Source: Thiomonas sp. X19 (GTDB lineage: Bacteria; Pseudomonadota; Gammaproteobacteria; Burkholderiales; Burkholderiaceae_C). Taken from it: a stretch of DNA of 64,000 bases. Below are positions 1 through 64,000 of this stretch, piece after piece (within the stretch, counting starts at the first letter, position 1; each line of letters begins with the position of its first letter). The notes under the pieces are model-generated. The model saw only the letters and a list, made by a program, of their open reading frames with translations. It made no database searches and was not told the origin of the DNA. Location of the stretch: positions 4,575,459 through 4,639,458 of the forward strand of contig NZ_LT605203.1 in assembly GCF_900089495.1 (NCBI RefSeq), given 5' to 3'. The translations under genes were made by a program, and so were the position numbers.

Positions 1-1
1 A

Positions 2-307
2 CTCCTTGACCGCACGAAGTTGGGCCTGGACTCGTGCATGTTTACGCAGGTGAGTCTGGAGAAGCACTCTGAGGCTGTCGTCGCCGATTTCGAGCGGGCC
101 GTGCGCGCAGCACCGGAAATCCAGGAGTGCTGGGTCATCACCGGCGACGCGGACTACCTGTTAAAGATCTACGTGCCAGATGCGCAGGCATTCGATCGTT
201 TCGTCTCGCGCTTCATGCTCAAGATCAAGGGCGTGCGCCAGTTGAAGACAGCGGTGGCGTTGCGCGAAGTCAAGCTGGAAACCCGGCTCCAATTGCCGAG
301 TGGATGA
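2..307 (+). CDS. Lrp/AsnC-family regulator, C-terminal part (5' end outside window)
   Basis: The reading frame is open from the first bases and ends at a TGA at 305-307. The product matches the C-terminal ligand-sensing (RAM) domain of Lrp/AsnC regulators: a LDRTKLGLDS segment, then a beta-strand region, VSLEKH, and a PEIQECWVITGDADYLLKI stretch typical of the effector-binding fold. The N-terminal helix-turn-helix lies outside the window, so the gene is partial. In this family the RAM domain binds amino acids and mediates oligomerisation. The regulated gene cannot be told, because an IS66 remnant follows immediately. Confidence 0.85.
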   Translation, partial: LLDRTKLGLDSCMFTQVSLEKHSEAVVADFERAVRAAPEIQECWVITGDADYLLKIYVPDAQAFDRFVSRFMLKIKGVRQLKTAVALREVKLETRLQLPSG

Positions 308-333
308 ATGGGACGAGGTGTGGCACTGCAGCC

Positions 334-519
334 TCATCTGTCGATGTAGGGCGAAGGACGTGCATGGAAAGTTCTCGTTCTTCCGAAGCTCAGGGCCGCA
401 ATCTTCGTCTGCTGGAACTTCAAATCCGCCTGCATGCGGGCAATGACCGTACGCGCGTACTGCGCCGCCGGATCGTCGCCCAGGGCTTGGAGTCGGTCGG
501 TATCCAGAGCGTCAAGCAT
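334..519 (-). pseudogene. IS66 TnpC transposase, N-terminal stub
   Basis: Starting at the ATG at 517-519, the frame encodes a TnpC-like N terminus with the coiled-coil segment RMQADLKFQQTKIAALSF. In intact IS66 transposases this segment leads to a region of the type ELARLKRWRFG and several hundred further residues. Here the similarity stops after ALSF, and 16 unrelated residues lead to a stop at 334. The DDE catalytic domain is absent, so no transposase activity is expected. The break marks the left end of the IS remnant at roughly 380-390. Confidence 0.7.
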
Positions 520-590
520 GGGCAGATTCTCTCGCGTGCGCGCGCGAGAAGGGGGAATTGCCCGGATCGACAAACGCTTGGGCTTGGGGG

Positions 591-932
591 TTACACCACG
601 GCAATGGCGCTGGCGGTGGCGTGCGCGCTCATGCGCTGCCACGGCAGCCCGGCCACCAACCAGCGCCATTGCTGCTCGCTCAGGTGCAGCGCCTCACGGT
701 CGTCCTGCGGCCAGACAAACCGGCCTTCTTGCAATCGGCGCGTGCACAGCCAGAGTCCCGCTCCATCAAACACGAGCACTTTCAGCCGGGTGGCGCGGCG
801 GTTGGCAAACACATAGGCATGGTCGCGTTGCGCTGAGCCAAACCGGGCCACAACCTGCCCCAGCAGGCTATCCATCCCGCCGCGCAGATCACTGGCGCCC
901 ACGGCCAGCCAGATGGCCTCAATGCGCAGCAT
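591..932 (-). CDS. tnpB: IS66 accessory protein TnpB (Orf2)
   Basis: This 113-aa protein has the hallmarks of IS66 Orf2/TnpB: an N-terminal DLRGGMDSL motif, then FANRRATRLKVLVFDGAG and the WLCTRRLQEGRF segment. The length is close to the 110-120 aa usual for the family. TnpB is required together with TnpA and TnpC for transposition of IS66 elements, but its molecular role is unclear. The start lies 4 nt downstream of the tnpA stop, consistent with translational coupling. It is probably inactive because tnpC is truncated. Confidence 0.85.
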   Translation of the reverse strand: MLRIEAIWLAVGASDLRGGMDSLLGQVVARFGSAQRDHAYVFANRRATRLKVLVFDGAGLWLCTRRLQEGRFVWPQDDREALHLSEQQWRWLVAGLPWQRMSAHATASAIAVV

Positions 933-935
933 GGC

Positions 936-1304
936 TTATCCCAGCCAGGCCTGCAGCCACTGCGCGCACTCGGCTGCGTGGGCCACGGGCCAGTCGATCT
1001 GGGCGCGGCGCTGGGCCACCTCGCAGGTGATGCGGGCGTGTCCGGGATGGGGGCTTCCATCCGCAGCCGCAGCGGGGGACGGGTTGCAGTGGGCGCGCAC
1101 GAAGGCGCTGCGCCGTGGCGGCAGGGCCAGCCCCGCGCGTTGCGCGCGCCAACGCGGTGCGCTCGACAGCCAGCCGCGCAGTTGCCCGTAGCCCAGCCCC
1201 TTGCTCTGCGCAAACGCTTCAGCCTTCATCCCGCTGGCTTTGAGTTCATCAAGAATCGCCAGAATCTCATCAATCCGCTCTTCACTGAGTTTGTCTGATC
1301 GCAT
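936..1304 (-). CDS. tnpA: IS66 accessory protein TnpA (Orf1), HTH-type
   Basis: The product (122 aa from the ATG at 1304) begins MRSDKLSEERIDEILAILDE and continues with GMKAEAFAQSKGLGYGQLRGW, an Orf1-like helix-turn-helix segment of IS66 elements. A longer frame runs up to 1325, but the ATG at 1304 fits the family better. The C-terminal half is Ala/Pro/Arg-rich and less typical, so it may have decayed or belong to a divergent subgroup. It precedes tnpB in the same orientation. Confidence 0.65.
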   Translation of the reverse strand: MRSDKLSEERIDEILAILDELKASGMKAEAFAQSKGLGYGQLRGWLSSAPRWRAQRAGLALPPRRSAFVRAHCNPSPAAAADGSPHPGHARITCEVAQRRAQIDWPVAHAAECAQWLQAWLG

Positions 1305-1346
1305 GGAGCCTCCGAAAAAACTCAAGCTTCACTTAGCACAGACTCA

Positions 1347-1931
1347 TTGAAAAGATGGGTTCGGCGGACGCATACCGTGCAGCTGATCGACATGCTGCGC
1401 AAGGTGGCGCCTGATCTGGCCGATCCAGGAACCACCGCATTGCAGGAGGATGCATTGGCGGACATCGCGGCAGGGCGTGCCGCGCTGGCCGCGTTCATGC
1501 AGGTCCAGGTGGATGCAACGCGGGAGTTTTCGCGGACGCTGCTGGAGGGTAAGCTGACGGAAGCGGAGCTGGTCCTGCATGCCTGCCCGGCCTGTGGCGG
1601 CGCACGCTGCGTGCAGCGCACCAGCAAAGCTGGGAGTATGTACCACCGTTGCCTGGACTGCGAGGCGGCATTCGGGGATGATGGTGGCAAGCCGGGGAAA
1701 CGGTTCGAGGACAGGCCGGCGGGCGACGGCGGGCAGAAGATATCGAGCGCTGGCGCTGCCGGCCCGAAATGCCCGAGCTGCAAGAAGCCCACGTTCAAGA
1801 ACGAAACCAAGACCGGCAAGGCGTACTACCGGTGCGGCGCGTGCAAAGGCGCCTGGTGGCCGGACCGCAAGGATGAAGGCAAGCTTGGGGGGAAGTGGGA
1901 GGGCAGGCTTGAGCTTGGTCGTAGAACCTAG
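1347..1931 (+). pseudogene. Type IA topoisomerase (TraE/TopB-like), C-terminal fragment
   Basis: The open frame encodes the end of a topoisomerase III-like enzyme. Residues after the junction read QLIDMLRKVAPDLADPGTT and DIAAGRAALAAFM, which match the helical end of the type IA core. Two zinc ribbons follow, CPACGG...CLDC and CPSCKK...CGAC. The catalytic tyrosine domain and the rest of the core are missing upstream, where the IS66 remnant begins. RP4-type conjugation systems often carry such a topoisomerase (TraE), so this may be a lost backbone gene. The TTG at 1347 is only the first possible start in the open frame. Confidence 0.75.
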
Positions 1932-1940
1932 AATCGACCC

Positions 1941-2177
1941 ATGTCCCAATCCTTTGTCGATCTGCTAAAACTTATCGACACGCGCAAGGCGCAGCTCGAC
2001 GCCCTGCGCCCGCTACCGCCCGCAACGGTCGCCAGTCTGCATGACAAACAAGCGCTGGAGTGGACGTACAACTCCAACGCCATTGAGGGCAACACCCTCA
2101 GTGTCACAATGTTGCTCCGACGTGAACGGAGGTCGGCTCTTTGTCCGGGCGCAGAGCGGCCACGAGATAGTCGATGA
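1941..2177 (+). pseudogene. Fic-family protein, N-terminal stub
   Basis: The frame starts at the ATG at 1941 and encodes LDALRPLPP followed by ALEWTYNSNAIEGNTLS, the conserved N-terminal segment of Fic/DOC proteins including the inhibitory-helix-like region with SNAIEGN. Similarity ends near 2103, exactly where the lysR gene on the opposite strand ends, and the frame then runs to a stop through unrelated sequence. The catalytic HPFxxGNGR motif is absent, so no AMPylation activity is expected. The junction at about 2104 marks the insertion point of cargo block A. Confidence 0.8.
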
Positions 2178-3027
2178 GCACGCGAGTTTTCGGCGCGGTA
2201 TATCGCGACTTGGTAAACAAGAGGTAAGCCATACCCTGGTAGTTGGTATCAAAGGACCAATCCGGCAACAAGCGGACGACCCTTCCTGCTGCCAAGGCCG
2301 CGTGTGCGACGAAATCGGGCACGCAGCCAATTCCGAGTCCGGCCTCAACTGCTGCGAGACGCATTTCGCTGTGATTCAACGTGTACCGCCCAGCGACGAC
2401 GACTTCTACGCTGTCCTCGGCACGCACAAAACGCCACCGACTGTCTCGTTCTTGCTCCCCAATTGCCAGGCAGCTGTGACCCATGAGGTCTTCAGGCGTT
2501 CGCACTGGCGAATGGGCAGAGATGTAGGCAGGGCTAGCCAGCAACAATTGCTTCACTGGCATCAATGCGCGCGCGATCATGCCCTGCGGAGGGTCGTCCG
2601 TCAGTCGGAGCACTAGGTCCATCCCCTCGCGCAAAGGATCGACCACGCGGTCGACTACCAACAAATGCACGTCTACAGCCGGGTGCTTCGTGAGGAAGTC
2701 CAGCAGCAACGGCTGCAGCACGTGGCGTGAGAATGCCTTGGGCGCACTGATGCGAACCAGCCCCTTTGGCGCCCCGATATGACCCTCGGCGACCTGAAGT
2801 GTTGCCTGAGCCGCAGCAACCATGGCACGGCCGTGTTCCAGAACGGCGAGCCCGGCGTCGGTCAGACGTAGCTGGCGTGTTGTCCTCTGCAAGAGGGCCA
2901 CGCCCATGGCCTTCTCGAGACGTGCAACTTGTCGGCTTACAGCAGAAGGCGTCACTCCGAGCAGCCTTGCAGCGGCCGAGAAGCTGCCTGCTTCCGCGAC
3001 GCGGACGAAAGCGACCATCTCCTGCAT
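2104..3027 (-). CDS. LysR-family transcriptional regulator (divergent from the ArgG-like operon)
   Basis: This is a typical LysR regulator of about 307 aa. An N-terminal winged helix-turn-helix (FVRVAEAGSFSAAARLLGVT, then SAVSRQVARLEKAMGVALLQ) is followed by a periplasmic-binding-like effector domain, in the subgroup ending in VPDFVAHAALAAGRVVRLLP. The ATG at 3027 (GGAGG 2 nt upstream) or the ATG at 3018 is more likely than the TTG at 3063. It is transcribed divergently from the ArgG-like/dioxygenase/exporter operon and is the obvious candidate to control it. The last few residues overlap the broken fic junction, so the extreme C terminus may not be original. Confidence 0.9.
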   Translation of the reverse strand: MQEMVAFVRVAEAGSFSAAARLLGVTPSAVSRQVARLEKAMGVALLQRTTRQLRLTDAGLAVLEHGRAMVAAAQATLQVAEGHIGAPKGLVRISAPKAFSRHVLQPLLLDFLTKHPAVDVHLLVVDRVVDPLREGMDLVLRLTDDPPQGMIARALMPVKQLLLASPAYISAHSPVRTPEDLMGHSCLAIGEQERDSRWRFVRAEDSVEVVVAGRYTLNHSEMRLAAVEAGLGIGCVPDFVAHAALAAGRVVRLLPDWSFDTNYQGMAYLLFTKSRYTAPKTRVLIDYLVAALRPDKEPTSVHVGATL

Positions 3028-3145
3028 CACCTCCAAGAAATTATCTGTTCTCACCAGGCACAACTCCTTTTCTGCGATCCAGTCTAGTCAATGGAGAGCC
3101 CTCGACGAACAATCCTTCTTGCCAACAAAACGACGGAGGGATGGC
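3028..3145. promoter_or_regulatory. Divergent control region, lysR / ArgG-like operon
   Basis: The 118-bp gap between the lysR start (3027) and the ArgG-like start (3146) is the only place for the promoters of both transcripts and for a LysR box. A strong ribosome binding site (CGGAGGG, 3134-3140) lies 5 nt before the ATG at 3146. I could not assign convincing -35/-10 hexamers or a single T-N11-A site. Confidence 0.5.
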
Positions 3146-4357
3146 ATGCCGACGCGCATTATTCGAAGCTTTGCAGACCTTGATGCGATGCAAGGTCGGG
3201 TCGGCCACGTGCTCACCCTTTTTAGCGGGGGACTGGATAGCAGCTACGTCCTGAAAGAGCTGGTGCAGCGCAAACTGCGTGTCACGGCCCTGTCGGTGGA
3301 CGTGGGTGAAGGTTGCCAGCTGCAGGATCTCCAAGAGATCACCGCGTTTTTTGGCGTCGATCTGAAGGTGGTTGACGCCAAGGAAGAATTTGCCGCCGAG
3401 GCGGTGGCGCCGGCCATCTGCGCCCAGGCACGGTACCTTGGAACCTACCCGGTCAGCTCTTCGCTGTCTCGACCGATTCTGGCCAAGATTGCGGTCAATG
3501 TGGCACGAGAATTGGGTTGTGACGCAATCATTCATGCGGCCAATCAGTCTCAGAACAGCCTACGCAGACTGAACGGTGCCATCGAGCAGCTGGATTTCGA
3601 CGGATGCTATGGGACGCCTTACGAGCGTTCTGTTCTGACTCGCGATGAAAAGATCGAGGCGCTGCGGGTACTGGGCCTGACGCGCTTTCAGGCGCGTGGC
3701 ATCAGCGGCGATGCAAACCTTTGGTGCCGAGAATTCGAATCTGGATCACTCGACAACCCTGAAGGATTCTGGGCCCCGCCATCCTTGTTTGAATGGACCC
3801 GTCGCAGGGAAGGCGATGTTCCCAGTTGCGAACTGCAAATCGAGTTTCGCAAGGGGCGCCCGTCGGCGGTGAACGGCAGGCAGATGGAACTCGTCCCCCT
3901 GATTGCACACCTCAACGACGCTGTGGGCGCCTTCCAGATCGGTCGCTACAGCGGACTCGAGCACTTAGCCGGTGGCGAGAAGGTGCTGGAGATTCGAGAG
4001 GCGCCAGCGGCAACCGTGTTGATGGATGCCTACCGGCAACTGGAGACAGCTGTCCTGGACGCCGAGCTACTTCGAGAGAAGGTCTCTTTGGAGATGTTGT
4101 GGACGCGGGAAGCAGTCGAGGGACGCTGGTTCGGACCATTGCGCTTGTGCGTCGACGCGTTCATCCGACACGCGTCGGAAAAGGTCACTGGAACCGTCAC
4201 GTATCAGCTCCGCCAAGGTGCGATGGACATCTGCGCCATCAAGGCACCGCATCCGCTCTATCTGACCGACCGAGACGGTTGGGAAAAGTCGTTGGTCGAT
4301 GATGTGTTTCAGCCACCGAACCCGACCAACCGTCGGCACGAGGAGGCGCTGGCATGA
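3146..4357 (+). CDS. Argininosuccinate synthase-like ATP-dependent ligase
   Basis: The 403-aa product belongs to the argininosuccinate synthase (ArgG) superfamily. The N-type ATP pyrophosphatase motif LFSGGLDSSYVLKEL is near residues 27-41. YPVSSSLSRPILAKIAV and ISGDANLWCREFESGSLDNP match the ArgG segments that contact nucleotide and citrulline. The usual HGCTGKGND aspartate/ATP loop is replaced by HAANQSQNS, so the acceptor or donor amino acid probably differs from citrulline/aspartate. The gene overlaps the next one by 4 nt. With the dioxygenase and exporter it probably makes and exports a modified amino acid; the substrate is unknown. It is most likely not a housekeeping argG, because the gene sits in a mobile operon and has an altered loop. 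Confidence 0.8.
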   Translation: MPTRIIRSFADLDAMQGRVGHVLTLFSGGLDSSYVLKELVQRKLRVTALSVDVGEGCQLQDLQEITAFFGVDLKVVDAKEEFAAEAVAPAICAQARYLGTYPVSSSLSRPILAKIAVNVARELGCDAIIHAANQSQNSLRRLNGAIEQLDFDGCYGTPYERSVLTRDEKIEALRVLGLTRFQARGISGDANLWCREFESGSLDNPEGFWAPPSLFEWTRRREGDVPSCELQIEFRKGRPSAVNGRQMELVPLIAHLNDAVGAFQIGRYSGLEHLAGGEKVLEIREAPAATVLMDAYRQLETAVLDAELLREKVSLEMLWTREAVEGRWFGPLRLCVDAFIRHASEKVTGTVTYQLRQGAMDICAIKAPHPLYLTDRDGWEKSLVDDVFQPPNPTNRRHEEALA

Positions 4358-5106
4358 ACATGGCGGCATTGACGAACCGCCCGCTGGAGTCTGTCCTTGT
4401 CGAGGGCCTTGGTCGTCATCTCCACGAGCAGCATTTCCTGTTCCTTGGTGGTGATGCTCTAAGCGGCATCCTCGCGGTCACGCCTGATGACATTGCGGCC
4501 TTTTCCAAGCACTGGTCGAGTCTCACGCTGGATCGACACATGGGGGATGGTGGCACGTATCGATACCGTCGCTACGGCGCGTTCGACTCGCCGCAGGGGA
4601 TTCGCCGTCGCCGGTTGCCTCACGGTCCCTACGAACAACCGAAGTACGTCAACGGCCTCAATGGGGGTGTCGCTCGGCTGTTCGATCCGCTGGAGAGCAG
4701 CTTCGTCTCCGACCCGCTCCTCAATCGTTTGCTGGACTGGTTGACGTTCCTCTACGACCAATGTGAGGGGGTGCCCCGGCACTGGAATATCCGACTGCAC
4801 CCCTACCGAATCGTTGCGAACTCAGCGCAGGCGGGAAATCCCACGCCGGAAGGGTTGCACCGTGACGGTGTGGACTACATCGTCAGCATGCTGGTGCAGC
4901 GCAACAACGTCAAGGGCGGGGAGACCACCGTCACCGACAACCAGGGACAGGTGTTGTGGCAGCGCACGCTGCAACGGCCGCTTGACATCATGATCGGCCA
5001 GGATGCGCAAACCAAGCATTCGGTTACGCCGGTGTTACCGGCTGAGACGGGCGTCGAGGCATGGCGGGACGTGCTGGTGGTCGCCTTTTCAAAGGTTGCA
5101 CCATGA
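4354..5106 (+). CDS. 2OG-Fe(II) dioxygenase, PF10014 (amino acid hydroxylase-like)
   Basis: This 250-aa protein resembles the PF10014 2OG-Fe dioxygenase family, whose characterised members hydroxylate free aliphatic amino acids such as isoleucine. The iron facial triad is visible as H-x-D in EGLHRDGVDYI (about residues 168-175) with a distal histidine in QTKHSVTPV (about 225); an arginine for 2-oxoglutarate is expected after it. The ATG at 4354 has AGGAGG 7 nt upstream and overlaps the stop of the ArgG-like gene, so the two are co-translated. The predicted reaction is hydroxylation of an amino acid or of the ArgG-like product; the substrate cannot be read from sequence. Confidence 0.85.
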   Translation: MNMAALTNRPLESVLVEGLGRHLHEQHFLFLGGDALSGILAVTPDDIAAFSKHWSSLTLDRHMGDGGTYRYRRYGAFDSPQGIRRRRLPHGPYEQPKYVNGLNGGVARLFDPLESSFVSDPLLNRLLDWLTFLYDQCEGVPRHWNIRLHPYRIVANSAQAGNPTPEGLHRDGVDYIVSMLVQRNNVKGGETTVTDNQGQVLWQRTLQRPLDIMIGQDAQTKHSVTPVLPAETGVEAWRDVLVVAFSKVAP

Positions 5107-6038
5107 CAGCGTCAACACCCAATGCCAGTGCGAAGGCGGTCGGCACACGCTTCGGCTCTCGCTCGCCTTTCGGAACGATCGAGTTGCTCTTGCTCCTGGT
5201 CGCGATCGTGTGGGGGGGCAGCTACAGCGCGACCAAGGTCGCGACCGAGCAAGTGCCGGTGCTGCAATTCCTCGTGTTGCGGTTTGGTCTCACGTTCTTG
5301 TTGCTCTTGCCGGCTCTGCGCGGGCTTGCCGTCGCGTCATGGCCAGGAGCACTTGCGGGGGCCTCGCTGCTTGGCGCCAACCTCCTGGCCGTGTTCGTTT
5401 GTGAAACCTTCGGGGTGTCACTCACAACGGCTTCCAACGCCGCGTTCCTCATCAGCTTGTGCGTCGTGTTTACGCCGCTGTGCGAATGGTGGCTGCTGGG
5501 CGACCGGCCGGACGGATCTGTCTTCGCCGCTTCAGGGGTCTCACTGTTGGGCGCGGTCTTGCTTGCTTACCAGCAGCACGGCGGACACGTTTCACCGCTT
5601 GCCATTGGCGACGCGCTGATGGTGGCAGCTGCCTTTCTGCGCGGGGTCATGGTGACTCTGACCCGCCGCCATGGTCGGCGCTACCGCCTCCCGGCGCTGA
5701 CCATGACTGCAATACAGATGGGCGTGATGACCCTTGGGTCGGCACTCCTGATGCTCTTGGTACCCGGTCCCGACTGGGCTCCATTTCCTTCTAGTGGATC
5801 ATTTTGGGGTGCGACGGCGTTTTTGGTGATCGCGTGCACCCTTCTGGCGTTCTTTGTCCAGAACTACGCGGCCTCGCGCACTAGTCCATCTCGAGTGGCG
5901 TTGCTCATGGGGAGTGAGCCCCTTTGGGGAGCTTTGATTGCCGTGATCTGGTTGGGTGAGCGCTTAACGCTAATCGGCTGGGCGGGCGGATTGCTCATCG
6001 TGGTTTCCGCTTGGTGGGTGACGCGGCCGAAGGGTTGA
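5103..6038 (+). CDS. EamA/DMT-superfamily exporter
   Basis: A 311-aa polytopic membrane protein with about ten hydrophobic segments and two EamA repeats. The first repeat holds VAIVWGGSYSATKVA, the second VALLMGSEPLWGALIAVIWLGE, both characteristic of drug/metabolite transporters of the RhtA/YdcZ type that export amino acids and related metabolites. The start ATG at 5103 overlaps the dioxygenase stop by 4 nt, making it the third gene of the operon. Its likely job is to export the product of the two upstream enzymes or to protect the cell from it. Confidence 0.9.
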   Translation: MTASTPNASAKAVGTRFGSRSPFGTIELLLLLVAIVWGGSYSATKVATEQVPVLQFLVLRFGLTFLLLLPALRGLAVASWPGALAGASLLGANLLAVFVCETFGVSLTTASNAAFLISLCVVFTPLCEWWLLGDRPDGSVFAASGVSLLGAVLLAYQQHGGHVSPLAIGDALMVAAAFLRGVMVTLTRRHGRRYRLPALTMTAIQMGVMTLGSALLMLLVPGPDWAPFPSSGSFWGATAFLVIACTLLAFFVQNYAASRTSPSRVALLMGSEPLWGALIAVIWLGERLTLIGWAGGLLIVVSAWWVTRPKG

Positions 6039-6186
6039 AACCAAACGGTTTGTAGCTTGAGGTCCAGTTCAAGTTTGAGCCCCACAATTGGACGTAGTTC
6101 AGGATGCTCATTTATGCAGAGTGGTAGCGCTCGCCTGGCGCTGAGCGAGTATGGGGGCGGCGCGGCATCGAACGCCATCGCTATTA

Positions 6187-7347
6187 TCAATTCACGGCCC
6201 TCACCACACTTACCCCCATCAACCGCGCCCAAGCCCGCGTGCTCGCGTCCTGAATCCCCGGCGCTGCGCTCCCAGGTGCAGCCCACCACGCATTGGACTG
6301 CGCCAGAATCACCGTTGGCCGCTGCCACAGCGCCTCAAGCCACGTCCACGGCTGTACTTGCTCCACGCAAATCGCGGTCCACACACGCTCTCCGTCAAGA
6401 TCGAACACCCGCTGCCACCAGGCCGGGCGCAAGGTGCGCGGATTCCACGGCTGCCAGTCGCCGCCCAGCAGCAGGCCTGCAGCCTGTGCGATGGGAACCG
6501 GATCAGCGTATCCATGTTCGACCCGCACCAGGGCATCGCGCGCACCCATCTGCGCCCCGAGCAGCCAGATTTGCCCCGGCGGCACCGCCGCAGCGAACTG
6601 CGCCTTGGTGCCGTCGTACCAGTTCGGCAGGATGGCTTCAGGAAACACCAGCACGCGCGCACCAGCGCCCTGATCGAGCCCGGAGGCGATCACGGCTTGA
6701 TTGTTGGCAATGTCGGCGAAGACATTGCCGTTGTCCGGCCTGATCTGCGTTTGTATGCCGACCCAGCCTTTTGGCGAAGCCGGAGTGAGCCCCACCCCAA
6801 GCCTGACTGCTGCGGCGGCATTCGCCAAGACCGCGCACACCAGCAGCGGAACGAGAACCCGGCGTGAACCATCCCAGTCGCGCAAAGCCAGCGGAAGGAT
6901 GACCGCGAGAGCCAGCAGACATAGCACGCCGATCCATCCCATCCCCGGGAACAGCACGCCCGCTGCATTCATCGGCGAGAGCCAGCCGATCACGCCCAAC
7001 GGGGGCAGGGCGGTCAGCAACAGCGCGGCCAACAAACCGCCGCGCCGAGGCGGCAGAGCCCACGGCAAAGACAACGCCACGGCCGCCCCTGCCCACGCAG
7101 CCCAGGCCATCAAGGCGTGATGTTCCCCCCAATAGCCCAACACCGCCGAAACGATAGGCCAGCAGCCCACCGCGTAATAGGCCAGCGCCACCCCGAACCG
7201 CCGCCGCACCGTGCCGCTTCCCGCCACCAGCAAGGGAAGACACAGCGACGCCAGCGGCCCAAGGAGGCCGGAACCACCCCACAGCCAGGCGCTGCCGGCA
7301 ACCGCCGCGACGGGGATCGGCCATTCACTTGCCAGCACGCGGCGCAT
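6187..7347 (-). CDS. traB: Conjugal transfer protein TraB-like, nitrilase/Lnt fold
   Basis: The 386-aa product has about six N-terminal membrane segments and then a carbon-nitrogen hydrolase domain starting near GIQTQIRPDNGN. The arrangement resembles apolipoprotein N-acyltransferase and the TraB proteins of Ti and IncP-type conjugation regions. Family catalytic positions are suggested by VFPEAILPNW (Glu) and AICVEQVQPWTW (the nucleophile position, Cys). TraB is thought to assist pilus or transfer-apparatus maturation in the membrane. The protein stops right after VRAVN, earlier than Lnt enzymes, next to cargo block A; whether this is the natural family end or a trimmed C terminus is open. 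It is the last gene of the leftward tra block. Confidence 0.7.
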   Translation of the reverse strand: MRRVLASEWPIPVAAVAGSAWLWGGSGLLGPLASLCLPLLVAGSGTVRRRFGVALAYYAVGCWPIVSAVLGYWGEHHALMAWAAWAGAAVALSLPWALPPRRGGLLAALLLTALPPLGVIGWLSPMNAAGVLFPGMGWIGVLCLLALAVILPLALRDWDGSRRVLVPLLVCAVLANAAAAVRLGVGLTPASPKGWVGIQTQIRPDNGNVFADIANNQAVIASGLDQGAGARVLVFPEAILPNWYDGTKAQFAAAVPPGQIWLLGAQMGARDALVRVEHGYADPVPIAQAAGLLLGGDWQPWNPRTLRPAWWQRVFDLDGERVWTAICVEQVQPWTWLEALWQRPTVILAQSNAWWAAPGSAAPGIQDASTRAWARLMGVSVVRAVN

Positions 7348-7873
7348 GGTCAGGGGCCGTCAGCTTCTGAATCATCTGCTGCTGCATCTGCACCGTCGGC
7401 TCCAACTGGCGCTTACCCCACCACGAACCGACAAACAGCGCGACGGCGATGACCACGCCCAGGAGCGCCATCGAGGCCAGAGAAATCGGCTCCCGCAAGG
7501 CGCTGGTCACCGCCTCTCTCACCGCCGTCCTGACCACCCCCTCATCCACCTTCGCGCTCACCGGCCGCGCCGCCACCTCCTGCAAGCCGCGCAAGCCGGC
7601 GATCACCGGCGTCAAATCCACAGGCGATGCCTCCGCCTTGCCCGACTCCAGTACCGCCGCCTTCACTGCAGCCAGCACATCCGCCCTCGGCGTACTGCGC
7701 GCCCAGCCCCAAGCAAACAGGGTGACGTGCGGTGCGTTGCTCGGGTCGTCCACCTCGAAGCCGGTGCGCTGCAGGATGCCCAGCAGCGAACGGACATCCT
7801 TCCACTCGTCCTCGGTCGGCAGCCGCCCGAGCACATCCATGAACACCTGTTCCGAATTGCTGTAGGCCATCAC
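7325..7873 (-). CDS. Transfer-region protein in TraM position, C-terminal membrane anchor
   Basis: A 182-aa protein with a soluble N-terminal region (GRLPTEDEWKDVRSLLG), a central helical segment, and one membrane span near residues 135-152 (ASMALLGVVIAVALFVGSW) followed by a basic tail. It lies between traL-like and traB-like genes, the position of traM in RP4-type oriT operons, and overlaps traL by 4 nt and traB by 23 nt. I do not recognise a catalytic motif. By position it may help transfer at the membrane. The symbol is withheld because sequence similarity to RP4 TraM is not evident. Confidence 0.6.
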   Translation of the reverse strand: MMAYSNSEQVFMDVLGRLPTEDEWKDVRSLLGILQRTGFEVDDPSNAPHVTLFAWGWARSTPRADVLAAVKAAVLESGKAEASPVDLTPVIAGLRGLQEVAARPVSAKVDEGVVRTAVREAVTSALREPISLASMALLGVVIAVALFVGSWWGKRQLEPTVQMQQQMIQKLTAPDHAPRAGK

Positions 7874-8628
7874 ACCCCCTCCACATCGACGGACTCGATC
7901 GGCTCCAGCGCCGCCCCGGCCCGCTTGAGCCAGGACTGCAGGGCCAGCCGGTAGCCATACGGCAGCGGCCGACCGTCGATGCCCGACGCCAGCACCTCAT
8001 GGAACGGACGCCGCCCGATCATCACCGCGAGCTGATCGTTCATCTCCGGCAATTGGGTCTCGGCCCAGGCGCCTTCCTCCACCAGGCGCTGCCGCAGCGG
8101 GTCGATCTGCCAGAGCACGAACTTGTCCGCCGAACCGAAGAACATGTTCTTCACCACGATGCCCGCCTCATAGCGCGCGGGCATAGTGCGCAGGCGGTAA
8201 TCCAGCGCCCGGATGCTCTCCTGAGTGCGGCTGAGCAGCCACACCGGCACCGCATTGGCCTCGCGCAGCACCTCGCTCACGATGTGGATCGACCCGTCGA
8301 ATGCACGGGTGCCGATCTGCGCCGGCATATTGATGATGATGCGGTACTCCGCCGTCTGGGCGGCAGCGCCGAGCATGGCCAGCTTCGTGCCCAGATCGAT
8401 CCACCCGCTCTCTGTGGAAAGATCGAGCAGCGCCGTGCTGGCGATGCCGCCGCCAGGCCGCAGCCCGCCTTCGCCGCACACGTCCGGGTTGGAGAGATCG
8501 GCGTCATAGACCACCAGCCGGGGGCGCCGCTCCTCCTCTTGGGACAAGAAATGATGAACCAGCGCACGGGCGGCCAGGCTCTTGCCGACGCCGCCTTTGT
8601 CGCCATCGATGATGAACGTCTTGAGCAT
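7870..8628 (-). CDS. traL: ParA-like P-loop ATPase, TraL-like
   Basis: The 252-aa protein starts MLKTFIIDGDKGGVGKS, a deviant Walker A motif (KGGVGKS at residues 11-17) of the ParA/MinD family, followed by a VVYDADLSNPD switch-like segment. RP4 TraL, encoded between traK and traM next to oriT, is of this type, and the order here (TraM position, traL, traK, oriT) is the same. Such ATPases are thought to help position or prepare the relaxosome, but the exact role is not established. The ATG at 8628 is chosen over one 9 codons upstream because it places the P-loop at the usual distance. Confidence 0.8.
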   Translation of the reverse strand: MLKTFIIDGDKGGVGKSLAARALVHHFLSQEEERRPRLVVYDADLSNPDVCGEGGLRPGGGIASTALLDLSTESGWIDLGTKLAMLGAAAQTAEYRIIINMPAQIGTRAFDGSIHIVSEVLREANAVPVWLLSRTQESIRALDYRLRTMPARYEAGIVVKNMFFGSADKFVLWQIDPLRQRLVEEGAWAETQLPEMNDQLAVMIGRRPFHEVLASGIDGRPLPYGYRLALQSWLKRAGAALEPIESVDVEGV

Positions 8629-8702
8629 GATGGAAAACCTTTCAGTAAGGATCAAAAAAAGACCGGGCAGCGCCCCGGTGGCGCCCGACGGCAGTCGGGG
8701 AA

Positions 8703-9317
8703 TCAGGCGTTGTGCTCGCCGATGAACTTGCGCCGCGCCTCGGGCGGCCCCTCCAGGTTCTTGCGCAGGATGTAGTCCGCCGCGGATTCCTCCGGCAGGC
8801 GGTCAGAGCCGTCCGCCCAATCCGGCAACTCCAGACCTTCCAGTCCGTGGGCAGCCGGCGGAGCGGTTGCGGCGGCTGGCGTGGCGACTGCTGCCTTGTG
8901 CGCTTGGACGGCCTTCTCACGGCCGATTTGTGCGTTGCCTGTGTCGCCCGGAGTTGACGCTGGCGTGTTGGTGCCGGAGCGCACCCGGCGTTGTCGTATC
9001 GTCTTCAAAGCCCGTCGCAGGTCCGCCAAAGGCACGCCAGGCATGTTCTCTTTCAGATACGCCAGCATCTCGGCAAGTGTCTCGCCACTGTCGAACAAGG
9101 TGAACAGCTCATCCTCGATCGCCAGCAGGCTGTTGAGCGCGAATTCGCGCGGATCGATGGACCGCTCGGCGCGTGCTCGCGCCTGTGCAGCCTGACGCTT
9201 GCGCCGCACGACCTCGCGCAATGCTGTTTCGGTCTGAAGCAGCTGCGAACGCGCCGCATCACGGTCGAATGCACCCGCGTCGTCTGGCGTGTCCGGTTTG
9301 TCCTCATCTTGCGTCAT
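8703..9317 (-). CDS. traK: TraK-like oriT-region protein
   Basis: This 204-aa charged protein is the first gene of the leftward block, directly beside the predicted oriT. The N-terminal half is helical and rich in Arg/Glu (LREVVRRKRQAAQARARAER); the central part has LADLRRALKTIRQRRVRSG, similar in character to the DNA-binding proteins TraK (RP4) and related accessory factors that wrap oriT DNA. The C-terminal half is an Ala/Pro linker and an acidic tail ending with EESAADYILRKNLEG. No catalytic motif is present. Assignment as TraK rests on position and composition. A copy of the dispersed module motif lies 30 bp upstream of its start. Confidence 0.6.
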   Translation of the reverse strand: MTQDEDKPDTPDDAGAFDRDAARSQLLQTETALREVVRRKRQAAQARARAERSIDPREFALNSLLAIEDELFTLFDSGETLAEMLAYLKENMPGVPLADLRRALKTIRQRRVRSGTNTPASTPGDTGNAQIGREKAVQAHKAAVATPAAATAPPAAHGLEGLELPDWADGSDRLPEESAADYILRKNLEGPPEARRKFIGEHNA

Positions 9318-9346
9318 CGTGATTCCTCATGTGCGCGCCTTTCACA

Positions 9347-9379
9347 GCGCCCTGCCCTGACTCTGCAGGGTGGGGACAG
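9347..9379 (-). promoter_or_regulatory. Dispersed module motif, copy 1 (upstream of traK-like)
   Basis: Read on the minus strand this is CTGTCCCCACCC followed by TGCAGAGTCAGGGC and AGGGCGC. It lies about 30 bp before the traK-like start codon. It is the only copy on the minus strand, matching the direction of the gene that follows. Confidence 0.8.
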
Positions 9380-9479
9380 TAGGTGTGCGCCCTGAAGTCA
9401 GATTGAATCCGCCCGCGTCGGCTGTGATGCCGCCGACATCCAAGCCGATCAACGTGTGCGACAAGGGAACCGCGGAGAA

Positions 9480-9650
9480 CCGACGCCGGCGTCCGCACTG
9501 CGGCGGATCGTGTCCAGAGGGTGTCGGGGCGCAGCCCTGACCAAGCGTTTCGTGTGACATGGCGCCGCCAGGCGTGACACGCCGCGCACGCGGTGTGTCA
9601 AATGTCCCACGAAACATTACCTTGTACGGTTTTTACGCATCGAAGGTTTG
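9480..9650. other. Candidate origin of transfer (oriT)
   Basis: The region lies between divergent traK-like and traJ-like genes, as oriT does in RP4. At 9547-9560 and 9602-9615 there are inverted arms GTTTCGTGTGACAT and ATGTCCCACGAAAC (13 of 14 pair). Nested inside is a second pair, TGACACGCCGC (9575-9585) and GCGGTGTGTCA (9590-9600; 10 of 11 pair). Upstream, 9520-9536 reads GGTGTCGGGGCGCAGCC, which I recall as nearly identical to the mobilisation region of ColE1/pBR322 plasmids. The nick position is not defined. Accessory DNA-binding proteins and a MOBP relaxase flank it on both sides, which supports the assignment. Confidence 0.65.
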
Positions 9651-9725
9651 GACAACTCCGGCACACGCCCGGCTCAAACCGCCTCACGACTGACCAGAGA
9701 CGCGACACGCCTCGGACAGACCGTG

Positions 9726-9751
9726 CCGTCCCCACCGCGCAGAGTCACGGC
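9726..9751 (+). promoter_or_regulatory. Dispersed module motif, copy 2 (abuts traJ/mobC-like start)
   Basis: CCGTCCCCACCG followed by CGCAGAGTCACGGC runs straight into the ATGGAC start codon at 9752. The same arrangement, with the same ATGGAC start, is seen at copy 4. There is no hairpin after it. Confidence 0.75.
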
Positions 9752-10063
9752 ATGGACTCTCAAGATCGCAAGCCGCACACCGTCCGTGTGCGCCTCACCG
9801 CCGCCCAACTCGCCGACCTGCGCTACCAGGCACAGGCCGCCCACAAAAGCGTGTCGGAACTCATCCGGCTGCGCGCCACCCTTCAACCCGTGATCAGCCG
9901 CGCCGACGACACCGCCGCGCAGCGCATCGACCAACTCGGACGCCTGCTCAAACACCTCTACCCCAAAGACAAAGGCTGGGCCACGGGAGACGACCGCCGC
10001 CGCTGGTGGCAACTGGTCGAAGAACTTCAGCACACCGCCGCCATTCTGAGAAGGACACCCTGA
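9752..10063 (+). CDS. traJ: TraJ/MobC-like relaxosome accessory protein
   Basis: The 103-aa protein has an N-terminal VRVRLTAAQLADLRYQA strand-helix segment with KSVSELIRLRA, the ribbon-helix-helix-like fold typical of MobC/TraJ proteins that bind oriT and recruit the relaxase. It starts at the ATG at 9752, immediately after the dispersed motif, and its stop overlaps the relaxase ATG (TGATG). RP4 TraJ is likewise encoded between oriT and the relaxase gene. It is expected to melt or mark the nick region. A longer open frame upstream crosses the oriT structure and is rejected. Confidence 0.75.
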   Translation: MDSQDRKPHTVRVRLTAAQLADLRYQAQAAHKSVSELIRLRATLQPVISRADDTAAQRIDQLGRLLKHLYPKDKGWATGDDRRRWWQLVEELQHTAAILRRTP

Positions 10064-12192
10064 TGCTTGCCAAAGTCATCACACTCAAACCGGGCGCGCC
10101 CAGTAAGGGATTCGCTCACGTCATGCGCTATGTCATGCGCGGCAATGAAGAACTGCCGCCCGGACAGACCCTGGACGGCGGCCACTTCAACATCGACGAC
10201 GACCAGCTCTACTGGACGCTCGACGAACACCGTCTGGCTTACGCCGAAGACCTTGCCGGCGTCTGCGACGGCACCGCCCGGGACTGCGAACGCAAGGGCC
10301 GGTTCAAAGGCAACCCCGTCTACCACGTCGCTATCACCTGGCAGGAGGGCGAACATCCCACAGCGCAGCAGGCCGAGCACGCCTGCAAGCACGTCATGGA
10401 TGCGCTGGGATTTGGTGAGCATCAGGCCGCCTGGGCCACCCACCGCGACACCGACAACGATCATGTGCACCTGGTCATCAACCGCGTGCACCCGGAAAAA
10501 CTCATCGCTGTGCAGCCGCCGTTCAAGAAAGACTATTTCATTCTCGACCGCTGCATGCGCGAACTCGAACTCGAATTCGGCTATGCCCGCGCCAATGGCC
10601 CCTACATCACCCTGGACACCGACCAGGGGCCGACCATCGTGCGCATGAGCCGGGCGGAACGTCGGGAACGAGGGCTGCTGAAAGAGGAGGGGGCGAGGCC
10701 AACCGACCGTGCACGCCGCGCCGAGATCAATATGGGCGCCGACTCCTTCCAGTCCTGGGTCGCCGGCCAACCCGCCCAAGACCTGCGCTCCGCCGTGCAG
10801 ACCCCTGGCGCCACCTGGGCCGATGCCCATCAAGCCCTGGCGCAGCACGGCGTCACCCTTCAAGCCAAGGGCTCCGGGCTGGTCGTCACCACCCAGCTTG
10901 ACGACGGCCGCATCCTCGCCGCCAAAGCCTCCCAACTGGGTCGCTGGGCGAGCAAGGCCGAACTGGAAAAGCGCCTCGGCCCCTTCGTCGTCGCCCCGCC
11001 ATCTGAAGCCGCCCAATCACTCGCTTACGCGGAGTACGTCAAGACCAGCCGCCGCCAAAGCGACAAACCGGAACGTGCGCCCCAAAACGTTTTGGCCCGC
11101 GACCCCGACCTCCGCGCCCTGCGCAGGCAAGCCCGCGCCGACGCCCGTGCGGCCCTTGCCGCCCGCTTCGAAGCCGAACAGGCTGCTGGGCGTGCGCAGC
11201 GGCCCCAACAGCGCGCCGACCTGCGCGGCCAACACCAGCGCGAACGGCAGGAACTGGCCGTGCAAACCCGCCAGGAGCGCAAGACCCTGACCGCCCAAGC
11301 CCGGCAACAGGGCCAGCCGCTGGCCGTGGTGCAATCCTTGTGGGCGCTCAAGGCAGCGCAATCGCGCGAAGCCCTGCAAAAGCGCCAGGCGGCAGAACGC
11401 AAGGCGCTCTCAGCCAAGCAGCCCAAGGCCGAAGTCTGGCGCAAATGGCTGGAGCGTGAAGCGGAGCAAGGCGACGAGGCGGCGCAGGCCGCGCTGCGCG
11501 GTATCCGCTACCGCGAGCAGCGCAACAAGAGCAAGCAGGTGGACGGCATCGAGGGTGAAGAACTCGACCCGCTGCGCAAGCTCACCCTGGCCGGACTGGA
11601 TGCGCAGATTGACCGCAGGCGCCAACTCGTGCTGTACCGTGATGCACAGGGGCGGGACAAGTTCACCGACACCGGCCCGCGCATCGTGATGCACGACAAG
11701 AGCGATGACAGTCTGGAAGCGGCCCTGCGCATGGCGGCGCAGAAGTACGGCGGCAAGGTGGACATCACCGGCAGCAGTGAGTTCAGGGAACGGGCTGTGC
11801 GGCAGGCGGTGCGGCTGGGCATCGAGGTCATGGACGCCGACTTGCAGGCCGTGGTGCAGGATGAGCAACAGCGCAGGCAGCGCGCGCCCCAGTTGTCCCC
11901 AACGGCTGTGGAGAAGTCGGCTCCCGATGCGGCCAAGTCCTTGAAACCGCAGGACGCCACTGCGTTGCCCGAAATGCGGGCAGTCGATGCGGCGCTGACG
12001 GCATGGCAACAGGCCCAGACCGACGCAGCGCGCACCCGCGCTGTGCAGGACTGGATGCACAGCATGGAACGCATCGGGCACTCGGGTGGGGACGTGGCCG
12101 CGGCAAACGCGCACAGCCGCAAGGCGCTGGGCGGGCTCTACGCCGGGTTCATGCGGGTGGTTGAAGGACTGGTGAAGGAACGGCTGCGCTGA
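10063..12192 (+). CDS. traI: MOBP relaxase (TraI/VirD2 family)
   Basis: A 709-aa relaxase. The N-terminal domain has a tyrosine in HVMRYVMRG (Tyr23, cf. Tyr22 of RP4 TraI) and motif III HRDTDNDHVHLVINRV (about residues 127-142), the histidine cluster that binds the metal. The middle is Arg/Gln-rich coiled coil. Residues about 500-610 (LVLYRDAQGRDKFTDTG, EAALRMAAQKYGG, EFRERA) form an LPD7-type domain also found in the TraC-like protein of this window. The enzyme nicks one strand at oriT, stays covalently bound and pilots the DNA to TraG. It is translationally coupled to traJ, and cargo block B begins directly downstream of it. Confidence 0.92.
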   Translation: MLAKVITLKPGAPSKGFAHVMRYVMRGNEELPPGQTLDGGHFNIDDDQLYWTLDEHRLAYAEDLAGVCDGTARDCERKGRFKGNPVYHVAITWQEGEHPTAQQAEHACKHVMDALGFGEHQAAWATHRDTDNDHVHLVINRVHPEKLIAVQPPFKKDYFILDRCMRELELEFGYARANGPYITLDTDQGPTIVRMSRAERRERGLLKEEGARPTDRARRAEINMGADSFQSWVAGQPAQDLRSAVQTPGATWADAHQALAQHGVTLQAKGSGLVVTTQLDDGRILAAKASQLGRWASKAELEKRLGPFVVAPPSEAAQSLAYAEYVKTSRRQSDKPERAPQNVLARDPDLRALRRQARADARAALAARFEAEQAAGRAQRPQQRADLRGQHQRERQELAVQTRQERKTLTAQARQQGQPLAVVQSLWALKAAQSREALQKRQAAERKALSAKQPKAEVWRKWLEREAEQGDEAAQAALRGIRYREQRNKSKQVDGIEGEELDPLRKLTLAGLDAQIDRRRQLVLYRDAQGRDKFTDTGPRIVMHDKSDDSLEAALRMAAQKYGGKVDITGSSEFRERAVRQAVRLGIEVMDADLQAVVQDEQQRRQRAPQLSPTAVEKSAPDAAKSLKPQDATALPEMRAVDAALTAWQQAQTDAARTRAVQDWMHSMERIGHSGGDVAAANAHSRKALGGLYAGFMRVVEGLVKERLR

Positions 12193-12256
12193 GCGTGTCA
12201 ACCCAGCCGCGATCCTCGTCAATAGCATGAAATCCAGATGGGCAGCGATTCCAAAG

Positions 12257-13135
12257 CTAACCCAGTAACGTTGAGCATTCCGTCTGGAGCCACTTAGTCA
12301 GTTCCATCTCTGCGTCAAAAAGCTCAGCTTTATCGCTCGATATGAGTCCATAGTGGCTGCCATCAGCATCGAAGCCTAGGGGGGCGGCCAAGCGCTTTCT
12401 GTCTAGATCGTCAGTGGCGAGAACCAGCGGGCTCATTGCAACGCCGAGTCCGGCGGAAGCTGCTTCGACAATCAAGAAATGGTGATCGTAGTAACGAATC
12501 TCTAACGGGCGCGGGGCTTGTGGATGGGTTTTTAACCACTGAGACCATGCTGCTGGACGTGTCTTAGAGCCTAGCGCGACGAAGTTGCCATGGCTAAACG
12601 CCGAGACCAATTGTGGCCTCATGACCGGACCGACTTTCTCGGGGAAAAGGGGCTGGACATGCCACGAACTGGGGAGGGCAAAGTCAAGTCGGCGTATAGC
12701 CAGATTGATGCGGTCTCGATCAAACTCGACAGTTCCGCCACCTACGGACAGATGAAGGGCAATGTTGGGATGGGCGCTCTGAAACCCTGCCAATCTTGGG
12801 ATCAACCAGCGCATTGCAACTGAAGGTTCGCACGAGAGAACCAAAGTGCTCTGTCGTGAATTTGCATTGCGCAGGCTTGACACTGTAGTTTCTAACTCGC
12901 CGAAGAATCTGCCAAGCGTTAGGTTGAGAGTCTGACCGGCTGCGGTCAGGCGTATGCCACGACCGCTCTTCTCAAACAGTCTGAATCCCAAGTCATCTGA
13001 CAGTTTGTTGATGCGACGGCTTACCGCTCCATGGGTCAGAGCCAGGCTGTCAGCCGCCATGCGGACCGAGCCCAAGCGCGCCGCCGCTTCGAAAGCCCGC
13101 AAGTCATCCAAGGAGGGAATGTCGTTGCGATTCAT
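12257..13135 (-). CDS. LysR-family regulator of the acid-sugar operon
   Basis: The 292-aa regulator of GcvA-like type has an N-terminal wHTH (LRAFEAAARLGSVRMAADSL, then GAVSRRINKLSDDLG) and an effector domain with LVLSCEPSVAMRWLIPRL, characteristic of the GcvA subgroup. The chosen ATG at 13135 gives the usual N terminus (PSLDDLRAFE); a longer frame reaching 13336 overlaps the divergent gene and is not credible. It is divergent from the acid-sugar kinase gene across 75 AT-rich bases and probably controls it. Confidence 0.9.
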   Translation of the reverse strand: MNRNDIPSLDDLRAFEAAARLGSVRMAADSLALTHGAVSRRINKLSDDLGFRLFEKSGRGIRLTAAGQTLNLTLGRFFGELETTVSSLRNANSRQSTLVLSCEPSVAMRWLIPRLAGFQSAHPNIALHLSVGGGTVEFDRDRINLAIRRLDFALPSSWHVQPLFPEKVGPVMRPQLVSAFSHGNFVALGSKTRPAAWSQWLKTHPQAPRPLEIRYYDHHFLIVEAASAGLGVAMSPLVLATDDLDRKRLAAPLGFDADGSHYGLISSDKAELFDAEMELTKWLQTECSTLLG

Positions 13136-13210
13136 TGGTGATATTTTCTCACTTATTTTGTGCAAAAACAATCGCTTTTCATTTTGGTGCCTCCTCTGGA
13201 CAATTGATGC

Positions 13211-14290
13211 ATGCACACAGATTCCAGCCACCGTGTGGCCATCCTTGCAGACGACCTCACCAGTGCGGCAGACGCAGCAGCCCCCTTCGTCGCGAGGGGA
13301 CGAACAGCCATCGTCGGCAGAGGCCGGCCACCGCACCAGACGGGCGCCGTCGTCGCCGTTGATTGCGCCTCCCGATCGACCACAGCAAGGGAGGCCGCCG
13401 CTCGTGTGGCCGACCTAACCACCCAGCTGGCCGACCGCGATGTGATCTGCAAGACGGTGGACTCCACCTTGCGCGGGCACGTCATGGCCGAACTGGAGGC
13501 GTGCTTCAAAGCCAGTGGGCGCCAGACGCTCGTGTTCGCGCCCGCCTTTCCCGCAGCCGGACGCACGACCATCGGAGGCACCCAGCTCGTGGGCGGCGTC
13601 CCGGTCGCCGAGAGCGAGTATGGCCTGGACCCTGTCCACCCTGCCCGCCACTCGGCCCTCGCCGATCTCGTCCCGGCCTGCGTCAAAAACGCCGTCCTGC
13701 TTGACGCTGCGTCGCAGGAGGAACTGGACTCGCAGATCGCCGCGTTGCCCGATCCGGCGTCGATCCTGTGGGCGGGTTCGCCGGGGATGGCGTCGGCATT
13801 GGCCCGCCGTTTGGTACCCGCGGCAACGCCGGTTGCATCGCCCCCCACCATGGACGGCGACATTCTCGTTGTGGTCGGCAGTGCCAACCCGCGCAGCCTC
13901 CGGCAGGCCGAGCGCATCGCTCAGATAGGTGGCGAAATGCGTGGTCTCACACTGCTGCGTGGCCCGAGTGAGCGCGAGGACCACCCGGCCGCGGTGTTGC
14001 GCCGCATCGCCACCGAGGCGGTGCAGATGCTCCACCGGGGAAGCTTCGACGTTCTGCTCGCCAGCGGCGGCGACACGATGGAGGCCATCCTTGATCGACT
14101 GGATGTTCGAGAGTTCGAGGTCTTGCAGGAATTGGAACCGGGCTTTCCGCTCGGGCGAGCGACATGGGACAACGGTCGCGCACTCCTGCTCGCCATGAAG
14201 GCCGGCGGCTTCGGCGACGACGATGCCTTGCGTCGCGCCGTCGCGAAGTTGCGTCGATCCACCAAACCACTAGAAAAGGCTTCTGTATGA
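13211..14290 (+). CDS. Four-carbon acid sugar kinase (DUF1537 family)
   Basis: The 359-aa protein begins with VAILADDLTSAADAAAPF and has KTVDSTLRGHV, both hallmarks of the DUF1537 kinase family (N-terminal substrate domain PF07005, C-terminal nucleotide domain PF17042). The C-terminal domain shows LLASGGDTMEAIL and TWDNGRALLLAMKAGGFGD. Family members phosphorylate the terminal hydroxyl of threonate, erythronate or related acids, which PdxA2 then oxidises. It is at the usual length (about 350-420 aa, on the short side). The stop overlaps the pdxA2 start, so the genes are co-translated. The exact sugar acid cannot be decided. Confidence 0.9.
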   Translation: MHTDSSHRVAILADDLTSAADAAAPFVARGRTAIVGRGRPPHQTGAVVAVDCASRSTTAREAAARVADLTTQLADRDVICKTVDSTLRGHVMAELEACFKASGRQTLVFAPAFPAAGRTTIGGTQLVGGVPVAESEYGLDPVHPARHSALADLVPACVKNAVLLDAASQEELDSQIAALPDPASILWAGSPGMASALARRLVPAATPVASPPTMDGDILVVVGSANPRSLRQAERIAQIGGEMRGLTLLRGPSEREDHPAAVLRRIATEAVQMLHRGSFDVLLASGGDTMEAILDRLDVREFEVLQELEPGFPLGRATWDNGRALLLAMKAGGFGDDDALRRAVAKLRRSTKPLEKASV

Positions 14291-15294
14291 CTGCAACCCT
14301 TCCAATGGCCATCACGATGGGCGACGCCTCGGGCATCGGACCGGAGATCGTGGCCAAGGCCTTGACCAGTGGCAATGAAACGGGGATCGTGTTCGGTAGC
14401 CACCTGGTGATGGCAGACATCGTGAGCCGGTTGGGACTCGGTGTCGACGTCCGGCGCATTGCGGGCCCCGAAGAGGCTCGGCACCGACCGGGCGTGATCG
14501 AAGTCGTCGAGGTCACACGGATCGTCGAGTTGCCGCCACTCGGTCGAATCAGTGCCGTTTCCGGTCAGGCGTCGTTCGACGCCGTCGTGGCGGCGATTGA
14601 CGCGGCCCGGTCCGGCAAGGTTGCCGGGATCGTGACCGCGCCCATCAACAAGGAAGCCATGGCCAGTGCCGGGATACGCTATCCCGGCCACACCGAGATC
14701 CTGGCCGACCACGGGGGTGCCGTGCGCGTGGCGATGATGCTCGCCAACGACGACATCCGAACCGTGCTCGTCACCATCCACACCTCGCTGCGCAAGGCCA
14801 TCGAACAGGCGGACTTCGAGGCCCAGATGAGTGCCATCCGCCTCGCGCATCAGGGCGGCAAGGCCTTGGGTTTCGCGGCACCGCGGGTGGCGGTGGCCGG
14901 GCTCAATCCGCATGCGGGCGAAGGCGGGCTCTTCGGCGACGAAGAGATCCGGATCATCGCGCCCGCCATCGAAGCCGCTCGCGCCGAGGGCATCGCCGCG
15001 AGCGGCCCTTACCCGGGCGACACGGTCTTCATGCAGGCCCGCCAGGGACGCTTCGATGTCGTCGTGGCCCAGTACCACGATCAGGGCCTGATCCCAGTGA
15101 AGTATCTCGGCCTGGAAAAGGGCGTGAACATCACGCTCGGACTTCCGTTCGTGAGAACCAGCCCGGATCACGGCACGGCGTTCGACATCGCTGGTCAGGG
15201 CATTGCCGACCCTGCCAGCCTGCAAACGGCACTCGCGTATGCGCGGCGGCTGGTGGCGACCCTAGAGGCAAACGCCATTGAAAGGACACTGTGA
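14287..15294 (+). CDS. pdxA2: PdxA2-type 4-phospho-acid dehydrogenase
   Basis: A 335-aa PdxA-family NAD-dependent dehydrogenase. Conserved segments are MGDASGIGPEI at the N terminus, YPGHTEILADH (metal and substrate histidine), GLNPHAGEGGLFGDEE, and YHDQGLIPVKYL (metal-ligand histidine). PdxA2 proteins next to DUF1537 kinases oxidise and decarboxylate 4-phospho-threonate or -erythronate to dihydroxyacetone phosphate; the true PdxA acts in pyridoxal phosphate synthesis. The operon context (kinase upstream with a 4-nt overlap) favours the catabolic role. Confidence 0.92.
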   Translation: MTATLPMAITMGDASGIGPEIVAKALTSGNETGIVFGSHLVMADIVSRLGLGVDVRRIAGPEEARHRPGVIEVVEVTRIVELPPLGRISAVSGQASFDAVVAAIDAARSGKVAGIVTAPINKEAMASAGIRYPGHTEILADHGGAVRVAMMLANDDIRTVLVTIHTSLRKAIEQADFEAQMSAIRLAHQGGKALGFAAPRVAVAGLNPHAGEGGLFGDEEIRIIAPAIEAARAEGIAASGPYPGDTVFMQARQGRFDVVVAQYHDQGLIPVKYLGLEKGVNITLGLPFVRTSPDHGTAFDIAGQGIADPASLQTALAYARRLVATLEANAIERTL

Positions 15295-16328
15295 TGGGAC
15301 TTCGCTTCATCTTTATGCTCACGCGCAACGACCGAACCGTCACCGATGCCGCACAGCATCTGCAGACCGCCCTCAGCCTGGGCGTTCGCCACATCGGGTT
15401 CAAGGACATCGGGCTGCCGATCGACCAGTTGAAGGCCCTGAACAAGGCCATCCAGGCCCACGGCGTCATGTCGTACCTCGAAGTGGTGTCGCTCGACCAT
15501 GACAGTGAGATTGTCTCGGCCAGGGCGGCGGTCAACATCGGCGTCGACGTTCTTCTCGGTGGCACGCGCGTCGACGATGTGTTGCCCATCCTCCAAGGTT
15601 CGGGCATTCAATACTTCCCCTTCCCGGGGCAGATTTCCGGTCACCCCAGCGTTCTGGAGGGCTCGATTGAGGAGATCGTTCAGAGTGCGAAGGTCATCAC
15701 CGCACGCGAGGGCGTTCATGGCCTGGACCTGCTGGCCTACCGGTCGAAGGAAGACGTTCCCGCATTGATGAAGGCCGTCTGCGCGGCCGTGTCCAAGCCG
15801 GTTCTAGTGGCCGGTTCCATCGACGCGCCAGAGCGCATCAATGTGGTGAAAGATGCCGGCGCAGTCGGCTTCACGATCGGGACCGCCGCACTGGACGGCA
15901 GGTACCCAGCTAAGGCCCATGACCTACCCAGTCAGCTCGCGGCCATCATCCGCGACGTGGCGGTGCTTAACAAGCACCTATCGCCCATCCACAAGGAAAA
16001 CCTCACTAGGGCATTCAGCGGACTATCCGAGCCGGGAGAGCTAAAAATCGCGCGGAAGACAAATAACATGCAGATCAAGCTGGTACGTTTGAAAGGCGAG
16101 TCGGCTTGGTCATTCCGCCAGCACGAGGACGAACTATTCTTCGTGCACAAGGGGTGCCTTCTCATGAAGCTCCGTGACCGTGATGAGGTCGTAGAGGAGG
16201 GCGAGTTCATCGTTGTGCCGCGTGGTGTTGAGTGTTTTCCAATAGCGCTAGGGGGTGCTTGCGAGGTACTTCTCATCGATTCGCCAGCACTGAGGCGCGT
16301 TCCCAGCAATCAATCTTGGACTGCCTGA
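15294..16328 (+). CDS. TIM-barrel (HisA/HisF-like) - cupin fusion protein
   Basis: The 344-aa product has two parts. Residues 1-230 form a beta/alpha barrel-like sequence (LTRNDRTVTDA, GVRHIGFKDIGLP, YLEVVSLDHDSE, VGFTIGTAALDG) resembling HisA/HisF-type phosphate-binding barrels. Residues about 240-335 are a small cupin (KLVRLKGESAWSFRQHEDEL, GEFIVVPRGVECFPIA). The cupin normally occurs as a separate protein of about 110 aa, so this looks like a gene fusion. The cupin part is somewhat richer in A/T-ending codons than the barrel. It overlaps pdxA2 by one base pair (TGATG) and should act on the same acid-sugar phosphate or its product, but no reaction can be assigned. Confidence 0.75.
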   Translation: MGLRFIFMLTRNDRTVTDAAQHLQTALSLGVRHIGFKDIGLPIDQLKALNKAIQAHGVMSYLEVVSLDHDSEIVSARAAVNIGVDVLLGGTRVDDVLPILQGSGIQYFPFPGQISGHPSVLEGSIEEIVQSAKVITAREGVHGLDLLAYRSKEDVPALMKAVCAAVSKPVLVAGSIDAPERINVVKDAGAVGFTIGTAALDGRYPAKAHDLPSQLAAIIRDVAVLNKHLSPIHKENLTRAFSGLSEPGELKIARKTNNMQIKLVRLKGESAWSFRQHEDELFFVHKGCLLMKLRDRDEVVEEGEFIVVPRGVECFPIALGGACEVLLIDSPALRRVPSNQSWTA

Positions 16329-16376
16329 AACATCACCCCGTGCAGGACTGGATGCAGCGTCCATGTTGCATTTCCT

Positions 16377-17264
16377 TCAACGACTGGGCTGACCAGTCGC
16401 TTGAACAACATTCAGAAAAGCGCTGACGGCATGCGACGCTTTTCCGACATCGGAACAAACCAAACCGAAGTGACGATAAATCGGTGACTGCAATGAAAGC
16501 ACGCGCAATCCCTTTTGGTTCTCAGGCAGGGTCAGACTCGGCACGAGCGTGACGCCGACCCCTTCACGGACCAAGGCAAACGCACTCGCCCAATCCTGAA
16601 CCGTGACGCGCTGGTCGGCCAGCGACAGGCCTGCGGACTCCGCCAAGCTTTTCCCATGAATCACGCATCCTCCCGTCGCAAGCACAAAAGGTTCTTCAAC
16701 GAGCTCGCCGAGATTCACAGTGCTATCAGGACTACGCAAAGCCAGAGGATGCCGCACAGGGACAACCGCCACCCATTCATCATGCCCCAGCGGCACGGCG
16801 TTGCGCTCGGGTAAGGGGTTCATGACGACACCCAGGTCGATTGTGTTGTTGGTGAGCCAGGCTTCGACCTCGTCGTCGCTGGCTTCCAAGGCAACCACCT
16901 TGATGCCTGGGTGCAGTCGGCGGAAAGTCCGCAGCAACGGCGGCAGCAGGGCGACAAACACGGACGGGAAACTCGCCAGCGTGATTCGCCCCCGCTGCAA
17001 GCCCTTCGCTTCGTCGGCCAGGGCCTGGATCGCATCGAGCTCGGCCAGCATCTTGCGTGCCCGCGCGATGACCTGCTCGCCTACGGCTGTCGGCACCGTG
17101 TGCCTGCGATCTCGAACCAGCAGCGAAACCCCGAGCAGCTCTTCCAGCCGCGCAATCGCCTGGCTCGCTCCCGATTGGGTCACACCGAAATTCGCCGCCG
17201 CCTTGGAAATGCCGCCCGACTCGGCGATCGCGATGAGCAGTCGCCAGTGCATGAGGTTCATCAT
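16377..17264 (-). CDS. LysR-family regulator (divergent from MFS exporter)
   Basis: The 295-aa regulator has an N-terminal wHTH (LLIAIAESGGISKAAANFGV, then SGASQAIARLEELLG) and a CysB/CysL-like effector domain (GRITLASFPSVFVALLPPLL). It sits 102 bp from, and divergent to, an MFS gene, a classical efflux-regulator pair. It is convergent with the barrel-cupin gene. The start at 17264 (ATGATG) gives a normal N terminus. Confidence 0.9.
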   Translation of the reverse strand: MMNLMHWRLLIAIAESGGISKAAANFGVTQSGASQAIARLEELLGVSLLVRDRRHTVPTAVGEQVIARARKMLAELDAIQALADEAKGLQRGRITLASFPSVFVALLPPLLRTFRRLHPGIKVVALEASDDEVEAWLTNNTIDLGVVMNPLPERNAVPLGHDEWVAVVPVRHPLALRSPDSTVNLGELVEEPFVLATGGCVIHGKSLAESAGLSLADQRVTVQDWASAFALVREGVGVTLVPSLTLPENQKGLRVLSLQSPIYRHFGLVCSDVGKASHAVSAFLNVVQATGQPSR

Positions 17265-17365
17265 ATTCAGTAGCTCAACTGATGCAATGGATCTACAAGT
17301 TTAATTTTACTTCTGCTAAATCGCTGAGCAAAATGGACTCATCGCCCCCCCACTTGGTGCTGGTC

Positions 17366-18745
17366 ATGTCCATCGAAGTCAAATCCACCCTCGCTGCACC
17401 GAAGCGCATCGGTGGGATGCAGTCGCCAGCATTCGTTCTTACTGCCGTCGGCATCAGTTCGTTCATGGTGACGCTGGATGTGACGGCGGTCAACGTGGCT
17501 TTGCCGAGCATCGGGGACATGTTTGGCCTTCCCCTATCCGCGCTGCAGTGGGTTGCCAGTGCCTACACGCTGGTCTTCGCCAGCCTGCTCCTCAGTGCCG
17601 GCGCTTCCAGCGACCGGTGGGGCGCGCGCCCGGTGTTCCTGGGCGCCCTGACGTTCTTCACCCTGGCGTCGGCAGCCTGCGGCCTGGCCCATAGCGTGAC
17701 CGAGCTGATCGCGGCCCGAGCCGTGCAAGGCCTTGGCGCAGCGGCGATCCTGCCCAGCTCCATGGCTCTATTGACCAACGCCTTTCCGCAGGCCAGTCAG
17801 CGGGCGCGGGCGGTGGCCGTCTGGAGCGGGATCTCGGCGACCGCGTTGGTGGCGGGGCCACTGATCGGCGGGTTGCTGGTCCAGACCCTCGGCTGGCGGT
17901 CCATCTTCTTCGTGAACGTTCCGGTCTGCCTGGTGGTCCTCTCCATCGCCGCCATCTCCGCCGGTCAGCCAGCGACCCATCGGCGCGCCTTCGACCCTGT
18001 TGGTCAGGTCCTTGCGGTCATGGCTCTGTTCACCATCACCTTCTCGGCCATCGAGGTCCGTCAATACGGCTGGACGTCGCCCGCCATCGTCGGTGCGCTG
18101 GCCATCGGTGTGGCCGCAAGCTTGCTGTTTCTTGCGGTCGAACATCGTCGGCGGGAGCCGATGCTGCCACTCAGCCTGTTCCGGTCGGGCACCTTTTCCG
18201 CGTCGGTAGGCGCGGCGTTTCTCTACAACCTCTCGTATTACGGCGCGCTGTTCGTCCTGCCCGTGGCGCTGCAGGCGCAGGGCTACTCGCCGCTATCGGT
18301 GGGCGTCCTGCTGATCCCGATGACTCTATCCACCGCCGTGTTCGCCACGGCTTCGGGCTGGATCGTCAACGCCATCGGTGCTCGCTCGCTGGCGGCGTTA
18401 GGGATGCTGGCCGGCGTGCTCGGCGCGGCGATTTTGGCAGTCTTCGGCTTTACGTTCTCGAGCATGAGCGTCGGTGGATTGCTCATCGGCATGGGCGGCG
18501 GCACGCTACCCCTGATCGTCGCGGCGGCCCTCTCGAGCCTGCCTCCCGAGCGAGTCGGCGTGGGCTCCGGAGTATTGAACGCCGCACGTCAGAGCGGGGG
18601 CGCCATGGGCATCGCCGTCCTCGGAGCATTGCTGCAGGGTGCCACCCTGAAAGCCGGTCTGGCGTTGACGATGATCGCCGCCGTCTTTCTGGCTGGCGCC
18701 GTCCTCACCTTTTTCTTCATGCGAGAGGAGCCCCGCCCAAAGTGA
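17366..18745 (+). CDS. MFS drug/metabolite exporter, DHA2 (EmrB/QacA) type
   Basis: A 459-aa polytopic membrane protein. It begins with GISSFMVTLDVTAVNVALPSI (first membrane span with the DHA2-typical D and N residues), followed by the loop motif SDRWGARPVFL and GPLIGGLLVQTLGWRSIFFVN of the antiporter motif C region. Size and motifs fit the 14-span DHA2 family of proton-driven exporters. ATG at 17366 is used; an upstream ATG at 17333 is possible. It is divergent from a LysR gene, which probably senses the exported compound. The substrate is unknown. Confidence 0.9.
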   Translation: MSIEVKSTLAAPKRIGGMQSPAFVLTAVGISSFMVTLDVTAVNVALPSIGDMFGLPLSALQWVASAYTLVFASLLLSAGASSDRWGARPVFLGALTFFTLASAACGLAHSVTELIAARAVQGLGAAAILPSSMALLTNAFPQASQRARAVAVWSGISATALVAGPLIGGLLVQTLGWRSIFFVNVPVCLVVLSIAAISAGQPATHRRAFDPVGQVLAVMALFTITFSAIEVRQYGWTSPAIVGALAIGVAASLLFLAVEHRRREPMLPLSLFRSGTFSASVGAAFLYNLSYYGALFVLPVALQAQGYSPLSVGVLLIPMTLSTAVFATASGWIVNAIGARSLAALGMLAGVLGAAILAVFGFTFSSMSVGGLLIGMGGGTLPLIVAAALSSLPPERVGVGSGVLNAARQSGGAMGIAVLGALLQGATLKAGLALTMIAAVFLAGAVLTFFFMREEPRPK

Positions 18746-18886
18746 ACCGCTGACTGCCTTGCCGCTTCCGCAAGCCAAGCTCATGACGCGCAAAGGCACC
18801 ATCTGTTGTGATTGGTACCGTTCTACAGCGATGGTCGCAGATTGCGGCGCAACCGTCAGTCCGCAGTTACCAAATGACGGCTATCC

Positions 18887-20443
18887 CTACAACCCGGCAC
18901 TCTCGCCACGGAGTTCACTGAGTTCGACATATGTGGGTTTGGAGTGGCTCAGGAATCCGAAGACCATCGCAGCAGAAAGCAAGCTGATGGCGGCCAGCAC
19001 GTAGAGCAGGAGATGAAATGCGTCTGCGTAACTGTGCATGAGCCCGATATGCGTCGCGTTTGGCAGCAACTGCAGCGCGCGGGACATGTCGCCCATAGCT
19101 AGGCGATTGGCCGCGGCGCTCAATGTGGCACTGCTCACGCTGGCAGGTTCGCTGCTTGCCAAGCTCGCTTGGACCATCCCGCCGAGCAGCGCCGTCACGA
19201 TGGCGAGCGCAATGCCCTCTCCGGCAACGCGCGTTGTGTTGAAGATGCCGGTCGCCATGCCCGCCCGCTCCTTGGGAACGACGCTGACTGCAAGACCATC
19301 CATCAAGCCCCACGGCAGGCTCACGCCGGTGCCAATGAGGATCATGGCCAAGATGGTCTGATCCGGCAGTTGCCCAGGAGGACACTGGGCCAGCCACACA
19401 TTGCCGCAGGCGCACAGCAGAAGCCCGACGCCGGAGATGAGACCAGGCGAAAGCCACCGAGTCAGCATCCCGGCAACGAAGGGAATGACAAGCATCGGTG
19501 CCGACAGCGCGAACATTATTTGCCCCGCTGTCATCGCGTCCAGCCCCTCAATCCCGATAAAGCGCTGAGGCAGAAGCACCAGCAGGACGACGTAGGCATA
19601 CGCAGGCGCTGCCGCCAGGAACTGGACGCCGATGAAACGCGGGTAGCGAAACAGGGACAAGTCGAGCATCGGCCGTTTGGATCGCCGCTCGACAATCACG
19701 AAGGTGGCCATGATCAGACTGGATGTTGCGAGCAGGGCCAGCACGGGTGCGCTCAACCATCCGTTTTCCGGCACGAGGAGGACCGCAACGGTGAAAAACG
19801 TCAAAGCACCGGTGAATGTTGCCGCGCCCAGCCAATCGAATCCTGTCGCACCTGGGTCGCGCGTTTCGCGGATGCACCATCCACCTAACGCGAAGGCGAG
19901 CAGCGTGATCGCCGTCACACTCAGGAAGACAGAACGCCAGCCGAAATGCTCAATCAAAAATCCGGCGACGACCGGGCCGCAGGCCAGGCCGACGCCAAAC
20001 GTGGTCCCCAGCAGACTGAACGCACGGGTGCGCGCGTTGCCTTCGAACTCCTGGGCCAATGCCGCGGCGCCCGACGACAGCGCCGCGGCGCTGGCGACTC
20101 CTTGCAGCGCCCGTAAAGTATCCAGCCAGAGCATGCTAGTGGCGTGCATCGCGATCAGTGACAAGATTGCGAATCCCATCGTTCCGAGCATGAACAGCCG
20201 CTTGCGTCCATAGCGATCGGCGAGAGAGCCGCCAATCATGAGACTGCTACCGAACGCTAGCATGAACGCGTTCGTCACCCAGCTAAGTTCGATGGGGGTT
20301 CCGCCCAAACCTTGCGCGATAGCAGGCAATGCAACTGCCGGGCCAGTGAAGCTGACGGGCATCGAGAGTCCGGAAAGGCAAATGGCACCCAGGACCAACA
20401 GCTTCTGCGTTCCGTTGTAAGTTCCACATTCGTCCATGCTCAT
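18887..20443 (-). CDS. MFS exporter, DHA2 type (14-span)
   Basis: The 518-aa protein has the DHA2 pattern: VSFTGPAVALPAIAQ in the first span, GGSLADRYGRKRLFMLG (loop 2-3 motif), and CGPVVAGFLIEHFGWRSVFL (motif C). About 14 hydrophobic segments are visible, the last near LLLYVLAAISLLSAAMVFGF. It is convergent with the previous MFS gene and divergent from the LysR gene at 20618. It most likely exports an organic acid, aromatic compound or drug under control of that LysR protein. Confidence 0.9.
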   Translation of the reverse strand: MSMDECGTYNGTQKLLVLGAICLSGLSMPVSFTGPAVALPAIAQGLGGTPIELSWVTNAFMLAFGSSLMIGGSLADRYGRKRLFMLGTMGFAILSLIAMHATSMLWLDTLRALQGVASAAALSSGAAALAQEFEGNARTRAFSLLGTTFGVGLACGPVVAGFLIEHFGWRSVFLSVTAITLLAFALGGWCIRETRDPGATGFDWLGAATFTGALTFFTVAVLLVPENGWLSAPVLALLATSSLIMATFVIVERRSKRPMLDLSLFRYPRFIGVQFLAAAPAYAYVVLLVLLPQRFIGIEGLDAMTAGQIMFALSAPMLVIPFVAGMLTRWLSPGLISGVGLLLCACGNVWLAQCPPGQLPDQTILAMILIGTGVSLPWGLMDGLAVSVVPKERAGMATGIFNTTRVAGEGIALAIVTALLGGMVQASLASSEPASVSSATLSAAANRLAMGDMSRALQLLPNATHIGLMHSYADAFHLLLYVLAAISLLSAAMVFGFLSHSKPTYVELSELRGESAGL

Positions 20444-20617
20444 ACAGAAATCCTCTAGTCAAATGCTGGTGAAGGGCATGGTCCCGAATAGGCGTACCAC
20501 ACTTCGCATTGAGGGTGATGCTAGGCAGAGGGCGTCTTGAGATAAATGGCTTTGCTATCCGAACAATGTGGATGAAAATTCCGCAATGCCGGTAAGACGC
20601 GTTACGCGATTTGCACT

Positions 20618-21517
20618 ATGGACAATTTGAGTGGGCTGGCCGCTTTCGTGCGGGCTGCCGAAACGCTGAGCTTCGTTGCCGCAGGCCGCGATCTCGGGCT
20701 TTCCGCTTCAGCTGTCGGCAAGAGCATCGCCCGCCTCGAAAAGCATTTGGGTGTCAGGCTTTTCCATCGCACCACACGTCAGATCAGCCTGACCGACGAG
20801 GGCATGACGTTTTTCGTGCGTTGCCGCAGTGCACTGCAAGAGATCGAGGACGCCGAGGCAGAGCTTTCGAAGGCAAATGGGACACCGCGCGGCAGGCTGA
20901 AGATCAGTTTGCCCACCATTGGTTACCGCCTTCTCTTACCCGTCATCCCACAATTTCGCCATGCATACCCCGAAATTGACCTGGAATTCGATTTCAGCGA
21001 CCGCTTGGTCGATGTGATCAACGAGGGCTTCGACGCTGTGATCCGCAGTGGCCCTTTGTCCGACTCCACCCTTACGGCGAAACCTCTCTGCCCCTATCGG
21101 TTCATCGTGTGCGCATCGCCCGCCTACTTTGTTCAATATGGGGCGCTTGGCGATGCCCGTGACCTAGCGAATCACGTGTGTTTGCGATTCAAGTATCCGT
21201 CGAGCGGCAAGCTCCAGGAGTGGCTACTCAATGGCGTGTCGGTATTGCAAGGCCGGAGCGCCTCTGTTCGATCGCAGCAGCTCGTCTTTAACAATACTGA
21301 AGCCGTGCTGTCGGCCGCGCTGCAAGGACTTGGTATTGCCTACGTTCCAGACTTCGTCGCGCGTGAACCGCTGGCCGAGGGGAAGTTGCTCCCTGTGCTC
21401 GAGAGTGCGAGCACCCGTCAAGGCATGTTTCAGATTCTCTGGGCGACGAATCGGCACATGGTTCCGAGGCTGCGCGTATTCATAGACTTTCTGGGGCAGC
21501 ATCTACACCGCGAGTGA
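20618..21517 (+). CDS. LysR-family regulator (divergent from MFS exporter)
   Basis: The 299-aa regulator starts MDNLSGLAAFVRAAETLSFV with SASAVGKSIARLEKHLGVRL in the recognition region, then an effector domain of the subgroup ending YVPDFVAREPLAEGKLLPVL, like the cargo A LysR. It is divergent from the MFS gene 18887-20443 over 174 bp containing their promoters. It is the last gene of cargo block B; 124 bp later the backbone motif (copy 3) begins. Confidence 0.9.
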   Translation: MDNLSGLAAFVRAAETLSFVAAGRDLGLSASAVGKSIARLEKHLGVRLFHRTTRQISLTDEGMTFFVRCRSALQEIEDAEAELSKANGTPRGRLKISLPTIGYRLLLPVIPQFRHAYPEIDLEFDFSDRLVDVINEGFDAVIRSGPLSDSTLTAKPLCPYRFIVCASPAYFVQYGALGDARDLANHVCLRFKYPSSGKLQEWLLNGVSVLQGRSASVRSQQLVFNNTEAVLSAALQGLGIAYVPDFVAREPLAEGKLLPVLESASTRQGMFQILWATNRHMVPRLRVFIDFLGQHLHRE

Positions 21518-21641
21518 ACAGTCGCCGGGTTTGATGGAGGTCCCACTGGCGTGCCTGCGGGAAAAGTCTTCCTGAGCTGCTCCACCCTGGCTGGGAGGCG
21601 ACCTTGCAGGGACTCGCAACACGCGCGCTGGTTCACCCCTT

Positions 21642-21688
21642 CCGTCCCCACCCCGCAGAGTCAGGGCAGGGCGCCAACGTTTGGCGCC
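21642..21688 (+). promoter_or_regulatory. Dispersed module motif, copy 3, with GC hairpin (upstream of trbB module)
   Basis: CCGTCCCCACCC-CGCAGAGTCAGGGC-AGG is followed by a perfect hairpin GGCGCCAA-CGT-TTGGCGCC (21670-21688). A CCTGGAG ribosome binding site and the ATG at 21706 come next. There is no T-run after the hairpin, so it does not look like an intrinsic terminator. Confidence 0.8.
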
Positions 21689-21705
21689 GCAACCCTGGAG
21701 CAGTC

Positions 21706-21945
21706 ATGGCAATCCCCGGAAAACTCTACGTCGTCGGCTTTGGCGGAAAGGACTATCTCGTGCGCGCATTCACCCAGCGCGGCGCGGCCAAAGGTCTGAT
21801 CCGATCCCTCACCGACTCCGCCCTTGAACACACTCGCCCGGCCAGCCAGGACGACATCCTGGAACTGGCCGGCAACGGCGTGCGCCCCATCGACGTGACG
21901 GCTGCTGAGCCCGAAGATCAGCCCGGTGCCGAGGAGCAGGAGTGA
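21706..21945 (+). CDS. Small conserved-looking transfer-region protein upstream of trbB
   Basis: A 79-aa protein (MAIPGKLYVVGFGGKDYLVR... ending in an acidic EPEDQPGAEEQE tail). It has a strong ribosome binding site (CTGGAG, spacing about 6) and its stop overlaps the trbB GTG start by 4 nt, so it is translationally coupled with trbB. I recognise no family. It begins just after the module motif and hairpin, so it is probably the leader gene of the trbB module. Confidence 0.65.
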   Translation: MAIPGKLYVVGFGGKDYLVRAFTQRGAAKGLIRSLTDSALEHTRPASQDDILELAGNGVRPIDVTAAEPEDQPGAEEQE

Positions 21946-22892
21946 GCGCGCAGCAGCTCACCCACGCCCGCCAGTCCGAAGCCCTGCGCCGGGCCATGGG
22001 CGCGGAAATCCTCACCCCGCTCGAAGACCCCCAGGTCGTCGAAATCATGCTCAACCCCGACGGCACACTCTGGGTGGATCGACTGGGCGAGGGCATGCAC
22101 CAGACCGGCCACATCGACGCCGTGCGGGCGCTGACCATCGTCAACACCGTGGCGGCCATGCTCGATACCGTGGTGACGCCGCAGCAGCCCATCCTCGAAT
22201 GCGAACTGCCGCTGGACGGCAGCCGCTTCGAAGCGCTCATCCCGCCGCTGGTCGAACGTGCCAGCTTCGCCCTGCGCAAGAAGGCGACCCTGGTCTTCAC
22301 CCTGGATGACTATGTAGAAAAAGGCATCATGACCCCGGCGCAGAAGCAGGCCGTCGAACAGGCGGTGGCGAACCGACACAATGTGCTGGTGTGCGGCGGC
22401 ACCGGCACGGGCAAGACGACGCTAGCCAACGCCATCCTCGACGCCGTGGCCCGGCTCGATGGCGAACACCGCATCGTGGTGATCGAAGACACCCGCGAAC
22501 TGCAGGTCAATGCCGAAAACGTCGTCTTCCTGCGCACCAGCGACAACACCGACATGACGCGGTTGCTGCGCGCCACCATGCGCCTGCGGCCAGACAGGAT
22601 CGTCGTCGGCGAAGTGCGCGACGGCAGCGCCCTGGCCTTGCTCAAAGCCTGGAACACCGGTCACCCTGGCGGCGTCGGCACGGTGCATGCGAATGACGCC
22701 AGCGCCGCGCTGATCCGCATCGGGCAGCTCATCCAGGAGGCAGGCGTCCCACCCAACCCCGAACTCATCGCCGAAGCGGTGAATGTGGTCGTGTCCATCA
22801 AGCGCACCGCCGACGGACGCCGCGTCGAAGAGGTTGTGGCGGTGCGCGGCTGGTCGGACATCGGCGGGTTCCGCGTCGAGCGCGCAGCGTGA
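21942..22892 (+). CDS. trbB: TrbB, VirB11-type conjugation ATPase
   Basis: The 316-aa protein is a P-type conjugative transfer ATPase. Walker A is CGGTGTGKTT (about residues 150-159), followed by the Asp box VVIEDTRELQ, Walker B-like RPDRIVVGEVRDG, and the histidine box TGHPGGVGTVHAND. The N-terminal domain (EDPQVVEIMLNPDGTLWVDR) is typical. TrbB forms a hexamer at the inner membrane that powers pilus assembly and DNA transfer. The start is GTG at 21942, overlapping the upstream gene. Unlike RP4, trbC does not follow; cargo block C does. Confidence 0.95.
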   Translation: MSAQQLTHARQSEALRRAMGAEILTPLEDPQVVEIMLNPDGTLWVDRLGEGMHQTGHIDAVRALTIVNTVAAMLDTVVTPQQPILECELPLDGSRFEALIPPLVERASFALRKKATLVFTLDDYVEKGIMTPAQKQAVEQAVANRHNVLVCGGTGTGKTTLANAILDAVARLDGEHRIVVIEDTRELQVNAENVVFLRTSDNTDMTRLLRATMRLRPDRIVVGEVRDGSALALLKAWNTGHPGGVGTVHANDASAALIRIGQLIQEAGVPPNPELIAEAVNVVVSIKRTADGRRVEEVVAVRGWSDIGGFRVERAA

Positions 22893-23465
22893 TGCCGGCG
22901 TATTCCAGTACAAACCCACCAGTCGTTTTGATCCAAAGCCGCCACTGGCACAACGTGTCGGCAGCCCTATGCAAAACTCACCTGGATGTGACACGCAGCG
23001 GCCGGTACTCGGCCAAAGCGGGCACCGGGCGGTGCCTGTGGATGCGACGGCAACGGTGTGGTCAGCGGTCGCCGGGAGCATCGGACTCGTGACCTCCCGC
23101 CTTCGGCACCATCGAACCTGCGCCTTCGACGGGGTGCAGACTTTCGACCTCAGCCTCCGAACCGATCACACCAAACACAGGCATTCTGGTTCACAATCTA
23201 GGCATCGATCGACACGGCACCTTCAATCTGAAAGCGATGGTGCGGGTACGGGTTGCGCCCCCACTTACTCTTGATGCCGGGGTTTATGGCGTGACAAAAA
23301 GTGCCACCGGGTTTCCTGGTTTTTTATCTTTGCATGCAGACGAGGGACAAGCTGGCAAACCTATGATGCACTTGCGGTTTCTGAAGACTCGCGTGGCAAG
23401 AATATTCCGAGCCGTCCAGATTATCCGGCATGATCTGCGAGAAAAATTACGTTAAACTAATTCTT
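22893..23465. other. Non-coding stretch, possible IS-end remnant, before DUF4145 gene
   Basis: About 570 bp without a supportable gene. The part at about 22905-22985 (CGTTTTGATCCAAAGCCGCC and neighbouring bases) resembles, from memory, the repeated terminal sequences of IS21-family elements, but no istA or istB remains. Base composition falls sharply near 23280-23460 at the approach to the low-GC genes. Nothing else was identified. Confidence 0.3.
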
Positions 23466-24218
23466 ATGAAACGCCACTTCTGGAAATCCTCGCTCAGTGA
23501 TAAATCATGCCCCGCATGGAATTGCATTGCTTGCGCCCCTGGAATCCTTAGGCTTCAATCAGACCTTTTCAAGTACGAAGAGACACGTGAATCTAAGCAA
23601 TCTCGCGGGGATGAAGCATTCGACGCAAGCTGGATTGAGTACTCTTTTACAGCTTGGGCGAAATGCGACAACGAGAAATGTGGTCAGCAATATGCTATTT
23701 CAGGCAGTGGTGGCGTGGAGCCACGGTACACAGCAGAGGATGACTGGGACTACTTCGATTGCTTTGAACCAACATCTATTCATCCAACTCTGCCAATCAT
23801 CAATGTACCAAAAAAGTCACCCACCGATGTGAAAGACGCACTAAGCGAAGCATTTAAGCTTTATTGGGCAAGTACAGAGGCATGCGCAGGACGAATAAGG
23901 GTGGCGGTTGAGCACCTACTTACGCACGTGGGGGTGCCGCGGGAAAAAACTGATGAATCTGGCAAGCAAATCAAATATAACCTTCACACCCGGATAGAAT
24001 CATACGCAAAGACAGAGCCAAAGTTGGGCGCGCAGCTAATGGCCATAAAGTGGATTGGTAATACCGCCAGCCACCGGGGAGGAATTTCAAAGACCGATCT
24101 ACTTGACACATTCGAGGTGCTCGAGTACGTTCTTTCAGAAATTATTATGGGAAACTCAAAGCGCATCGAAGAACTGGCGAGGAAGCTGGCTGAAAAACAC
24201 AGTCAACAAGGAAGTTAA
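23466..24218 (+). CDS. DUF4145 (HEPN-like) domain protein
   Basis: The 250-aa protein has an N-terminal segment with paired cysteines (CPAWNCIAC, later CDNEKCG), suggesting a zinc-binding unit, and a C-terminal all-helical DUF4145 domain (GRIRVAVEHLLTHVG, then WIGNTASHRGG). DUF4145 is related to HEPN folds and occurs in restriction and other defence contexts. The A/T content is clearly higher than in the backbone, indicating separate transfer. The ATG at 23466 is preferred over an upstream one because it begins the conserved region. Function is unproven. Confidence 0.7.
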   Translation: MKRHFWKSSLSDKSCPAWNCIACAPGILRLQSDLFKYEETRESKQSRGDEAFDASWIEYSFTAWAKCDNEKCGQQYAISGSGGVEPRYTAEDDWDYFDCFEPTSIHPTLPIINVPKKSPTDVKDALSEAFKLYWASTEACAGRIRVAVEHLLTHVGVPREKTDESGKQIKYNLHTRIESYAKTEPKLGAQLMAIKWIGNTASHRGGISKTDLLDTFEVLEYVLSEIIMGNSKRIEELARKLAEKHSQQGS

Positions 24219-24233
24219 TCATGTGGCCACCAG

Positions 24234-24560
24234 TGCCTAACTGGGCGCTCGAGGGGAAGCCCTTGTAGTACCTGCTAATGACAAATGCGCAGCGCAACTC
24301 GGCCCGCGTTCCCATGTACTTTGTATTCGGCGCGAAAGATGAAATCTCAGATGTTACAGCCTTCAACGATCTGCTCAGAAATGGTTCCGCTATCCATGAG
24401 GCAGCTCATAAGCAAGCGCTAATCTATTTAAATCGTCTTAGTGATCCAGAATCTGCGGAGTTTCATCACCCACCATGGCTATAGCCGCGAGATATAAGCC
24501 TGCGACCCACAGGGCCTGCGCGACAAGGCCGCGCAGCGCAGGTGACCTTGAATGTTAGGC
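24234..24560 (+). other. attC-like half sites around a short segment
   Basis: GCCTAAC at 24234-24240, 15 nt after the DUF4145 stop, fits the integron consensus RYYYAAC. GTTAGGC at 24554-24560 fits GTTRRRY, is preceded by a GC-rich inverted-repeat region (CCTGCG ... CGCAGG), and is followed 8 nt later by the ATG of the next gene, as in gene cassettes. The two half sites are about 320 bp apart, too far for one normal attC, so this may be a disrupted site or chance. Confidence 0.35.
24278..24484 (+). CDS. Hypothetical 68-aa protein, possibly a gene remnant
   Basis: An open frame encodes MTNAQRNSARVPMYFVFGAKDE...EFHHPPWL. There is no convincing ribosome binding site, and the sequence reads like the C-terminal part of a larger protein. 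It lies between the two attC-like half sites. No family is recognised; it could be non-coding. Confidence 0.3.
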   Translation: MTNAQRNSARVPMYFVFGAKDEISDVTAFNDLLRNGSAIHEAAHKQALIYLNRLSDPESAEFHHPPWL

Positions 24561-24568
24561 ATCAATAT

Positions 24569-25129
24569 ATGGACATACTGACATTCGTCGCGAAGTTGAT
24601 CGAGTTCACGGCGTGGCCAATTGCGACTGTTGCATTAGTGGCGATGCTGCGCTCCGAAATAAGGTCGTTGCTGCCACACGTCAAGAAGCTGAAAGCTGGA
24701 CCATTAGAGGCCGAGTTCGAGCGGGAGGTCAAAGAACTGGAAGCCATGGCAAAGGCGCAACCACAACTGATCCCGTCACCAGAGGGGCTCACACCTGAAC
24801 GGCATATGTTGCTGCAGTTGGTGGAAGTTAATCCGCGTTCTGCCGTCCTTGAAGCGTGGCGGGGCATCGAAGAGTCAGCTATTAGAGTTGTACGGAACAA
24901 AGCGCTCTACGTTCCGGAGCGCGAAGCACATTCTCCTTTTGCCGTTATTCGTGCACTAAACAAGGAAAACATCCTCTCTGCCGAAGAGGTGTCGCTCTAT
25001 CACGATCTCCGGACGCTCAGAAATCAGGCTGCTCACGTAGAAGACTTTTCGCCAACCGCAGATGCTGCGCTCAGTTATATCGAGCTGGCGAGCGGTTTGC
25101 GGCGCGCACTGGAGGCAGCGGCCGAGTGA
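24569..25129 (+). CDS. Membrane-anchored HEPN-like protein
   Basis: The 186-aa protein has one N-terminal membrane span (FTAWPIATVALVAML), a charged coiled-coil linker (AEFEREVKELEAM), and a C-terminal helical domain with WRGIEESAIRVV and LRTLRNQAAHVED. The R-N-x-A-A-H element matches the Rx4-6H motif of HEPN ribonucleases. The ATG at 24569 begins 8 nt after a GTTAGGC core-site-like sequence. HEPN proteins often act as abortive-infection or toxin effectors; the role here is inferred only. Confidence 0.6.
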   Translation: MDILTFVAKLIEFTAWPIATVALVAMLRSEIRSLLPHVKKLKAGPLEAEFEREVKELEAMAKAQPQLIPSPEGLTPERHMLLQLVEVNPRSAVLEAWRGIEESAIRVVRNKALYVPEREAHSPFAVIRALNKENILSAEEVSLYHDLRTLRNQAAHVEDFSPTADAALSYIELASGLRRALEAAAE

Positions 25130-25144
25130 CGGCTGACCCACCAT

Positions 25145-25177
25145 TTGAGCCGACCGCCGCAAGCGTCGCCGGCTCAA
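25145..25177. terminator. Stem-loop after the HEPN-like gene
   Basis: TTGAGCCG (25145-25152) pairs perfectly with CGGCTCAA (25170-25177) around a GC-rich loop. It lies 15 nt after the stop codon and is followed by TTTC. It could be a terminator or the core of a degenerate attC site. Confidence 0.4.
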
Positions 25178-25195
25178 TTTCACAGTAGAGTGCAC

Positions 25196-25756
25196 ATGCC
25201 AGCGAATCCTTACGCCCGCGATCTCCGAAAGGTCTCCGATCCGCTCAAGGACGAGACGCGAAAGGTACGCAAGACGCTGCTCGTTTGGTGTCTCGCCGCA
25301 GCAGCTATCACCCTTGGCCACCTGTTTCCTTCCGAGATCGCAGCCCTAGGAATGAAGGTTACGCCAGCAAATCACGCTGCGCTTTTGCTGTTGATGGCCG
25401 CGATCATCACCTACCATCTGCTCGCCTTTCTTGTTTACGCGTCCGCTGACTTTGCGTATTGGTATGTCAACCATAGAAGCACGGAGTGGGAAGACGACTC
25501 GGCTAACTATGAGGTCTATAAGGCTGAGCTTCTCTCCAAAGCAAAGCTATCTGAAGAAGACCGACAGTTCATGGAAGAGCATGAACGCAGGCTCGGTTCT
25601 CAATGGCGTGGCGAACCGGTCCGCATCTACATGCGAGTTCAAACCGCCATCCCGTATCTCTCGGTCGCACGTGCGCTCGTAGACTTTCTTCTTCCAGTCT
25701 TGGCCGGCGGCGCTGCCCTGTATCTACTTGTGGTGGCGGCTCGAGGTGCGCTCTAG
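25196..25756 (+). CDS. Hypothetical three-span membrane protein
   Basis: The 186-aa protein has hydrophobic segments at about residues 27-45 (LLVWCLAAAAITLGHLF), 60-92 (LLLLMAAIITYHLLAFLVYA) and 160-183 (LLPVLAGGAALYLLVVAA), with a charged central domain (EDRQFMEEHERRLGSQW). The ATG at 25196 follows the stem-loop after the HEPN-like gene by 18 nt. I do not recognise the family. Being directly downstream of a membrane-anchored HEPN-like gene, it could be its partner. Confidence 0.55.
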   Translation: MPANPYARDLRKVSDPLKDETRKVRKTLLVWCLAAAAITLGHLFPSEIAALGMKVTPANHAALLLLMAAIITYHLLAFLVYASADFAYWYVNHRSTEWEDDSANYEVYKAELLSKAKLSEEDRQFMEEHERRLGSQWRGEPVRIYMRVQTAIPYLSVARALVDFLLPVLAGGAALYLLVVAARGAL

Positions 25757-26110
25757 CCCTTCCGGAAGCAACAGCGCACGTTCGGGGTGCGCACAACGCA
25801 AAAGTCCGCTATCAAGCCCTGAGCAGGCGTATCCGCGCAATGGTCTGATCGACCGCTCAGGCCGACCTCCGGTCACCCGTCCAACGTCGGCACCTCGGCC
25901 ATGACCTAAGCAGCCTTCGCGGCAAGCGCTCCGGGGAGGGCTGCGCGGCTTCGGAAGAATGGCAATCACTATGTTGGTGACCGAGGCATTCGGCTCCGAT
26001 CATCGAAAGGAGGAGCACCATGAACTCAAGCGGTCCTGTGCTCCACGCGACCTTTGTCCCTCGGCCATCGAGCCCTAGGTAATGCACAGTCGGCGAAGGT
26101 AGCGACGGCC
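25757..26110. other. Stretch without a supportable gene
   Basis: About 350 bp. The only notable element is a strong ribosome binding site (AAAGGAGGAGCACC, ending at 26020) in front of an 18-codon frame (26021-26077) that stops at TAG, probably the stub of a lost gene. No repeats or promoters were convincing. Confidence 0.4.
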
Positions 26111-26542
26111 TCAGTCGATTATTTCCGCAGCGGGATTTGCCACCTCCCGGAACGCCCAAAAGTGACTGCCAAGAAAATTCCAGATTAATCCGAAGCTTGT
26201 TACGAAAATCTGAGCGATCCAATAATTTACATGGACTGCGTTGACTAAAATCGCCATTGATCCCGTATTTATTAACCAACCGATTCCCAAGACCATGAAG
26301 TAACGCGGTGCTGCGGAGCTATGACGTCTCGCACTTCGAAATGTGAATGCATGGTTCAGTCCATAGTTTGAAATTGAACCCAGGATATATCCTGCAGCAG
26401 AGGCATCGACTGGAGACCAATGCACCCACTCAACACCCAAGCCCAGGACAATGTATTGGATCGCTGTGCCAGACGCTCCGACAACCGCGAAGCGAACGAA
26501 ACGGCCACCAACGGCGAGCAGTGACACAGTCGAAATCTTCAT
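26111..26542 (-). CDS. GtrA-family membrane protein
   Basis: The 143-aa protein has four membrane spans and the GtrA/DPMS-associated signature: FVRFAVVGASGTAIQYIVL in span 1, YILGSISNYGLNHAFTFRS, and FGLIWNFLGSHFWAFRE at the end. GtrA proteins flip or help flip polyprenyl-phosphate-linked sugars for O-antigen or cell-wall glycosylation. No glycosyltransferase gene (gtrB-like) is adjacent, so it is an orphan here. It is the last gene of cargo block C and opposes the reading direction of the backbone. Confidence 0.85.
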   Translation of the reverse strand: MKISTVSLLAVGGRFVRFAVVGASGTAIQYIVLGLGVEWVHWSPVDASAAGYILGSISNYGLNHAFTFRSARRHSSAAPRYFMVLGIGWLINTGSMAILVNAVHVNYWIAQIFVTSFGLIWNFLGSHFWAFREVANPAAEIID

Positions 26543-26887
26543 GCGGATAGCTTACACCGCACGGTCCGATGCGCTCGGCCGCTCATATCCGCGGCGCCCC
26601 GCTTGTCTCGGTTTGAACCGCCCCGGGTTCAGCGGAAGCCGGTTGGGTTGACAGGCCAGGATGGCAGCCGCACAGGCCAGGGGGCCGTTGATCGCGGCGA
26701 CCGCTGCCTGGCGCATTGCTGCTGTCGGCGCGGGTTGCAGCCAGTGCCCGCTTCGGCCGAGGAGCTGTCTCCCAAGGACGAGGCTCGACCCCTAACGCCA
26801 GTACGGCGCGTCGTCCGATCGACGCGCCGCCGCCGGTGATGGCTTTCGATTGGAATCGATGGCGGGTTTGATCAGACTATGCACCAC
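26543..26887. other. Intergenic stretch before the primase module
   Basis: About 345 bp between the GtrA gene and motif copy 4. Short frames here look like chance. No promoter or repeat was identified apart from the dispersed motif at its right end. Confidence 0.5.
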
Positions 26888-26913
26888 CTGTCCCCACCCT
26901 GCAGAGTCAGGGC
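26888..26913 (+). promoter_or_regulatory. Dispersed module motif, copy 4 (abuts traC-like start)
   Basis: CTGTCCCCACCC-TGCAGAGTCAGGGC runs directly into the ATGGAC start codon at 26914, as at copy 2. In this version CCCTG and CAGGG form a small inverted repeat. Confidence 0.8.
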
Positions 26914-29442
26914 ATGGACACGACGCAGCTCACCCCTTTTCTCGATTTCGCCCGTCTGCACGATGTGCACATCGACCCGCAGCGTCTGCAGGTCGATGGC
27001 CGCATCCACCGCGCCGATGTCGGTGACTGCCCCAATGGCAGGAACGATGCCGCCTACCTGCTGCGGGAGGACGGCACCGGCTGGGTGACCAACTTCAAGG
27101 CCGAGGGCAAACCCATCGCCTTTCGCCCGGAACTGGCGCGCGAACACACGCCTGAAGAACAACAAAAGGCCGAAGCAGATCGCGCTGCCTGGCTGCAGCA
27201 ACGGGCCGAGCGCCAAAAGGCCGCCATCACCGACAGTCTGGCGCGCTGGGAAGCCGGCCATCCGCCGACCCACTTTCCCTACCTCCAAAACCCCGCACTG
27301 CCCACAGCCGGGCTGCGGCAGCACAGCGCGCAGTTGCTCGTGCCCATGCTCAAGCTTAGCGACGGCGAGCCCGAGTGGGTTGGCATGCAGCGTATCGCCT
27401 GGGCGGCGCCGGGCCAGTCTGCCGACAAGCGCTTCGTCGTTGGCACGCCGACACAGGGCGCTTTTGCCGTCATCCCCATCGAGGGCCAGGACGCCGAAGC
27501 GCCGCTGCGCGCCTTCGAGACCGCCAAAACCGCCCCCCATGTCGTGATGTGCGAGGGCATCGGCACCGCGCTGGCCATTCATCAAGCCACGGGTCTGCCC
27601 GTCATCGCCGCGCTCTCGGCGCAGAACCTGACCGAAGTGGCTAGAGCCTTGCACGATCAGGTGCAAGGCTGCGTGACCCTCTATGCCGACAACGACGGCG
27701 AACGGGCTGCGCACAAAGGGCAGATCAACGCCCTCAAAGCCGCCCGCATCCTCGGCGGCGCACGCACCGCCATCGCCCTACCCGCCAAACAGAACGGCGT
27801 CACGCCCCCCGGCTACGACGCCCGCGACCAACTCCGCGTAAGCGGGTCGGACGCGATCCGCAACACCCTGGATCGTGCCGTCCCGCCGTGGATTTTCCAG
27901 CGCAGCCATCCCGGCCTTGCGCTGCCCACCGGGCAAAGGCGCCGACCCTTGTCCCCCACTTCCCACCTCAAGCAGGAGAAACCGATGGAACCACAAGCTG
28001 ATACCGAACCGAAGCCGCACATCCCCTCCGATGAACCCGTCCGCGTCCAGCAAGCTGAGAGCCTGCAGCGAGCGGAGTTCGCCGACCTCAACGCCGCCCT
28101 GGAGCAAGTCGAGTCCGAACAGGAGTCGAAGCCACAACCAGAGCAACAGGAGACGGAGGTCAGCGAAGCACAAAAAGTAGAAGCCGCCTTGCTGAATGCC
28201 TGGCGCGAATCCGCCCAGCCCGCCCGCGAACAGCGCGCCAAGGACTGGCAGGACTTGAACGCCCAGCAGCAAGCCGCGCGGGAGTCTCTGTTCTCCATCC
28301 TCGCCCAGCAGCGCGCCGAAACCCTCAAGAGCGGCGGCGACCTCGATGTGCATGCGTTTGAAGCCGCCAAGCAGATCGAGCATCTGCAAAAAACCCAGGC
28401 CGCGGAACGCAAAACCTTGACCAGCAGTCTGCCGCTGCCGCCGACCCTGCGCGAGTTTCTGGAACCACGCGCCGAGCACGACCCCATCGCCTCCCGCCTG
28501 CTCGAACAAGAAAAAGCCCGCGACCCCGCGCAGGAAAGCATCCGCGGCCGCCGCATCGCCGCCGTCGAGCCCGAAGTGCTCGACGGTCTGACTCACGACA
28601 TCGAGGACGGCCCACCCAAAGCTGTGCACTACGCCCGCGACGGTGAGAAGGTCATGACCGACCGCGGCGAGCGCGTCGATCTCTACCACGTCGATGACCG
28701 CGAAATCGAGGCGGCGCTACGCCTGGCCGAGCAGAAGTACGACATGGACAAAGGCCTGCAGCTCACTGGCAGCCGCGAATTCCAAGAGCGCGCCGCCGAA
28801 ATCGCCGGGCGCATGGGCCTCAAAGTGCAGAACCCGGAACTGCAGCAGACCTGGCAGCTTGGCCGCCTGCAAACCCTGCAGAGCGAAGAACTGGGCGCCG
28901 ACACCCGGCTCACCGCCCCGGCGCGTGGGCAGGGCGCCATCGAGTCCGCCCGCCCCGATCGGATCGGCGATGGCCGAACCTACCCCGTGGACGCACAAGC
29001 CCTGCAGGCCGAGGCCCTGCTCGCCAAGCTCGACACCCAAGGCTTCGACGCCCTCGACCGCGCTTCGCGCTACCAGCCCCTGACGCCGGATCAACGCATC
29101 CAGTTGCAGGGTCACGATGAACAGACCCGCCTGATCGACGACAAGGATCGCCTCACCCCGCTGGGCCAGCAGGTGACCGAGCGCATGTGGGCCAAGATCG
29201 AAACCGAGCGCGAACAACTCCAACAGCAACTGCGCACCCGCAACATTGACGAGGAGCTGAAAAAACGCGAAGCGCAGGAACAAAAGCAGGAGCGCACCGA
29301 AGATAAGGCTCAAGAAAAGATCGTCGAACGCGAGATCGCCGCCCACGAGCGCGCCGAAGAACGCGAGGTCGAAGCGCCGCAGCGCCCACCCGTCAGACCA
29401 CGCCCCCGGCAACCCAGTCGCGACATGGGCCTAGGCGGCTGA
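26914..29442 (+). CDS. traC: TraC-like Toprim protein (primase-type) with C-terminal LPD7 domain
   Basis: The 842-aa protein has a zinc-ribbon/primase-type N terminus (HRADVGDCPNGRNDAAYLL), a Toprim domain at about residues 205-275 (VVMCEGIGTALAIHQATG, then VTLYADNDGERA), a linker, and a long Glu/Gln-rich C-terminal part with an LPD7-type domain (VHYARDGEKVMTDRGER, IEAALRLAEQKYD, REFQERAAEIAGRMG). Plasmid primases such as RP4 TraC prime the transferred strand in the recipient. An in-frame ATG at 27985 with AGGAG 6 nt upstream could start a separate 485-aa C-terminal product. The start codon at 26914 lies right after motif copy 4. Confidence 0.8.
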   Translation: MDTTQLTPFLDFARLHDVHIDPQRLQVDGRIHRADVGDCPNGRNDAAYLLREDGTGWVTNFKAEGKPIAFRPELAREHTPEEQQKAEADRAAWLQQRAERQKAAITDSLARWEAGHPPTHFPYLQNPALPTAGLRQHSAQLLVPMLKLSDGEPEWVGMQRIAWAAPGQSADKRFVVGTPTQGAFAVIPIEGQDAEAPLRAFETAKTAPHVVMCEGIGTALAIHQATGLPVIAALSAQNLTEVARALHDQVQGCVTLYADNDGERAAHKGQINALKAARILGGARTAIALPAKQNGVTPPGYDARDQLRVSGSDAIRNTLDRAVPPWIFQRSHPGLALPTGQRRRPLSPTSHLKQEKPMEPQADTEPKPHIPSDEPVRVQQAESLQRAEFADLNAALEQVESEQESKPQPEQQETEVSEAQKVEAALLNAWRESAQPAREQRAKDWQDLNAQQQAARESLFSILAQQRAETLKSGGDLDVHAFEAAKQIEHLQKTQAAERKTLTSSLPLPPTLREFLEPRAEHDPIASRLLEQEKARDPAQESIRGRRIAAVEPEVLDGLTHDIEDGPPKAVHYARDGEKVMTDRGERVDLYHVDDREIEAALRLAEQKYDMDKGLQLTGSREFQERAAEIAGRMGLKVQNPELQQTWQLGRLQTLQSEELGADTRLTAPARGQGAIESARPDRIGDGRTYPVDAQALQAEALLAKLDTQGFDALDRASRYQPLTPDQRIQLQGHDEQTRLIDDKDRLTPLGQQVTERMWAKIETEREQLQQQLRTRNIDEELKKREAQEQKQERTEDKAQEKIVEREIAAHERAEEREVEAPQRPPVRPRPRQPSRDMGLGG

Positions 29443-29447
29443 GCCTC

Positions 29448-29500
29448 CTGTCCCCACGCCGCAGAGTCAGGACAGGGCGTCTCGCTTCGACGCCCTGTCC
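29448..29500 (+). promoter_or_regulatory. Dispersed module motif, copy 5, with 12-bp hairpin
   Basis: CTGTCCCCACGC-CGCAGAGTCAGG is followed by a perfect 12-bp stem, GGACAGGGCGTC (29470-29481) and GACGCCCTGTCC (29489-29500), with a 7-nt loop. The first arm overlaps the end of the motif. No T-run follows; the ribosome binding site AGGAG of the next gene lies 10 nt further on. Confidence 0.85.
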
Positions 29501-29521
29501 GATCCATCACAGGAGTCCGTC

Positions 29522-29674
29522 ATGCAAACCCCGCAAACCCCCGAAACCCCAGCAGTCGCCCCTGAAGGCGACACGGCTGAATTCGAGTCCCTCTCCGTCC
29601 CCGATCGAGCCACCGCCGAAGCGCTCGGCGCCGACATCGAAGACGACACGGACTTGGAGGCCGATCATGGCTGA
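29522..29674 (+). CDS. Small acidic protein, coupled to ardC-like gene
   Basis: A 50-codon frame (MQTPQTPETPAVAPEGD... ending TDLEADHG) has AGGAG 6 nt before its ATG and overlaps the start of the next gene by 8 nt. It is acidic and Pro/Thr-rich, with no recognisable family. It is the first gene after motif copy 5, so it may be a coupling leader peptide or a small anti-restriction-like protein; both are guesses. Confidence 0.55.
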   Translation: MQTPQTPETPAVAPEGDTAEFESLSVPDRATAEALGADIEDDTDLEADHG

Positions 29675-32336
29675 GACCAAACCCGACCAAGCCAAACCGC
29701 CGCGCGACCTGCGCCAGGAACTCACCGACAAACTCGTCCAGACGCTGGAGCAGGGCCAGATTCCTTGGAACAAGCCCTGGGCCGCGCTTCGAAGCGGCTT
29801 GCCGCGCAATATGGAAACCGGCAGGGAGTACCGCGGCGGCAACCGCCTCATGCTGATGCTGGAGCAGGCCGACCGCGGCTACACCGATCCGCGCTACGGC
29901 ACCGTCAAGCAGGTCAACGCCCTGGGCGGACGCGTCAAGAAGGGCGAACACGGCCTACCCGTAGAACTGTGGAAAGAGCAGCCCTTCTATCAGCGCAAGG
30001 ACATCAGCGTGACGCTCAACGGCATGCGTGTGAAGGTGTTCGGCGAAAAGAATGGCAGTGCGGAGGTCGGCATGCCGACCGACAAGGACGCCACCCTGCG
30101 CGTCAAGACCACCGATCTGCGCGTGCAGCGCCACACCGAACAAGGCCCCCAACATCTGAGCTGGGACAAGGCGCGCGAGCTCGACACCTGGACTTCTCGC
30201 GTCCACACCGTGTTCAACGTCGCGCAATGCGAGGGGCTGAAGATCGAGCCTCTGGCCCCTGCGCCGAACTTCGATCCGGTGGCGCGGGGCGAATCTCTCA
30301 AGGCCGCCATGGCGCGCGATGGACTCAGCTACGGCGAGCATCCCGAACACGCCTTCTATTCGCCCAAGCGCGACCAGGTGGTACTCCCCCCGCGTGGCGC
30401 CTTCAATTCCGAGCTGGGCAACGAGGAGGGCGCAGCGCGCTACTACGGCACCTTGCTGCATGAGATCGGCCATGCCACCGGCGCAGCACACCGTCTGAAC
30501 CGCGAAGGCATCACCGGCGGTCATCGCTTCGGCTCGGAGGGCTATGCCAAAGAGGAACTGCGCGCCGAGATGTTCAGCCTATTCGCCGCCGCCCAGACCG
30601 GCATTCCGCATGACGCCGAACGCCACGCCGCCTACGTCCAAGATTGGGCCAAGGTGCTCAAGAACGACAAGAACGAAATCTTCCGGGCTGCCGCGGAAGC
30701 GGGCAAGGCGGTGGACTACGTGCTCGCCAAAGAGCAGTCCCTGCAGGTCACGCAGGAACGCCAGGCCTCAGTCGAGGTGGCGGCGCGGGCGGCTGACTCT
30801 GCACCACTGCCCGAGGCAATTCCTCGCGATGCGCGGTCGGTGTTCTGGCGCAAGGTCGAGAATGTCGAGCACATTTGCGAGGAGGGCGGTGACCGCGACG
30901 CAAACAAAATCCGCGTGACCGACGCGCAGAATCTGTCGGTCGCCGAATATGACCAGTTCACGCGCAATTTTTTCGAGCCGCAACCGTGGCTTGCGGGCAA
31001 GGGTGGCGTGGAGAACGGCGACACGCGCCTGGTCGTCGAGGTGACGGCAAAGGACCGCCAGACCCTGCATATCGATCCGCAAGGGTATGACTACGCCCGG
31101 TATGTCGGCATCCCGGAAGCGGCTGTGGGCCGCGTGCTCGGCGCCCGGTCGTTTGTCACGGCAGAACGCGCGCCGGAGCAAGACAATCTCAAAGCTGTCG
31201 AGATTGACGCGCCCGCGCATTGGGGCAGCGCCCTGGTCAACCGCGACGAAAGCGGGCTGGGCGAGAGCGAAGCCGCCTGCGCCAAGGATTGGGTCGAAAA
31301 ACAGGGCGTCGGTTATCCGGTGTCCATGTCCGATCCCTTCATGGGCCGGCATGAAGGCTTGCTCACCGAGATGGCAACCTATTCTTTCCTGGTGCCGCAA
31401 AAAGACATCGGCCCGAGCGTGGACGGCGGGCTGAATCCAGAGGCAGGCAAACCCACTGGAAAACCGCCGACCCTGCATGACGCCTTGGAAGCCAACGGCT
31501 GGAAATCCACCCCTCATGGGTCTTATGAAAAGACCTTCCTGCTGGACAAGGACAGGAACAAGGGCGGCGAGTTCACGCGCGGCCAGGGAACTGTCGAGAA
31601 AATCATGACCGCCAAAAGATGGGCCGCCGGGTTTGTCATCCAGCATGGATGGGATGACATCCCCGTTCCCGTGAAGGCCGGTCTCTCACCAACGCAGGCT
31701 GTTGCGGAACTCGATCAAGCGGCAAAACAGCGACTGCGATCAGAGCATGCCGATCTGGGCATCACCGCCATTCGTGGCAAGGGTGAGCCAGACCCGGCAG
31801 CAGAGCTGAAGGCGACTTGGACTGAGAAGGGCGTCTCCGCTGAACGCCAGGCCGAGATGCTTGCGCAGATCGAGGTGAAAGCGCAACCCGGCGCGCGGGT
31901 TGGCCCGTTCATCGTCGGCGGGCATGCTGAGCAGCCCAGCGCCTACGAAAAGGCCGTCCAGACCTTCGTGAGCGGCGGCGGCAATGAGAAGGATGCCCGC
32001 CGCATCCTGGACGATGTGTTGCTGAGCGATTTCAGCGACAAAAACCTGCCCAAGGCGCTTGAATTCCACGGCTTCGCCAAGCCGCACGAGGCCGACAAGC
32101 TCGCCACGGCCATCATCACCGAAGAAAACCGCAAGGTTCTCGCCAAGGAAGACCGCAAGGCCTCTGAGTACCAGGCGATGACGCAGGCTGAGCAGGGGAC
32201 AGGCAAGGACAAGTCCGGAGCGTCTGATCGATCCGCCGAGAAACTGGCCGAACCGCCCGAGGCTGACAAACCTGAACGCCCGGCTCGCCCTCGTCTGCGC
32301 CAGACCCACCGCAAGGCCGCGGCGATGGAACGCTGA
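29667..32336 (+). CDS. ArdC-like antirestriction/zincin protein with long C-terminal extension
   Basis: The 889-aa protein starts with an ArdC-type ssDNA-binding domain (LRQELTDKLVQTLEQGQIPW, YRGGNRLMLM) and a zincin-like domain with LLHEIGHATGAAHRL; HEIGH is at about residues 265-269. ArdC of plasmid pSa protects incoming ssDNA from degradation and restriction. About 550 further residues follow, with ALEANGWKSTPHGSYEKTF-like and GPFIVGG segments typical of large polyvalent transfer proteins. ArdC itself is only about 300 aa, so this is an extended version, probably delivered with or expressed early after transfer. It lies between the primase and coupling-protein genes. Confidence 0.8.
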   Translation: MAETKPDQAKPPRDLRQELTDKLVQTLEQGQIPWNKPWAALRSGLPRNMETGREYRGGNRLMLMLEQADRGYTDPRYGTVKQVNALGGRVKKGEHGLPVELWKEQPFYQRKDISVTLNGMRVKVFGEKNGSAEVGMPTDKDATLRVKTTDLRVQRHTEQGPQHLSWDKARELDTWTSRVHTVFNVAQCEGLKIEPLAPAPNFDPVARGESLKAAMARDGLSYGEHPEHAFYSPKRDQVVLPPRGAFNSELGNEEGAARYYGTLLHEIGHATGAAHRLNREGITGGHRFGSEGYAKEELRAEMFSLFAAAQTGIPHDAERHAAYVQDWAKVLKNDKNEIFRAAAEAGKAVDYVLAKEQSLQVTQERQASVEVAARAADSAPLPEAIPRDARSVFWRKVENVEHICEEGGDRDANKIRVTDAQNLSVAEYDQFTRNFFEPQPWLAGKGGVENGDTRLVVEVTAKDRQTLHIDPQGYDYARYVGIPEAAVGRVLGARSFVTAERAPEQDNLKAVEIDAPAHWGSALVNRDESGLGESEAACAKDWVEKQGVGYPVSMSDPFMGRHEGLLTEMATYSFLVPQKDIGPSVDGGLNPEAGKPTGKPPTLHDALEANGWKSTPHGSYEKTFLLDKDRNKGGEFTRGQGTVEKIMTAKRWAAGFVIQHGWDDIPVPVKAGLSPTQAVAELDQAAKQRLRSEHADLGITAIRGKGEPDPAAELKATWTEKGVSAERQAEMLAQIEVKAQPGARVGPFIVGGHAEQPSAYEKAVQTFVSGGGNEKDARRILDDVLLSDFSDKNLPKALEFHGFAKPHEADKLATAIITEENRKVLAKEDRKASEYQAMTQAEQGTGKDKSGASDRSAEKLAEPPEADKPERPARPRLRQTHRKAAAMER

Positions 32337-32477
32337 ACCCAGCAGCCCAGCGGCAGGTGGCGCAAAACAGCCGCAGCGCGCGACCGGATTCCTTCCCCCT
32401 GTTGGCGATCCTTGCCGGGGCGCGCGCCGCCTGGCCCACGTCACGGGCCGCCCCCAACTTTTCGAGGCAGCACGACC

Positions 32478-34409
32478 ATGAGCAACGCATCCGAAGCCAT
32501 CTACCACATCCCCAAGGCGCAGAAAGACATCACCCGCTTCGTCTGGACGGGTCTGGGCCTGTTCATCATCATCGTGCTGCTGTCCACCTGGGCCGCCACC
32601 GAATACGCCGCCTGGGGTTTCGGTTTCACCCCGGCGCTGGGCGCGCCCATGATCCCGCCGTGGCTCTACGCCCCCTATGACATCCTGATCTGGACCTTCA
32701 AATACAACCGCATCGAATACGGCCAGTCCGTGCTAGACATCCTGGAACGCGCCCACCTCATCATGGGCGTCGGCGGTTTCCTCTCCCTGGTGCTGCCCGT
32801 GGGCATCGCCTACCGACGTTCGCGCAAAGCTGACGCCGAACGCAATGACCTGCATGGCTCGGCCCACTGGGCCGCCGCCCCGGAAGTCGCCGCCGCCGGC
32901 ATCCTGCCCGACGACAAGAACAAGGGCGGGGTGCTGTTTGGCGCCTGGACCGACGGCCAGCAGGTGCGCTACCTGCGGCACAAAGGGCCGGAACACATGA
33001 TGGTGTTCGCGCCCACCCGCTCCGGCAAGGGCGTGGGCATCGTCATCCCCACCTTGCTGAACTGGGATCAGTCCGTCCTGGTACATGACATCAAGGGCGA
33101 GAACTGGGCACTGACCAGCGGCTTTCGCGAGAAGGTGCTGGGCCATCGCGCCATCAAGTTCGACCCGACATCCCCCGATTCCGCCCGCTTCAACCCCTTG
33201 CAGGAAATCCGCATGGACGGCAATCTGGTCAAGGACGTGCAGAACATCGCCACCATGATCGTCGATCCCGACGGCAAGGGCCTGAACGACCACTGGGCCA
33301 AGACCGGCTTCGATCTCATGACCGGGGTGGTGCTGTTCGTCCTGCTCTATTGGGACGGCAAAGGCCCGGACGCCCGCTTGCGCTGCCTGCACACCGTGCA
33401 GGCCATCCTCTCTGACGGCGGCCCGATCCGCGAGATCGCCAAAGAAGCAGCCGAGCGCAACCAGGCCGAAGACGCTGAGCCGATGGAAGGCTCGCAGGCC
33501 GTGATGACCTATATCCGCGATGTCGCCCTGGAAAAAGGCGCGCAGAGCGCCGACACGCACGCCCGCACCGGCTGGGCCGCCGTGGCGCAGGCCAGCCAGT
33601 CCTTTCTGAACAAGGCGCCGAACGAAGCCTCGGGCGTGCTGTCCACCGCGCTGTCCTTTCTCTCGCTCTACCGCGATCCCATCGTCGCCGACAACACCCG
33701 CGTCTCCGACTTCACCCTGGAAAGCATCATGGGCGGCGCCGACGTGGACGGCAAGCCCGAAACCAGGAAGACGGCGCTGTATCTTGTGGTGCCCCCCAGC
33801 GACAAGGACCGCCTCAAGCCCCTGCTGCGTCTGGTCATCAATCAGGTGGTGCGGCGGCTGACCGAAGGCATGGACTTCGACGTCGGCGGGGCGAGCAAGA
33901 GCCGCTACCCGCACAAACTCCTGCTGCTGCTCGACGAATTCCCCAGCCTGGGCAAACTCGACATCTTCCAGGAGGCGCTGGCCTTCATCGCGGGCTACGG
34001 CCTCAAGGCGCTGCTCATCGTGCAGGACTTGAGCCAGCTCTTTGCCGCCTACGGCAAGGATGAGTCCATCATCAGCAACTGCCACATCCGCGTGGCCTAC
34101 GCCCCGAACAAGATCGAGACGGCCGAGCTGCTCTCCAAGATGGCCGGTCAGGCTACTGTCAGTCACACCCAGCGGCAATACAGCGGCAACCGGCTGGCCG
34201 TGGTGCTGCAGAACGTCAACACCAACGAGCAGATCGTGCAGCGCCCGCTGCTCACCCCCGACGAGTGCATGCGCCTGCCGCCCGACGATGAACTGGTCTT
34301 CGTCGCAGGGCATGCCCCCGTCTACTGCCAGAAGATCAAGTATTACCAGGACGCGGCGCTGGCTGAGCGCATCAAGCTCGGGGCAGCGGCGAGCACGGGC
34401 AGGCAATGA
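32478..34409 (+). CDS. traG: TraG/VirD4 coupling protein
   Basis: The 643-aa protein has two N-terminal membrane spans (GLGLFIIIVLLSTWAATEY and IMGVGGFLSLVLPVGIAY) and a cytoplasmic ATPase. Walker A is APTRSGKGVG (about residues 178-187) and Walker B is LLLLLDEFPSLGKL. A Q-S-F-L-N-K segment and VVPPSDKDRLKPLLR are typical of TraG. It links the relaxosome at oriT to the secretion channel. ATG at 32478 gives a normal N terminus. The 141 bp between it and the ardC-like gene contain no dispersed motif, unlike other module starts. Confidence 0.95.
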   Translation: MSNASEAIYHIPKAQKDITRFVWTGLGLFIIIVLLSTWAATEYAAWGFGFTPALGAPMIPPWLYAPYDILIWTFKYNRIEYGQSVLDILERAHLIMGVGGFLSLVLPVGIAYRRSRKADAERNDLHGSAHWAAAPEVAAAGILPDDKNKGGVLFGAWTDGQQVRYLRHKGPEHMMVFAPTRSGKGVGIVIPTLLNWDQSVLVHDIKGENWALTSGFREKVLGHRAIKFDPTSPDSARFNPLQEIRMDGNLVKDVQNIATMIVDPDGKGLNDHWAKTGFDLMTGVVLFVLLYWDGKGPDARLRCLHTVQAILSDGGPIREIAKEAAERNQAEDAEPMEGSQAVMTYIRDVALEKGAQSADTHARTGWAAVAQASQSFLNKAPNEASGVLSTALSFLSLYRDPIVADNTRVSDFTLESIMGGADVDGKPETRKTALYLVVPPSDKDRLKPLLRLVINQVVRRLTEGMDFDVGGASKSRYPHKLLLLLDEFPSLGKLDIFQEALAFIAGYGLKALLIVQDLSQLFAAYGKDESIISNCHIRVAYAPNKIETAELLSKMAGQATVSHTQRQYSGNRLAVVLQNVNTNEQIVQRPLLTPDECMRLPPDDELVFVAGHAPVYCQKIKYYQDAALAERIKLGAAASTGRQ

Positions 34410-34411
34410 AA

Positions 34412-34427
34412 GTCCAATAAAATGGAC
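34412..34427. promoter_or_regulatory. Palindromic operator with -10-like hexamer before hipB
   Basis: GTCCA-N6-TGGAC lies 22 bp upstream of the hipB start. A TAAAAT -10-like hexamer (34418-34423) is inside it. This fits autorepression by the HTH protein, as for E. coli HipB, although the sequence differs. Confidence 0.5.
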
Positions 34428-34449
34428 AAAATAAAAGAAATACAGCATC

Positions 34450-34746
34450 ATGTCCAAGATGAAGGACATCAAAGACCCTATGCTTCCTGCGCTCAACGCC
34501 CAGGAGCTTGGGCACGCCCTGCGCGCAGAGCGCAAGGCGCGCGGCCTGAGCCAGGCGGCGCTTGCGCAAACCATCGGCAGAAAGCGCCAGACCATCGTCG
34601 CCCTGGAGGCTGGGCGCAACGTCAGCCTCTATACGCTGTTCGCCGCGCTGGCCGCCCTGGGCAAGGGGTTGCTGATCCAGGATGCCCGGCTCGACCCGGC
34701 TCGGCTGCAGGAGCTGTTCCCCGATGATGAAGATCAAGGAACTTGA
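34450..34746 (+). CDS. hipB: HipB-like HTH antitoxin/repressor
   Basis: A 98-aa protein with an XRE-type helix-turn-helix: LGHALRAERKARGLSQAALA, then GRKRQTIVALEAGRNVSLYTL. It precedes and overlaps a HipA-like kinase gene (overlap about 23 nt), the standard hipBA arrangement. It should bind the upstream palindrome and neutralise the kinase. Position inside the tra operon, between traG and traF, is unusual. Confidence 0.85.
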   Translation: MSKMKDIKDPMLPALNAQELGHALRAERKARGLSQAALAQTIGRKRQTIVALEAGRNVSLYTLFAALAALGKGLLIQDARLDPARLQELFPDDEDQGT

Positions 34747-36082
34747 AGTCTCCACCCCACAGGGGATGGCGGGGCCACTGCGCCGCGAGTCGCAGTACGT
34801 CTTCAACTACGGCCGCGGCGTTGACCCCTCCTGCGAGATTTCTCTGACCATGCCGCTGCGTGCGCAGAGCTATGCCGGGAACGTGTTGCCGCCCATTTTC
34901 ACGATGAACCGGCCCGAGGGCTGGCTGGCGCAGGAACTCGTGCGCCGCATGGCCAGGCTCGGCCCGATGGACGACATGCGCTTGCTGGCCATCACCGGTG
35001 AGCACCAGATCGGCAGGCTGAATTTCAAAGAGCCCGGACAGACTGATATCAGGCGCCAGGCCCGGATCGGGCTGCGCGAGATTCTGTCCGCCGGATCGTC
35101 CGCCGAGGTCTTCGCCTTTCTGGTCGATCAATACATCGATTCAGGGATTTCCGGTGTCCAGCCCAAGATCATGGCCCCCGATGCCGACAGGCTGCCGCCC
35201 CCGGCCGACCGGACGACCGCCAGCGTGGCCGATCTGATCGTCAAGTCAGGCGGCGCGCAATATCCCGATCTGGCCGTCAATGAATTTCTCTGCATGAGCG
35301 CCGCGCGTCATGCCGGGCTGCAAACGCCCGAATTCTGGTTGTCCAATGATCGCCAGCTCTTTGTCATGAAGCGCTTTGACATCACACCAGAGGGCAGCCG
35401 ACTGGGTTTTGAGGACATGGCCGTGCTCATGGGCAAGCCAGCCGACCCCTATGGCCGCTATAAGTATGAGGGCAGCTACGAGAACATCGCCCGCGCGCTG
35501 CATCTGTATTGCGGCGCCGAGACGCCCCAGTCCCTGGGCCGACTGTTCGCGAGCTTGGCCCTGTCCATGATGGTGCGCAACGGCGATGCGCACCTCAAGA
35601 ACTTCGGCGTGCTGTACGACCATCCGCACGCCATGCAGCCGCCCCGGCTTGCGCCCGTCTACGACGTGGTGACGACCACGGCCTACAGCTATGCCGACAC
35701 CCGCACTGGAAGAGAACTGACCGACCGCACCCTGGCGCTCAAACTCGCAGGGTCGAAGTCCTACCCCTCCCGCGAGGAACTGATGGACTTCGGGCGGGTG
35801 ATCTGCAACGTCAATCGCCCTGGTGAAGTCATCGAACGCATCGCCGAAGGCATGACGCGGGCGCTTCAAGAGCACGGCGAGCTGCTGTCCAGCCCCATGC
35901 GGGACCTCATTCACCGGGAGTGGGATGCCGGAAGAGTGGGCTACGCGCCCATCGTGTCCAGGACGGCGCAGTCCCTCTCTCCAATCGAGAGAGCAAGCCC
36001 AGACGCCCCCGCCGATGACAGTGGTACGAAGGCGCAACCCGCCCACCGCCGAAGGAGCACGCGCCGCGACCTGAACCGCTGA
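34724..36082 (+). CDS. hipA: HipA-family serine/threonine kinase toxin
   Basis: The 452-aa protein has the HipA features: SGVQPK (about residues 143-148, the flexible phosphate-binding loop with the autophosphorylated serine), MVRNGDAHLKNFGVLYD (catalytic Asp and Asn) and LAPVYDVV (the metal-binding Asp). E. coli HipA phosphorylates glutamyl-tRNA synthetase and stops translation. The N-terminal domain (about residues 1-130) resembles the PF13657 couple domain. Two adjacent ATGs (34724, 34727) can start it; GGAG lies about 10 nt upstream. It may stabilise the element by post-segregational killing or delay growth after transfer. Confidence 0.88.
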   Translation: MMKIKELEVSTPQGMAGPLRRESQYVFNYGRGVDPSCEISLTMPLRAQSYAGNVLPPIFTMNRPEGWLAQELVRRMARLGPMDDMRLLAITGEHQIGRLNFKEPGQTDIRRQARIGLREILSAGSSAEVFAFLVDQYIDSGISGVQPKIMAPDADRLPPPADRTTASVADLIVKSGGAQYPDLAVNEFLCMSAARHAGLQTPEFWLSNDRQLFVMKRFDITPEGSRLGFEDMAVLMGKPADPYGRYKYEGSYENIARALHLYCGAETPQSLGRLFASLALSMMVRNGDAHLKNFGVLYDHPHAMQPPRLAPVYDVVTTTAYSYADTRTGRELTDRTLALKLAGSKSYPSREELMDFGRVICNVNRPGEVIERIAEGMTRALQEHGELLSSPMRDLIHREWDAGRVGYAPIVSRTAQSLSPIERASPDAPADDSGTKAQPAHRRRSTRRDLNR

Positions 36083-36087
36083 GCTTC

Positions 36088-36136
36088 CCGGCCCCACCCC
36101 GCAGAGTCAGGGCAATCACCGCGCACCTCCGCGCGG
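36088..36136 (+). promoter_or_regulatory. Dispersed module motif, copy 6, with short hairpin (upstream of traF)
   Basis: CCGGCCCCACCC-CGCAGAGTCAGGGC is followed by a 6-bp stem CCGCGC (36119-36124) and GCGCGG (36131-36136). A CAGGAG ribosome binding site comes 13 nt before the traF ATG. Confidence 0.75.
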
Positions 36137-36148
36137 CAGGAGCCCTGA

Positions 36149-36730
36149 ATGAGCATCCCCTACGCCATCGAACAAGCGCTCGCCCTTCAGCGGAAGCCGC
36201 GCTGGAATCGCCTGCTCATTCCCATCGCGGCGCTGGCCGCGACCGCCCTGGCCATCAACGTCCTGTGGTGGTGCGGCTGGCGGGTCAACTGGACGGAAAG
36301 CGAGCCGCTCGGCCTATACCGCCTGCTGCCCGTCACTGCAGATTCCCGCATCATCCGGAGCGAACGCGCCGAGTTCTGCCCGCCGCCAACCATCACGCCG
36401 CAGGCTTTCCCCTTCTACATGAAAGGCGACTGTCCAGGCGGCGGCATGCCGATGTTCAAACAGATTGTCGGTCTGCCCGGCGACCGCATCACCGTCACCC
36501 CGCAAGCCGTGACCGTCAACGGCAAGGCGCTTGCCCACAGCGGCCAGCTTCCCGGCTCCCCGAGTTTTCCACGGGTCCATCTCCCGTACCAGCACGGCAC
36601 ATTCACCCTAGGCCCCGATCAGTTCTGGGTGTATGGCAGCGGCGCGCGCCCCGCGCTGGCCGCCCAGAGCTTCGACAGCCGCTACTGGGGGCCGATCACC
36701 CGAAATGACATTCGCCGCATCACCCGCTGA
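36149..36730 (+). CDS. traF: TraF, conjugative transfer signal peptidase (S26)
   Basis: The 193-aa protein has an N-terminal membrane span (LIPIAALAATALAINVLWW) and the S26 catalytic Ser in NWTESEPLGLYR (Ser51), with the general-base Lys in MFKQIVGLPGD (Lys104). A C-terminal YGSGARPALAAQSFDSRYWG box matches TraF/LepB box E. RP4 TraF matures and cyclises the TrbC pilin. Its last codons and stop lie in a 67-bp stretch that is duplicated in front of trbF at 51626-51692. Confidence 0.92.
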   Translation: MSIPYAIEQALALQRKPRWNRLLIPIAALAATALAINVLWWCGWRVNWTESEPLGLYRLLPVTADSRIIRSERAEFCPPPTITPQAFPFYMKGDCPGGGMPMFKQIVGLPGDRITVTPQAVTVNGKALAHSGQLPGSPSFPRVHLPYQHGTFTLGPDQFWVYGSGARPALAAQSFDSRYWGPITRNDIRRITR

Positions 36731-36782
36731 TGCAGTTGTCCCCGCCCCGCAGAGTCAGGGCAGGGCGCCAACGTCTGGCGCC
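36716..36782 (+). promoter_or_regulatory. Dispersed module motif, copy 7, in a 67-bp duplicated segment (upstream of trbC)
   Basis: TTGTCCCCGCCC-CGCAGAGTCAGGGC-A (from 36736) is followed by the hairpin GGCGCCA-ACGTC-TGGCGCC (36764-36782). The whole 36716-36782 segment, including the last traF codons, recurs at 51626-51692 with 4 mismatches. Confidence 0.85.
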
Positions 36783-36808
36783 CCCTTCCCAACCTGAAAG
36801 GTCTCCTC

Positions 36809-37162
36809 ATGAAACGTCTCAAACTGCTTTCCATCCATCACCGCCTGCGCGCCGCCGTCGTGCGCCGCCTGGTTCTGGCCTCCGCCGTATTCGCCGCCAC
36901 CATGGCCGACGCTTTCGCCACCGGCGCCGGCGGCCTGCCGTGGGACAGTGCGGTCAGTACCCTGCAGAACGACCTGACCGGCCCGGTGGCCACGGCCATC
37001 AGCGTCATCGCCTTTCTGGCTGCGGGCGCCGCCCTGGTGTTCGGCGAAGAACTCGGCGGCATCGCCAAGAAAGCGCTGTATGTGGTGCTCGGCGTGGCGT
37101 TCATCGTTCTGGGCAACAAATTCCTCCAGGTGCTCGGACTGACCGGCGCCCTGGTGTTCTGA
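36809..37162 (+). CDS. trbC: TrbC pilin (VirB2 family)
   Basis: The 117-aa prepilin has an N-terminal signal region (VRRLVLASAVFAATMADAFA) with a cleavage point near residue 38, then two hydrophobic helices (GPVATAISVIAFLAAGAALVFG and ALYVVLGVAFIVLGNKFLQVL) separated by a short loop. Size and layout match VirB2/TrbC pilins, which are trimmed and, in RP4, circularised by TraF. traF lies directly upstream, which supports this. Confidence 0.9.
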   Translation: MKRLKLLSIHHRLRAAVVRRLVLASAVFAATMADAFATGAGGLPWDSAVSTLQNDLTGPVATAISVIAFLAAGAALVFGEELGGIAKKALYVVLGVAFIVLGNKFLQVLGLTGALVF

Positions 37163-37164
37163 AC

Positions 37165-37359
37165 ATGATGCATCCCGCCCTCTCACAGGCCGGGCAAGGC
37201 GGGGAGGCGACTCCCCGCCCCGCGCTGCCCGAAGTCCTGATCGCCGTCGTGCAGGCCCTGGTCGAGCAGGGCTGGGAGCTGCCGCAGATTGTGGCGGCGC
37301 TGCGCCATACGGCCGACCTCACCGAATTCACTGACCGCGTGACCGGAGTTCCGCAATGA
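37165..37359 (+). CDS. Small protein between trbC and trbD
   Basis: A 64-aa protein starts 2 nt after trbC and ends overlapping the trbD ATG by 4 nt, so it is part of the translationally coupled chain. The sequence (ALPEVLIAVVQALVEQGWELPQIVA) suggests one amphipathic helical domain. No family is recognised. A homologue is not present in RP4 at this position, as far as I recall. Confidence 0.6.
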   Translation: MMHPALSQAGQGGEATPRPALPEVLIAVVQALVEQGWELPQIVAALRHTADLTEFTDRVTGVPQ

Positions 37360-37655
37360 ACGACACCAAAACCCCGATCCATGATTCGCTCAACCGGCCC
37401 ATCCTGATGATGGGCGGCGAACGCCAACTGGTGCTGCTGCTCGCCATCGTGGCCGGCATTTTCATCTTCTCGCTGGCCAAGCTCTGGGCCGCCGTCATCG
37501 GCGTCACGCTGTGGATGGTCGGCCAATGGGCGCTGTCCCGTGCCGCAGCCTACGACCCCATCCTGTCAAAAACCGGCGGCAGGCTGCTGAAGTACCGCCG
37601 CCACTACCCCGCGCAGGCCAGCCCCTTCGCCAAGGATCGGGAGGTGCGGTCATGA
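37356..37655 (+). CDS. trbD: TrbD (VirB3 family)
   Basis: The 99-aa protein begins DTKTPIHDSLNRPILMMGGE, the conserved TrbD/VirB3 entry, with a hydrophobic hairpin (LVLLLAIVAGIFIFSLAKLWAAVIGVTL split in two spans). It is a bitopic inner-membrane protein that works with the TrbE ATPase. It overlaps trbE by 4 nt. Confidence 0.92.
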   Translation: MNDTKTPIHDSLNRPILMMGGERQLVLLLAIVAGIFIFSLAKLWAAVIGVTLWMVGQWALSRAAAYDPILSKTGGRLLKYRRHYPAQASPFAKDREVRS

Positions 37656-40102
37656 TGGCGCTCAAGGAGTTCCGCTCGGCCGCCTACGGCCTGCCCGACC
37701 TGCTGCCCTGGGCGGCGCTGGTGGACAACGGCATCGTGCTGACCAAGAGCGGTGGCCTGATGGCGGCCTGGGAATATCACGGCCCCGATCTGGACTCTTC
37801 CACACAGGAAGAACTCGGCGCCATGTCCGCCCGGGTCAACGCGGCCCTGAGACTGGGGGACGGCTGGGTGCTGCATTGCGACGCCGTGCGCGCGCCCGCG
37901 CCGGGCTACGCCCCGCCCGGCGCATTCCCCGACCGCACCACCCGGCTGATCGACGACGCCCGCCGCAACAGCCACGAGCACAGCTTCGTGGGCTACCGCA
38001 GTCGCTTCATCCTCACCGTCACCTGGTTCCCCATGCCCGATGCCGCGAGCAAAACGGCCGATCTGTTCGTCGAGGGCCGGGTCAAGGCCACGGCCCACCG
38101 CAATCTGGAGCGCTTCAAGGAACAAATCCGGGAGATGGAATCCCGCCTCTCCACCCTGCTGACCATCCACCGTCTCAAAGACCGCATCGACCTGCGTACC
38201 GGCGCCATCGACAGCCCCCTTCTCGCGCACCTGGAACAGTGCGTCAGCCTGTTGCCGGATCATCGCCCCTTCCGTATGGCACAAGTGCCCATGTATCTGG
38301 ACGCCGTGCTCGGCCAGCACGACTTCACCACCGGCTTCATCCCCCGCATCGGCCGCCGCAGCATGTCCTGCATCGCCCTGACCGGCCTGCCGCCGGAGAG
38401 CTTCCCCGGAATCCTGGACATGCTCTCAAGGCTGCCCGTGTCCTACCGCTGGAGCAGCCGCTTCATCTACCTCGATCCGGGGCAGGCCGAGAAGACGCTG
38501 AACAAATACCGCAGCAAGTGGGCGCAAAAGCGCAAGAGCATGATGAACCTGCTGCGCGAGAACGCCGGCGGCCAGGCTACTCACATCAACGCCGACGCGG
38601 ACCGTATGGCGAACGACGCCGTGCAGGCGCTGGCCGAGGCCTCCAGCGGCATGGTGCTGTTCGGCTACTACGCCAGCGTCCTGCTGCTCTCGCACGAAGA
38701 CCCGGAAATCCTGGACGAATCCACCCGGGAGATGGTCAAGCTCATCGAGAACCGCGGCTTCGGCGCCCGTGTGGAGGACGTGAACGCGGTCGAGGCCTAT
38801 CTCGGCACGCTGCCCGGCAACACCGCCGCCAATGTGCGTCGCCCCATCCTCCATACGCTCAACCTGGCCCACCTGCTGCCGCTGACCGCCGTCTGGGCCG
38901 GGCCAGAGCACAACCCCTGCCCGTTCTACCCGCCGAACAGCCCGCCGCTGCTGCAGGCCAAGACCGACGGCGGCACGCCCTTCACCCTCAGCCTGCACGC
39001 GGGCGATCTGGGTCACACCGCCATCCTCGGCCCGACCGGCGCCGGGAAGAGCACGCTGCTCGCTCTCGTGGCGGCGCAGCAGTTCCGTTATCCCGGTGCG
39101 CAGGTCTTCGCCTTCGACAAGGGCTATTCCATGCTGCCGCTGTGCTGGGCGGCAGGCGGCGAGCACTACGACATCGCGGGCGAGCAGGGCGACCTGGCGT
39201 TCTGCCCCCTTGGCCGGGTGGATGAACCGAACGAGCGCGTGTGGGCCGCCGAATGGCTGGAACAACTCTGCGAGCTGCAGGGCGTCAAGATGCTGCCTCA
39301 CCACCGCCAGGAGCTGTTCCGCGCGATCACCCAGCTCGGCGCTTCAACCGACCGCATGGCGCAGCGCACCCTGACCAACTTTCTGGTACTGCTGCAGGAT
39401 CAGAGCCTGCGTGAAGCCCTGCAGGCCTACACCCTGCGCGGCATGGCCGGCCACCTGCTCGATGCCGAAACCGACAGCCTGGGGCAGGATGTGTTTCAGG
39501 TCTTCGAGATGGAGCATCTGATGAACAAGGGCGACAAGCTCGTGCTGCCGGTGCTGACCTATCTGTTCCACCGCATCGAGCAGCGCTTCAAAGGCCAGCC
39601 CACGCTGCTGATCCTTGATGAAGCCTGGATCATGCTCAGCCATCCCGCCTTCAAGGCCAAGATCCGGGAATGGCTCAAAGTCTTGCGCAAGGCCAACACG
39701 GCAGTCGTGTTCGCCACCCAGTCGCTGACCGACCTGACGCGCTCGGGCATTGCCGACGTGATCTTCGAGTCCTGCCCGACCAAGATCTTTCTGCCCAACC
39801 CCGAGGCCGAGACCGAGAACATCAAACCGCTGTATGAGGCCGTCGGTCTCAACGCCCGGCAAATCCAGATTCTGGCCTTTGCCACCCCGAAGCGCCAGTA
39901 CTACGTCATGCACCCGGACGGGCGCCGCCTGTTCGACCTCGGCCTGACCGGCCCCGAACTGGCCTTCGTCGGGGCCAGCGGCAAAACCGACATCGCGCGC
40001 ATCCGTGAACTGCGCGACACCCTTGGCAATGCGTGGCCCGCCCAGTGGTTGCGCGAACGCGGCCAGTCAGAGGCCGCACAACTTTGGGAGTCTTACACAT
40101 GA
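37652..40102 (+). CDS. trbE: TrbE, VirB4-type secretion ATPase
   Basis: The 816-aa protein is the large conjugation ATPase. The N-terminal CagE/VirB4 domain (SAAYGLPDLLPWAALVDNG) is followed by Walker A GPTGAGKST (about residues 459-467) and Walker B LLILDEAWIML (about 650-660), then the Q-motif FATQSLTDL. It energises pilus biogenesis and substrate translocation with TrbB and TraG. The stop overlaps the next ATG (ATGA). Confidence 0.95.
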   Translation: MMALKEFRSAAYGLPDLLPWAALVDNGIVLTKSGGLMAAWEYHGPDLDSSTQEELGAMSARVNAALRLGDGWVLHCDAVRAPAPGYAPPGAFPDRTTRLIDDARRNSHEHSFVGYRSRFILTVTWFPMPDAASKTADLFVEGRVKATAHRNLERFKEQIREMESRLSTLLTIHRLKDRIDLRTGAIDSPLLAHLEQCVSLLPDHRPFRMAQVPMYLDAVLGQHDFTTGFIPRIGRRSMSCIALTGLPPESFPGILDMLSRLPVSYRWSSRFIYLDPGQAEKTLNKYRSKWAQKRKSMMNLLRENAGGQATHINADADRMANDAVQALAEASSGMVLFGYYASVLLLSHEDPEILDESTREMVKLIENRGFGARVEDVNAVEAYLGTLPGNTAANVRRPILHTLNLAHLLPLTAVWAGPEHNPCPFYPPNSPPLLQAKTDGGTPFTLSLHAGDLGHTAILGPTGAGKSTLLALVAAQQFRYPGAQVFAFDKGYSMLPLCWAAGGEHYDIAGEQGDLAFCPLGRVDEPNERVWAAEWLEQLCELQGVKMLPHHRQELFRAITQLGASTDRMAQRTLTNFLVLLQDQSLREALQAYTLRGMAGHLLDAETDSLGQDVFQVFEMEHLMNKGDKLVLPVLTYLFHRIEQRFKGQPTLLILDEAWIMLSHPAFKAKIREWLKVLRKANTAVVFATQSLTDLTRSGIADVIFESCPTKIFLPNPEAETENIKPLYEAVGLNARQIQILAFATPKRQYYVMHPDGRRLFDLGLTGPELAFVGASGKTDIARIRELRDTLGNAWPAQWLRERGQSEAAQLWESYT

Positions 40103-41484
40103 ACAAGCGCTTGTATCCCGTCCTCGCCGCCGCCCTGGCGGCTTCGCCATTGCTGGCGTCTGCGCAGACCTATCCGGCGCCTGCGCCGACCCCCGATCCG
40201 ACAGCGCAGCAGAGCCTGAGCGCGTCCGCGAACCAGAACTCGACCAGCGCCTACAACGGCGGCATGTCCTACTACAACCAACAGGCGTACCAGGCTGCGG
40301 CCAACACCGCGCAGGACATCTCAAGTCAGGATGCGTCCAATGCGGGGAGCGGATACGACGGCATCGGCTACAGCGACGCCTGGCAGCAGGCCGCCGACCA
40401 GGCGCAGTCGGTCGCGACCGGCAACCAGACCCAGGCGGACGCCCAGATTCCGGTGCAGCAGCAAAGCGCCACGTCGCAAGGCGCGTCGTACAACGCCGAA
40501 GTCTCCGCAGCGCCTGCCGTTGCGCAGTCCAACAGCGACGCTGCGCAGTCGGCAGCATCGTCCGGCGCTGCGCAGTCCACCACCAGCATCGCGCAGAGCA
40601 CCGGAGTTCCGCAGGGCCAGCCCACGGTGACGAACCACACCGGCGAATACCTGATCGCCGGGGCCGCGACGCAGGCGGCGATGAACGGACTCTCCGTCAC
40701 CGGCTTCACCGCGAACAAGACGGCTTACCAGGACGCGCAGAATGCCGCGTCCTGCGGCAATCCCTGGTGCGCTGCGGGCTGGATGGCGGCCAATGCCGTC
40801 GAACAGAACATCGCCAACGGCGCCTATGCCGCGAACGTCGCCGCCGCACCGGTGCTGGGCACGGCGCTGAATGTCGCCGCCGCTGCCTCCGCGCTGAACA
40901 GCGCCAAGGGCACGCTACAACAGATTCAGTCCATGACCGGCGTGACGCAGGGCCAGACCGCAGGATCGACGAACACCCAGCAGGCGCTTGCGCAGACCAC
41001 GACGCAGACCGGCGTGCAACAAGGGCAGTCCGCAACTGCGGTCAGTGCGGACACGTCCTACACCAGCGCGGCAGACGCCCAGCAGAACGCCTTGGGCGCA
41101 GCGGCCCAGCAGAACCAGAACGCCGCCGTCACCGCGGCGCAGGCCGGGTTGGCCGGACTGAGCGCAGAGTATTCGCGCAACGCCGCCAACCAGATCGCCA
41201 GCTACGACAACGCCCAGGCGCAGTCCACAGGCGATCCCACCTGGACGCAGGCTGCGGGTATCGCGCAAAACGAGGTGGACCAGCAGCAAGGCATTTATGA
41301 CTACCAGCAGAACATCCAGAACCAGGCGATTGCCACCGGGAACACGACTGCGGCACAAGAGAACGCCCTGTCGCCCAGCATCGGCGGCACGCTCAACACC
41401 GCTGCGCAGAACGCCGCAGCGAATCAGTCCAGCACCACATTGCAGAACATCGGCGCGCAAACCGGCGTGCCGCAAGGCCAGTAA
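40099..41484 (+). CDS. Secreted Gln/Ala/Ser-rich repeat protein between trbE and trbJ
   Basis: The 461-aa protein has a clear signal peptide (MNKRLYPVLAAALAASPLLA, then SAQ) and a mature part rich in Gln, Ala, Ser, Thr and Asn. A short motif recurs: TGVPQGQ (about residue 172), TGVTQGQ (about 280), TGVQQGQ (about 305) and TGVPQGQ at the very C terminus. There are only two cysteines in the middle (SCGNPWC). I recognise no family. It is translationally coupled to trbE and takes the place where trbF-type genes follow in RP4. It may be a periplasmic or surface component such as an adhesin, pilus-associated protein or entry-exclusion factor; this is inference. Confidence 0.7.
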   Translation: MNKRLYPVLAAALAASPLLASAQTYPAPAPTPDPTAQQSLSASANQNSTSAYNGGMSYYNQQAYQAAANTAQDISSQDASNAGSGYDGIGYSDAWQQAADQAQSVATGNQTQADAQIPVQQQSATSQGASYNAEVSAAPAVAQSNSDAAQSAASSGAAQSTTSIAQSTGVPQGQPTVTNHTGEYLIAGAATQAAMNGLSVTGFTANKTAYQDAQNAASCGNPWCAAGWMAANAVEQNIANGAYAANVAAAPVLGTALNVAAAASALNSAKGTLQQIQSMTGVTQGQTAGSTNTQQALAQTTTQTGVQQGQSATAVSADTSYTSAADAQQNALGAAAQQNQNAAVTAAQAGLAGLSAEYSRNAANQIASYDNAQAQSTGDPTWTQAAGIAQNEVDQQQGIYDYQQNIQNQAIATGNTTAAQENALSPSIGGTLNTAAQNAAANQSSTTLQNIGAQTGVPQGQ

Positions 41485-41508
41485 CCCTCACCTCGCAGGA
41501 GAACCCTC

Positions 41509-42207
41509 ATGAACCTGAAAAAGTCCACCCTCGCCCTCGCCGCGATCGCCGCCCTCGCCAGCACGCCCGCCCATGCGACCGGCATGATTGCTGGTGCGAC
41601 CTTCCCTGAACAGATCGTGCAGGAACTGACCCTGGTCGAGCAGTACGCCACGCAGGCGCAGCAGCTACAAGCGCAGTTCCAGCAGGTCTACAACCAGGCC
41701 GTGAACATGCAGAACATCCCGGCGCAGCTCTGGCCAAACATCAGTGGCCAGTTGCAGAATCTGGTCAACCTGGTCGGCAATGCCAAAGGCTTGTCGTATG
41801 CCGCGGCGAACACCGTATCGGCGGTGCAAACCCAATTCGGCCAACCCAGTGCAGTGCTGAGCAACTACAACGCCAGCCTGCAGACATGGACGGGAAACCT
41901 GGACAGCCAGATTGCCGATGTGCTCAAGCAATATGGCCTGAATGCATCGAACTTCCAGACCACGCAATCGGCGCTCGCCAGCATCCAGGCCCAGAGCCAG
42001 TCGGCAGGCGGCCGCAAAGCCGTCATGCAGGCTGGCAATCAGATTTCGGCGTTGATGGTCAACCAGATGCAAGGCTTGCAATCCGACATTCAGGCCGGCA
42101 ACCAGGCCATGCTGAACTACATGGCGATGCAGGCGCATACGCAGGTGAACCAGTCCAACAGCGTGACGCCCATCCTGACCGCCCCCACCGGGCCCGGTGC
42201 ATTCTGA
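41509..42207 (+). CDS. trbJ: TrbJ (VirB5-like)
   Basis: The 232-aa protein has a signal peptide (MNLKKSTLALAAIAALASTP, cleaved after HA) and the TrbJ pattern: TFPEQIVQELTLVEQYATQA, IPAQLWPNI, and a glutamine-rich helical C-terminal half (MQGLQSDIQAGNQAMLNYMA). TrbJ is a periplasmic pilus-associated protein, equivalent to VirB5. It is followed closely by trbL. Confidence 0.9.
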   Translation: MNLKKSTLALAAIAALASTPAHATGMIAGATFPEQIVQELTLVEQYATQAQQLQAQFQQVYNQAVNMQNIPAQLWPNISGQLQNLVNLVGNAKGLSYAAANTVSAVQTQFGQPSAVLSNYNASLQTWTGNLDSQIADVLKQYGLNASNFQTTQSALASIQAQSQSAGGRKAVMQAGNQISALMVNQMQGLQSDIQAGNQAMLNYMAMQAHTQVNQSNSVTPILTAPTGPGAF

Positions 42208-42214
42208 AGGAACA

Positions 42215-43852
42215 ATGATGCGAACCGTCACCGCAGCAGCGTCACGCCGTGCCTTCCCAACCCGCGTGCAATGGGCCGCCACCGGGCTGATACTCCTGCT
42301 TGTGGTGGCGGCCACCGCCCACGCCGCCCCGGCGCCCACCCCGACGGGTGGCCCAGGGGGGCAGGGCTACCTCGACACCATCAGCTCGCAGTTTCAAGCC
42401 GCGACCACCGGCTGGATGACCACCGCACAGGGCTATGCCTTCAAGATTTTTACGGCGCTGGCCGCCATGGATCTGTCCTGGTGGGGCATCAAGCAGGTAC
42501 TCAAGAAGAACGATCTGGCCGATTTCATCGCCGGGGCCACCCTGAAAATTGCCTCCATCGCCTTTTTCTACACCATCGTCAAGTACGCGCCGACATGGAT
42601 GCCGCTCATCACATCGAGCTTCATGGACATGGGACAGGCCATCGGCGGTTCGAGCGCCGCAACAGCATCGCCGTCCGGTGTGATGTCGATGGCCTTCTCC
42701 GTGGTGCATCAGCTCTACGAGGTCTACGACAAGGCGCCGGGCGGTTTGTTGAACATCGGCACCAACCTGTTCCTGGCCATCATCATCGCCATCACCTCGC
42801 TGCTGGCCCTGATCGGCTTTGGCCTGGTCGCCCTGCAGCTATTGATGACGCTGATCGAGACCTATCTGGTCGGCGGCGCCGGCCTGGTGATGCTGGGCTT
42901 CACGGGCTCCAGCCTGACCAGCAGCTTCGGCGAGAAATACATCGGCTATCTGGTCAGCGTGGGCATCAAGCTGCTGATGATCTACGCCATCATCGGCCTC
43001 GGGCAGAACCTCATCAACAGCGAACTCGCCTACATCGCGCAATACACCGGAGGAAAGTCGCTGCCGCCCACCGATCTGCTGACGGTCGGCGTCAGCATGC
43101 TGATCTACGGGGTCATCGGCATGCAGGCGCCGGGCCTGGCGGGCAGCCTGATGAACGGGTCTCCGAATATGTCCCTGGGCAACGTCGCGGGCGGCGCTGC
43201 GGCGATCGCTGGCGGCATCGCCGCAGCGGGCGTGGCAGGGGCCGCAGGTTACGCCAGCGCCGCCAAAGGTCTCGACAGAATGGCAGGCCTGGTCGGGGCT
43301 GGGGCGGGTGGCGGCTCAGGCGCGGGCGGCGCGATTGCCGGCGCAGAAAAACTCGCCGCCCTCGGCCAGGCCACTGGCGCAGCGGGCAAACCCGCAGGCG
43401 ACATGATGGGTTCCATCGGCGGCGGCGGGAAAGGGGGCGGTGCTTCCGCGCCCGCACCGTCCTCCGGCACACCTGCTGGATCGCTGGGCGGCGCGGGCAG
43501 CACGGGGGCCAATACCGCCCGCATGGGCCAAGCGGCTCAAGCGATGATGGAGGGCAAGGGGATCAGCGGCCCGTCGAGCACACCTCTGCGTCCCGCCGCG
43601 CCGTCCGCACCGCCGCAACCCTCGCCCGCACCGAGCGCACCGCCGAAAGGCCCCGTCGATGCACTGGGCGCACCCTCCGGCGAGAGTGGGTCTGCCGATC
43701 TGAGCAAGGCGGCGAGCAGCTCGGATCGAGAGCCGTTCGATGTGCTGAAAGACAACCTCGGCAAGCTGGCTGGCACCAAAGATGACATCGCCCGCCACGA
43801 GGGCGGTGGTGGCAGCGGCATCCAGATCCGCCTCGGCCACGTGGAGCACTGA
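42215..43852 (+). CDS. trbL: TrbL (VirB6-like) polytopic channel protein
   Basis: The 545-aa protein has a signal-like N terminus, then at least six membrane segments (FLAIIIAITSLLALIGFGLV, LMTLIETYLVGGAGLVMLGF, YLVSVGIKLLMIYAIIGLG and others) and a long Gly/Ala/Pro-rich cytoplasmic tail. TrbL forms part of the inner-membrane conduit. Start at 42215 or the adjacent ATG at 42218. The tail's low complexity is normal for the family. Confidence 0.92.
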   Translation: MMRTVTAAASRRAFPTRVQWAATGLILLLVVAATAHAAPAPTPTGGPGGQGYLDTISSQFQAATTGWMTTAQGYAFKIFTALAAMDLSWWGIKQVLKKNDLADFIAGATLKIASIAFFYTIVKYAPTWMPLITSSFMDMGQAIGGSSAATASPSGVMSMAFSVVHQLYEVYDKAPGGLLNIGTNLFLAIIIAITSLLALIGFGLVALQLLMTLIETYLVGGAGLVMLGFTGSSLTSSFGEKYIGYLVSVGIKLLMIYAIIGLGQNLINSELAYIAQYTGGKSLPPTDLLTVGVSMLIYGVIGMQAPGLAGSLMNGSPNMSLGNVAGGAAAIAGGIAAAGVAGAAGYASAAKGLDRMAGLVGAGAGGGSGAGGAIAGAEKLAALGQATGAAGKPAGDMMGSIGGGGKGGGASAPAPSSGTPAGSLGGAGSTGANTARMGQAAQAMMEGKGISGPSSTPLRPAAPSAPPQPSPAPSAPPKGPVDALGAPSGESGSADLSKAASSSDREPFDVLKDNLGKLAGTKDDIARHEGGGGSGIQIRLGHVEH

Positions 43853-43853
43853 C

Positions 43854-44096
43854 ATGGCCGACGACAAGCACCGCCTGCGCAGGCAGGTGTCCGATGAAAT
43901 CGGTGCAGTTCTGTCCCGAGCGATTCAACGCGACCGCAGAAGCCTGGTGATCCTGCTGCTGCAGATCGTCAATGCCGTCTGGTTTGCCGTGCTGTGGGAA
44001 CACGACTTCAAGCCGCCCGCAGCAACCGTCATTTGGTCGGTTTTCTTTGCCGCCTCGATGGCCGTGTCGATCGCGATCGAGAAACACCGGCCATAA
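43854..44096 (+). CDS. Small two-span membrane protein after trbL
   Basis: An 80-aa protein starts one base after trbL. It has a charged N terminus (HRLRRQVSDEIGAVLSRAIQ) and two membrane spans (LVILLLQIVNAVWFAVLW and VIWSVFFAASMAVSIAIE). The family is unknown. By position it belongs to the trb operon, and it is the last backbone gene before cargo block D. Confidence 0.65.
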   Translation: MADDKHRLRRQVSDEIGAVLSRAIQRDRRSLVILLLQIVNAVWFAVLWEHDFKPPAATVIWSVFFAASMAVSIAIEKHRP

Positions 44097-44142
44097 CGCG
44101 CGCCCATGGCGCGTGGTTGAGCAGGGCGCTCGCCGCGCCAAT

Positions 44143-44175
44143 GGGTTGCGTTGGTGCAAAACACGGACGCGGGTT
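44143..44175 (+). repeat. 33-bp direct repeat, left copy, flanking cargo block D
   Basis: GGGTTGCGTTGGTGC, AAAACACGGACG and CGGGTT are read consecutively. The same 33 bp with two mismatches recur in the same orientation at 51583-51615, so the pair flanks the AurF/TetR cargo of about 7.4 kb. Confidence 0.85.
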
Positions 44176-44243
44176 TCCCCTTCGGGGTCGCAATCAACAA
44201 GATGGGTAACCCGATCCTCGCGTCGCTTCGTGTGGTTGTATGA

Positions 44244-45140
44244 CTACGCTGACAGGCAGGCCGTATCCAGCAGAATACCGTGCTTGACAAAGAAGTCGGC
44301 GGTGCGTTTGAACCAGAGTTGGTGAAACGCCCGCCGTGAGGGATCGTTGCGCAGTCGATTGCGCAGTGCAGCGGCATTCTGCATCCCGGACAGCGCGATC
44401 ACTTGGGCATCTGCATACACTCGTGGGTTGTACATCTGCCCGATGAAGTAGACGAACGTCTTCTCGATCGCCTTGCGCACACGATCGACGGTTGCCTGCG
44501 AGGCATCCTGTTCAAGCACCTGTGCATAGAGCCGCTGCACGATCTCGCGCCCGAACGAGATGTGCCTTGACTCGTCCAGGTGATGCTGGTGATTGATTTC
44601 GCGCACAATGGCGGGCACATTCGGGCTCTTGCTAACTTTGTAGTTGTAGAAATCGACATATTCCTCAAAGATCAGCGTGCTTGCGAACAATAAGAGGTCT
44701 CGCTCAACCAGGTTCGCTGCAGATCCAGTCGGCAGTGCGGCGGCAGGGTAGATCTTGCCGACATAGTCCAGGCAGAACTTCGCGAAGAACCACATGTGCC
44801 CGTTCTCTTCGGCAACGAAGACATGCAGGTATTCCGAGATGTCCCGATAGCGCGGCTCGTAGAACGCCATCATCAGAAAGGCCAGTGCGCCCTTGATGCC
44901 ATGGACGTTGAGACTGAAAAAGTTGATGCACTCCCAGTGGCTCAGCGAGATCAGCGCTGATTCGCCGAGCGCCTCATGGATCTGTGTGCCGAACGTGGTC
45001 AGCAGGTCCTCGTCGCACCAGGGACGGTCGTGCTCAATCTCGCTCGGCCAGACGAAGCGCGTGAACACGTCGTACTGGTTGCGCCGTGAGAGTTGCAGCA
45101 AGCGCTCAAGCAGCTTCTGCTCGGCCACGGGCCCGGTCAT
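44244..45140 (-). CDS. AurF-family diiron N-oxygenase
   Basis: The 298-aa protein has the diiron ligand pattern of AurF (PF11583): Glu70 in SHWECINFF, E-x-x-H at 112-115 (AEENGHMWFF), a Glu at 159/160 (LIFEEYVDFYN), and H-x-x-E-x-x-H ending HHLDESRH (His187, Glu190, His193). AurF-type enzymes oxidise amines to hydroxylamines or nitro groups, often on carrier-bound or free amino acids. It is the last gene of a six-gene operon and overlaps the carrier-protein ligase by 4 nt, so the likely substrate is an amino acid activated by that ligase. Substrate and product are not known. Confidence 0.88.
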   Translation of the reverse strand: MTGPVAEQKLLERLLQLSRRNQYDVFTRFVWPSEIEHDRPWCDEDLLTTFGTQIHEALGESALISLSHWECINFFSLNVHGIKGALAFLMMAFYEPRYRDISEYLHVFVAEENGHMWFFAKFCLDYVGKIYPAAALPTGSAANLVERDLLLFASTLIFEEYVDFYNYKVSKSPNVPAIVREINHQHHLDESRHISFGREIVQRLYAQVLEQDASQATVDRVRKAIEKTFVYFIGQMYNPRVYADAQVIALSGMQNAAALRNRLRNDPSRRAFHQLWFKRTADFFVKHGILLDTACLSA

Positions 45141-45997
45141 GACCGAAGCTCCTGCGCTTTTGAGATCGACTCAGGTGTCACCGGGTCGAATGACGATGGC
45201 GGGTCGGACCGCAGGAGATCGTTGAGCCGCCTGCGGACATCCTCGGCGTTGTCATACCGGTCGCGTAGCATCGAGATCCAACGCTCCAGCCCGAAAGCCA
45301 CGCAACTCGTGTGGATCGGCTCCGCGGCGATAGAGATCCCGAACCTGCGGCCGAAGTAGTTGCGGTGGTGGTTCAGCGAAGCGACGGCGTGCCCGTCGAA
45401 CACGACCTCCTGTTTGGTTGGCAGCACCTTGGACATTGTCGCGACCGAGCTCGACGTGTCAAAGAACGGATCTGATGCCGTCTCGTAGGCGAACTCGAGT
45501 TCCAGCGCGCGCATTACCTGGTCGATGACCGCGCGTCCACGGTCCACATGCTGCTTCGCATCCGCCGCAGTTCCCAGGCAGACGAACTCCTTCATAGTGA
45601 AGTTGTAGCCGCGGTAGCGGTCGAGCGGCTTGTCCTCGTGTCTAAAGCACCTGGCGATGCAGCCCACCACCTGCGGTGCGGTAAGGCTCTGCCCCTTGCG
45701 CTCCAGATAGACCTTGTAGCAGGTCGCTGGCAGCAGTGCCATGCTGGTACGCGACGGCCCATAGCGCACGTCGACGCGCCGATCGCCCGCGGCGAAAGCC
45801 GGCAGATGCTCCACGTCCAGCGCACACAGCAGACAGGTGAGATGCGGAAAGTTGCGCGCATAGCCAAGCGCATCGAACTCCTCGACACTCAGCAGGCTGT
45901 CGTACTCGACGAAGTTCTCGGGTGGCAGGCAGAACAGGTGATCAAGTGCTGCCTCGAGATCTCTGCGGACAAGATACCAGTTTGCGGTTGTCTTCAT
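45137..45997 (-). CDS. Amino acid:[carrier protein] ligase (class II aaRS-like)
   Basis: The 286-aa protein is a truncated seryl-tRNA-synthetase-like catalytic core. Motif 2 is CFRHEDKPLDRYRGYNF with MKEFVCLG, and motif 3 is TSCVAFGLERW. The Cys (RCFRHE), Glu (KEFVC) and Cys (TSCVAF) residues match the zinc ligands of amino acid:carrier protein ligases, which lack a tRNA-binding domain and load an amino acid onto a dedicated ACP. The ACP gene is in the same operon. The start ATG at 45997 lies 46 bp after the methyltransferase gene. The amino acid cannot be predicted. Confidence 0.88.
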   Translation of the reverse strand: MKTTANWYLVRRDLEAALDHLFCLPPENFVEYDSLLSVEEFDALGYARNFPHLTCLLCALDVEHLPAFAAGDRRVDVRYGPSRTSMALLPATCYKVYLERKGQSLTAPQVVGCIARCFRHEDKPLDRYRGYNFTMKEFVCLGTAADAKQHVDRGRAVIDQVMRALELEFAYETASDPFFDTSSSVATMSKVLPTKQEVVFDGHAVASLNHHRNYFGRRFGISIAAEPIHTSCVAFGLERWISMLRDRYDNAEDVRRRLNDLLRSDPPSSFDPVTPESISKAQELRS

Positions 45998-46043
45998 GGA
46001 TGAAACGCTCCTTCTGTTCGCCGAGCAGCCCGCCGGACTGCCC

Positions 46044-46868
46044 TCAGTCGATGACCGCCATCACCAGCCAGCTACGCGCCACGCCGGGCACCTCGCGCGG
46101 TTGGGTTTCGTAGGGCCAGCGCCGACCGCCGGTATCCGCGGTGCCCGGCTCGCGCAGATCGAGCACCGACCATCCCTGTTGCTTCAACCATGCCTCCGGC
46201 GCATCGGTGCCGAAGCGCCAGCCGACACCGTCCTTGCGAAGTGCGGCGAGGAAAATCTGGCTGAAGGGACTGTTCAGCAGGCTCCTGCTCGCCATGTCGA
46301 CGACGAGACGACTCCCCATCGCGCTCATCGCACGACAGGTGGAAAGAACTTCGCCTGCCTGCTCGTCCGTCAGAAAGAACAGGAGCCCCTCCGCCAGCCA
46401 CAGTGCAGGCTTTGACGGATCGAACCCGGCACCGATCAGCGGACCGCGCCAATCTCTGGCCAAGTCCGCGGCGACGTTGAGGCGCAGCGCACGGGAAGGG
46501 CCTCCAATTTGGTGCAGCCGCGCTGTCTTTTCCGCCAATAGCTCGCCATGGTCTACCTCGTAGACTTTCGTCCCTTGCGGCCAGTCCAGCCGGTAGGCCC
46601 GGGTGTCCATGCCGGCAGCCACCATCACGATCTGCCGGATCGCAGGTTCCTCCCGCAGCGCGGCAGCACAGGCATCGTCGAAGAACCGTGTCCGGATGAC
46701 GACGAATTCGCGCACGCCCCCGCCCTTGTAGCGTTGCAGCAATTCGAACCCGTCCGGCTGCGCCAACTCGCGGGCGAGATCGTCACGAAACAGCGCGTCG
46801 CTGCCCTTCTCGTTCTCCAAGGCCCGGATCGCCGCGGTCCATTGCGCGGTCAGCGATACAGTTTGCAT
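46044..46868 (-). CDS. SAM-dependent methyltransferase (LCM/PPM family)
   Basis: The 274-aa protein resembles PF04072 leucine carboxyl methyltransferase-like enzymes: VIRTRFFDDACAAAL, VMVAAGMDTRAYRLDW (SAM-binding motif I), KVYEVDHGEL, and LWLAEGLLFFLTDEQ. In polyketide and amino-acid-derived clusters such enzymes often O- or N-methylate. It overlaps the MaoC gene by 19 nt. Possible roles are carboxyl methylation of the carrier-released product or N-O methylation after AurF; the sequence does not decide. Confidence 0.88.
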   Translation of the reverse strand: MQTVSLTAQWTAAIRALENEKGSDALFRDDLARELAQPDGFELLQRYKGGGVREFVVIRTRFFDDACAAALREEPAIRQIVMVAAGMDTRAYRLDWPQGTKVYEVDHGELLAEKTARLHQIGGPSRALRLNVAADLARDWRGPLIGAGFDPSKPALWLAEGLLFFLTDEQAGEVLSTCRAMSAMGSRLVVDMASRSLLNSPFSQIFLAALRKDGVGWRFGTDAPEAWLKQQGWSVLDLREPGTADTGGRRWPYETQPREVPGVARSWLVMAVID

Positions 46869-47347
46869 GTGTGCGTCTCCTTGTCCCTATGCTGCGCCTG
46901 GGCCGCGTCGCGGCGCACGAAGCGGCTGTGCAGCACCAACGTCATCAACGGCCTGGCCTCGCCTTCCCGGGTCAGCCTGCCGGCGTTTTTGACGGTGATC
47001 AGGTCCTTGCGGAACGGGCTCTGAACCAGATCGAGGATCTCGACCTCGCCGACCAGAACGTCGTCCGGACGCACCGGAGCATGCCAGCGCAACTCGTCGA
47101 CTCCGGGCGAGCCCTCGACCCGCGCGCCCTCCAGCATCGCGCGCACGTACAGGCTCATCCAGATGGCCGCAGTGTGCCATCCGCTTGCGACGATCCCCTT
47201 GAAGAACGACTGGCTCCCCGCCTCCTGCGACAGGTGGTATGGCTGCGGGTCGTACAGGCTTGCGAAGGCCACGATCTCCTGCGTCGTCACGCGGTGGCTG
47301 CCGAGCGAGAACTTGTCGCCATGCCGGTAGTCGTCCGCGGCTTTCAT
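46850..47347 (-). CDS. MaoC-like (hot-dog fold) dehydratase
   Basis: The 165-aa protein has the MaoC signature DYRHGDKFSLGSHRVTTQEI and FASLYDPQPYHLSQEAG, where D and H are the hydratase catalytic residues, then GIVASGWHTAAIWMSLY. MaoC proteins hydrate or dehydrate enoyl-thioesters, here perhaps an ACP-bound intermediate. It overlaps the ACP gene by 4 nt. An amino acid with a beta-leaving group on the ACP would suit such a dehydration (inference). Confidence 0.88.
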   Translation of the reverse strand: MKAADDYRHGDKFSLGSHRVTTQEIVAFASLYDPQPYHLSQEAGSQSFFKGIVASGWHTAAIWMSLYVRAMLEGARVEGSPGVDELRWHAPVRPDDVLVGEVEILDLVQSPFRKDLITVKNAGRLTREGEARPLMTLVLHSRFVRRDAAQAQHRDKETHTCKLYR

Positions 47348-47604
47348 TTCGGCTCCACGAGTTCGGTGTCCGCGCCGCTGAAGTAAGCCGCGCGGATGGC
47401 GTCGATGGTGCGGAACTCGTCGATGTTCACGTTGTCCAGCTCAATCGTGCGCCCGCTGAGCTCCGCGATCAGCAGCACAAACTCGACGAACCGCAGCGAG
47501 TCGATCAGTCCGTTTTCGATGAGGTCGTCGCAGTCTGAGAAGTCGGTTCCGCCTAAGTTTTTCTCGGCGATGAAGCGCCGAACCCGGTCCATTCTGTTGC
47601 TCAT
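47344..47604 (-). CDS. Acyl carrier protein (dedicated, for amino acid loading)
   Basis: The 86-aa protein has the PP-binding motif NGLIDSLRFVEFVLLI, with the phosphopantetheine serine in DSL (about residue 36). The helical pattern around it is ACP-like, followed by an acidic helix (VNIDEFRTIDAI). It is encoded together with the aaRS-like ligase, as in systems where the ligase charges a specific carrier protein. A phosphopantetheinyl transferase is not present in the window, so the host must supply it. ATG at 47604 follows the MFS stop by 4 bp. Confidence 0.88.
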   Translation of the reverse strand: MSNRMDRVRRFIAEKNLGGTDFSDCDDLIENGLIDSLRFVEFVLLIAELSGRTIELDNVNIDEFRTIDAIRAAYFSGADTELVEPK

Positions 47605-47608
47605 ACCA

Positions 47609-48832
47609 TTACTCACTTTCCTCATTCAGGCCTTCGCCCAATCTGTGCCCTGGAACACCCTTCGAGGCCAATCCGAGCAAGGGAAGCAGTGCAGCCACTA
47701 ATAACAGTGCCGCCCCAAACGATAGAGAGTCGTTCAACGTGCCCATGTCGGCAATCGCCCCTGCAGCTACCGGCCCAATGGCCTGCCCGAGTGCAAATAC
47801 CACAGTGAAAAACGTAATGCCCTTGGCCCAGAGATCCGATGGCATGCGCTGACGCACCAGCACGGCGACCGATGATGGCACGATGAACATGCCAAGGCCG
47901 AACGCTGCAGCCGAGCAGAGAAGGCTGGCTCCCCCCCCATCCAGGATCGGAATCGACGCGCCGATCAGCGTGGCAAAGCAGCTGGCCGACTGAGTAAGCG
48001 CCGGTGGCCAATTGTTCAGTGCCACCCGCCATACGAAAGGCGAAACAGCGACGCCGCTTCCGAGGATGAGCCAGAAACTCAGGCCGAACAGCAGCGACCA
48101 ACCTTGATTGCGCATCCAAGCCAGGATGAAAGTCATATAGACGATATAGCCTGCGGCGAACAAGAGGTAGCCCAGCAACGGTGTCCGCAGGCCACTCAGT
48201 GAAAGCGCTCGGCGCGATGCCGACGGGGCGACGTCGACCGGTCTGCGGGCTTCGAGCAAGGGCCAGACCGACAGCACAGCCGCCAGTAGTCCCAGCAGCA
48301 GCCAGGCCTGCGGCCACGCAGCCACTCCCCAGAATGCCAGCAAGGGATCTACCGCGAGGCCAGACAGCGCGATGCCAATACCTGCGCCCGCGAAGTACAG
48401 TCCCATGGCCGTGCCGCTGAGATCCGGAAAGTGGCGATAGCGAACTGCCACGAGTGCGCCACCGCAGGAGAACGCCCAAGCCGCACCGATGCCTGAGAGC
48501 AGTCTGGCTGCCGTCAGCCAGACTAGGTCTGCTGACAGTGCCGTTGCTGGCAGAGACAAGACTGTGAGGTACAGGCCTACGGAGAACAACCATGTGGGTG
48601 ATCGGTATCGCAGAAGCAGATAACCGCTTGCTGCGCCAGCGAGGTATCCCAGTGCGTTGGCCGTGTTTAACCAACCGGCCTGAGCGTAGTTCCATGCCAT
48701 GGCCTGATGCATGGCTGGCAGGATCAACGCGTACGCGAAGCGCGCCAGACCGTTGCCAACGGCCACCGATAGCCCAAGACCGAAAGCGGGCCAGAGCGAG
48801 GCCGTGGCGAAAGTTGAGGACTTGGTGTTCAT
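47609..48832 (-). CDS. YbfB/YjiJ-type MFS exporter, first gene of the AurF operon
   Basis: The 407-aa 12-span MFS protein starts with ASLWPAFGLGLSVAVGNGLARFAYALILPAMHQA (first span region with the GLARFAYALI hallmark of the YbfB subgroup) and LLSGIGAAWAFSCGGALVAV. It is the first gene of the operon (minus strand) and is divergent from the GlxA-type regulator over 141 bp. The likely role is export of the AurF-pathway product. Confidence 0.88.
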   Translation of the reverse strand: MNTKSSTFATASLWPAFGLGLSVAVGNGLARFAYALILPAMHQAMAWNYAQAGWLNTANALGYLAGAASGYLLLRYRSPTWLFSVGLYLTVLSLPATALSADLVWLTAARLLSGIGAAWAFSCGGALVAVRYRHFPDLSGTAMGLYFAGAGIGIALSGLAVDPLLAFWGVAAWPQAWLLLGLLAAVLSVWPLLEARRPVDVAPSASRRALSLSGLRTPLLGYLLFAAGYIVYMTFILAWMRNQGWSLLFGLSFWLILGSGVAVSPFVWRVALNNWPPALTQSASCFATLIGASIPILDGGGASLLCSAAAFGLGMFIVPSSVAVLVRQRMPSDLWAKGITFFTVVFALGQAIGPVAAGAIADMGTLNDSLSFGAALLLVAALLPLLGLASKGVPGHRLGEGLNEESE

Positions 48833-48902
48833 GTTGTTTTCCTGGGCCGAGGCGTTTTTCTACGTCCTCATATCGGACAACTGATGTGAGGAGCTTATGT
48901 GT

Positions 48903-48931
48903 TTGCACGATGTGCGACGATTGTCTAAAAT
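48903..48931 (+). promoter_or_regulatory. Predicted sigma-70 promoter of the GlxA-type regulator
   Basis: TTGCAC (48903-48908) and TAAAAT (48926-48931) have an ideal 17-bp spacer and lie 42 bp before the ATG at 48974. The promoter of the divergent MFS operon must lie in the same 141-bp gap. Confidence 0.6.
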
Positions 48932-48973
48932 GACTCCTGCAGTTCCATTTCAGACATTCAAACAATCAGGGCG

Positions 48974-50011
48974 ATGGCAACCCAGTTCTTTATCGCAGCA
49001 ATGGATGGCGCTTTAGGTGCCAGCGTGGCTGCGACACTCGATGCCCTGAGCGTGGCCAGCGGTGGAGCGGCTTCGCTTGGTCAGGCTTCGCCGAGTTGGC
49101 GAGTAGTCGGGATGTCGAATGAAGTCCGGTTGTCCAACGGGATGAGACTTGCAGCCCAGCCGATCGACGCCGCGCGCGTCCCAGCCTCCTCCGTGATCGT
49201 GTTTCCAGGCATTGGGCTGGATCATCCAGATCTCGGTTCGGAAGGCGATATCCACGGTCGCTACGACGAGCGGAAAATCCTGCACCGCATGAGCATGCCT
49301 GATGCCGAAGCCTTTGCGCGTCTGGCGCAACGGCACCATGCGCGGGGGGGCAAAGTGGCCGCCTCCTGCTCAGGTGTGCTGCTCCCCGCTATGGCCGGCC
49401 TGCTGCAGGGCGGGGCGGCGACGACCCATTGGCGCCTGAGTGGCTTCTTCCACAAACACTTCCCACAGATTCGGCTGGATACGAAGCGCATGGTGGTTGA
49501 GTCGCATGGCATCGTGAGTGCGGGCGCTGCGATGGCACAAATGGACTTGATGCTTTACCTGATCCGCAAACAGATCGGTCGCGAACTGGCAGACCTGGTC
49601 ATGAGCTATTTGCTGATTGACACCCGCACCACGCAGGCCCGGTATCAGGTTTGGGAGCACTTGGACGTGCCAGACGACGAGACGGCGCGCAGCTTCGAGG
49701 CGCTTATCGAGGCCAGCCTGCCGGACATCTTGTCGGTGCGGCAGGCGGCTCGGCAACTTCACATGACCGAGAAGACCTTGGCGCGGCGCCTGTTCAAGGC
49801 ATCCGGTGTGACGCCCATGACGCTGATCCATTCGGTGCGCATGCGCCACGCTCGGCGCCTATTGGAACTTGACGAACTCACGCTCGACGAGGTCGCACAG
49901 CGAGTGGGCTATGCCAACGCGACCTCCTTGCGCAAGTTGACGATGCGCATGGCGCAGGTTGCGCCTGCCGCATTCAGGTCGAGCGCGACGGGCACACGCT
50001 CGCGAGGTTGA
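48974..50011 (+). CDS. GlxA-family AraC-type regulator (DJ-1/PfpI + HTH)
   Basis: The 345-aa regulator has an N-terminal DJ-1/PfpI-like amidotransferase domain (GVGAAVIVFPGI-type strand: SVIVFPGIGLDHPDLG; CSG in VAASCSGVLLPAMAGLL) and a C-terminal AraC helix-turn-helix pair (LSVRQAARQLHMTEKTLARR and LTLDEVAQRVGYANATSLRK). This is the GlxA/FtrA architecture. It is divergent from the AurF operon and is the candidate activator for it. The effector is likely an amino acid or amine related to the pathway (inference). Confidence 0.9.
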   Translation: MATQFFIAAMDGALGASVAATLDALSVASGGAASLGQASPSWRVVGMSNEVRLSNGMRLAAQPIDAARVPASSVIVFPGIGLDHPDLGSEGDIHGRYDERKILHRMSMPDAEAFARLAQRHHARGGKVAASCSGVLLPAMAGLLQGGAATTHWRLSGFFHKHFPQIRLDTKRMVVESHGIVSAGAAMAQMDLMLYLIRKQIGRELADLVMSYLLIDTRTTQARYQVWEHLDVPDDETARSFEALIEASLPDILSVRQAARQLHMTEKTLARRLFKASGVTPMTLIHSVRMRHARRLLELDELTLDEVAQRVGYANATSLRKLTMRMAQVAPAAFRSSATGTRSRG

Positions 50012-50220
50012 ATAGTTCGCTCACAAGAGGCTCGGCTGTGTGGTTCTGTCGCGTGTTTTTTAGAGGTGATGAACCCAAGAGGAAACAAGGCAAAAAAGGA
50101 ACGGACCGATGCCAAGTGTGCCCAGTAGGTGACGAAGTTCGGGCGAAGGCGTAGCGCTTGGCATAGCTGTATTCGACAGTGGTGATGTCGTCAGCGATGT
50201 TCGTCGCTTGACAACAGAGA

Positions 50221-50688
50221 TTACAAACCCAGCTCGCTCAGCTCCGGGTGATTGTCTGGTCGCCGTCCCAGCGGCCAGAAGAACTTGCGGTCGGCCTCCG
50301 CGATCGGCAGGTCGTTGATGCTGGCAAAGCGTCGCATCATGAACCCCTGCTCATTGAATTCCCAGTTCTCGTTGCCGTAGGAGCGGAACCAGTGGCCCGA
50401 GTCGTCGTGCCATTCGTAGGCGAAGCGTACCGCGATTCGGTTGCCGGTGAAGGCCCACAGTTCCTTGATCAGCCGGTATTCCAGTTCGCGCGTCCACTTG
50501 CGTTCGAGGAAACGCTGCACTTCGGCACGGCCGACCGGAAATTCGGCGCGGTTGCGCCAGCGGGTATCTTCCGTGTACACCAGTACCACGCGCGCGGGAT
50601 CGCGCGTGTTCCAGGCGTCCTCGGCCATGCGCACTTTCTGCAGGGCGGAATCTTCGGTAAAGGGGGGCAGGGGCGGCTTGGTATCCAC
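50221..50688 (-). CDS. DUF1348 (SnoaL/NTF2-like) protein
   Basis: The 155-aa protein shows the DUF1348 signature [39 protein letters not shown] and [21 protein letters not shown]1348 proteins are NTF2-like cone folds of unknown role, commonly controlled by a TetR regulator encoded next to them. Here the tetR gene is divergent and twin palindromes lie between the two. Enzymatic activity cannot be inferred. Confidence 0.9.
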
Positions 50689-50707
50689 GAGTTCTCCTTG
50701 GGTTGAT

Positions 50708-50725
50708 GTAGACAGACTTGTCTAC
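50708..50725. promoter_or_regulatory. TetR operator 1
   Basis: GTAGACA-GACT-TGTCTAC, a near-perfect palindrome (the GTAGACA half pairs with TGTCTAC), lies 20 bp upstream of the DUF1348 start and is repeated at 50746-50763. Two identical half-site pairs in one divergent gap strongly suggest binding by the adjacent TetR protein. Confidence 0.8.
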
Positions 50726-50745
50726 TCGAGTCCACTCTAGCTGAT

Positions 50746-50763
50746 GTAGACAGACCTGTCTAC
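50746..50763. promoter_or_regulatory. TetR operator 2
   Basis: GTAGACA-GACC-TGTCTAC, identical to operator 1 except at one central base. It ends 9 bp before the tetR ATG, so it should repress tetR itself (autoregulation). Confidence 0.8.
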
Positions 50764-50772
50764 AATGCCGTC

Positions 50773-51354
50773 ATGCCGTCAGACATCCATGCCTCAGAAG
50801 CACTACCCGCGCGCGACCGCATCCTGCGGACTGCGCACGACCTCTTCTACCGCGACGGTGTGCGCGCCACCGGCGTCGACCGCATCATCGCCGAATCCGG
50901 CGTAGCCAAGCTCACGTTCTATCGGCATTTCCCCAGTAAGAACGACCTGATCAAAGCCTATCTGGAGCTTCGGCACCGGCTCTGGATGGATTGGTTGAAC
51001 GGAGAACTGGAGCGCCTCCGCAGGCGCGACTGGAGCGTGGCGACGTTGCTCGTCGCCGTATTCCAGGAATGGTTCGAAAGCGAAGGTTATCGGGGCTGCG
51101 CCTTCCTGAATGCTGTTGTTGAACTGGAAGGTGTGTTGCCAGAAGTTGCAGACATCGCCAAGAGCCACAAAGACGAAATGGCTGAGACGATCTCACGCCT
51201 TCTCCCCGAATCGGAGGATCGCCGGGGACTTGCTGTGGCCATTGCTGTGGCGCTGGACGGCTCCATCCTGCGCGCCCAGATGGAGAGAGATGCAGTTTCC
51301 GCGCTCGAGGCGCTCGATAGGATTCTGAGGGCCTTGGTCAAGCAGCAGCTGTAG
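50773..51354 (+). CDS. TetR-family repressor
   Basis: The 193-aa regulator has the N-terminal TetR helix-turn-helix ARDRILRTAHDLFYRDGVRA, then GVDRIIAESGVAKLTFYRHF and PSKNDLI, and a C-terminal ligand domain with EWFESEGYRGCAFLNAV, which resembles the YbiH/NemR-like subgroup. It is divergent from DUF1348 and binds presumably the twin palindromes in the gap. The ATG at 50773 is used; an out-of-frame ATG precedes it at 50765. Confidence 0.92.
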   Translation: MPSDIHASEALPARDRILRTAHDLFYRDGVRATGVDRIIAESGVAKLTFYRHFPSKNDLIKAYLELRHRLWMDWLNGELERLRRRDWSVATLLVAVFQEWFESEGYRGCAFLNAVVELEGVLPEVADIAKSHKDEMAETISRLLPESEDRRGLAVAIAVALDGSILRAQMERDAVSALEALDRILRALVKQQL

Positions 51355-51371
51355 TCGGCCGACTACAGCTG
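51346..51371. terminator. 26-bp perfect palindrome over the tetR stop codon
   Basis: CAGCTGTAGTCGG directly followed by CCGACTACAGCTG forms a perfect 13-bp inverted repeat with no loop; the tetR TAG lies inside it. As RNA it would give a strong hairpin at the end of the transcript. No T-run follows, so it may be a terminator of rho-assisted type or a protein-binding site. Confidence 0.5.
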
Positions 51372-51582
51372 TTCGCGTAGTAGCGAGACTGCAGACAATC
51401 GCGGTTGGTTGTCTTTGTCAATGACGAGACCTTGGTGGTGACTGGTGCGACTCTTGGCAATCCGCCCTTGGCGAGGCTGCGTGAAGAACAACCCATAGCC
51501 CTTTCATGCCGATGGCTGCCATAGCCATGAGAGCGGTATCGCCACCAACGCCGCCAGCCGGACCGTCTGCACCGGGCCGTTG

Positions 51583-51615
51583 GGGTTGCGTCGGTGCAAA
51601 GCACGGACGCGGGTT
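51583..51615 (+). repeat. 33-bp direct repeat, right copy, flanking cargo block D
   Basis: Matches 44143-44175 with 2 mismatches in the same orientation. It ends 10 bp before the duplicated traF-end segment (51626-51692), so it lies exactly at the border between cargo D and the trbF module. Confidence 0.85.
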
Positions 51616-51625
51616 CCCTGACAGA

Positions 51626-51692
51626 CGCATCACCCGCTGATGCACTTGTCCCCATCCCGCAGAGTCAGGGCAGGGCGCCAATGTCTGGCGCC
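51626..51692 (+). promoter_or_regulatory. Dispersed module motif, copy 8, in duplicated segment (upstream of trbF)
   Basis: This 67-bp stretch repeats 36716-36782 with 4 mismatches. It contains the last traF codons (CGCATCACCCGCTGA), the motif TTGTCCCCATCC-CGCAGAGTCAGGGC and the hairpin GGCGCCA-ATGTC-TGGCGCC (51674-51692). The trbF ATG at 51711 follows after a GGAG site. The remnant of traF has no function here, so the segment was copied as a unit. Confidence 0.88.
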
Positions 51693-51710
51693 GTCACCCT
51701 GGAGAACGGT

Positions 51711-52361
51711 ATGGCCGAAGCCAACCCCTACCTCAACGCCCGGCGCGAATGGGATGAGCGCTATGGCGACGCGCTCGCCCGCGCAAAGACCTGGCGGCTC
51801 GCCGCCTTCGCCAGCCTAGCCGTTGCGGCGATTGCGGTCGCCGGCATCGCCTACGTCGGCGGACAAAGCAAAATCCAGCCCTTCGTCGTCGCCCTCGACA
51901 AGATGGGCAACCCGGTGGCGATGGCGCAACCCGCGGGCGGCAACGCCGTCAGCCAGCGCATCATCGAGGCGCAGGTCGCCAACTGGGTGTGGACGGCGCG
52001 CAGCGTCATCCCCGATCCCCTTGCGCAGAAAGCGCTCATCGCCAAGGTCTACGCCATGGCAGGAAGCAACGCCGGGTCTTACCTCAACACCTACTACGCG
52101 GCCCACCCGCCCTTTGGCGACTTCACAGTCAACGTCACCATCACCAGCGTCCTGCCCGTCAGCAAGGACACCTGGCAGGTCGGCTGGGATGAGCAGCGCT
52201 ACGAGGGGGGGCAGCCCAAACCGGTTGAGCACTGGCGGGCCAACATCACCACCGGCCTCGACACCAAGCTGGCCGACAACCCCCAGGTCATGCTCGACAA
52301 CCCGCTGGGTCTGTTCGTCAAGAACGTGACCTGGACGCAGATCGTCGGCGGCGCCAAGTGA
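51711..52361 (+). CDS. trbF: TrbF (VirB8 family)
   Basis: The 216-aa protein has a short cytoplasmic N terminus (NPYLNARREWDERYGDALAR), one membrane span (AAFASLAVAAIAVAGIAYV) and a periplasmic NTF2-like VirB8 domain (IQPFVVALDKMGNPVAMA, NPLGLFVKNVTWTQIVG). VirB8/TrbF is an essential inner-membrane assembly factor. It is the first gene of the trbF-G-I module, headed by the duplicated leader, and couples by a 4-nt overlap to the next gene. Confidence 0.93.
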   Translation: MAEANPYLNARREWDERYGDALARAKTWRLAAFASLAVAAIAVAGIAYVGGQSKIQPFVVALDKMGNPVAMAQPAGGNAVSQRIIEAQVANWVWTARSVIPDPLAQKALIAKVYAMAGSNAGSYLNTYYAAHPPFGDFTVNVTITSVLPVSKDTWQVGWDEQRYEGGQPKPVEHWRANITTGLDTKLADNPQVMLDNPLGLFVKNVTWTQIVGGAK

Positions 52362-52651
52362 CCGCTCTGATGGAACACCAGAAAACCGCCGCCAGGTGGA
52401 CGGGGCGTTACATCGTCTCAGCCTTCCTGGAGACGATTGGACAAGCCCTGGTTCTGTGTGTGCCATTCGTCCTGATCGCCATGCCCTTTGTGTTCGATTC
52501 AGCGGGCTACCGCTTCAACCCCTTCTTTTATGCCTTCTGGCTTGCGGCTGTCGGCCTGCCGACCTGGGCGCTCGGCGTCGTGGTGCGCCCGCGCATCCTG
52601 CGGCCAGATTTTGTCAATTCCATCATGCTCTATCAGGAGGATCAAACATGA
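52358..52651 (+). CDS. Small membrane protein between trbF and trbG
   Basis: A 97-aa protein starts at a GTG overlapping the trbF stop by 4 nt and ends overlapping the trbG ATG by 4 nt. It has two hydrophobic segments (ALVLCVPFVLIAMPFVF and FYAFWLAAVGLPTWALGVVV) and ends NSIMLYQEDQT. The family is not recognised. Tight coupling implies a structural or assembly role in the mating channel. Confidence 0.65.
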   Translation: MTALMEHQKTAARWTGRYIVSAFLETIGQALVLCVPFVLIAMPFVFDSAGYRFNPFFYAFWLAAVGLPTWALGVVVRPRILRPDFVNSIMLYQEDQT

Positions 52652-53631
52652 ATCCCACCAAATCCCTGCTCGCCCTGGCCATCCTGGCCGCAGCGGCCAG
52701 CGCCCACGCCGCGCCACCGGCAGCCTCAGCCTCCCAACCCAAGCCCGACATCAAGCCCACGACATCGATCCCACTGCAAACCAGCCATCAGATCTACGAC
52801 CTCAAGGCGCCGATCCCGCTGTCCTGGCGGGCGACCACGGCCGCAGCCCAGACCTGGCTGAATACCGGCAGCGCCCCCAGCATGGTCGGCACCAACGGCA
52901 TGGTGATGTATGCCTATGGCCAGAGCCAGCCCACCATCACCTGCGCCCCGTTGCACATCTGCGTCATCAACCTGCTGCCCGGCGAGCACATCACCAACCT
53001 GTCCATCGGCGACAGCGTGCGCTGGCTGGTGCAGACCGCCGATGCCGGAAAGACGCCGGTCGTCGTAGTCAAACCGACCGCCGCGGGCCTGACGACCAAT
53101 CTGGCCGTCACCACCGATGCGGGCCGGGTGTACTACCTGACGCTGGTCAGCGACCAGCACAACTATGTGCCGCAAATCGGCTTCTACGATCCGCAGCAGT
53201 TGGTCATCAACATGGAGCAGCAGGCCGCCCAACAGCGCGCCGCCGAAGCGGCGCAGACCGCCGCCAAGCAGCAGGCCGTCATCGCCCCGCTGGGCCACAT
53301 CGACCCCTCGACCCTGGACTTCTACTACACCTGCAAACTCGACGACGGGCACTCCGACCTGGAGAACGACGACCTGCTGCCGCTGCGCGTGTTCTCCGGC
53401 GGCGGCCACACCTATCTGCAGATGCCGGGCAAGATGCGCTACACCGATGCGCCCGCCGTGTTCAACGTCACCAGCGACACCACCGAACTGCTCAACAGTC
53501 GCCTGGTGCACGACTACTTCGTCATCGACGGCCTGCCGCAGAAGTTCAAGCTGGTCGTCGGCGTGGGTAAAGGCTCGCGCAGCGTCACCTGCCATCACCA
53601 GCAGATGAACGCCGGCTGGTGGGCCCGCTGA
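52648..53631 (+). CDS. trbG: TrbG (VirB9 family)
   Basis: The 327-aa protein has a signal peptide (MNPTKSLLALAILAAAASAH, then A) and a VirB9/TrbG C-terminal domain: LDFYYTCKLDDGHSDLENDD, RVFSGGGHTYLQMPGKM, and VHDYFVIDGLPQKFKLVVG. VirB9 forms the outer-membrane core complex with VirB10/TrbI. No trbH lipoprotein gene follows; the next gene is trbI. Confidence 0.93.
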   Translation: MNPTKSLLALAILAAAASAHAAPPAASASQPKPDIKPTTSIPLQTSHQIYDLKAPIPLSWRATTAAAQTWLNTGSAPSMVGTNGMVMYAYGQSQPTITCAPLHICVINLLPGEHITNLSIGDSVRWLVQTADAGKTPVVVVKPTAAGLTTNLAVTTDAGRVYYLTLVSDQHNYVPQIGFYDPQQLVINMEQQAAQQRAAEAAQTAAKQQAVIAPLGHIDPSTLDFYYTCKLDDGHSDLENDDLLPLRVFSGGGHTYLQMPGKMRYTDAPAVFNVTSDTTELLNSRLVHDYFVIDGLPQKFKLVVGVGKGSRSVTCHHQQMNAGWWAR

Positions 53632-53642
53632 TGGAGACGACG

Positions 53643-55025
53643 ATGAACGACTCCAAACAGGGCGACACCCCAGAACCCGACAGCAGCCTGCTCGCGCAGG
53701 ACGTGGACGGCGCCACCGCCGGGAAGAAGAAAAAAGAGAAAGGCCTGAGCATCAAGGGCACGCCGCGTGAGGGCGGCGCCCGCCTGAGCAAGAACTTCAA
53801 GAAAGTCGCCTTTGTCGCAGGAGGCGTCGTCGCTGGCGGCATGATCCTGGGCATCATGACGGCCGGGAACAAGCAGGCAGCTCCCTCCGACGGCGGCGAT
53901 TCGGGGGAACAGGTCGGCCTGACCAGCCCGGACATCGCGGCCATGCAGCGCGCGGCCCAGGCGAATGCGACACCCGCGCCCGGCGCATCGAACCCGGCGC
54001 AAGCCAAGGCCTCAGCCAGCTCGCCAGCTTCTCCCCTGCAAACCCCAGGAACAACCCTGGCCGCGACCCCCAACCCGCAGCAACTCACCCCCGCCCAGAA
54101 GTATCACCAATGGCTGGAAGAGCAGCACTACAAGAACCTGGAGGGCGCCGTGCTGGCGGCTCAGAGCGCGCACCTCGCCAAGGTCGAGCTGGCAGCGCCC
54201 AGCGCATCAAGATTGGCCGGAAGCGATACCGCCGAACAACTGCGCCGCCTCGCCCTCGGCGCAGCGCCCAAGCCGGGCGAGCAGGAACAAGCCCTGCAGA
54301 AGGCGCTCACCGCACTCCAGGGCGCGACAGGGCAGGGCGGTGCAGGCCAGCCATCGCCCCAGCAGCAGAACAAGAGCTTTCTCGATGCCGCACAGACCCC
54401 GGGGGACAACGGTTATCTGCCGGCAGCCGTGCAGCCTCCCCTGGCCCGGCATGAGCTATTCGCCGGCAGCGTGATCCCCGCCGTGATGCTGACCGGCATC
54501 GACAGCGATCTGCCCGGCACCATCAGCGCCCAGGTGCGGCAGACCGTGTACGACAGCTTGAATCCCAGTGTGGTGCTCATCCCTCAGGGCACCCGCCTGA
54601 TCGGGCAGTACAGCAGCCAGATCGCCTACGGCCAAAGCCGCGTGCTGGTGGCCTGGAGCAGGCTGATCTTCCCGACCGGCGCCACCATCGACCTGCGCGG
54701 CATGGAGGGCACCGACGGCAAGGGCCAGGCCGGATTCCACGACCAGGTGGACAACCACTACTTCCGCGTCTTCGGCAGCGCCATCCTGATGAGTCTGCTC
54801 GGCGTCGGTGCGCAGCTCAGCCAGCCGCAGAACTCAGGAGCGCTCAACACCCCGTCCACCAGCCAGCAGGCGGCAGCAGCCATGGCGCAGCAACTCAATA
54901 ACGTCGGCACCAACCTGCTCAACCGCAACCTGAACATCCAGCCCACACTCGTCATCCGCCCGGGCTATGCGTTCAACGTGCTGGTGAATCGGACGATGAT
55001 TCTGCCGGCGTATTCGAGCCAGTGA
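53643..55025 (+). CDS. trbI: TrbI (VirB10 family)
   Basis: The 460-aa protein has one membrane span (KVAFVAGGVVAGGMILGIM), a Pro/Ala-rich linker, a coiled-coil region and a C-terminal VirB10 beta-barrel domain (GSVIPAVMLTGIDSDLPG, VLIPQGTRLIGQYSSQI, VAWSRLIFPTGATIDLRGM). TrbI spans both membranes as the channel scaffold. The ATG at 53643 has GGAG 6 nt upstream and is preferred over the in-frame ATG at 53631 that overlaps the trbG stop. It is the last tra/trb gene seen. Confidence 0.92.
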   Translation: MNDSKQGDTPEPDSSLLAQDVDGATAGKKKKEKGLSIKGTPREGGARLSKNFKKVAFVAGGVVAGGMILGIMTAGNKQAAPSDGGDSGEQVGLTSPDIAAMQRAAQANATPAPGASNPAQAKASASSPASPLQTPGTTLAATPNPQQLTPAQKYHQWLEEQHYKNLEGAVLAAQSAHLAKVELAAPSASRLAGSDTAEQLRRLALGAAPKPGEQEQALQKALTALQGATGQGGAGQPSPQQQNKSFLDAAQTPGDNGYLPAAVQPPLARHELFAGSVIPAVMLTGIDSDLPGTISAQVRQTVYDSLNPSVVLIPQGTRLIGQYSSQIAYGQSRVLVAWSRLIFPTGATIDLRGMEGTDGKGQAGFHDQVDNHYFRVFGSAILMSLLGVGAQLSQPQNSGALNTPSTSQQAAAAMAQQLNNVGTNLLNRNLNIQPTLVIRPGYAFNVLVNRTMILPAYSSQ

Positions 55026-55212
55026 AGATCAGTCCCTGTGCGCAACAAGGATGACGAAGCTGTTTGGTTGGGTCGCATCGGCGCTTGTTGGACGAAAGGT
55101 CAAAGCGTGCCGATCGTTTTTTTTGGTGCCACGGTCTTGGCCCGCGCGTCTGTCCGCGTTGCTGCGTTCAGCGGGCTCCAGTACCCGCAATCCCTGGCGT
55201 GTCGGTTTGCCG

Positions 55213-56034
55213 CTATTTGCTCGATGCGGCGATCGGGCGCAAAATGGCCTGAGCATCAGCGGTCCTCAATAGCTTCTTGTAAGCCGCAGGCGTCATGGCG
55301 TTGATGAGCAGCCGCCCCAGCACATCCGCCTTGACGTATTCCACCGCGAGTAAAGCCATCACTGGGTTGGTCGTGAGGGTGGCCTGATCCGGCGTGCGAT
55401 CGCCGAATTCGGCGACGACGGCCTCGCTGTCGTCCGCCACCACGACGGCCAGACGCCGCCCCGCGAGTCTCAGCCGGGCACTCGCACCACATTCCGACAA
55501 GTCGTAAGTCGTGGGACCAGACAGGATTCGGGTGCCGTAGATGGCCACATGAGTCTCTATCCCACGGGCTGCCGCCGCTTCCAGCAATGGCCCCAGCGTC
55601 TCGAGTTCCTCGTCCCAGACCCCGGCAAAGATGATGGAGGACGCCTTGTCGATCGTTCGCGCAAACGCCTGGACGATGGGCTCTCGCCCACTGAGCGACC
55701 AGACCAGTCCCGGCTCGCGCTGCGCGGGCAGTCGGTCGAATGCTGCTGCCGCGGCTTGCACATCGGCCGCCATTCGCGAACGCAGCTCGCCCAGCAGATC
55801 GGTATGCGGGACCGCCGCATACCGAACCGGCTCGGAGCGATTCACGAGCACAGCGCCCCGCGCCTCAAGGCGGTTGAGCGTCTCGTAGACCTTCGATAGC
55901 GGCATGCCCGCCCGACGTCCGACTTCCGCACCGGTAAGGGGCGGCTGCCCCGCCAGGGCCGTGTACGCCTGGGCCTCGTATTGGGTGAACCCTAGGCGAA
56001 TCAATGCGCTGATGGGTTCCGAATCCACATCCAT
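55213..56034 (-). CDS. TrmB-family transcriptional regulator
   Basis: The 273-aa protein has an N-terminal wHTH of the TrmB type (LIRLGFTQYEAQAYTALAGQ, then LTGAEVGRRAGMPLSKVYE) and a C-terminal PLD-like effector domain (GVWDEELETLGPLLEAAAARG). It is divergent from ridA and the MFS gene, across a gap that holds two palindromes, which suggests that it controls those genes and itself. TrmB proteins are more common in archaea, but occur in bacteria. The effector is unknown. Confidence 0.85.
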   Translation of the reverse strand: MDVDSEPISALIRLGFTQYEAQAYTALAGQPPLTGAEVGRRAGMPLSKVYETLNRLEARGAVLVNRSEPVRYAAVPHTDLLGELRSRMAADVQAAAAAFDRLPAQREPGLVWSLSGREPIVQAFARTIDKASSIIFAGVWDEELETLGPLLEAAAARGIETHVAIYGTRILSGPTTYDLSECGASARLRLAGRRLAVVVADDSEAVVAEFGDRTPDQATLTTNPVMALLAVEYVKADVLGRLLINAMTPAAYKKLLRTADAQAILRPIAASSK

Positions 56035-56084
56035 TCCATTCCCCTTCTTCTGCTACGGCCAACATGACGTCAATCGCTTGACTA

Positions 56085-56098
56085 ACTACCAGAGTAGT
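56085..56098. promoter_or_regulatory. Putative TrmB operator 1
   Basis: ACTAC-CAGA-GTAGT palindrome, in the gap between the divergent TrmB and RidA genes. A TTGACT -35-like hexamer (56078-56083) is just upstream, so binding would occlude a rightward promoter. Confidence 0.5.
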
Positions 56099-56116
56099 AT
56101 AAGAATGCTTTTGAGT

Positions 56117-56133
56117 ACTACTACGGTAGTAGT
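56117..56133. promoter_or_regulatory. Putative TrmB operator 2 (perfect 17-bp palindrome)
   Basis: ACTACTAC-G-GTAGTAGT, a perfect palindrome with 8-bp arms, shares the ACTAC/GTAGT core with operator 1 and lies 48 bp before the ridA start. Two related sites suggest cooperative binding by the adjacent TrmB-type regulator. Confidence 0.6.
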
Positions 56134-56164
56134 CACTTAACATCAAATGAAAGGATGGCATCAG

Positions 56165-56530
56165 ATGCGAAAGACTGTCAGTACTGGCTCCCCTTGGGAG
56201 CCCAAAGTCGGGTATTCGCGGGCCGTAGTGGTGAACGACACCATCTACCTATCTGGCACAGCTGGACAAGGACCAGACGTCTATGCGCAGACCCGAGACG
56301 CGTTGGCTATCGTCGAGAAAGTGCTGCGTGACAATGGCTTCGCCATGTCCGACGTCGTGCAGAGTCGACTGGTGGTAGCAGACTTCGAGCACTGGGAGGA
56401 TGCCGCCCGTGCCCATGGCGAGGTCTATCACCAGATCCGTCCAGCCTTCTCCCTGGTGCATGCCCTGCCGTTCGTCGATTCGTCGATCTTGGTCGAAGTT
56501 GAGGCCATTGCGGTCAGGACATCCGAATGA
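56165..56530 (+). CDS. Rid (YjgF/UK114) family protein lacking the usual catalytic Arg
   Basis: The 121-aa protein has the Rid fold sequence (GYSRAVVVNDTIYLSGTAGQ, MSDVVQSRLVVADFEHWEDA, ILVEVEAIAV). In RidA imine deaminases the C-terminal motif is PARSCVEV, with the arginine that binds the substrate. Here the motif is PAFSLVHA, with Phe in place of the Arg, so ordinary RidA activity is doubtful. It may act as a paralogue binding an amino-acid-like ligand or an enamine intermediate. The ATG at 56165 is chosen for family length, although an in-frame ATG at 56147 exists. It is followed 180 bp later by an MFS gene in the same direction. Confidence 0.8.
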   Translation: MRKTVSTGSPWEPKVGYSRAVVVNDTIYLSGTAGQGPDVYAQTRDALAIVEKVLRDNGFAMSDVVQSRLVVADFEHWEDAARAHGEVYHQIRPAFSLVHALPFVDSSILVEVEAIAVRTSE

Positions 56531-56710
56531 CCGAGACGCTTGGCCAGCGCGACTAGCGCGGCCGACTGGCCTAAGCCAGCGGAGGGAAGTCGGCAGCGTC
56601 CACGCCGGTACAGACGCTGCCCCTCTCGATTCCCGAGATTCCGGCTGTGATCGAACCAGCCTTGATCTGGATGCCGCTTGATGCCAGTTCATTCCGACAG
56701 TTATGGACAC

Positions 56711-57928
56711 ATGGAACACGAGACAAAGAACTCCGAACGCCTGACGATCTTCATCGCTGCTGCAGCAGGCATGGCCATATCCAACAACTATGCGCTGCAA
56801 CCCGTGCTGCCGATCGTGGCCAGAGATCTGAGCGTCTCGCAAGAGACAACCGGCCTGATCGTGGGTAGCCTGCAGATTGGCTATATGGCAGGAATTCTGC
56901 TGCTCGTGCCACTGGGCGACAAACTGAAGCCGGCCACCTTGGTCGCTTGGCAGTTCCTGCTCCTTGGGCTGGCGCTGTTTCTTGGCGCAGCCGCCCCGTC
57001 CCTCGATGCCCTGTTGGCGGCGGCTTGCCTCGTGGGCGCGATGGCGACCAACGCCGTGCACCTGTCGGGCGTGGCGTTTCGCGTGTCGCCTCCGCAGACG
57101 CGGGGCCGTGCGGTTGGCACCGTGGCGATGGGCATTTCAGCCGGCATCCTGCTCAGCCGTTTCGTGGGGGGACTGATCGCCCAAATGTCGGATTGGCGCG
57201 TCATGCTGGCAAGCTTCGGCGTCGTCGCAGTCGTGTTCGGCGGGCTGTGTTGGCGGCTGCTGCCACGGCATGCCAGCCAGCAGAGCCAGGAGCCCTACCT
57301 GCGTTTGCTGATCAGCCTGACGGATCTGCCGCGCCAGCACCCGTTGCTTCGCGAGGGCATTGCCGTGGGTGCTTGCTGGTTCTTCATCTTCAGCGCGCTC
57401 TGGGTCTGTCTTGCCCTGGGGCTGGCCGAACCGCCGTTGCGCTTAACGCCGGCGCAGGTGGGTCTGTTCGGATTTGCAGGACTGCTCGGCCTGTTCGCGA
57501 CTCGGCCCGCGGGCCAGTTCGCAGACCGTTGGGGCCACCGCCCCGTCATCCTTGGCGGATTCCTGCTTGTGGTGATCGGGTGCCTATTCCTCTACGTCTC
57601 CTCCGCTTCGATCATCGGGACGGCGATCGGCGTGGCATTGTTCGACATGGGCTGTTTTGCGGCCCAAGTGGCGAACCAGACGCGGCTGCTTGCGATCGAC
57701 GCTGCGGCGCGCAGTCGCATCTACAGCGTCTATATGTTCACCTACTATGCGGCTGGCGCTATTGGCTCGGTCGTTGGGCCGATGATCTTCTTGCGCTACG
57801 GCTGGAGCGCAATGTGCGAGTTGAGTATCGTGCTGGCCTGTTTCGGCTTCGGCCTTACGCTGATGAATCATCGGCGCGCTCGGCGCGAAGACAATCGGAT
57901 GCCATCATTGGATGATGAAGCTGTTTAG
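56711..57928 (+). CDS. MFS exporter, YnfM-like (DHA1)
   Basis: The 405-aa, 12-span MFS protein begins with the YnfM-type segment IFIAAAAGMAISNNYALQPVLP, motif A is LVPLGDKLKPATLVAW, and a second motif A copy FADRWGHRPVILGG is in the middle. Related to the inner-membrane transporter YnfM and to other sugar/drug efflux proteins. It probably forms an operon with the Rid-family gene under TrmB control. It is convergent with an AraC gene 28 bp downstream. Confidence 0.88.
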   Translation: MEHETKNSERLTIFIAAAAGMAISNNYALQPVLPIVARDLSVSQETTGLIVGSLQIGYMAGILLLVPLGDKLKPATLVAWQFLLLGLALFLGAAAPSLDALLAAACLVGAMATNAVHLSGVAFRVSPPQTRGRAVGTVAMGISAGILLSRFVGGLIAQMSDWRVMLASFGVVAVVFGGLCWRLLPRHASQQSQEPYLRLLISLTDLPRQHPLLREGIAVGACWFFIFSALWVCLALGLAEPPLRLTPAQVGLFGFAGLLGLFATRPAGQFADRWGHRPVILGGFLLVVIGCLFLYVSSASIIGTAIGVALFDMGCFAAQVANQTRLLAIDAAARSRIYSVYMFTYYAAGAIGSVVGPMIFLRYGWSAMCELSIVLACFGFGLTLMNHRRARREDNRMPSLDDEAV

Positions 57929-57956
57929 TCTGACCACCGACAAGTGGCAGAGTGCC

Positions 57957-58916
57957 CTAATCATTCGTTCGGCAGTTCCGCGGCGAGACGCCGTAGCGCT
58001 CCTTGAACAGCCTGCTGAAATGTGCGGGATCCTTGAAGCCGCATTGATAGGCGATGGAGGCGATGGCCTGCTCCCGGTAGGCCTCGCATTGCAGCATCGC
58101 TTGCGCGGCCTCGAGACGCTTGGCCAGCACGATCCGCGAGAAGCGCAGTCCTCGCTGGGCGAACAGCCGGTGCAGATAGCGTTCTGACACGCCGATCGCT
58201 TGCGCGCAGGCCACGGCGGACAGAACGTCCGCGTCGTACAAATGCTGCTCAACGTAGTCGAGCGCCTGTTGCCAGCGCAGTTCATTTCCGGCTCGGATGG
58301 CGGGCGCTGGCGCTGAATCACCGTGATAGGCGGCTGCCAACAGCCACGGCAGCGCAAAGGACATGTAGAAATCGGCGGTACCGCACGAGCCATCCATGGC
58401 CATGCCAGAGAGAGCCCGGCGGACTGTCTCAGCAGGCAGAGCGGCGCCGCGCGCGATCCGCGGCGCAAGGGGGCGGTACCTCGCGTGGTCCGCACGATGG
58501 AGGCGTATGGCCGTTGCCGGCAGGCGTAGGGCGTAGAAGCTGCCGGGCGTCTTGAACACGACACGCGATGGCTCGGCAAGGTTGCGGAACGAGATGTCCC
58601 CGGCGCCGAAGGACAGGCGCGTGCCGTTCTGTTCAATGAAGCCGTCGCCTTCGACAACGACGTGAGCGACGATGGATGCGCGTACCTCGGCCGATAGCGT
58701 GCCGAGATCTGGAACCGCGTGAGTGATCGACTGCGGGCGAACCGATAGCTGCGCCAACCACAGCCTGTTGAACTTCGCATGCTGCTCCAGGCGGCCGCCG
58801 GGGCCGCCGTCATCGAGGATGACCTGGCCTGGCACGAAGCGATCTGCCAGCAGCCGCTCCCATGCGTGCGCCGACGTCCCCTGCGTCTGGTTTTCCACGT
58901 GTTCATCTCCTTCCAA
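57957..58916 (-). CDS. AraC-family regulator (AraC-binding-like domain)
   Basis: The 319-aa regulator has an N-terminal AraC_binding_2-like domain (FNRLWLAQLSVRPQSITHAV, ISFRNLAEPSRVVF) and a C-terminal double helix-turn-helix (ADVLSAVACAQAIGVSERYL and IASIAYQCGFKDPAHFSRLF). It is divergent from the haem-oxygenase-like oxidase gene by 87 bp, so probably activates it in response to a small aromatic or amine ligand. Confidence 0.9.
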   Translation of the reverse strand: MEGDEHVENQTQGTSAHAWERLLADRFVPGQVILDDGGPGGRLEQHAKFNRLWLAQLSVRPQSITHAVPDLGTLSAEVRASIVAHVVVEGDGFIEQNGTRLSFGAGDISFRNLAEPSRVVFKTPGSFYALRLPATAIRLHRADHARYRPLAPRIARGAALPAETVRRALSGMAMDGSCGTADFYMSFALPWLLAAAYHGDSAPAPAIRAGNELRWQQALDYVEQHLYDADVLSAVACAQAIGVSERYLHRLFAQRGLRFSRIVLAKRLEAAQAMLQCEAYREQAIASIAYQCGFKDPAHFSRLFKERYGVSPRNCRTND

Positions 58917-59003
58917 AAATTCGGTTCATGTAGCGGCAAGCTCGCCGACTGGTGCTTCTTAGACTGTTTGTCACCCGTTTTCATCCCAAAGGAGAGGGAA
59001 ACC

Positions 59004-59771
59004 ATGTCCGCCATCATGACCGATTCCCATGCTTCCGTGGTTTCTGCGCCTCCCGTTCAGCCTGATGCCGGATTGGATGACTTGCTGAAATTGCGTACCG
59101 CGCTGGTCCTGGAGCATCCCCTCAATCAGGCGGTCGGGGGTGACCCCGGAAGGCTTTTCCTGATGTTCGAGCTGTACGCCGACTTCGTGTACGACTTTAC
59201 CGAGTACGTCTGCCGCTTGTTCATGGCGTTGCGGGATGAGGAGATGAAATCCGTGATCTATGAGAATCTGGTCGATGAGCTTGGTCTTGGTTCGGCGAAG
59301 CCAAGCACTTGGAAGGTACAGCATGGGGAACTCTACCGCCAGTTCATCCACAGCCTACGCTTGATCGAACCCTACCGGGCGACGGGCATCGGACAGCGCA
59401 TTACCACTATCGAGAACGCGTCGAAAGCCATCTCCAGACGCTTCTACGACGCACACGCGGCGATCATCACCGACGGCGATGACCTGCAAAGCTTTGCCGC
59501 GTTCTCAACCATCGAGTGCTGGGTCTGCGACTTGTATGCCTTCTGGAAGCGCGCTCTCGTGGGCATGGGCTGCAGCGAAGAGAGCCTGGACATGCGGACC
59601 ATCGATCTGCATTGCATCTGTGACGTCGAACACAGCGCTGCGCTGGATGGCCTTCTGCGGAGAAAGCTGTCGCAGGGCGCTGACGCGCTGCACCGGATGA
59701 GGAAGGGGGTCGTGCGCGGCATGGCGGCTTCCGAGCGGCTGTTCTCCGATATCCACCGGGAACTGGCATGA
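59004..59771 (+). CDS. Haem-oxygenase-like diiron oxidase (HDO, iron-containing redox enzyme family)
   Basis: The 255-aa helical protein fits the HDO superfamily (UndA, SznF, CADD-like). Proposed iron ligands are Glu87 and Glu92 (VIYENLVDELG), His107 (VQHGEL), Glu171 (TIECWVCDLY), and Asp207/His210 (CICDVEHSAALD). Such enzymes use O2 for N-oxygenation, decarboxylation or C-C cleavage of small amines and acids. The ATG at 59004 has a strong AAAGGAGAG site. The gene overlaps an MFS gene by 4 nt, so the pair is an enzyme/exporter unit. The reaction is unknown. Confidence 0.8.
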   Translation: MSAIMTDSHASVVSAPPVQPDAGLDDLLKLRTALVLEHPLNQAVGGDPGRLFLMFELYADFVYDFTEYVCRLFMALRDEEMKSVIYENLVDELGLGSAKPSTWKVQHGELYRQFIHSLRLIEPYRATGIGQRITTIENASKAISRRFYDAHAAIITDGDDLQSFAAFSTIECWVCDLYAFWKRALVGMGCSEESLDMRTIDLHCICDVEHSAALDGLLRRKLSQGADALHRMRKGVVRGMAASERLFSDIHRELA

Positions 59772-60931
59772 TGGTGTCGGCCCGTGGCGAGAGCACCGGG
59801 TGGCGATGGCCACCCATGCTGCTGCTGGCGCCGTTCCAGTTCATCTTCGGGCTGATCTATTCCTGGGGCGCCATCGCGCCCGCCATCCATGCCCAAAGCG
59901 GCTGGCCTCGGGCGACTCTCGACCTGGCGTTCTCGCTGACGCCTCTCGCGTTGCTTCCGGCTGTTGTCCTGGCCGGCCATGGGCTGCGGCGGATGTCGCC
60001 CAGGGCGATGCTGGCGGTGGCGCTCGGCTGCTTCACGATCGGTGGCGCGGTCGGTTTGGTGTTCGGGGATTCGCTGCCGTTCATGCTGGGCTACAGCATC
60101 GTGGCCCTGGGGATTGGCGCCGGGTTGTCCACGGCGGCCTGCATCGCCGTCGTCGCGCGCCTGTACCCACAACGCCGGGGTGTGCTGGGCGGCGCACTGC
60201 TGGCGCTGTATGGCATGTCGTCGGTGGTAAGCGCGCCCTTGTTCGAGTCGCTCAATGGTCACTTTGGCTGGCGCGCGGCGCTGGCTTTGCTGCTCGGCCT
60301 GTATGCCGCACTGGGCTGGCTGGCCTGGGCCGGCCTCCCGGTTCTGCCTGCGCAGGACGTGCACTTGGCCCCGCGTATCGGAATGCGGACCATGCTGGGC
60401 CATCGGTCGATGCGCTGGGCACTGGGTCTGGTGTTGATCGCCGCCCCTCTGGGGTCGGCGTCATTCGCGACGGTTGGACATCTCACCCGCCAACTTGGCT
60501 TCGGCTCGAGCTTCGCCCTCGTTGCGGTCGCTGCCATGGCGATCGGAAACGGCCTGGGGCGGTTGGGCTTCGGCGCCTTGGCCGACGTCCGGGGCGGACG
60601 CTTCAGCCGCAAGGTGGTGCTGGCCGTCAACGCCCTGGCTGCGGCGATCCTGCTGGCCGTGCTGCATGGCCTGGACGCGAGGGCGTTCGCCCTGTATCCC
60701 TTGCTCATGGGCCTGGCCTTCGGCGGCATGGCAGGCAAGCTGCCGGCGCTGGCCGCACATGTCGTCAAGGATGGCCATGCCGAGACGGCGTTCGGCTTGC
60801 TGTTCGGTGCCTTCGCATTGGCCAGTTTCCTGGGGCCGCTGGCCAGCGCTGCATTCGGTACGCGCGAGGCACTGGAAGGTTTCGCCGTCTGTGCGATCGC
60901 AGGCTGGTTGTCGGCGCTCGTCGCTCCTTGA
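59768..60931 (+). CDS. MFS transporter (OFA/monocarboxylate-like)
   Basis: The 387-aa, 12-span protein starts LLLAPFQFIFGLIYSWGAIA followed by GWPRATLDLAFSLTPLALLP and GHGLRRMSPRAMLAVALGCF, the pattern of the OFA/MCT-type MFS branch that moves carboxylates and aromatic acids. It overlaps the HDO gene by 4 nt, so transport of the HDO substrate or product is likely. Start ATG at 59768 or the adjacent one at 59771. Confidence 0.88.
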   Translation: MMVSARGESTGWRWPPMLLLAPFQFIFGLIYSWGAIAPAIHAQSGWPRATLDLAFSLTPLALLPAVVLAGHGLRRMSPRAMLAVALGCFTIGGAVGLVFGDSLPFMLGYSIVALGIGAGLSTAACIAVVARLYPQRRGVLGGALLALYGMSSVVSAPLFESLNGHFGWRAALALLLGLYAALGWLAWAGLPVLPAQDVHLAPRIGMRTMLGHRSMRWALGLVLIAAPLGSASFATVGHLTRQLGFGSSFALVAVAAMAIGNGLGRLGFGALADVRGGRFSRKVVLAVNALAAAILLAVLHGLDARAFALYPLLMGLAFGGMAGKLPALAAHVVKDGHAETAFGLLFGAFALASFLGPLASAAFGTREALEGFAVCAIAGWLSALVAP

Positions 60932-61189
60932 ACTGGAGGTGAACGCAGTATCCAGGCCGGTAGCGCGAAGGCCAAGGCGTGCCGCATGGGGATTTACGAC
61001 CAAGTGGCTGAAGCAGGCCTACGGAAATCCAGTACAAAATTTAGCCATGTGCACGGTCATCGAAACGCCGGGCCACCCCAAGTTTCCCTGACCCTCACGG
61101 GGGACGGGTCGGCGAGCCGACCCTGGGGGCACTCAGAAGCAGGCCGATCGCATCTGGGCCGAAGGAGGCGGCTGCAGTTCATCACATAG
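60932..61189. other. Degenerate stretch with a short palindrome
   Basis: About 260 bp without a gene. GGGTCGGC (61106-61113) and GCCGACCC (61116-61123) form a perfect 8-bp inverted repeat with a 2-base gap, possibly a terminator or an operator for the toxin-antitoxin unit that follows. Remaining sequence shows no recognised feature. Confidence 0.4.
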
Positions 61190-61387
61190 ATCGTCGAGCA
61201 TGCTGACGCGGTCGACGTGATTCCTGGGGCGGATGGATCCCGCAAGGTGCGCTGGCAGCGGCAAGTCCGGCGGGCGCGCCTGATCTACTTGAATCTGACC
61301 GACGAGGAGGCCGTGCTATTGGTGGCGGTCTACGCCAAAGTGGAGCAGGACAACATGCTTCCCAAGGACATCCGAAAGGTGGTGTGA
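61190..61387 (+). pseudogene. RelE/HigB-like toxin, C-terminal remnant
   Basis: An open frame after an in-frame TAG at 61187-61189 encodes DVIPGADGSRKVRW, RRARLIYLNLTDEEAVLLV and AVYAKVEQDNMLPKDIRKVV, the C-terminal half of RelE-like toxins of the HigB/DUF1044 type. The N-terminal half is absent and no start codon is placed properly, so the toxin is most likely dead. The antitoxin gene starts 1 bp after its stop, the typical reverse-order (toxin first) arrangement. Confidence 0.75.
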
Positions 61388-61388
61388 C

Positions 61389-61694
61389 ATGGACGTGAAC
61401 AAGATCGCCAAGGCCATCGAGGCCGACGCGGGAGAGCCGCTGCCCGATCTGCTTCAGGCGCTGGACGATGCGCGGACGCGGGCGGGGCGCGTGATGACTC
61501 CCGAGCAGCTTCTCGTGCGCAAGGCCCGAGAGGCGTCGGGATTGACGCAGGCAGCGTTCGCGGAACGCATCTCGACACCAGTCGCCACCTTGCGTGACTG
61601 GGAGCAGGGGCGTTTCGCTCCGTCCGGCGGCGTGCTGTGCTTGCTGCGCCTCATCGCCCGTCACCCGGACTTGACGCAAGAACTTGCCGCCTGA
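61389..61694 (+). CDS. HTH-type antitoxin (HigA/NadS-like)
   Basis: The 101-aa protein has an XRE-type helix-turn-helix (KAREASGLTQAAFAERISTP, then VATLRDWEQGRFAPSG) at its C-terminal half, typical of antitoxins paired with DUF1044/HigB toxins. It directly follows the truncated toxin, so it is now an orphan antitoxin. It could still protect against, or cross-regulate, related toxins. Confidence 0.85.
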   Translation: MDVNKIAKAIEADAGEPLPDLLQALDDARTRAGRVMTPEQLLVRKAREASGLTQAAFAERISTPVATLRDWEQGRFAPSGGVLCLLRLIARHPDLTQELAA

Positions 61695-61927
61695 AGAGGC
61701 AAAGAAGGCAAAGGGGGCGCTTGAGGAATGCCTCTGAGTGCGCATCACATGGTTCTAAATTGGGTATCGACCAGGGACTACATCGCAGCCGCGAAGGTGG
61801 CGGCGACGCGATCCAGATTTGCCTCGATCATTCGCATTCGGAGTAATGCATGGCGAGAAATGTGCTGCGACACGAGCTGGGGGCTGGAGAATCAGATGCC
61901 GACGACGACTGAAGGAGATCGGAGATT
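61695..61927. other. Short intergenic stretch
   Basis: A GAAGGAG ribosome binding site at 61912-61918 serves the next gene. Short frames here look like chance. Nothing else was identified. Confidence 0.4.
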
Positions 61928-63166
61928 TTGGCGACAAACAGAAAAGAGCCCTTGACCAAGCACGCCTGGCAGTTCGCACCGAAGTTTCGCCGTGGCGCGT
62001 TCGGCTGGCGGTCGGATCTGCCGATCCAGCGGATCAAGGAAGCGGTCTCCGAGATCAAGGCGATGTCCCGCAAGGAGCCTGTCCTTGCCGCGGAAGGTGC
62101 TGTCATCCTGCTGGAAAAACTCTCTCCCGCATTGGAGCAGGTGGACAGTTCTTCGGGGGCGATCGGCTCGGCAGTGAATCGGGCCATCGACACCCTGGTG
62201 CCAATCATCGCTGAGGCAACTGTGGATGTCGGTGTGCGGCAGCGTTGGCTGCAGCGTCTATGGGCCGCCGTCGAGAATGACGGCATGTCCTACATCGAAG
62301 CACTGGGTGAACTCTGGGGTGATCTGTGCGCAACGCCCGAGATCGCGGTGGCCTGGGCGGAGGAGTTCCTGCCGGGTTTGGAGTCAGCCTGGGGGTCACC
62401 TCAAGGTGAGCATCGGTACTACGGCGGCACAGCCGCCTGTCTTGCTTGCCTATACGCAGCAGGGCGCAACGAGCAGCTTCTGGCGCTCCTCGAGAAAGCC
62501 CCGTTCAAGTGGTGGCGCGACCGGCGTTGGGGTGTGAAGGCATTGGTGGCCATGGGTCGGCGGGCCGAGGCCTTGCGCTATGCCGAGGAATCGCGCGGAC
62601 TCAATGACCCGCCCTGGCAGATCGCCCAAGCGTGTGAGGCGATCTTGCTGGAATCGGGTCTCGCGGAAGAGGCGTACAAGCGCTTTGCGATCGAGGCGAA
62701 TCAAGGCGCCACCTATCTCGCGACGTTCCGGGCGATCGCCAGGAAGTACCCGGGAATTCCGAAGGCGGCAATCCTGCGCGATCTCGTGGCCAGCACGCCG
62801 GGCAGCGAGGGCAAGTGGTTCGCCGCGGCCAAGGATACGGGGCTATTCGCCATGGCGACCGAGTTGGCCAGGCACCGGTCGGCTGACCCGCGCACCCTGA
62901 CGCGTGCTGCCCGTGACCATGCGGAAATGCAGCCGGGGTTCGCGCTCGCCGCCGGTCTGGCTGCATTGCACTGGATGGCGCTCGGGTATGGCTACGACAT
63001 CACCGGAGCCGATGTGCTCGATGCCTACACGGCGGCGCTGCGGGCTGCACCGGCAGCGGGCGTTGCGGTCGACCATGTGCAAGCGCAGGTCCGTGACCTG
63101 ATCGCGGCGGCCCACCCAGGGAGCAAGCTGTTGGCGACAATGCTCGGGCAGCGCGTGGGTAGATAG
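61928..63166 (+). CDS. Unrecognised 412-aa helical-repeat-like protein
   Basis: A 412-aa protein starts at a TTG with GGAG 6 nt upstream. The sequence is almost entirely predicted helix, with tetratricopeptide-like or HEAT-like spacing (ALGELWGDLCATPEIAVAWA, ACLYAAGRNEQLLALLEKAP, LYAAGRNEQ). No catalytic motif, signal peptide or membrane span was seen. It lies between an orphan antitoxin and brnTA, a typical place for defence or addiction genes. Function is not assigned. Confidence 0.6.
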   Translation: MATNRKEPLTKHAWQFAPKFRRGAFGWRSDLPIQRIKEAVSEIKAMSRKEPVLAAEGAVILLEKLSPALEQVDSSSGAIGSAVNRAIDTLVPIIAEATVDVGVRQRWLQRLWAAVENDGMSYIEALGELWGDLCATPEIAVAWAEEFLPGLESAWGSPQGEHRYYGGTAACLACLYAAGRNEQLLALLEKAPFKWWRDRRWGVKALVAMGRRAEALRYAEESRGLNDPPWQIAQACEAILLESGLAEEAYKRFAIEANQGATYLATFRAIARKYPGIPKAAILRDLVASTPGSEGKWFAAAKDTGLFAMATELARHRSADPRTLTRAARDHAEMQPGFALAAGLAALHWMALGYGYDITGADVLDAYTAALRAAPAAGVAVDHVQAQVRDLIAAAHPGSKLLATMLGQRVGR

Positions 63167-63300
63167 TCTGGCAACTGAATGTCCAAATTACCCGCTGGGG
63201 GTCGAACGGAACGAGCTGCTGAGCCGCACCGCTCTGTGTGCCTCAGCGTCCAGGGGGATTTGCGAGTGTTGATTGACAAAAATGCAACTACAATAGCGGC

Positions 63301-63612
63301 ATGACAACCAACTTGCGCTTTGAGTGGGATGAGGCCAAGAACCGCGCCAATCAGCGCAAGCATGGGGTGAGCTTTGAAGAGGCTGTTCACGTCTTCCACG
63401 ACCCATTGCAGGTCTCCATCCAGGATCGCATTGAAGGCGGCGAGCAACGCTGGCAGACCTTCGGTCTGGTCAGTGGTGTGGTTCTGCTGATGGTGGCGCA
63501 TACCGTGCGCGAGGACGATGAAAACGGCCACGCCATCGAGGTCATCCGTATCATCTCGGCGCGTCGCGCCGACCGCATGGAAAGACAACGCTATGAAGAG
63601 CAAAATCGTTAG
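63301..63612 (+). CDS. brnT: BrnT-type toxin (RelE-like ribonuclease)
   Basis: The 103-aa protein shows the BrnT signature: LRFEWDEAKNRANQRKHGVS (with the catalytic KHG segment) and FEEAVHVFHDP, then VIRIISARRADRMERQRYEE. BrnT is a small ribonuclease toxin that inhibits translation. It overlaps the brnA antitoxin gene by 20 nt. The toxin-first order is the usual one for brnTA. Confidence 0.9.
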   Translation: MTTNLRFEWDEAKNRANQRKHGVSFEEAVHVFHDPLQVSIQDRIEGGEQRWQTFGLVSGVVLLMVAHTVREDDENGHAIEVIRIISARRADRMERQRYEEQNR

Positions 63613-63895
63613 ACACACTATGGACTCGCTGCCGCCCCTGACGGCGACACAGCAGGCCCACCTGAAGGCGCTGGCTGCGCAGCCTGACAGTACCATCGAT
63701 ACGAGCGACAGCCCTGTGTTGAGCGCAGCGCAATGGGATACCTCCGTGCGTGGGCGGTTCTATCGACCGATCAAGCAGCAGATCACGGCCCGCATCGATG
63801 CCGATGTGCTGGACTGGCTCAAGGGCCAGGGCAAGGGCTACCAATCGCGCATCAATGCCATCTTGCGCAAAGAAATGCTGGCACAAAAGGCTTGA
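63593..63895 (+). CDS. brnA: BrnA-type antitoxin (CopG/RHH)
   Basis: The 100-aa protein ends in a ribbon-helix-helix domain (FYRPIKQQITARIDADVLDW, then LKGQGKGYQSRINAILRKEM), typical of BrnA, which binds its own promoter and neutralises BrnT. The start ATG at 63593 lies within the brnT end. Other frames in the region are shadows. Confidence 0.9.
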   Translation: MKSKIVRHTMDSLPPLTATQQAHLKALAAQPDSTIDTSDSPVLSAAQWDTSVRGRFYRPIKQQITARIDADVLDWLKGQGKGYQSRINAILRKEMLAQKA

Positions 63896-64000
63896 GCGAG
63901 CTGCGATTTCAGCGCTGGTCATGTCGGTGCGGCACCACTGAATATGGTACCAATCATGGTATCAATACACTAAGTGGATGATTTTATGAACAAAACGAAT
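63896..64000. other. Window end, non-coding or start of a further gene
   Basis: An ATG at 63986 opens a frame that runs off the window after five codons; its reality cannot be judged. A repeated ATGGTA separated by CCAATC is seen at 63944-63960, perhaps an operator. Confidence 0.2.

Follow-up and report, generated by a model that had tools for sequence, protein, structure and literature searches.

In the 2021 work of He and Ryan on enteromycin carboxamide, Gly-ACP is reportedly converted into a nitronate, which then undergoes O-methylation or denitrification. Glycine-nitronate cassettes share carrier-bound glycine, a diiron oxygenase and then either a methyltransferase or denitrification (PMC9967187). 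The proposed akazaoxime cluster loads glycine with an NRPS A-PCP and continues with PKS/NRPS steps. In Ham/Pvf/Mgo clusters, too, an AurF-type enzyme serves a pathway whose amino acid is bound to a carrier, alongside an NRPS with a reductase domain and other tailoring genes.

In the window (the whole stretch of 64,000 nucleotides analyzed here), a carrier protein, a diiron oxygenase and a methyltransferase occur together, as in the glycine-nitronate O-methylation cassette. Six ORFs lie on the minus strand at 44244-48832 as one tight operon, just as the earlier note had described them, and Pfam models scored above their curated cut-offs for five of the six, the ACP being the exception.

44244-45140, minus strand: AurF-type diiron N-oxygenase (PF11583, 93.3 bits, cut-off 29.6)
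45137-45997, minus strand: class II aaRS-like amino acid:[carrier protein] ligase (tRNA-synt_2b, 30.9, cut-off 29.3; Bll0957 (3mey) profile, E 1.8e-35)
46044-46868, minus strand: LCM-family SAM-dependent methyltransferase, proposed nitronate O-methyltransferase (PF04072, 160 bits, cut-off 22.3; TIGR00027, 209 bits)
46850-47347, minus strand: MaoC-like hotdog protein with D/H dyad (PF01575, 55 bits, cut-off 27)
47344-47625, minus strand: stand-alone carrier protein bearing a DSL phosphopantetheine motif (weak ACP/PCP matches plus the motif)
47609-48832, minus strand: MFS_4 (YbfB-type) transporter, proposed exporter (PF06779, 184 bits, cut-off 26.3)

Four of the five junctions overlap (MFS-ACP by 17, ACP-MaoC by 4, MaoC-LCM by 19 and aaRS-AurF by 4 nt), and the only gap, of 46 nt, is between the LCM and aaRS genes. 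The operon differs from the akazaoxime cluster in its aaRS-like ligase, free ACP, MaoC and MFS genes and in having no assembly-line gene, and it has neither the NRPS nor the other tailoring genes of the Ham/Pvf/Mgo clusters. A complete NRPS-type enteromycin cluster was rejected, the operon being without an assembly-line gene. We consider it somewhat probable that the operon is a cassette, mobile and free of an assembly line, whose product is an O-methyl nitronate derived from glycine. By homology with known enzymes, which suggests the substrate, the step order and the product, the aaRS-like ligase would first adenylate glycine, or less probably another amino acid, and load it onto holo-ACP. 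The AurF-type diiron enzyme would then bring the amine on the carrier to the nitro/nitronate oxidation level, the LCM methyltransferase would methylate the nitronate oxygen, the MaoC-like hotdog protein would release or modify the acyl-ACP, and the MFS protein would export the product.

The ligase has 286 aa and is a class II catalytic core without a tRNA-binding domain, as seen from the Bll0957 profile match (positions 23-249 of 268) and a fold match over most of the model. Its predicted structure (pLDDT 91) gave 3pzc and 4h2s as top fold matches, with TM 0.74-0.75, and the closest solved structure was the glycine:[carrier protein] ligase Bll0957 (3mey, 4h2s), which has the same fold, motifs and aligned zinc ligands at 27% identity. 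Residues C93, E137 and C232 were identical in 15 of 15 aligned rows and align to the zinc ligands of Bll0957. The amino acid--[ACP] ligase model PRK07080 scored 110 bits, under its equivalog cut-off of 357, so that the protein is a relative and not that equivalog. The ligase would charge a small amino acid onto the ACP, most likely glycine, although the low identity of 27% to Bll0957 behind this choice counts against it. No Pfam model matched the ACP itself, and its matches were weak (NCBIfam, 17 bits; a solved peptidyl carrier protein, E 0.0016). Its D-S-[LM] motif was present in all 12 readable aligned rows; the L026 rows for both ACP and AurF were left out of the motif counts on account of a wrong ORF extension, and the ACP extension of the Spongiihabitans stretch L020 was also wrong. 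Among the carrier protein, the diiron oxygenase and the methyltransferase, the carrier protein is the weakest call. Carrier loading followed by N-oxygenation, the core of the earlier note, still appears the best reading, with a ligase related to carrier-protein ligases, zinc ligands kept and an ACP adjoining.

The AurF-type protein led to CmlI and AurF in a fold search and shares their fold and metal-ligand spacing at 11-13% identity. An AurF-profile sequence search of solved structures at E 0.1 returned two R2-type proteins and no AurF entry. Seven metal ligands including an extra His, assigned by spacing to the Dob3 list, were kept in 13 of 13 rows. Unlike the arylamines of AurF and CmlI, the substrate to which the partner genes point would be an aliphatic, carrier-bound amine.

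Relatives were taken from the best 120 ligase and best 120 AurF matches listed, with ten loci in named genomes. The complete set of six is also present in Salinarimonas rosea (L014) and Spongiihabitans (L020), so that the search across genomes proposed earlier did find the full set, and Ramlibacter (L013) has five genes plus a short MFS match. Salinarimonas ramus has an AurF-ligase pair on one contig and MFS-ACP-MaoC-methyltransferase on another, and this split over two contigs argues for a shared function. The MFS protein is 62-63% identical to the MFS adjoining the same genes in the two Salinarimonas. A second gene content was found in Variovorax, Agrobacterium vitis F2/5 and four loci of Achromobacter. 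Here nitronate monooxygenase accompanies ACP, AurF and ligase, along with a phosphopantetheinyl transferase and a protein that is FlK-type or FlK-like. Tistrella shares the first four of these genes, its FlK-type gene being more distant. Pfam placed a FlK-type (fluoroacetyl-CoA thioesterase) gene in all three monooxygenase loci checked, those of A. vitis, Tistrella and one Achromobacter, and such a gene would be in keeping with an acyl group that is small, activated and of two carbons. As a point against the proposal, an O-methyltransferase of another kind is present in the monooxygenase loci of Achromobacter, Variovorax and Tistrella. The two branches of the glycine-nitronate chemistry, O-methylation and denitrification, match these two types of gene content.

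In a class of actinobacteria, the methyltransferase at E 1e-60 was found in 2 of 394 genomes, both times beside ligase, ACP and AurF. In the family of one of these two, probably Streptomycetaceae, E 1e-55 gave 30 loci in 27 of 239 genomes. Methyltransferase, ACP, ligase and AurF occur together in 27 of the 30; of the other three, one is a 3.5-kb contig holding methyltransferase and ACP genes, and the two lowest-scoring matches have the methyltransferase alone. Chance adjacency of the six genes was rejected, since conservation of the set in unrelated bacteria, proteobacteria and actinobacteria, speaks against it. An actinobacterial ligase query matched in 65 of the same 239 genomes, and 20 of these ligase loci, outside the methyltransferase set and not covering all such places, were sampled down the ranking. 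AurF adjoined the ligase in 17 (nine with nitronate monooxygenase, eight with neither branch enzyme) and was missing from three; the loci with neither branch enzyme and those without AurF count against the proposal. The absence of the methyltransferase from all 20 is a consequence of how they were selected. The ligase thus has an AurF-type gene beside it in 27 of the 30 methyltransferase loci and in 17 of the 20 others, which favors the N-oxygenation proposed in the earlier note. AurF was not found in ligase stretches L022 and L029, nor, within 3-3.7 kb, in 10 of 11 distant ligase relatives (30-37% identity), and the ligase alone therefore does not imply N-oxygenation.

Nitronate monooxygenase was found in 0 of 27 methyltransferase loci versus 9 of 20 ligase loci (Fisher p 1.2e-4, the rows being related). 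It had no match in any of the 30 actinobacterial methyltransferase stretches, where one NRPS adenylation motif pattern, which can miss some, also gave none. Neither the window nor 36 methyltransferase-type stretches, in which the Ramlibacter place is counted twice and three are without the full set, gave a monooxygenase match. Conversely, neither LCM nor MaoC matched in 16 nitronate monooxygenase loci. The recurring ligase/ACP/AurF core thus bears either the LCM methyltransferase or the nitronate monooxygenase, the two never being together in any locus searched.

In the ligase tree (48 rows, after twelve near-identical rows and L024 were dropped), methyltransferase and monooxygenase labels were clustered but did not form single groups, and well-supported branches required at least two methyltransferase-label and at least three monooxygenase-label changes. 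The well-supported branches of the AurF tree (42 rows) forced at least two changes for each label. L022 and L029 are in neither tree, and L015 is labeled methyltransferase-type by a gene on another contig of the same genome. Each change is a gain or a loss, so that some may be losses and not exchanges, and several long branches, including L027, are unsure. This pattern would be as expected if both enzymes act on one intermediate from a common loading and N-oxidation core.

Because nitronate monooxygenase replaces the methyltransferase in related loci, the LCM enzyme more likely O-methylates a carrier-bound nitronate. The earlier note had proposed dehydration and methylation. Methylation is retained, with the nitronate oxygen as its likelier site; for a plain dehydration, it is hard to see what MaoC would act on if the amino acid is glycine, a two-carbon unit. 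The signal or toxin role raised in the same note is neither favored nor opposed by these results. The same loading and N-oxygenation could instead start from a β-hydroxy amino acid such as serine, with MaoC dehydrating the product and the LCM enzyme methylating a carboxylate or oxime. Seryl-tRNA synthetases are the closest ligase folds after Bll0957, the MaoC D/H dyad, within a [YF]DPQx[YF]H motif, is kept in 7 of 7 aligned rows, and carboxyl methylation gave the LCM family its name. However, the closest ligase structure is a glycine ligase, nitronate monooxygenase takes the place of the methyltransferase on related cores, and 14 of the 27 full actinobacterial methyltransferase loci are without MaoC (13 have it). 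MaoC was present in all five proteobacterial methyltransferase clusters seen. Overall, we regard a serine-type substrate as unlikely. A more specific form of the O-methyl nitronate proposal, which we put forward tentatively and think may well be wrong, is a stand-alone, conjugation-borne pathway in which an aaRS relative replaces the NRPS, MaoC acts on the carrier-bound nitronate, and the product is a small O-methyl nitronate that can diffuse and is a reactive 1,3-dipole. We know of no precedent for such a MaoC step.

Instead of exporting a finished molecule, the cassette might make an activated starter unit for enzymes encoded elsewhere in the host. In favor of this, the core in some actinobacterial loci has KAS III-like, condensation-domain, second-ACP or ATP-grasp genes next to it, but an MFS gene of its own lies beside the core in the window, S. 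rosea and Spongiihabitans, where the wider surroundings are partly annotated. We judge such a role improbable. In a further alternative, a pathway like Ham/Pvf/Mgo would make a diazeniumdiolate or pyrazine-N-oxide signal, the ligase and ACP replacing the NRPS. In its favor, the AurF homologue HamC works in a pathway starting from NRPS-bound valine (PMC5878181). The six operon genes, however, include no A-T-reductase NRPS and no HamA-like or HamE-like gene, which makes this pathway very unlikely; a Ham/Pvf-type cluster as such was rejected, there being no NRPS-reductase among them.

Genes for VirB4, TrbL/VirB6, VirB8, VirB9/CagX and VirB10/TrbI flank the operon, whose cargo site is between the VirB6/TrbL and VirB8 genes; the contig of the window is nearly the whole host genome. 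Over window positions 37000-44095 and 51568-57000, a sister element in a genome of this genus (stretch L064) shows 88-98% identity. At the cargo site it has 1.56 kb versus the 7.47-kb cargo in the window, and no operon gene matched in its 19-kb stretch. The flanking genes and this counterpart without the operon bear out the conjugative element named in the earlier note. By eye, the ORFs in the 1.56 kb of the sister element resemble toxin-antitoxin genes. The other features of the cargo are as follows.

44143-44178, plus strand: left-hand member of a pair of imperfect 36-bp direct repeats that marks the cargo edges (91.7% to 51583-51618)
48833-48973: putative divergent promoter region; a dyad lies at 48865-48892, a promoter-like site at 48902-48931 (consensus matches only)
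48974-50011, plus strand: DJ-1/AraC (FtrA/GlxA-like) regulator, divergent from the operon (HTH_18, 63.7 bits)
51583-51618, plus strand: right-hand member of the same 36-bp pair

Both repeat copies align to one place beside VirB8 in the sister stretch, and there is no tRNA within the window. The operon is divergent from a GlxA-type regulator, again as first described; this FtrA/GlxA-like protein scored 135 bits against PRK09393 FtrA, under the cut-off of 425, and had no match in the Ramlibacter, S. rosea or Spongiihabitans stretches. Promoter-like sites numbered 3 versus 1.2 expected, and terminator-like sites 4 versus 4.5 expected, counts from which we draw no claim. An NTF2-like/TetR pair at 50221-51354 was rejected as a pathway part, matches covering both genes being found on Ideonella, Methylocystis and Comamonas plasmids. 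A close ligase relative was found in 0 of 198 other relatives searched, and the 11 distant ones mentioned above come from the same 198. The AurF-type protein at E 1e-50 was found in 0 of 397 other genomes from the phylum, and the AurF family profile at 1e-60 in 2 of 368 other genomes of the class. That the operon was acquired horizontally would be the natural inference.

The chemistry is probably known already, and the earlier remark that no described cluster with exactly this gene set was known is weakened by this published precedent (He and Ryan 2021). In the literature on this ligase type and on nitronate chemistry, covered mostly without subscription papers and therefore weakly, we recognized no description of this gene set. 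The operon would represent a variant by its aaRS-like loading, its lack of an assembly line, its MaoC partner and its place on a conjugative element. If the proposal is true, tRNA-synthetase-like carrier loading would be joined to amino acid N-oxidation in one minimal transferable operon. The choice of methyltransferase or monooxygenase on a recurring core would give the general prediction of one intermediate with two fates, readable from gene content, and with six small proteins the pathway would be directly testable in vitro.

Comparison of the window with a stretch of a sister conjugative element from the same genus, which is without the operon (L064), showed a variable cargo site at 44096-51567 of the window, flanked by TrbL/VirB6 and VirB8. 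At the same site in the sister element, ORFs resembling BrnT/BrnA and HigBA-type toxin-antitoxin genes were recognized by eye. A DUF1348/NTF2-like gene and a divergent TetR gene are located at 50221-51354 of the window, and matches spanning this pair were observed on plasmids of other bacteria.

Among the actinobacterial versions of the cluster, that of L063 adjoins genes for SAM synthetase, B12-dependent methionine synthase and a second methyltransferase, and these neighbors hint at a heavy methyl demand. KAS III-like, condensation-domain, ATP-grasp or PLP decarboxylase genes were found next to the versions in L062, L095 and L104. In another actinobacterial stretch, L101, the AurF match (11811-12604) falls in three pieces, which could reflect a frameshift in the gene or an error of assembly. 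Streptomyces clavuligerus pSCL4 carries a ligase relative together with an ACP-like gene and a phosphopantetheinyl transferase, and no AurF match was found in the stretch examined around this ligase relative.

Two further genes of the window lie close to the T4SS genes, and a short element is repeated in it:

34682-36082, HipA-like gene
29667-32336, ArdC-type antirestriction gene
36716-36782, repeated element
51626-51692, repeated element
21644-21700, repeated element
29438-29479, repeated element
26885-26917, repeated element
9347-9378, repeated element
9728-9755, repeated element

VirB8 matched seven places in the host genome (contig G000:C3), three with identical scores and one short and weak, which suggests that the host carries several T4SS elements.
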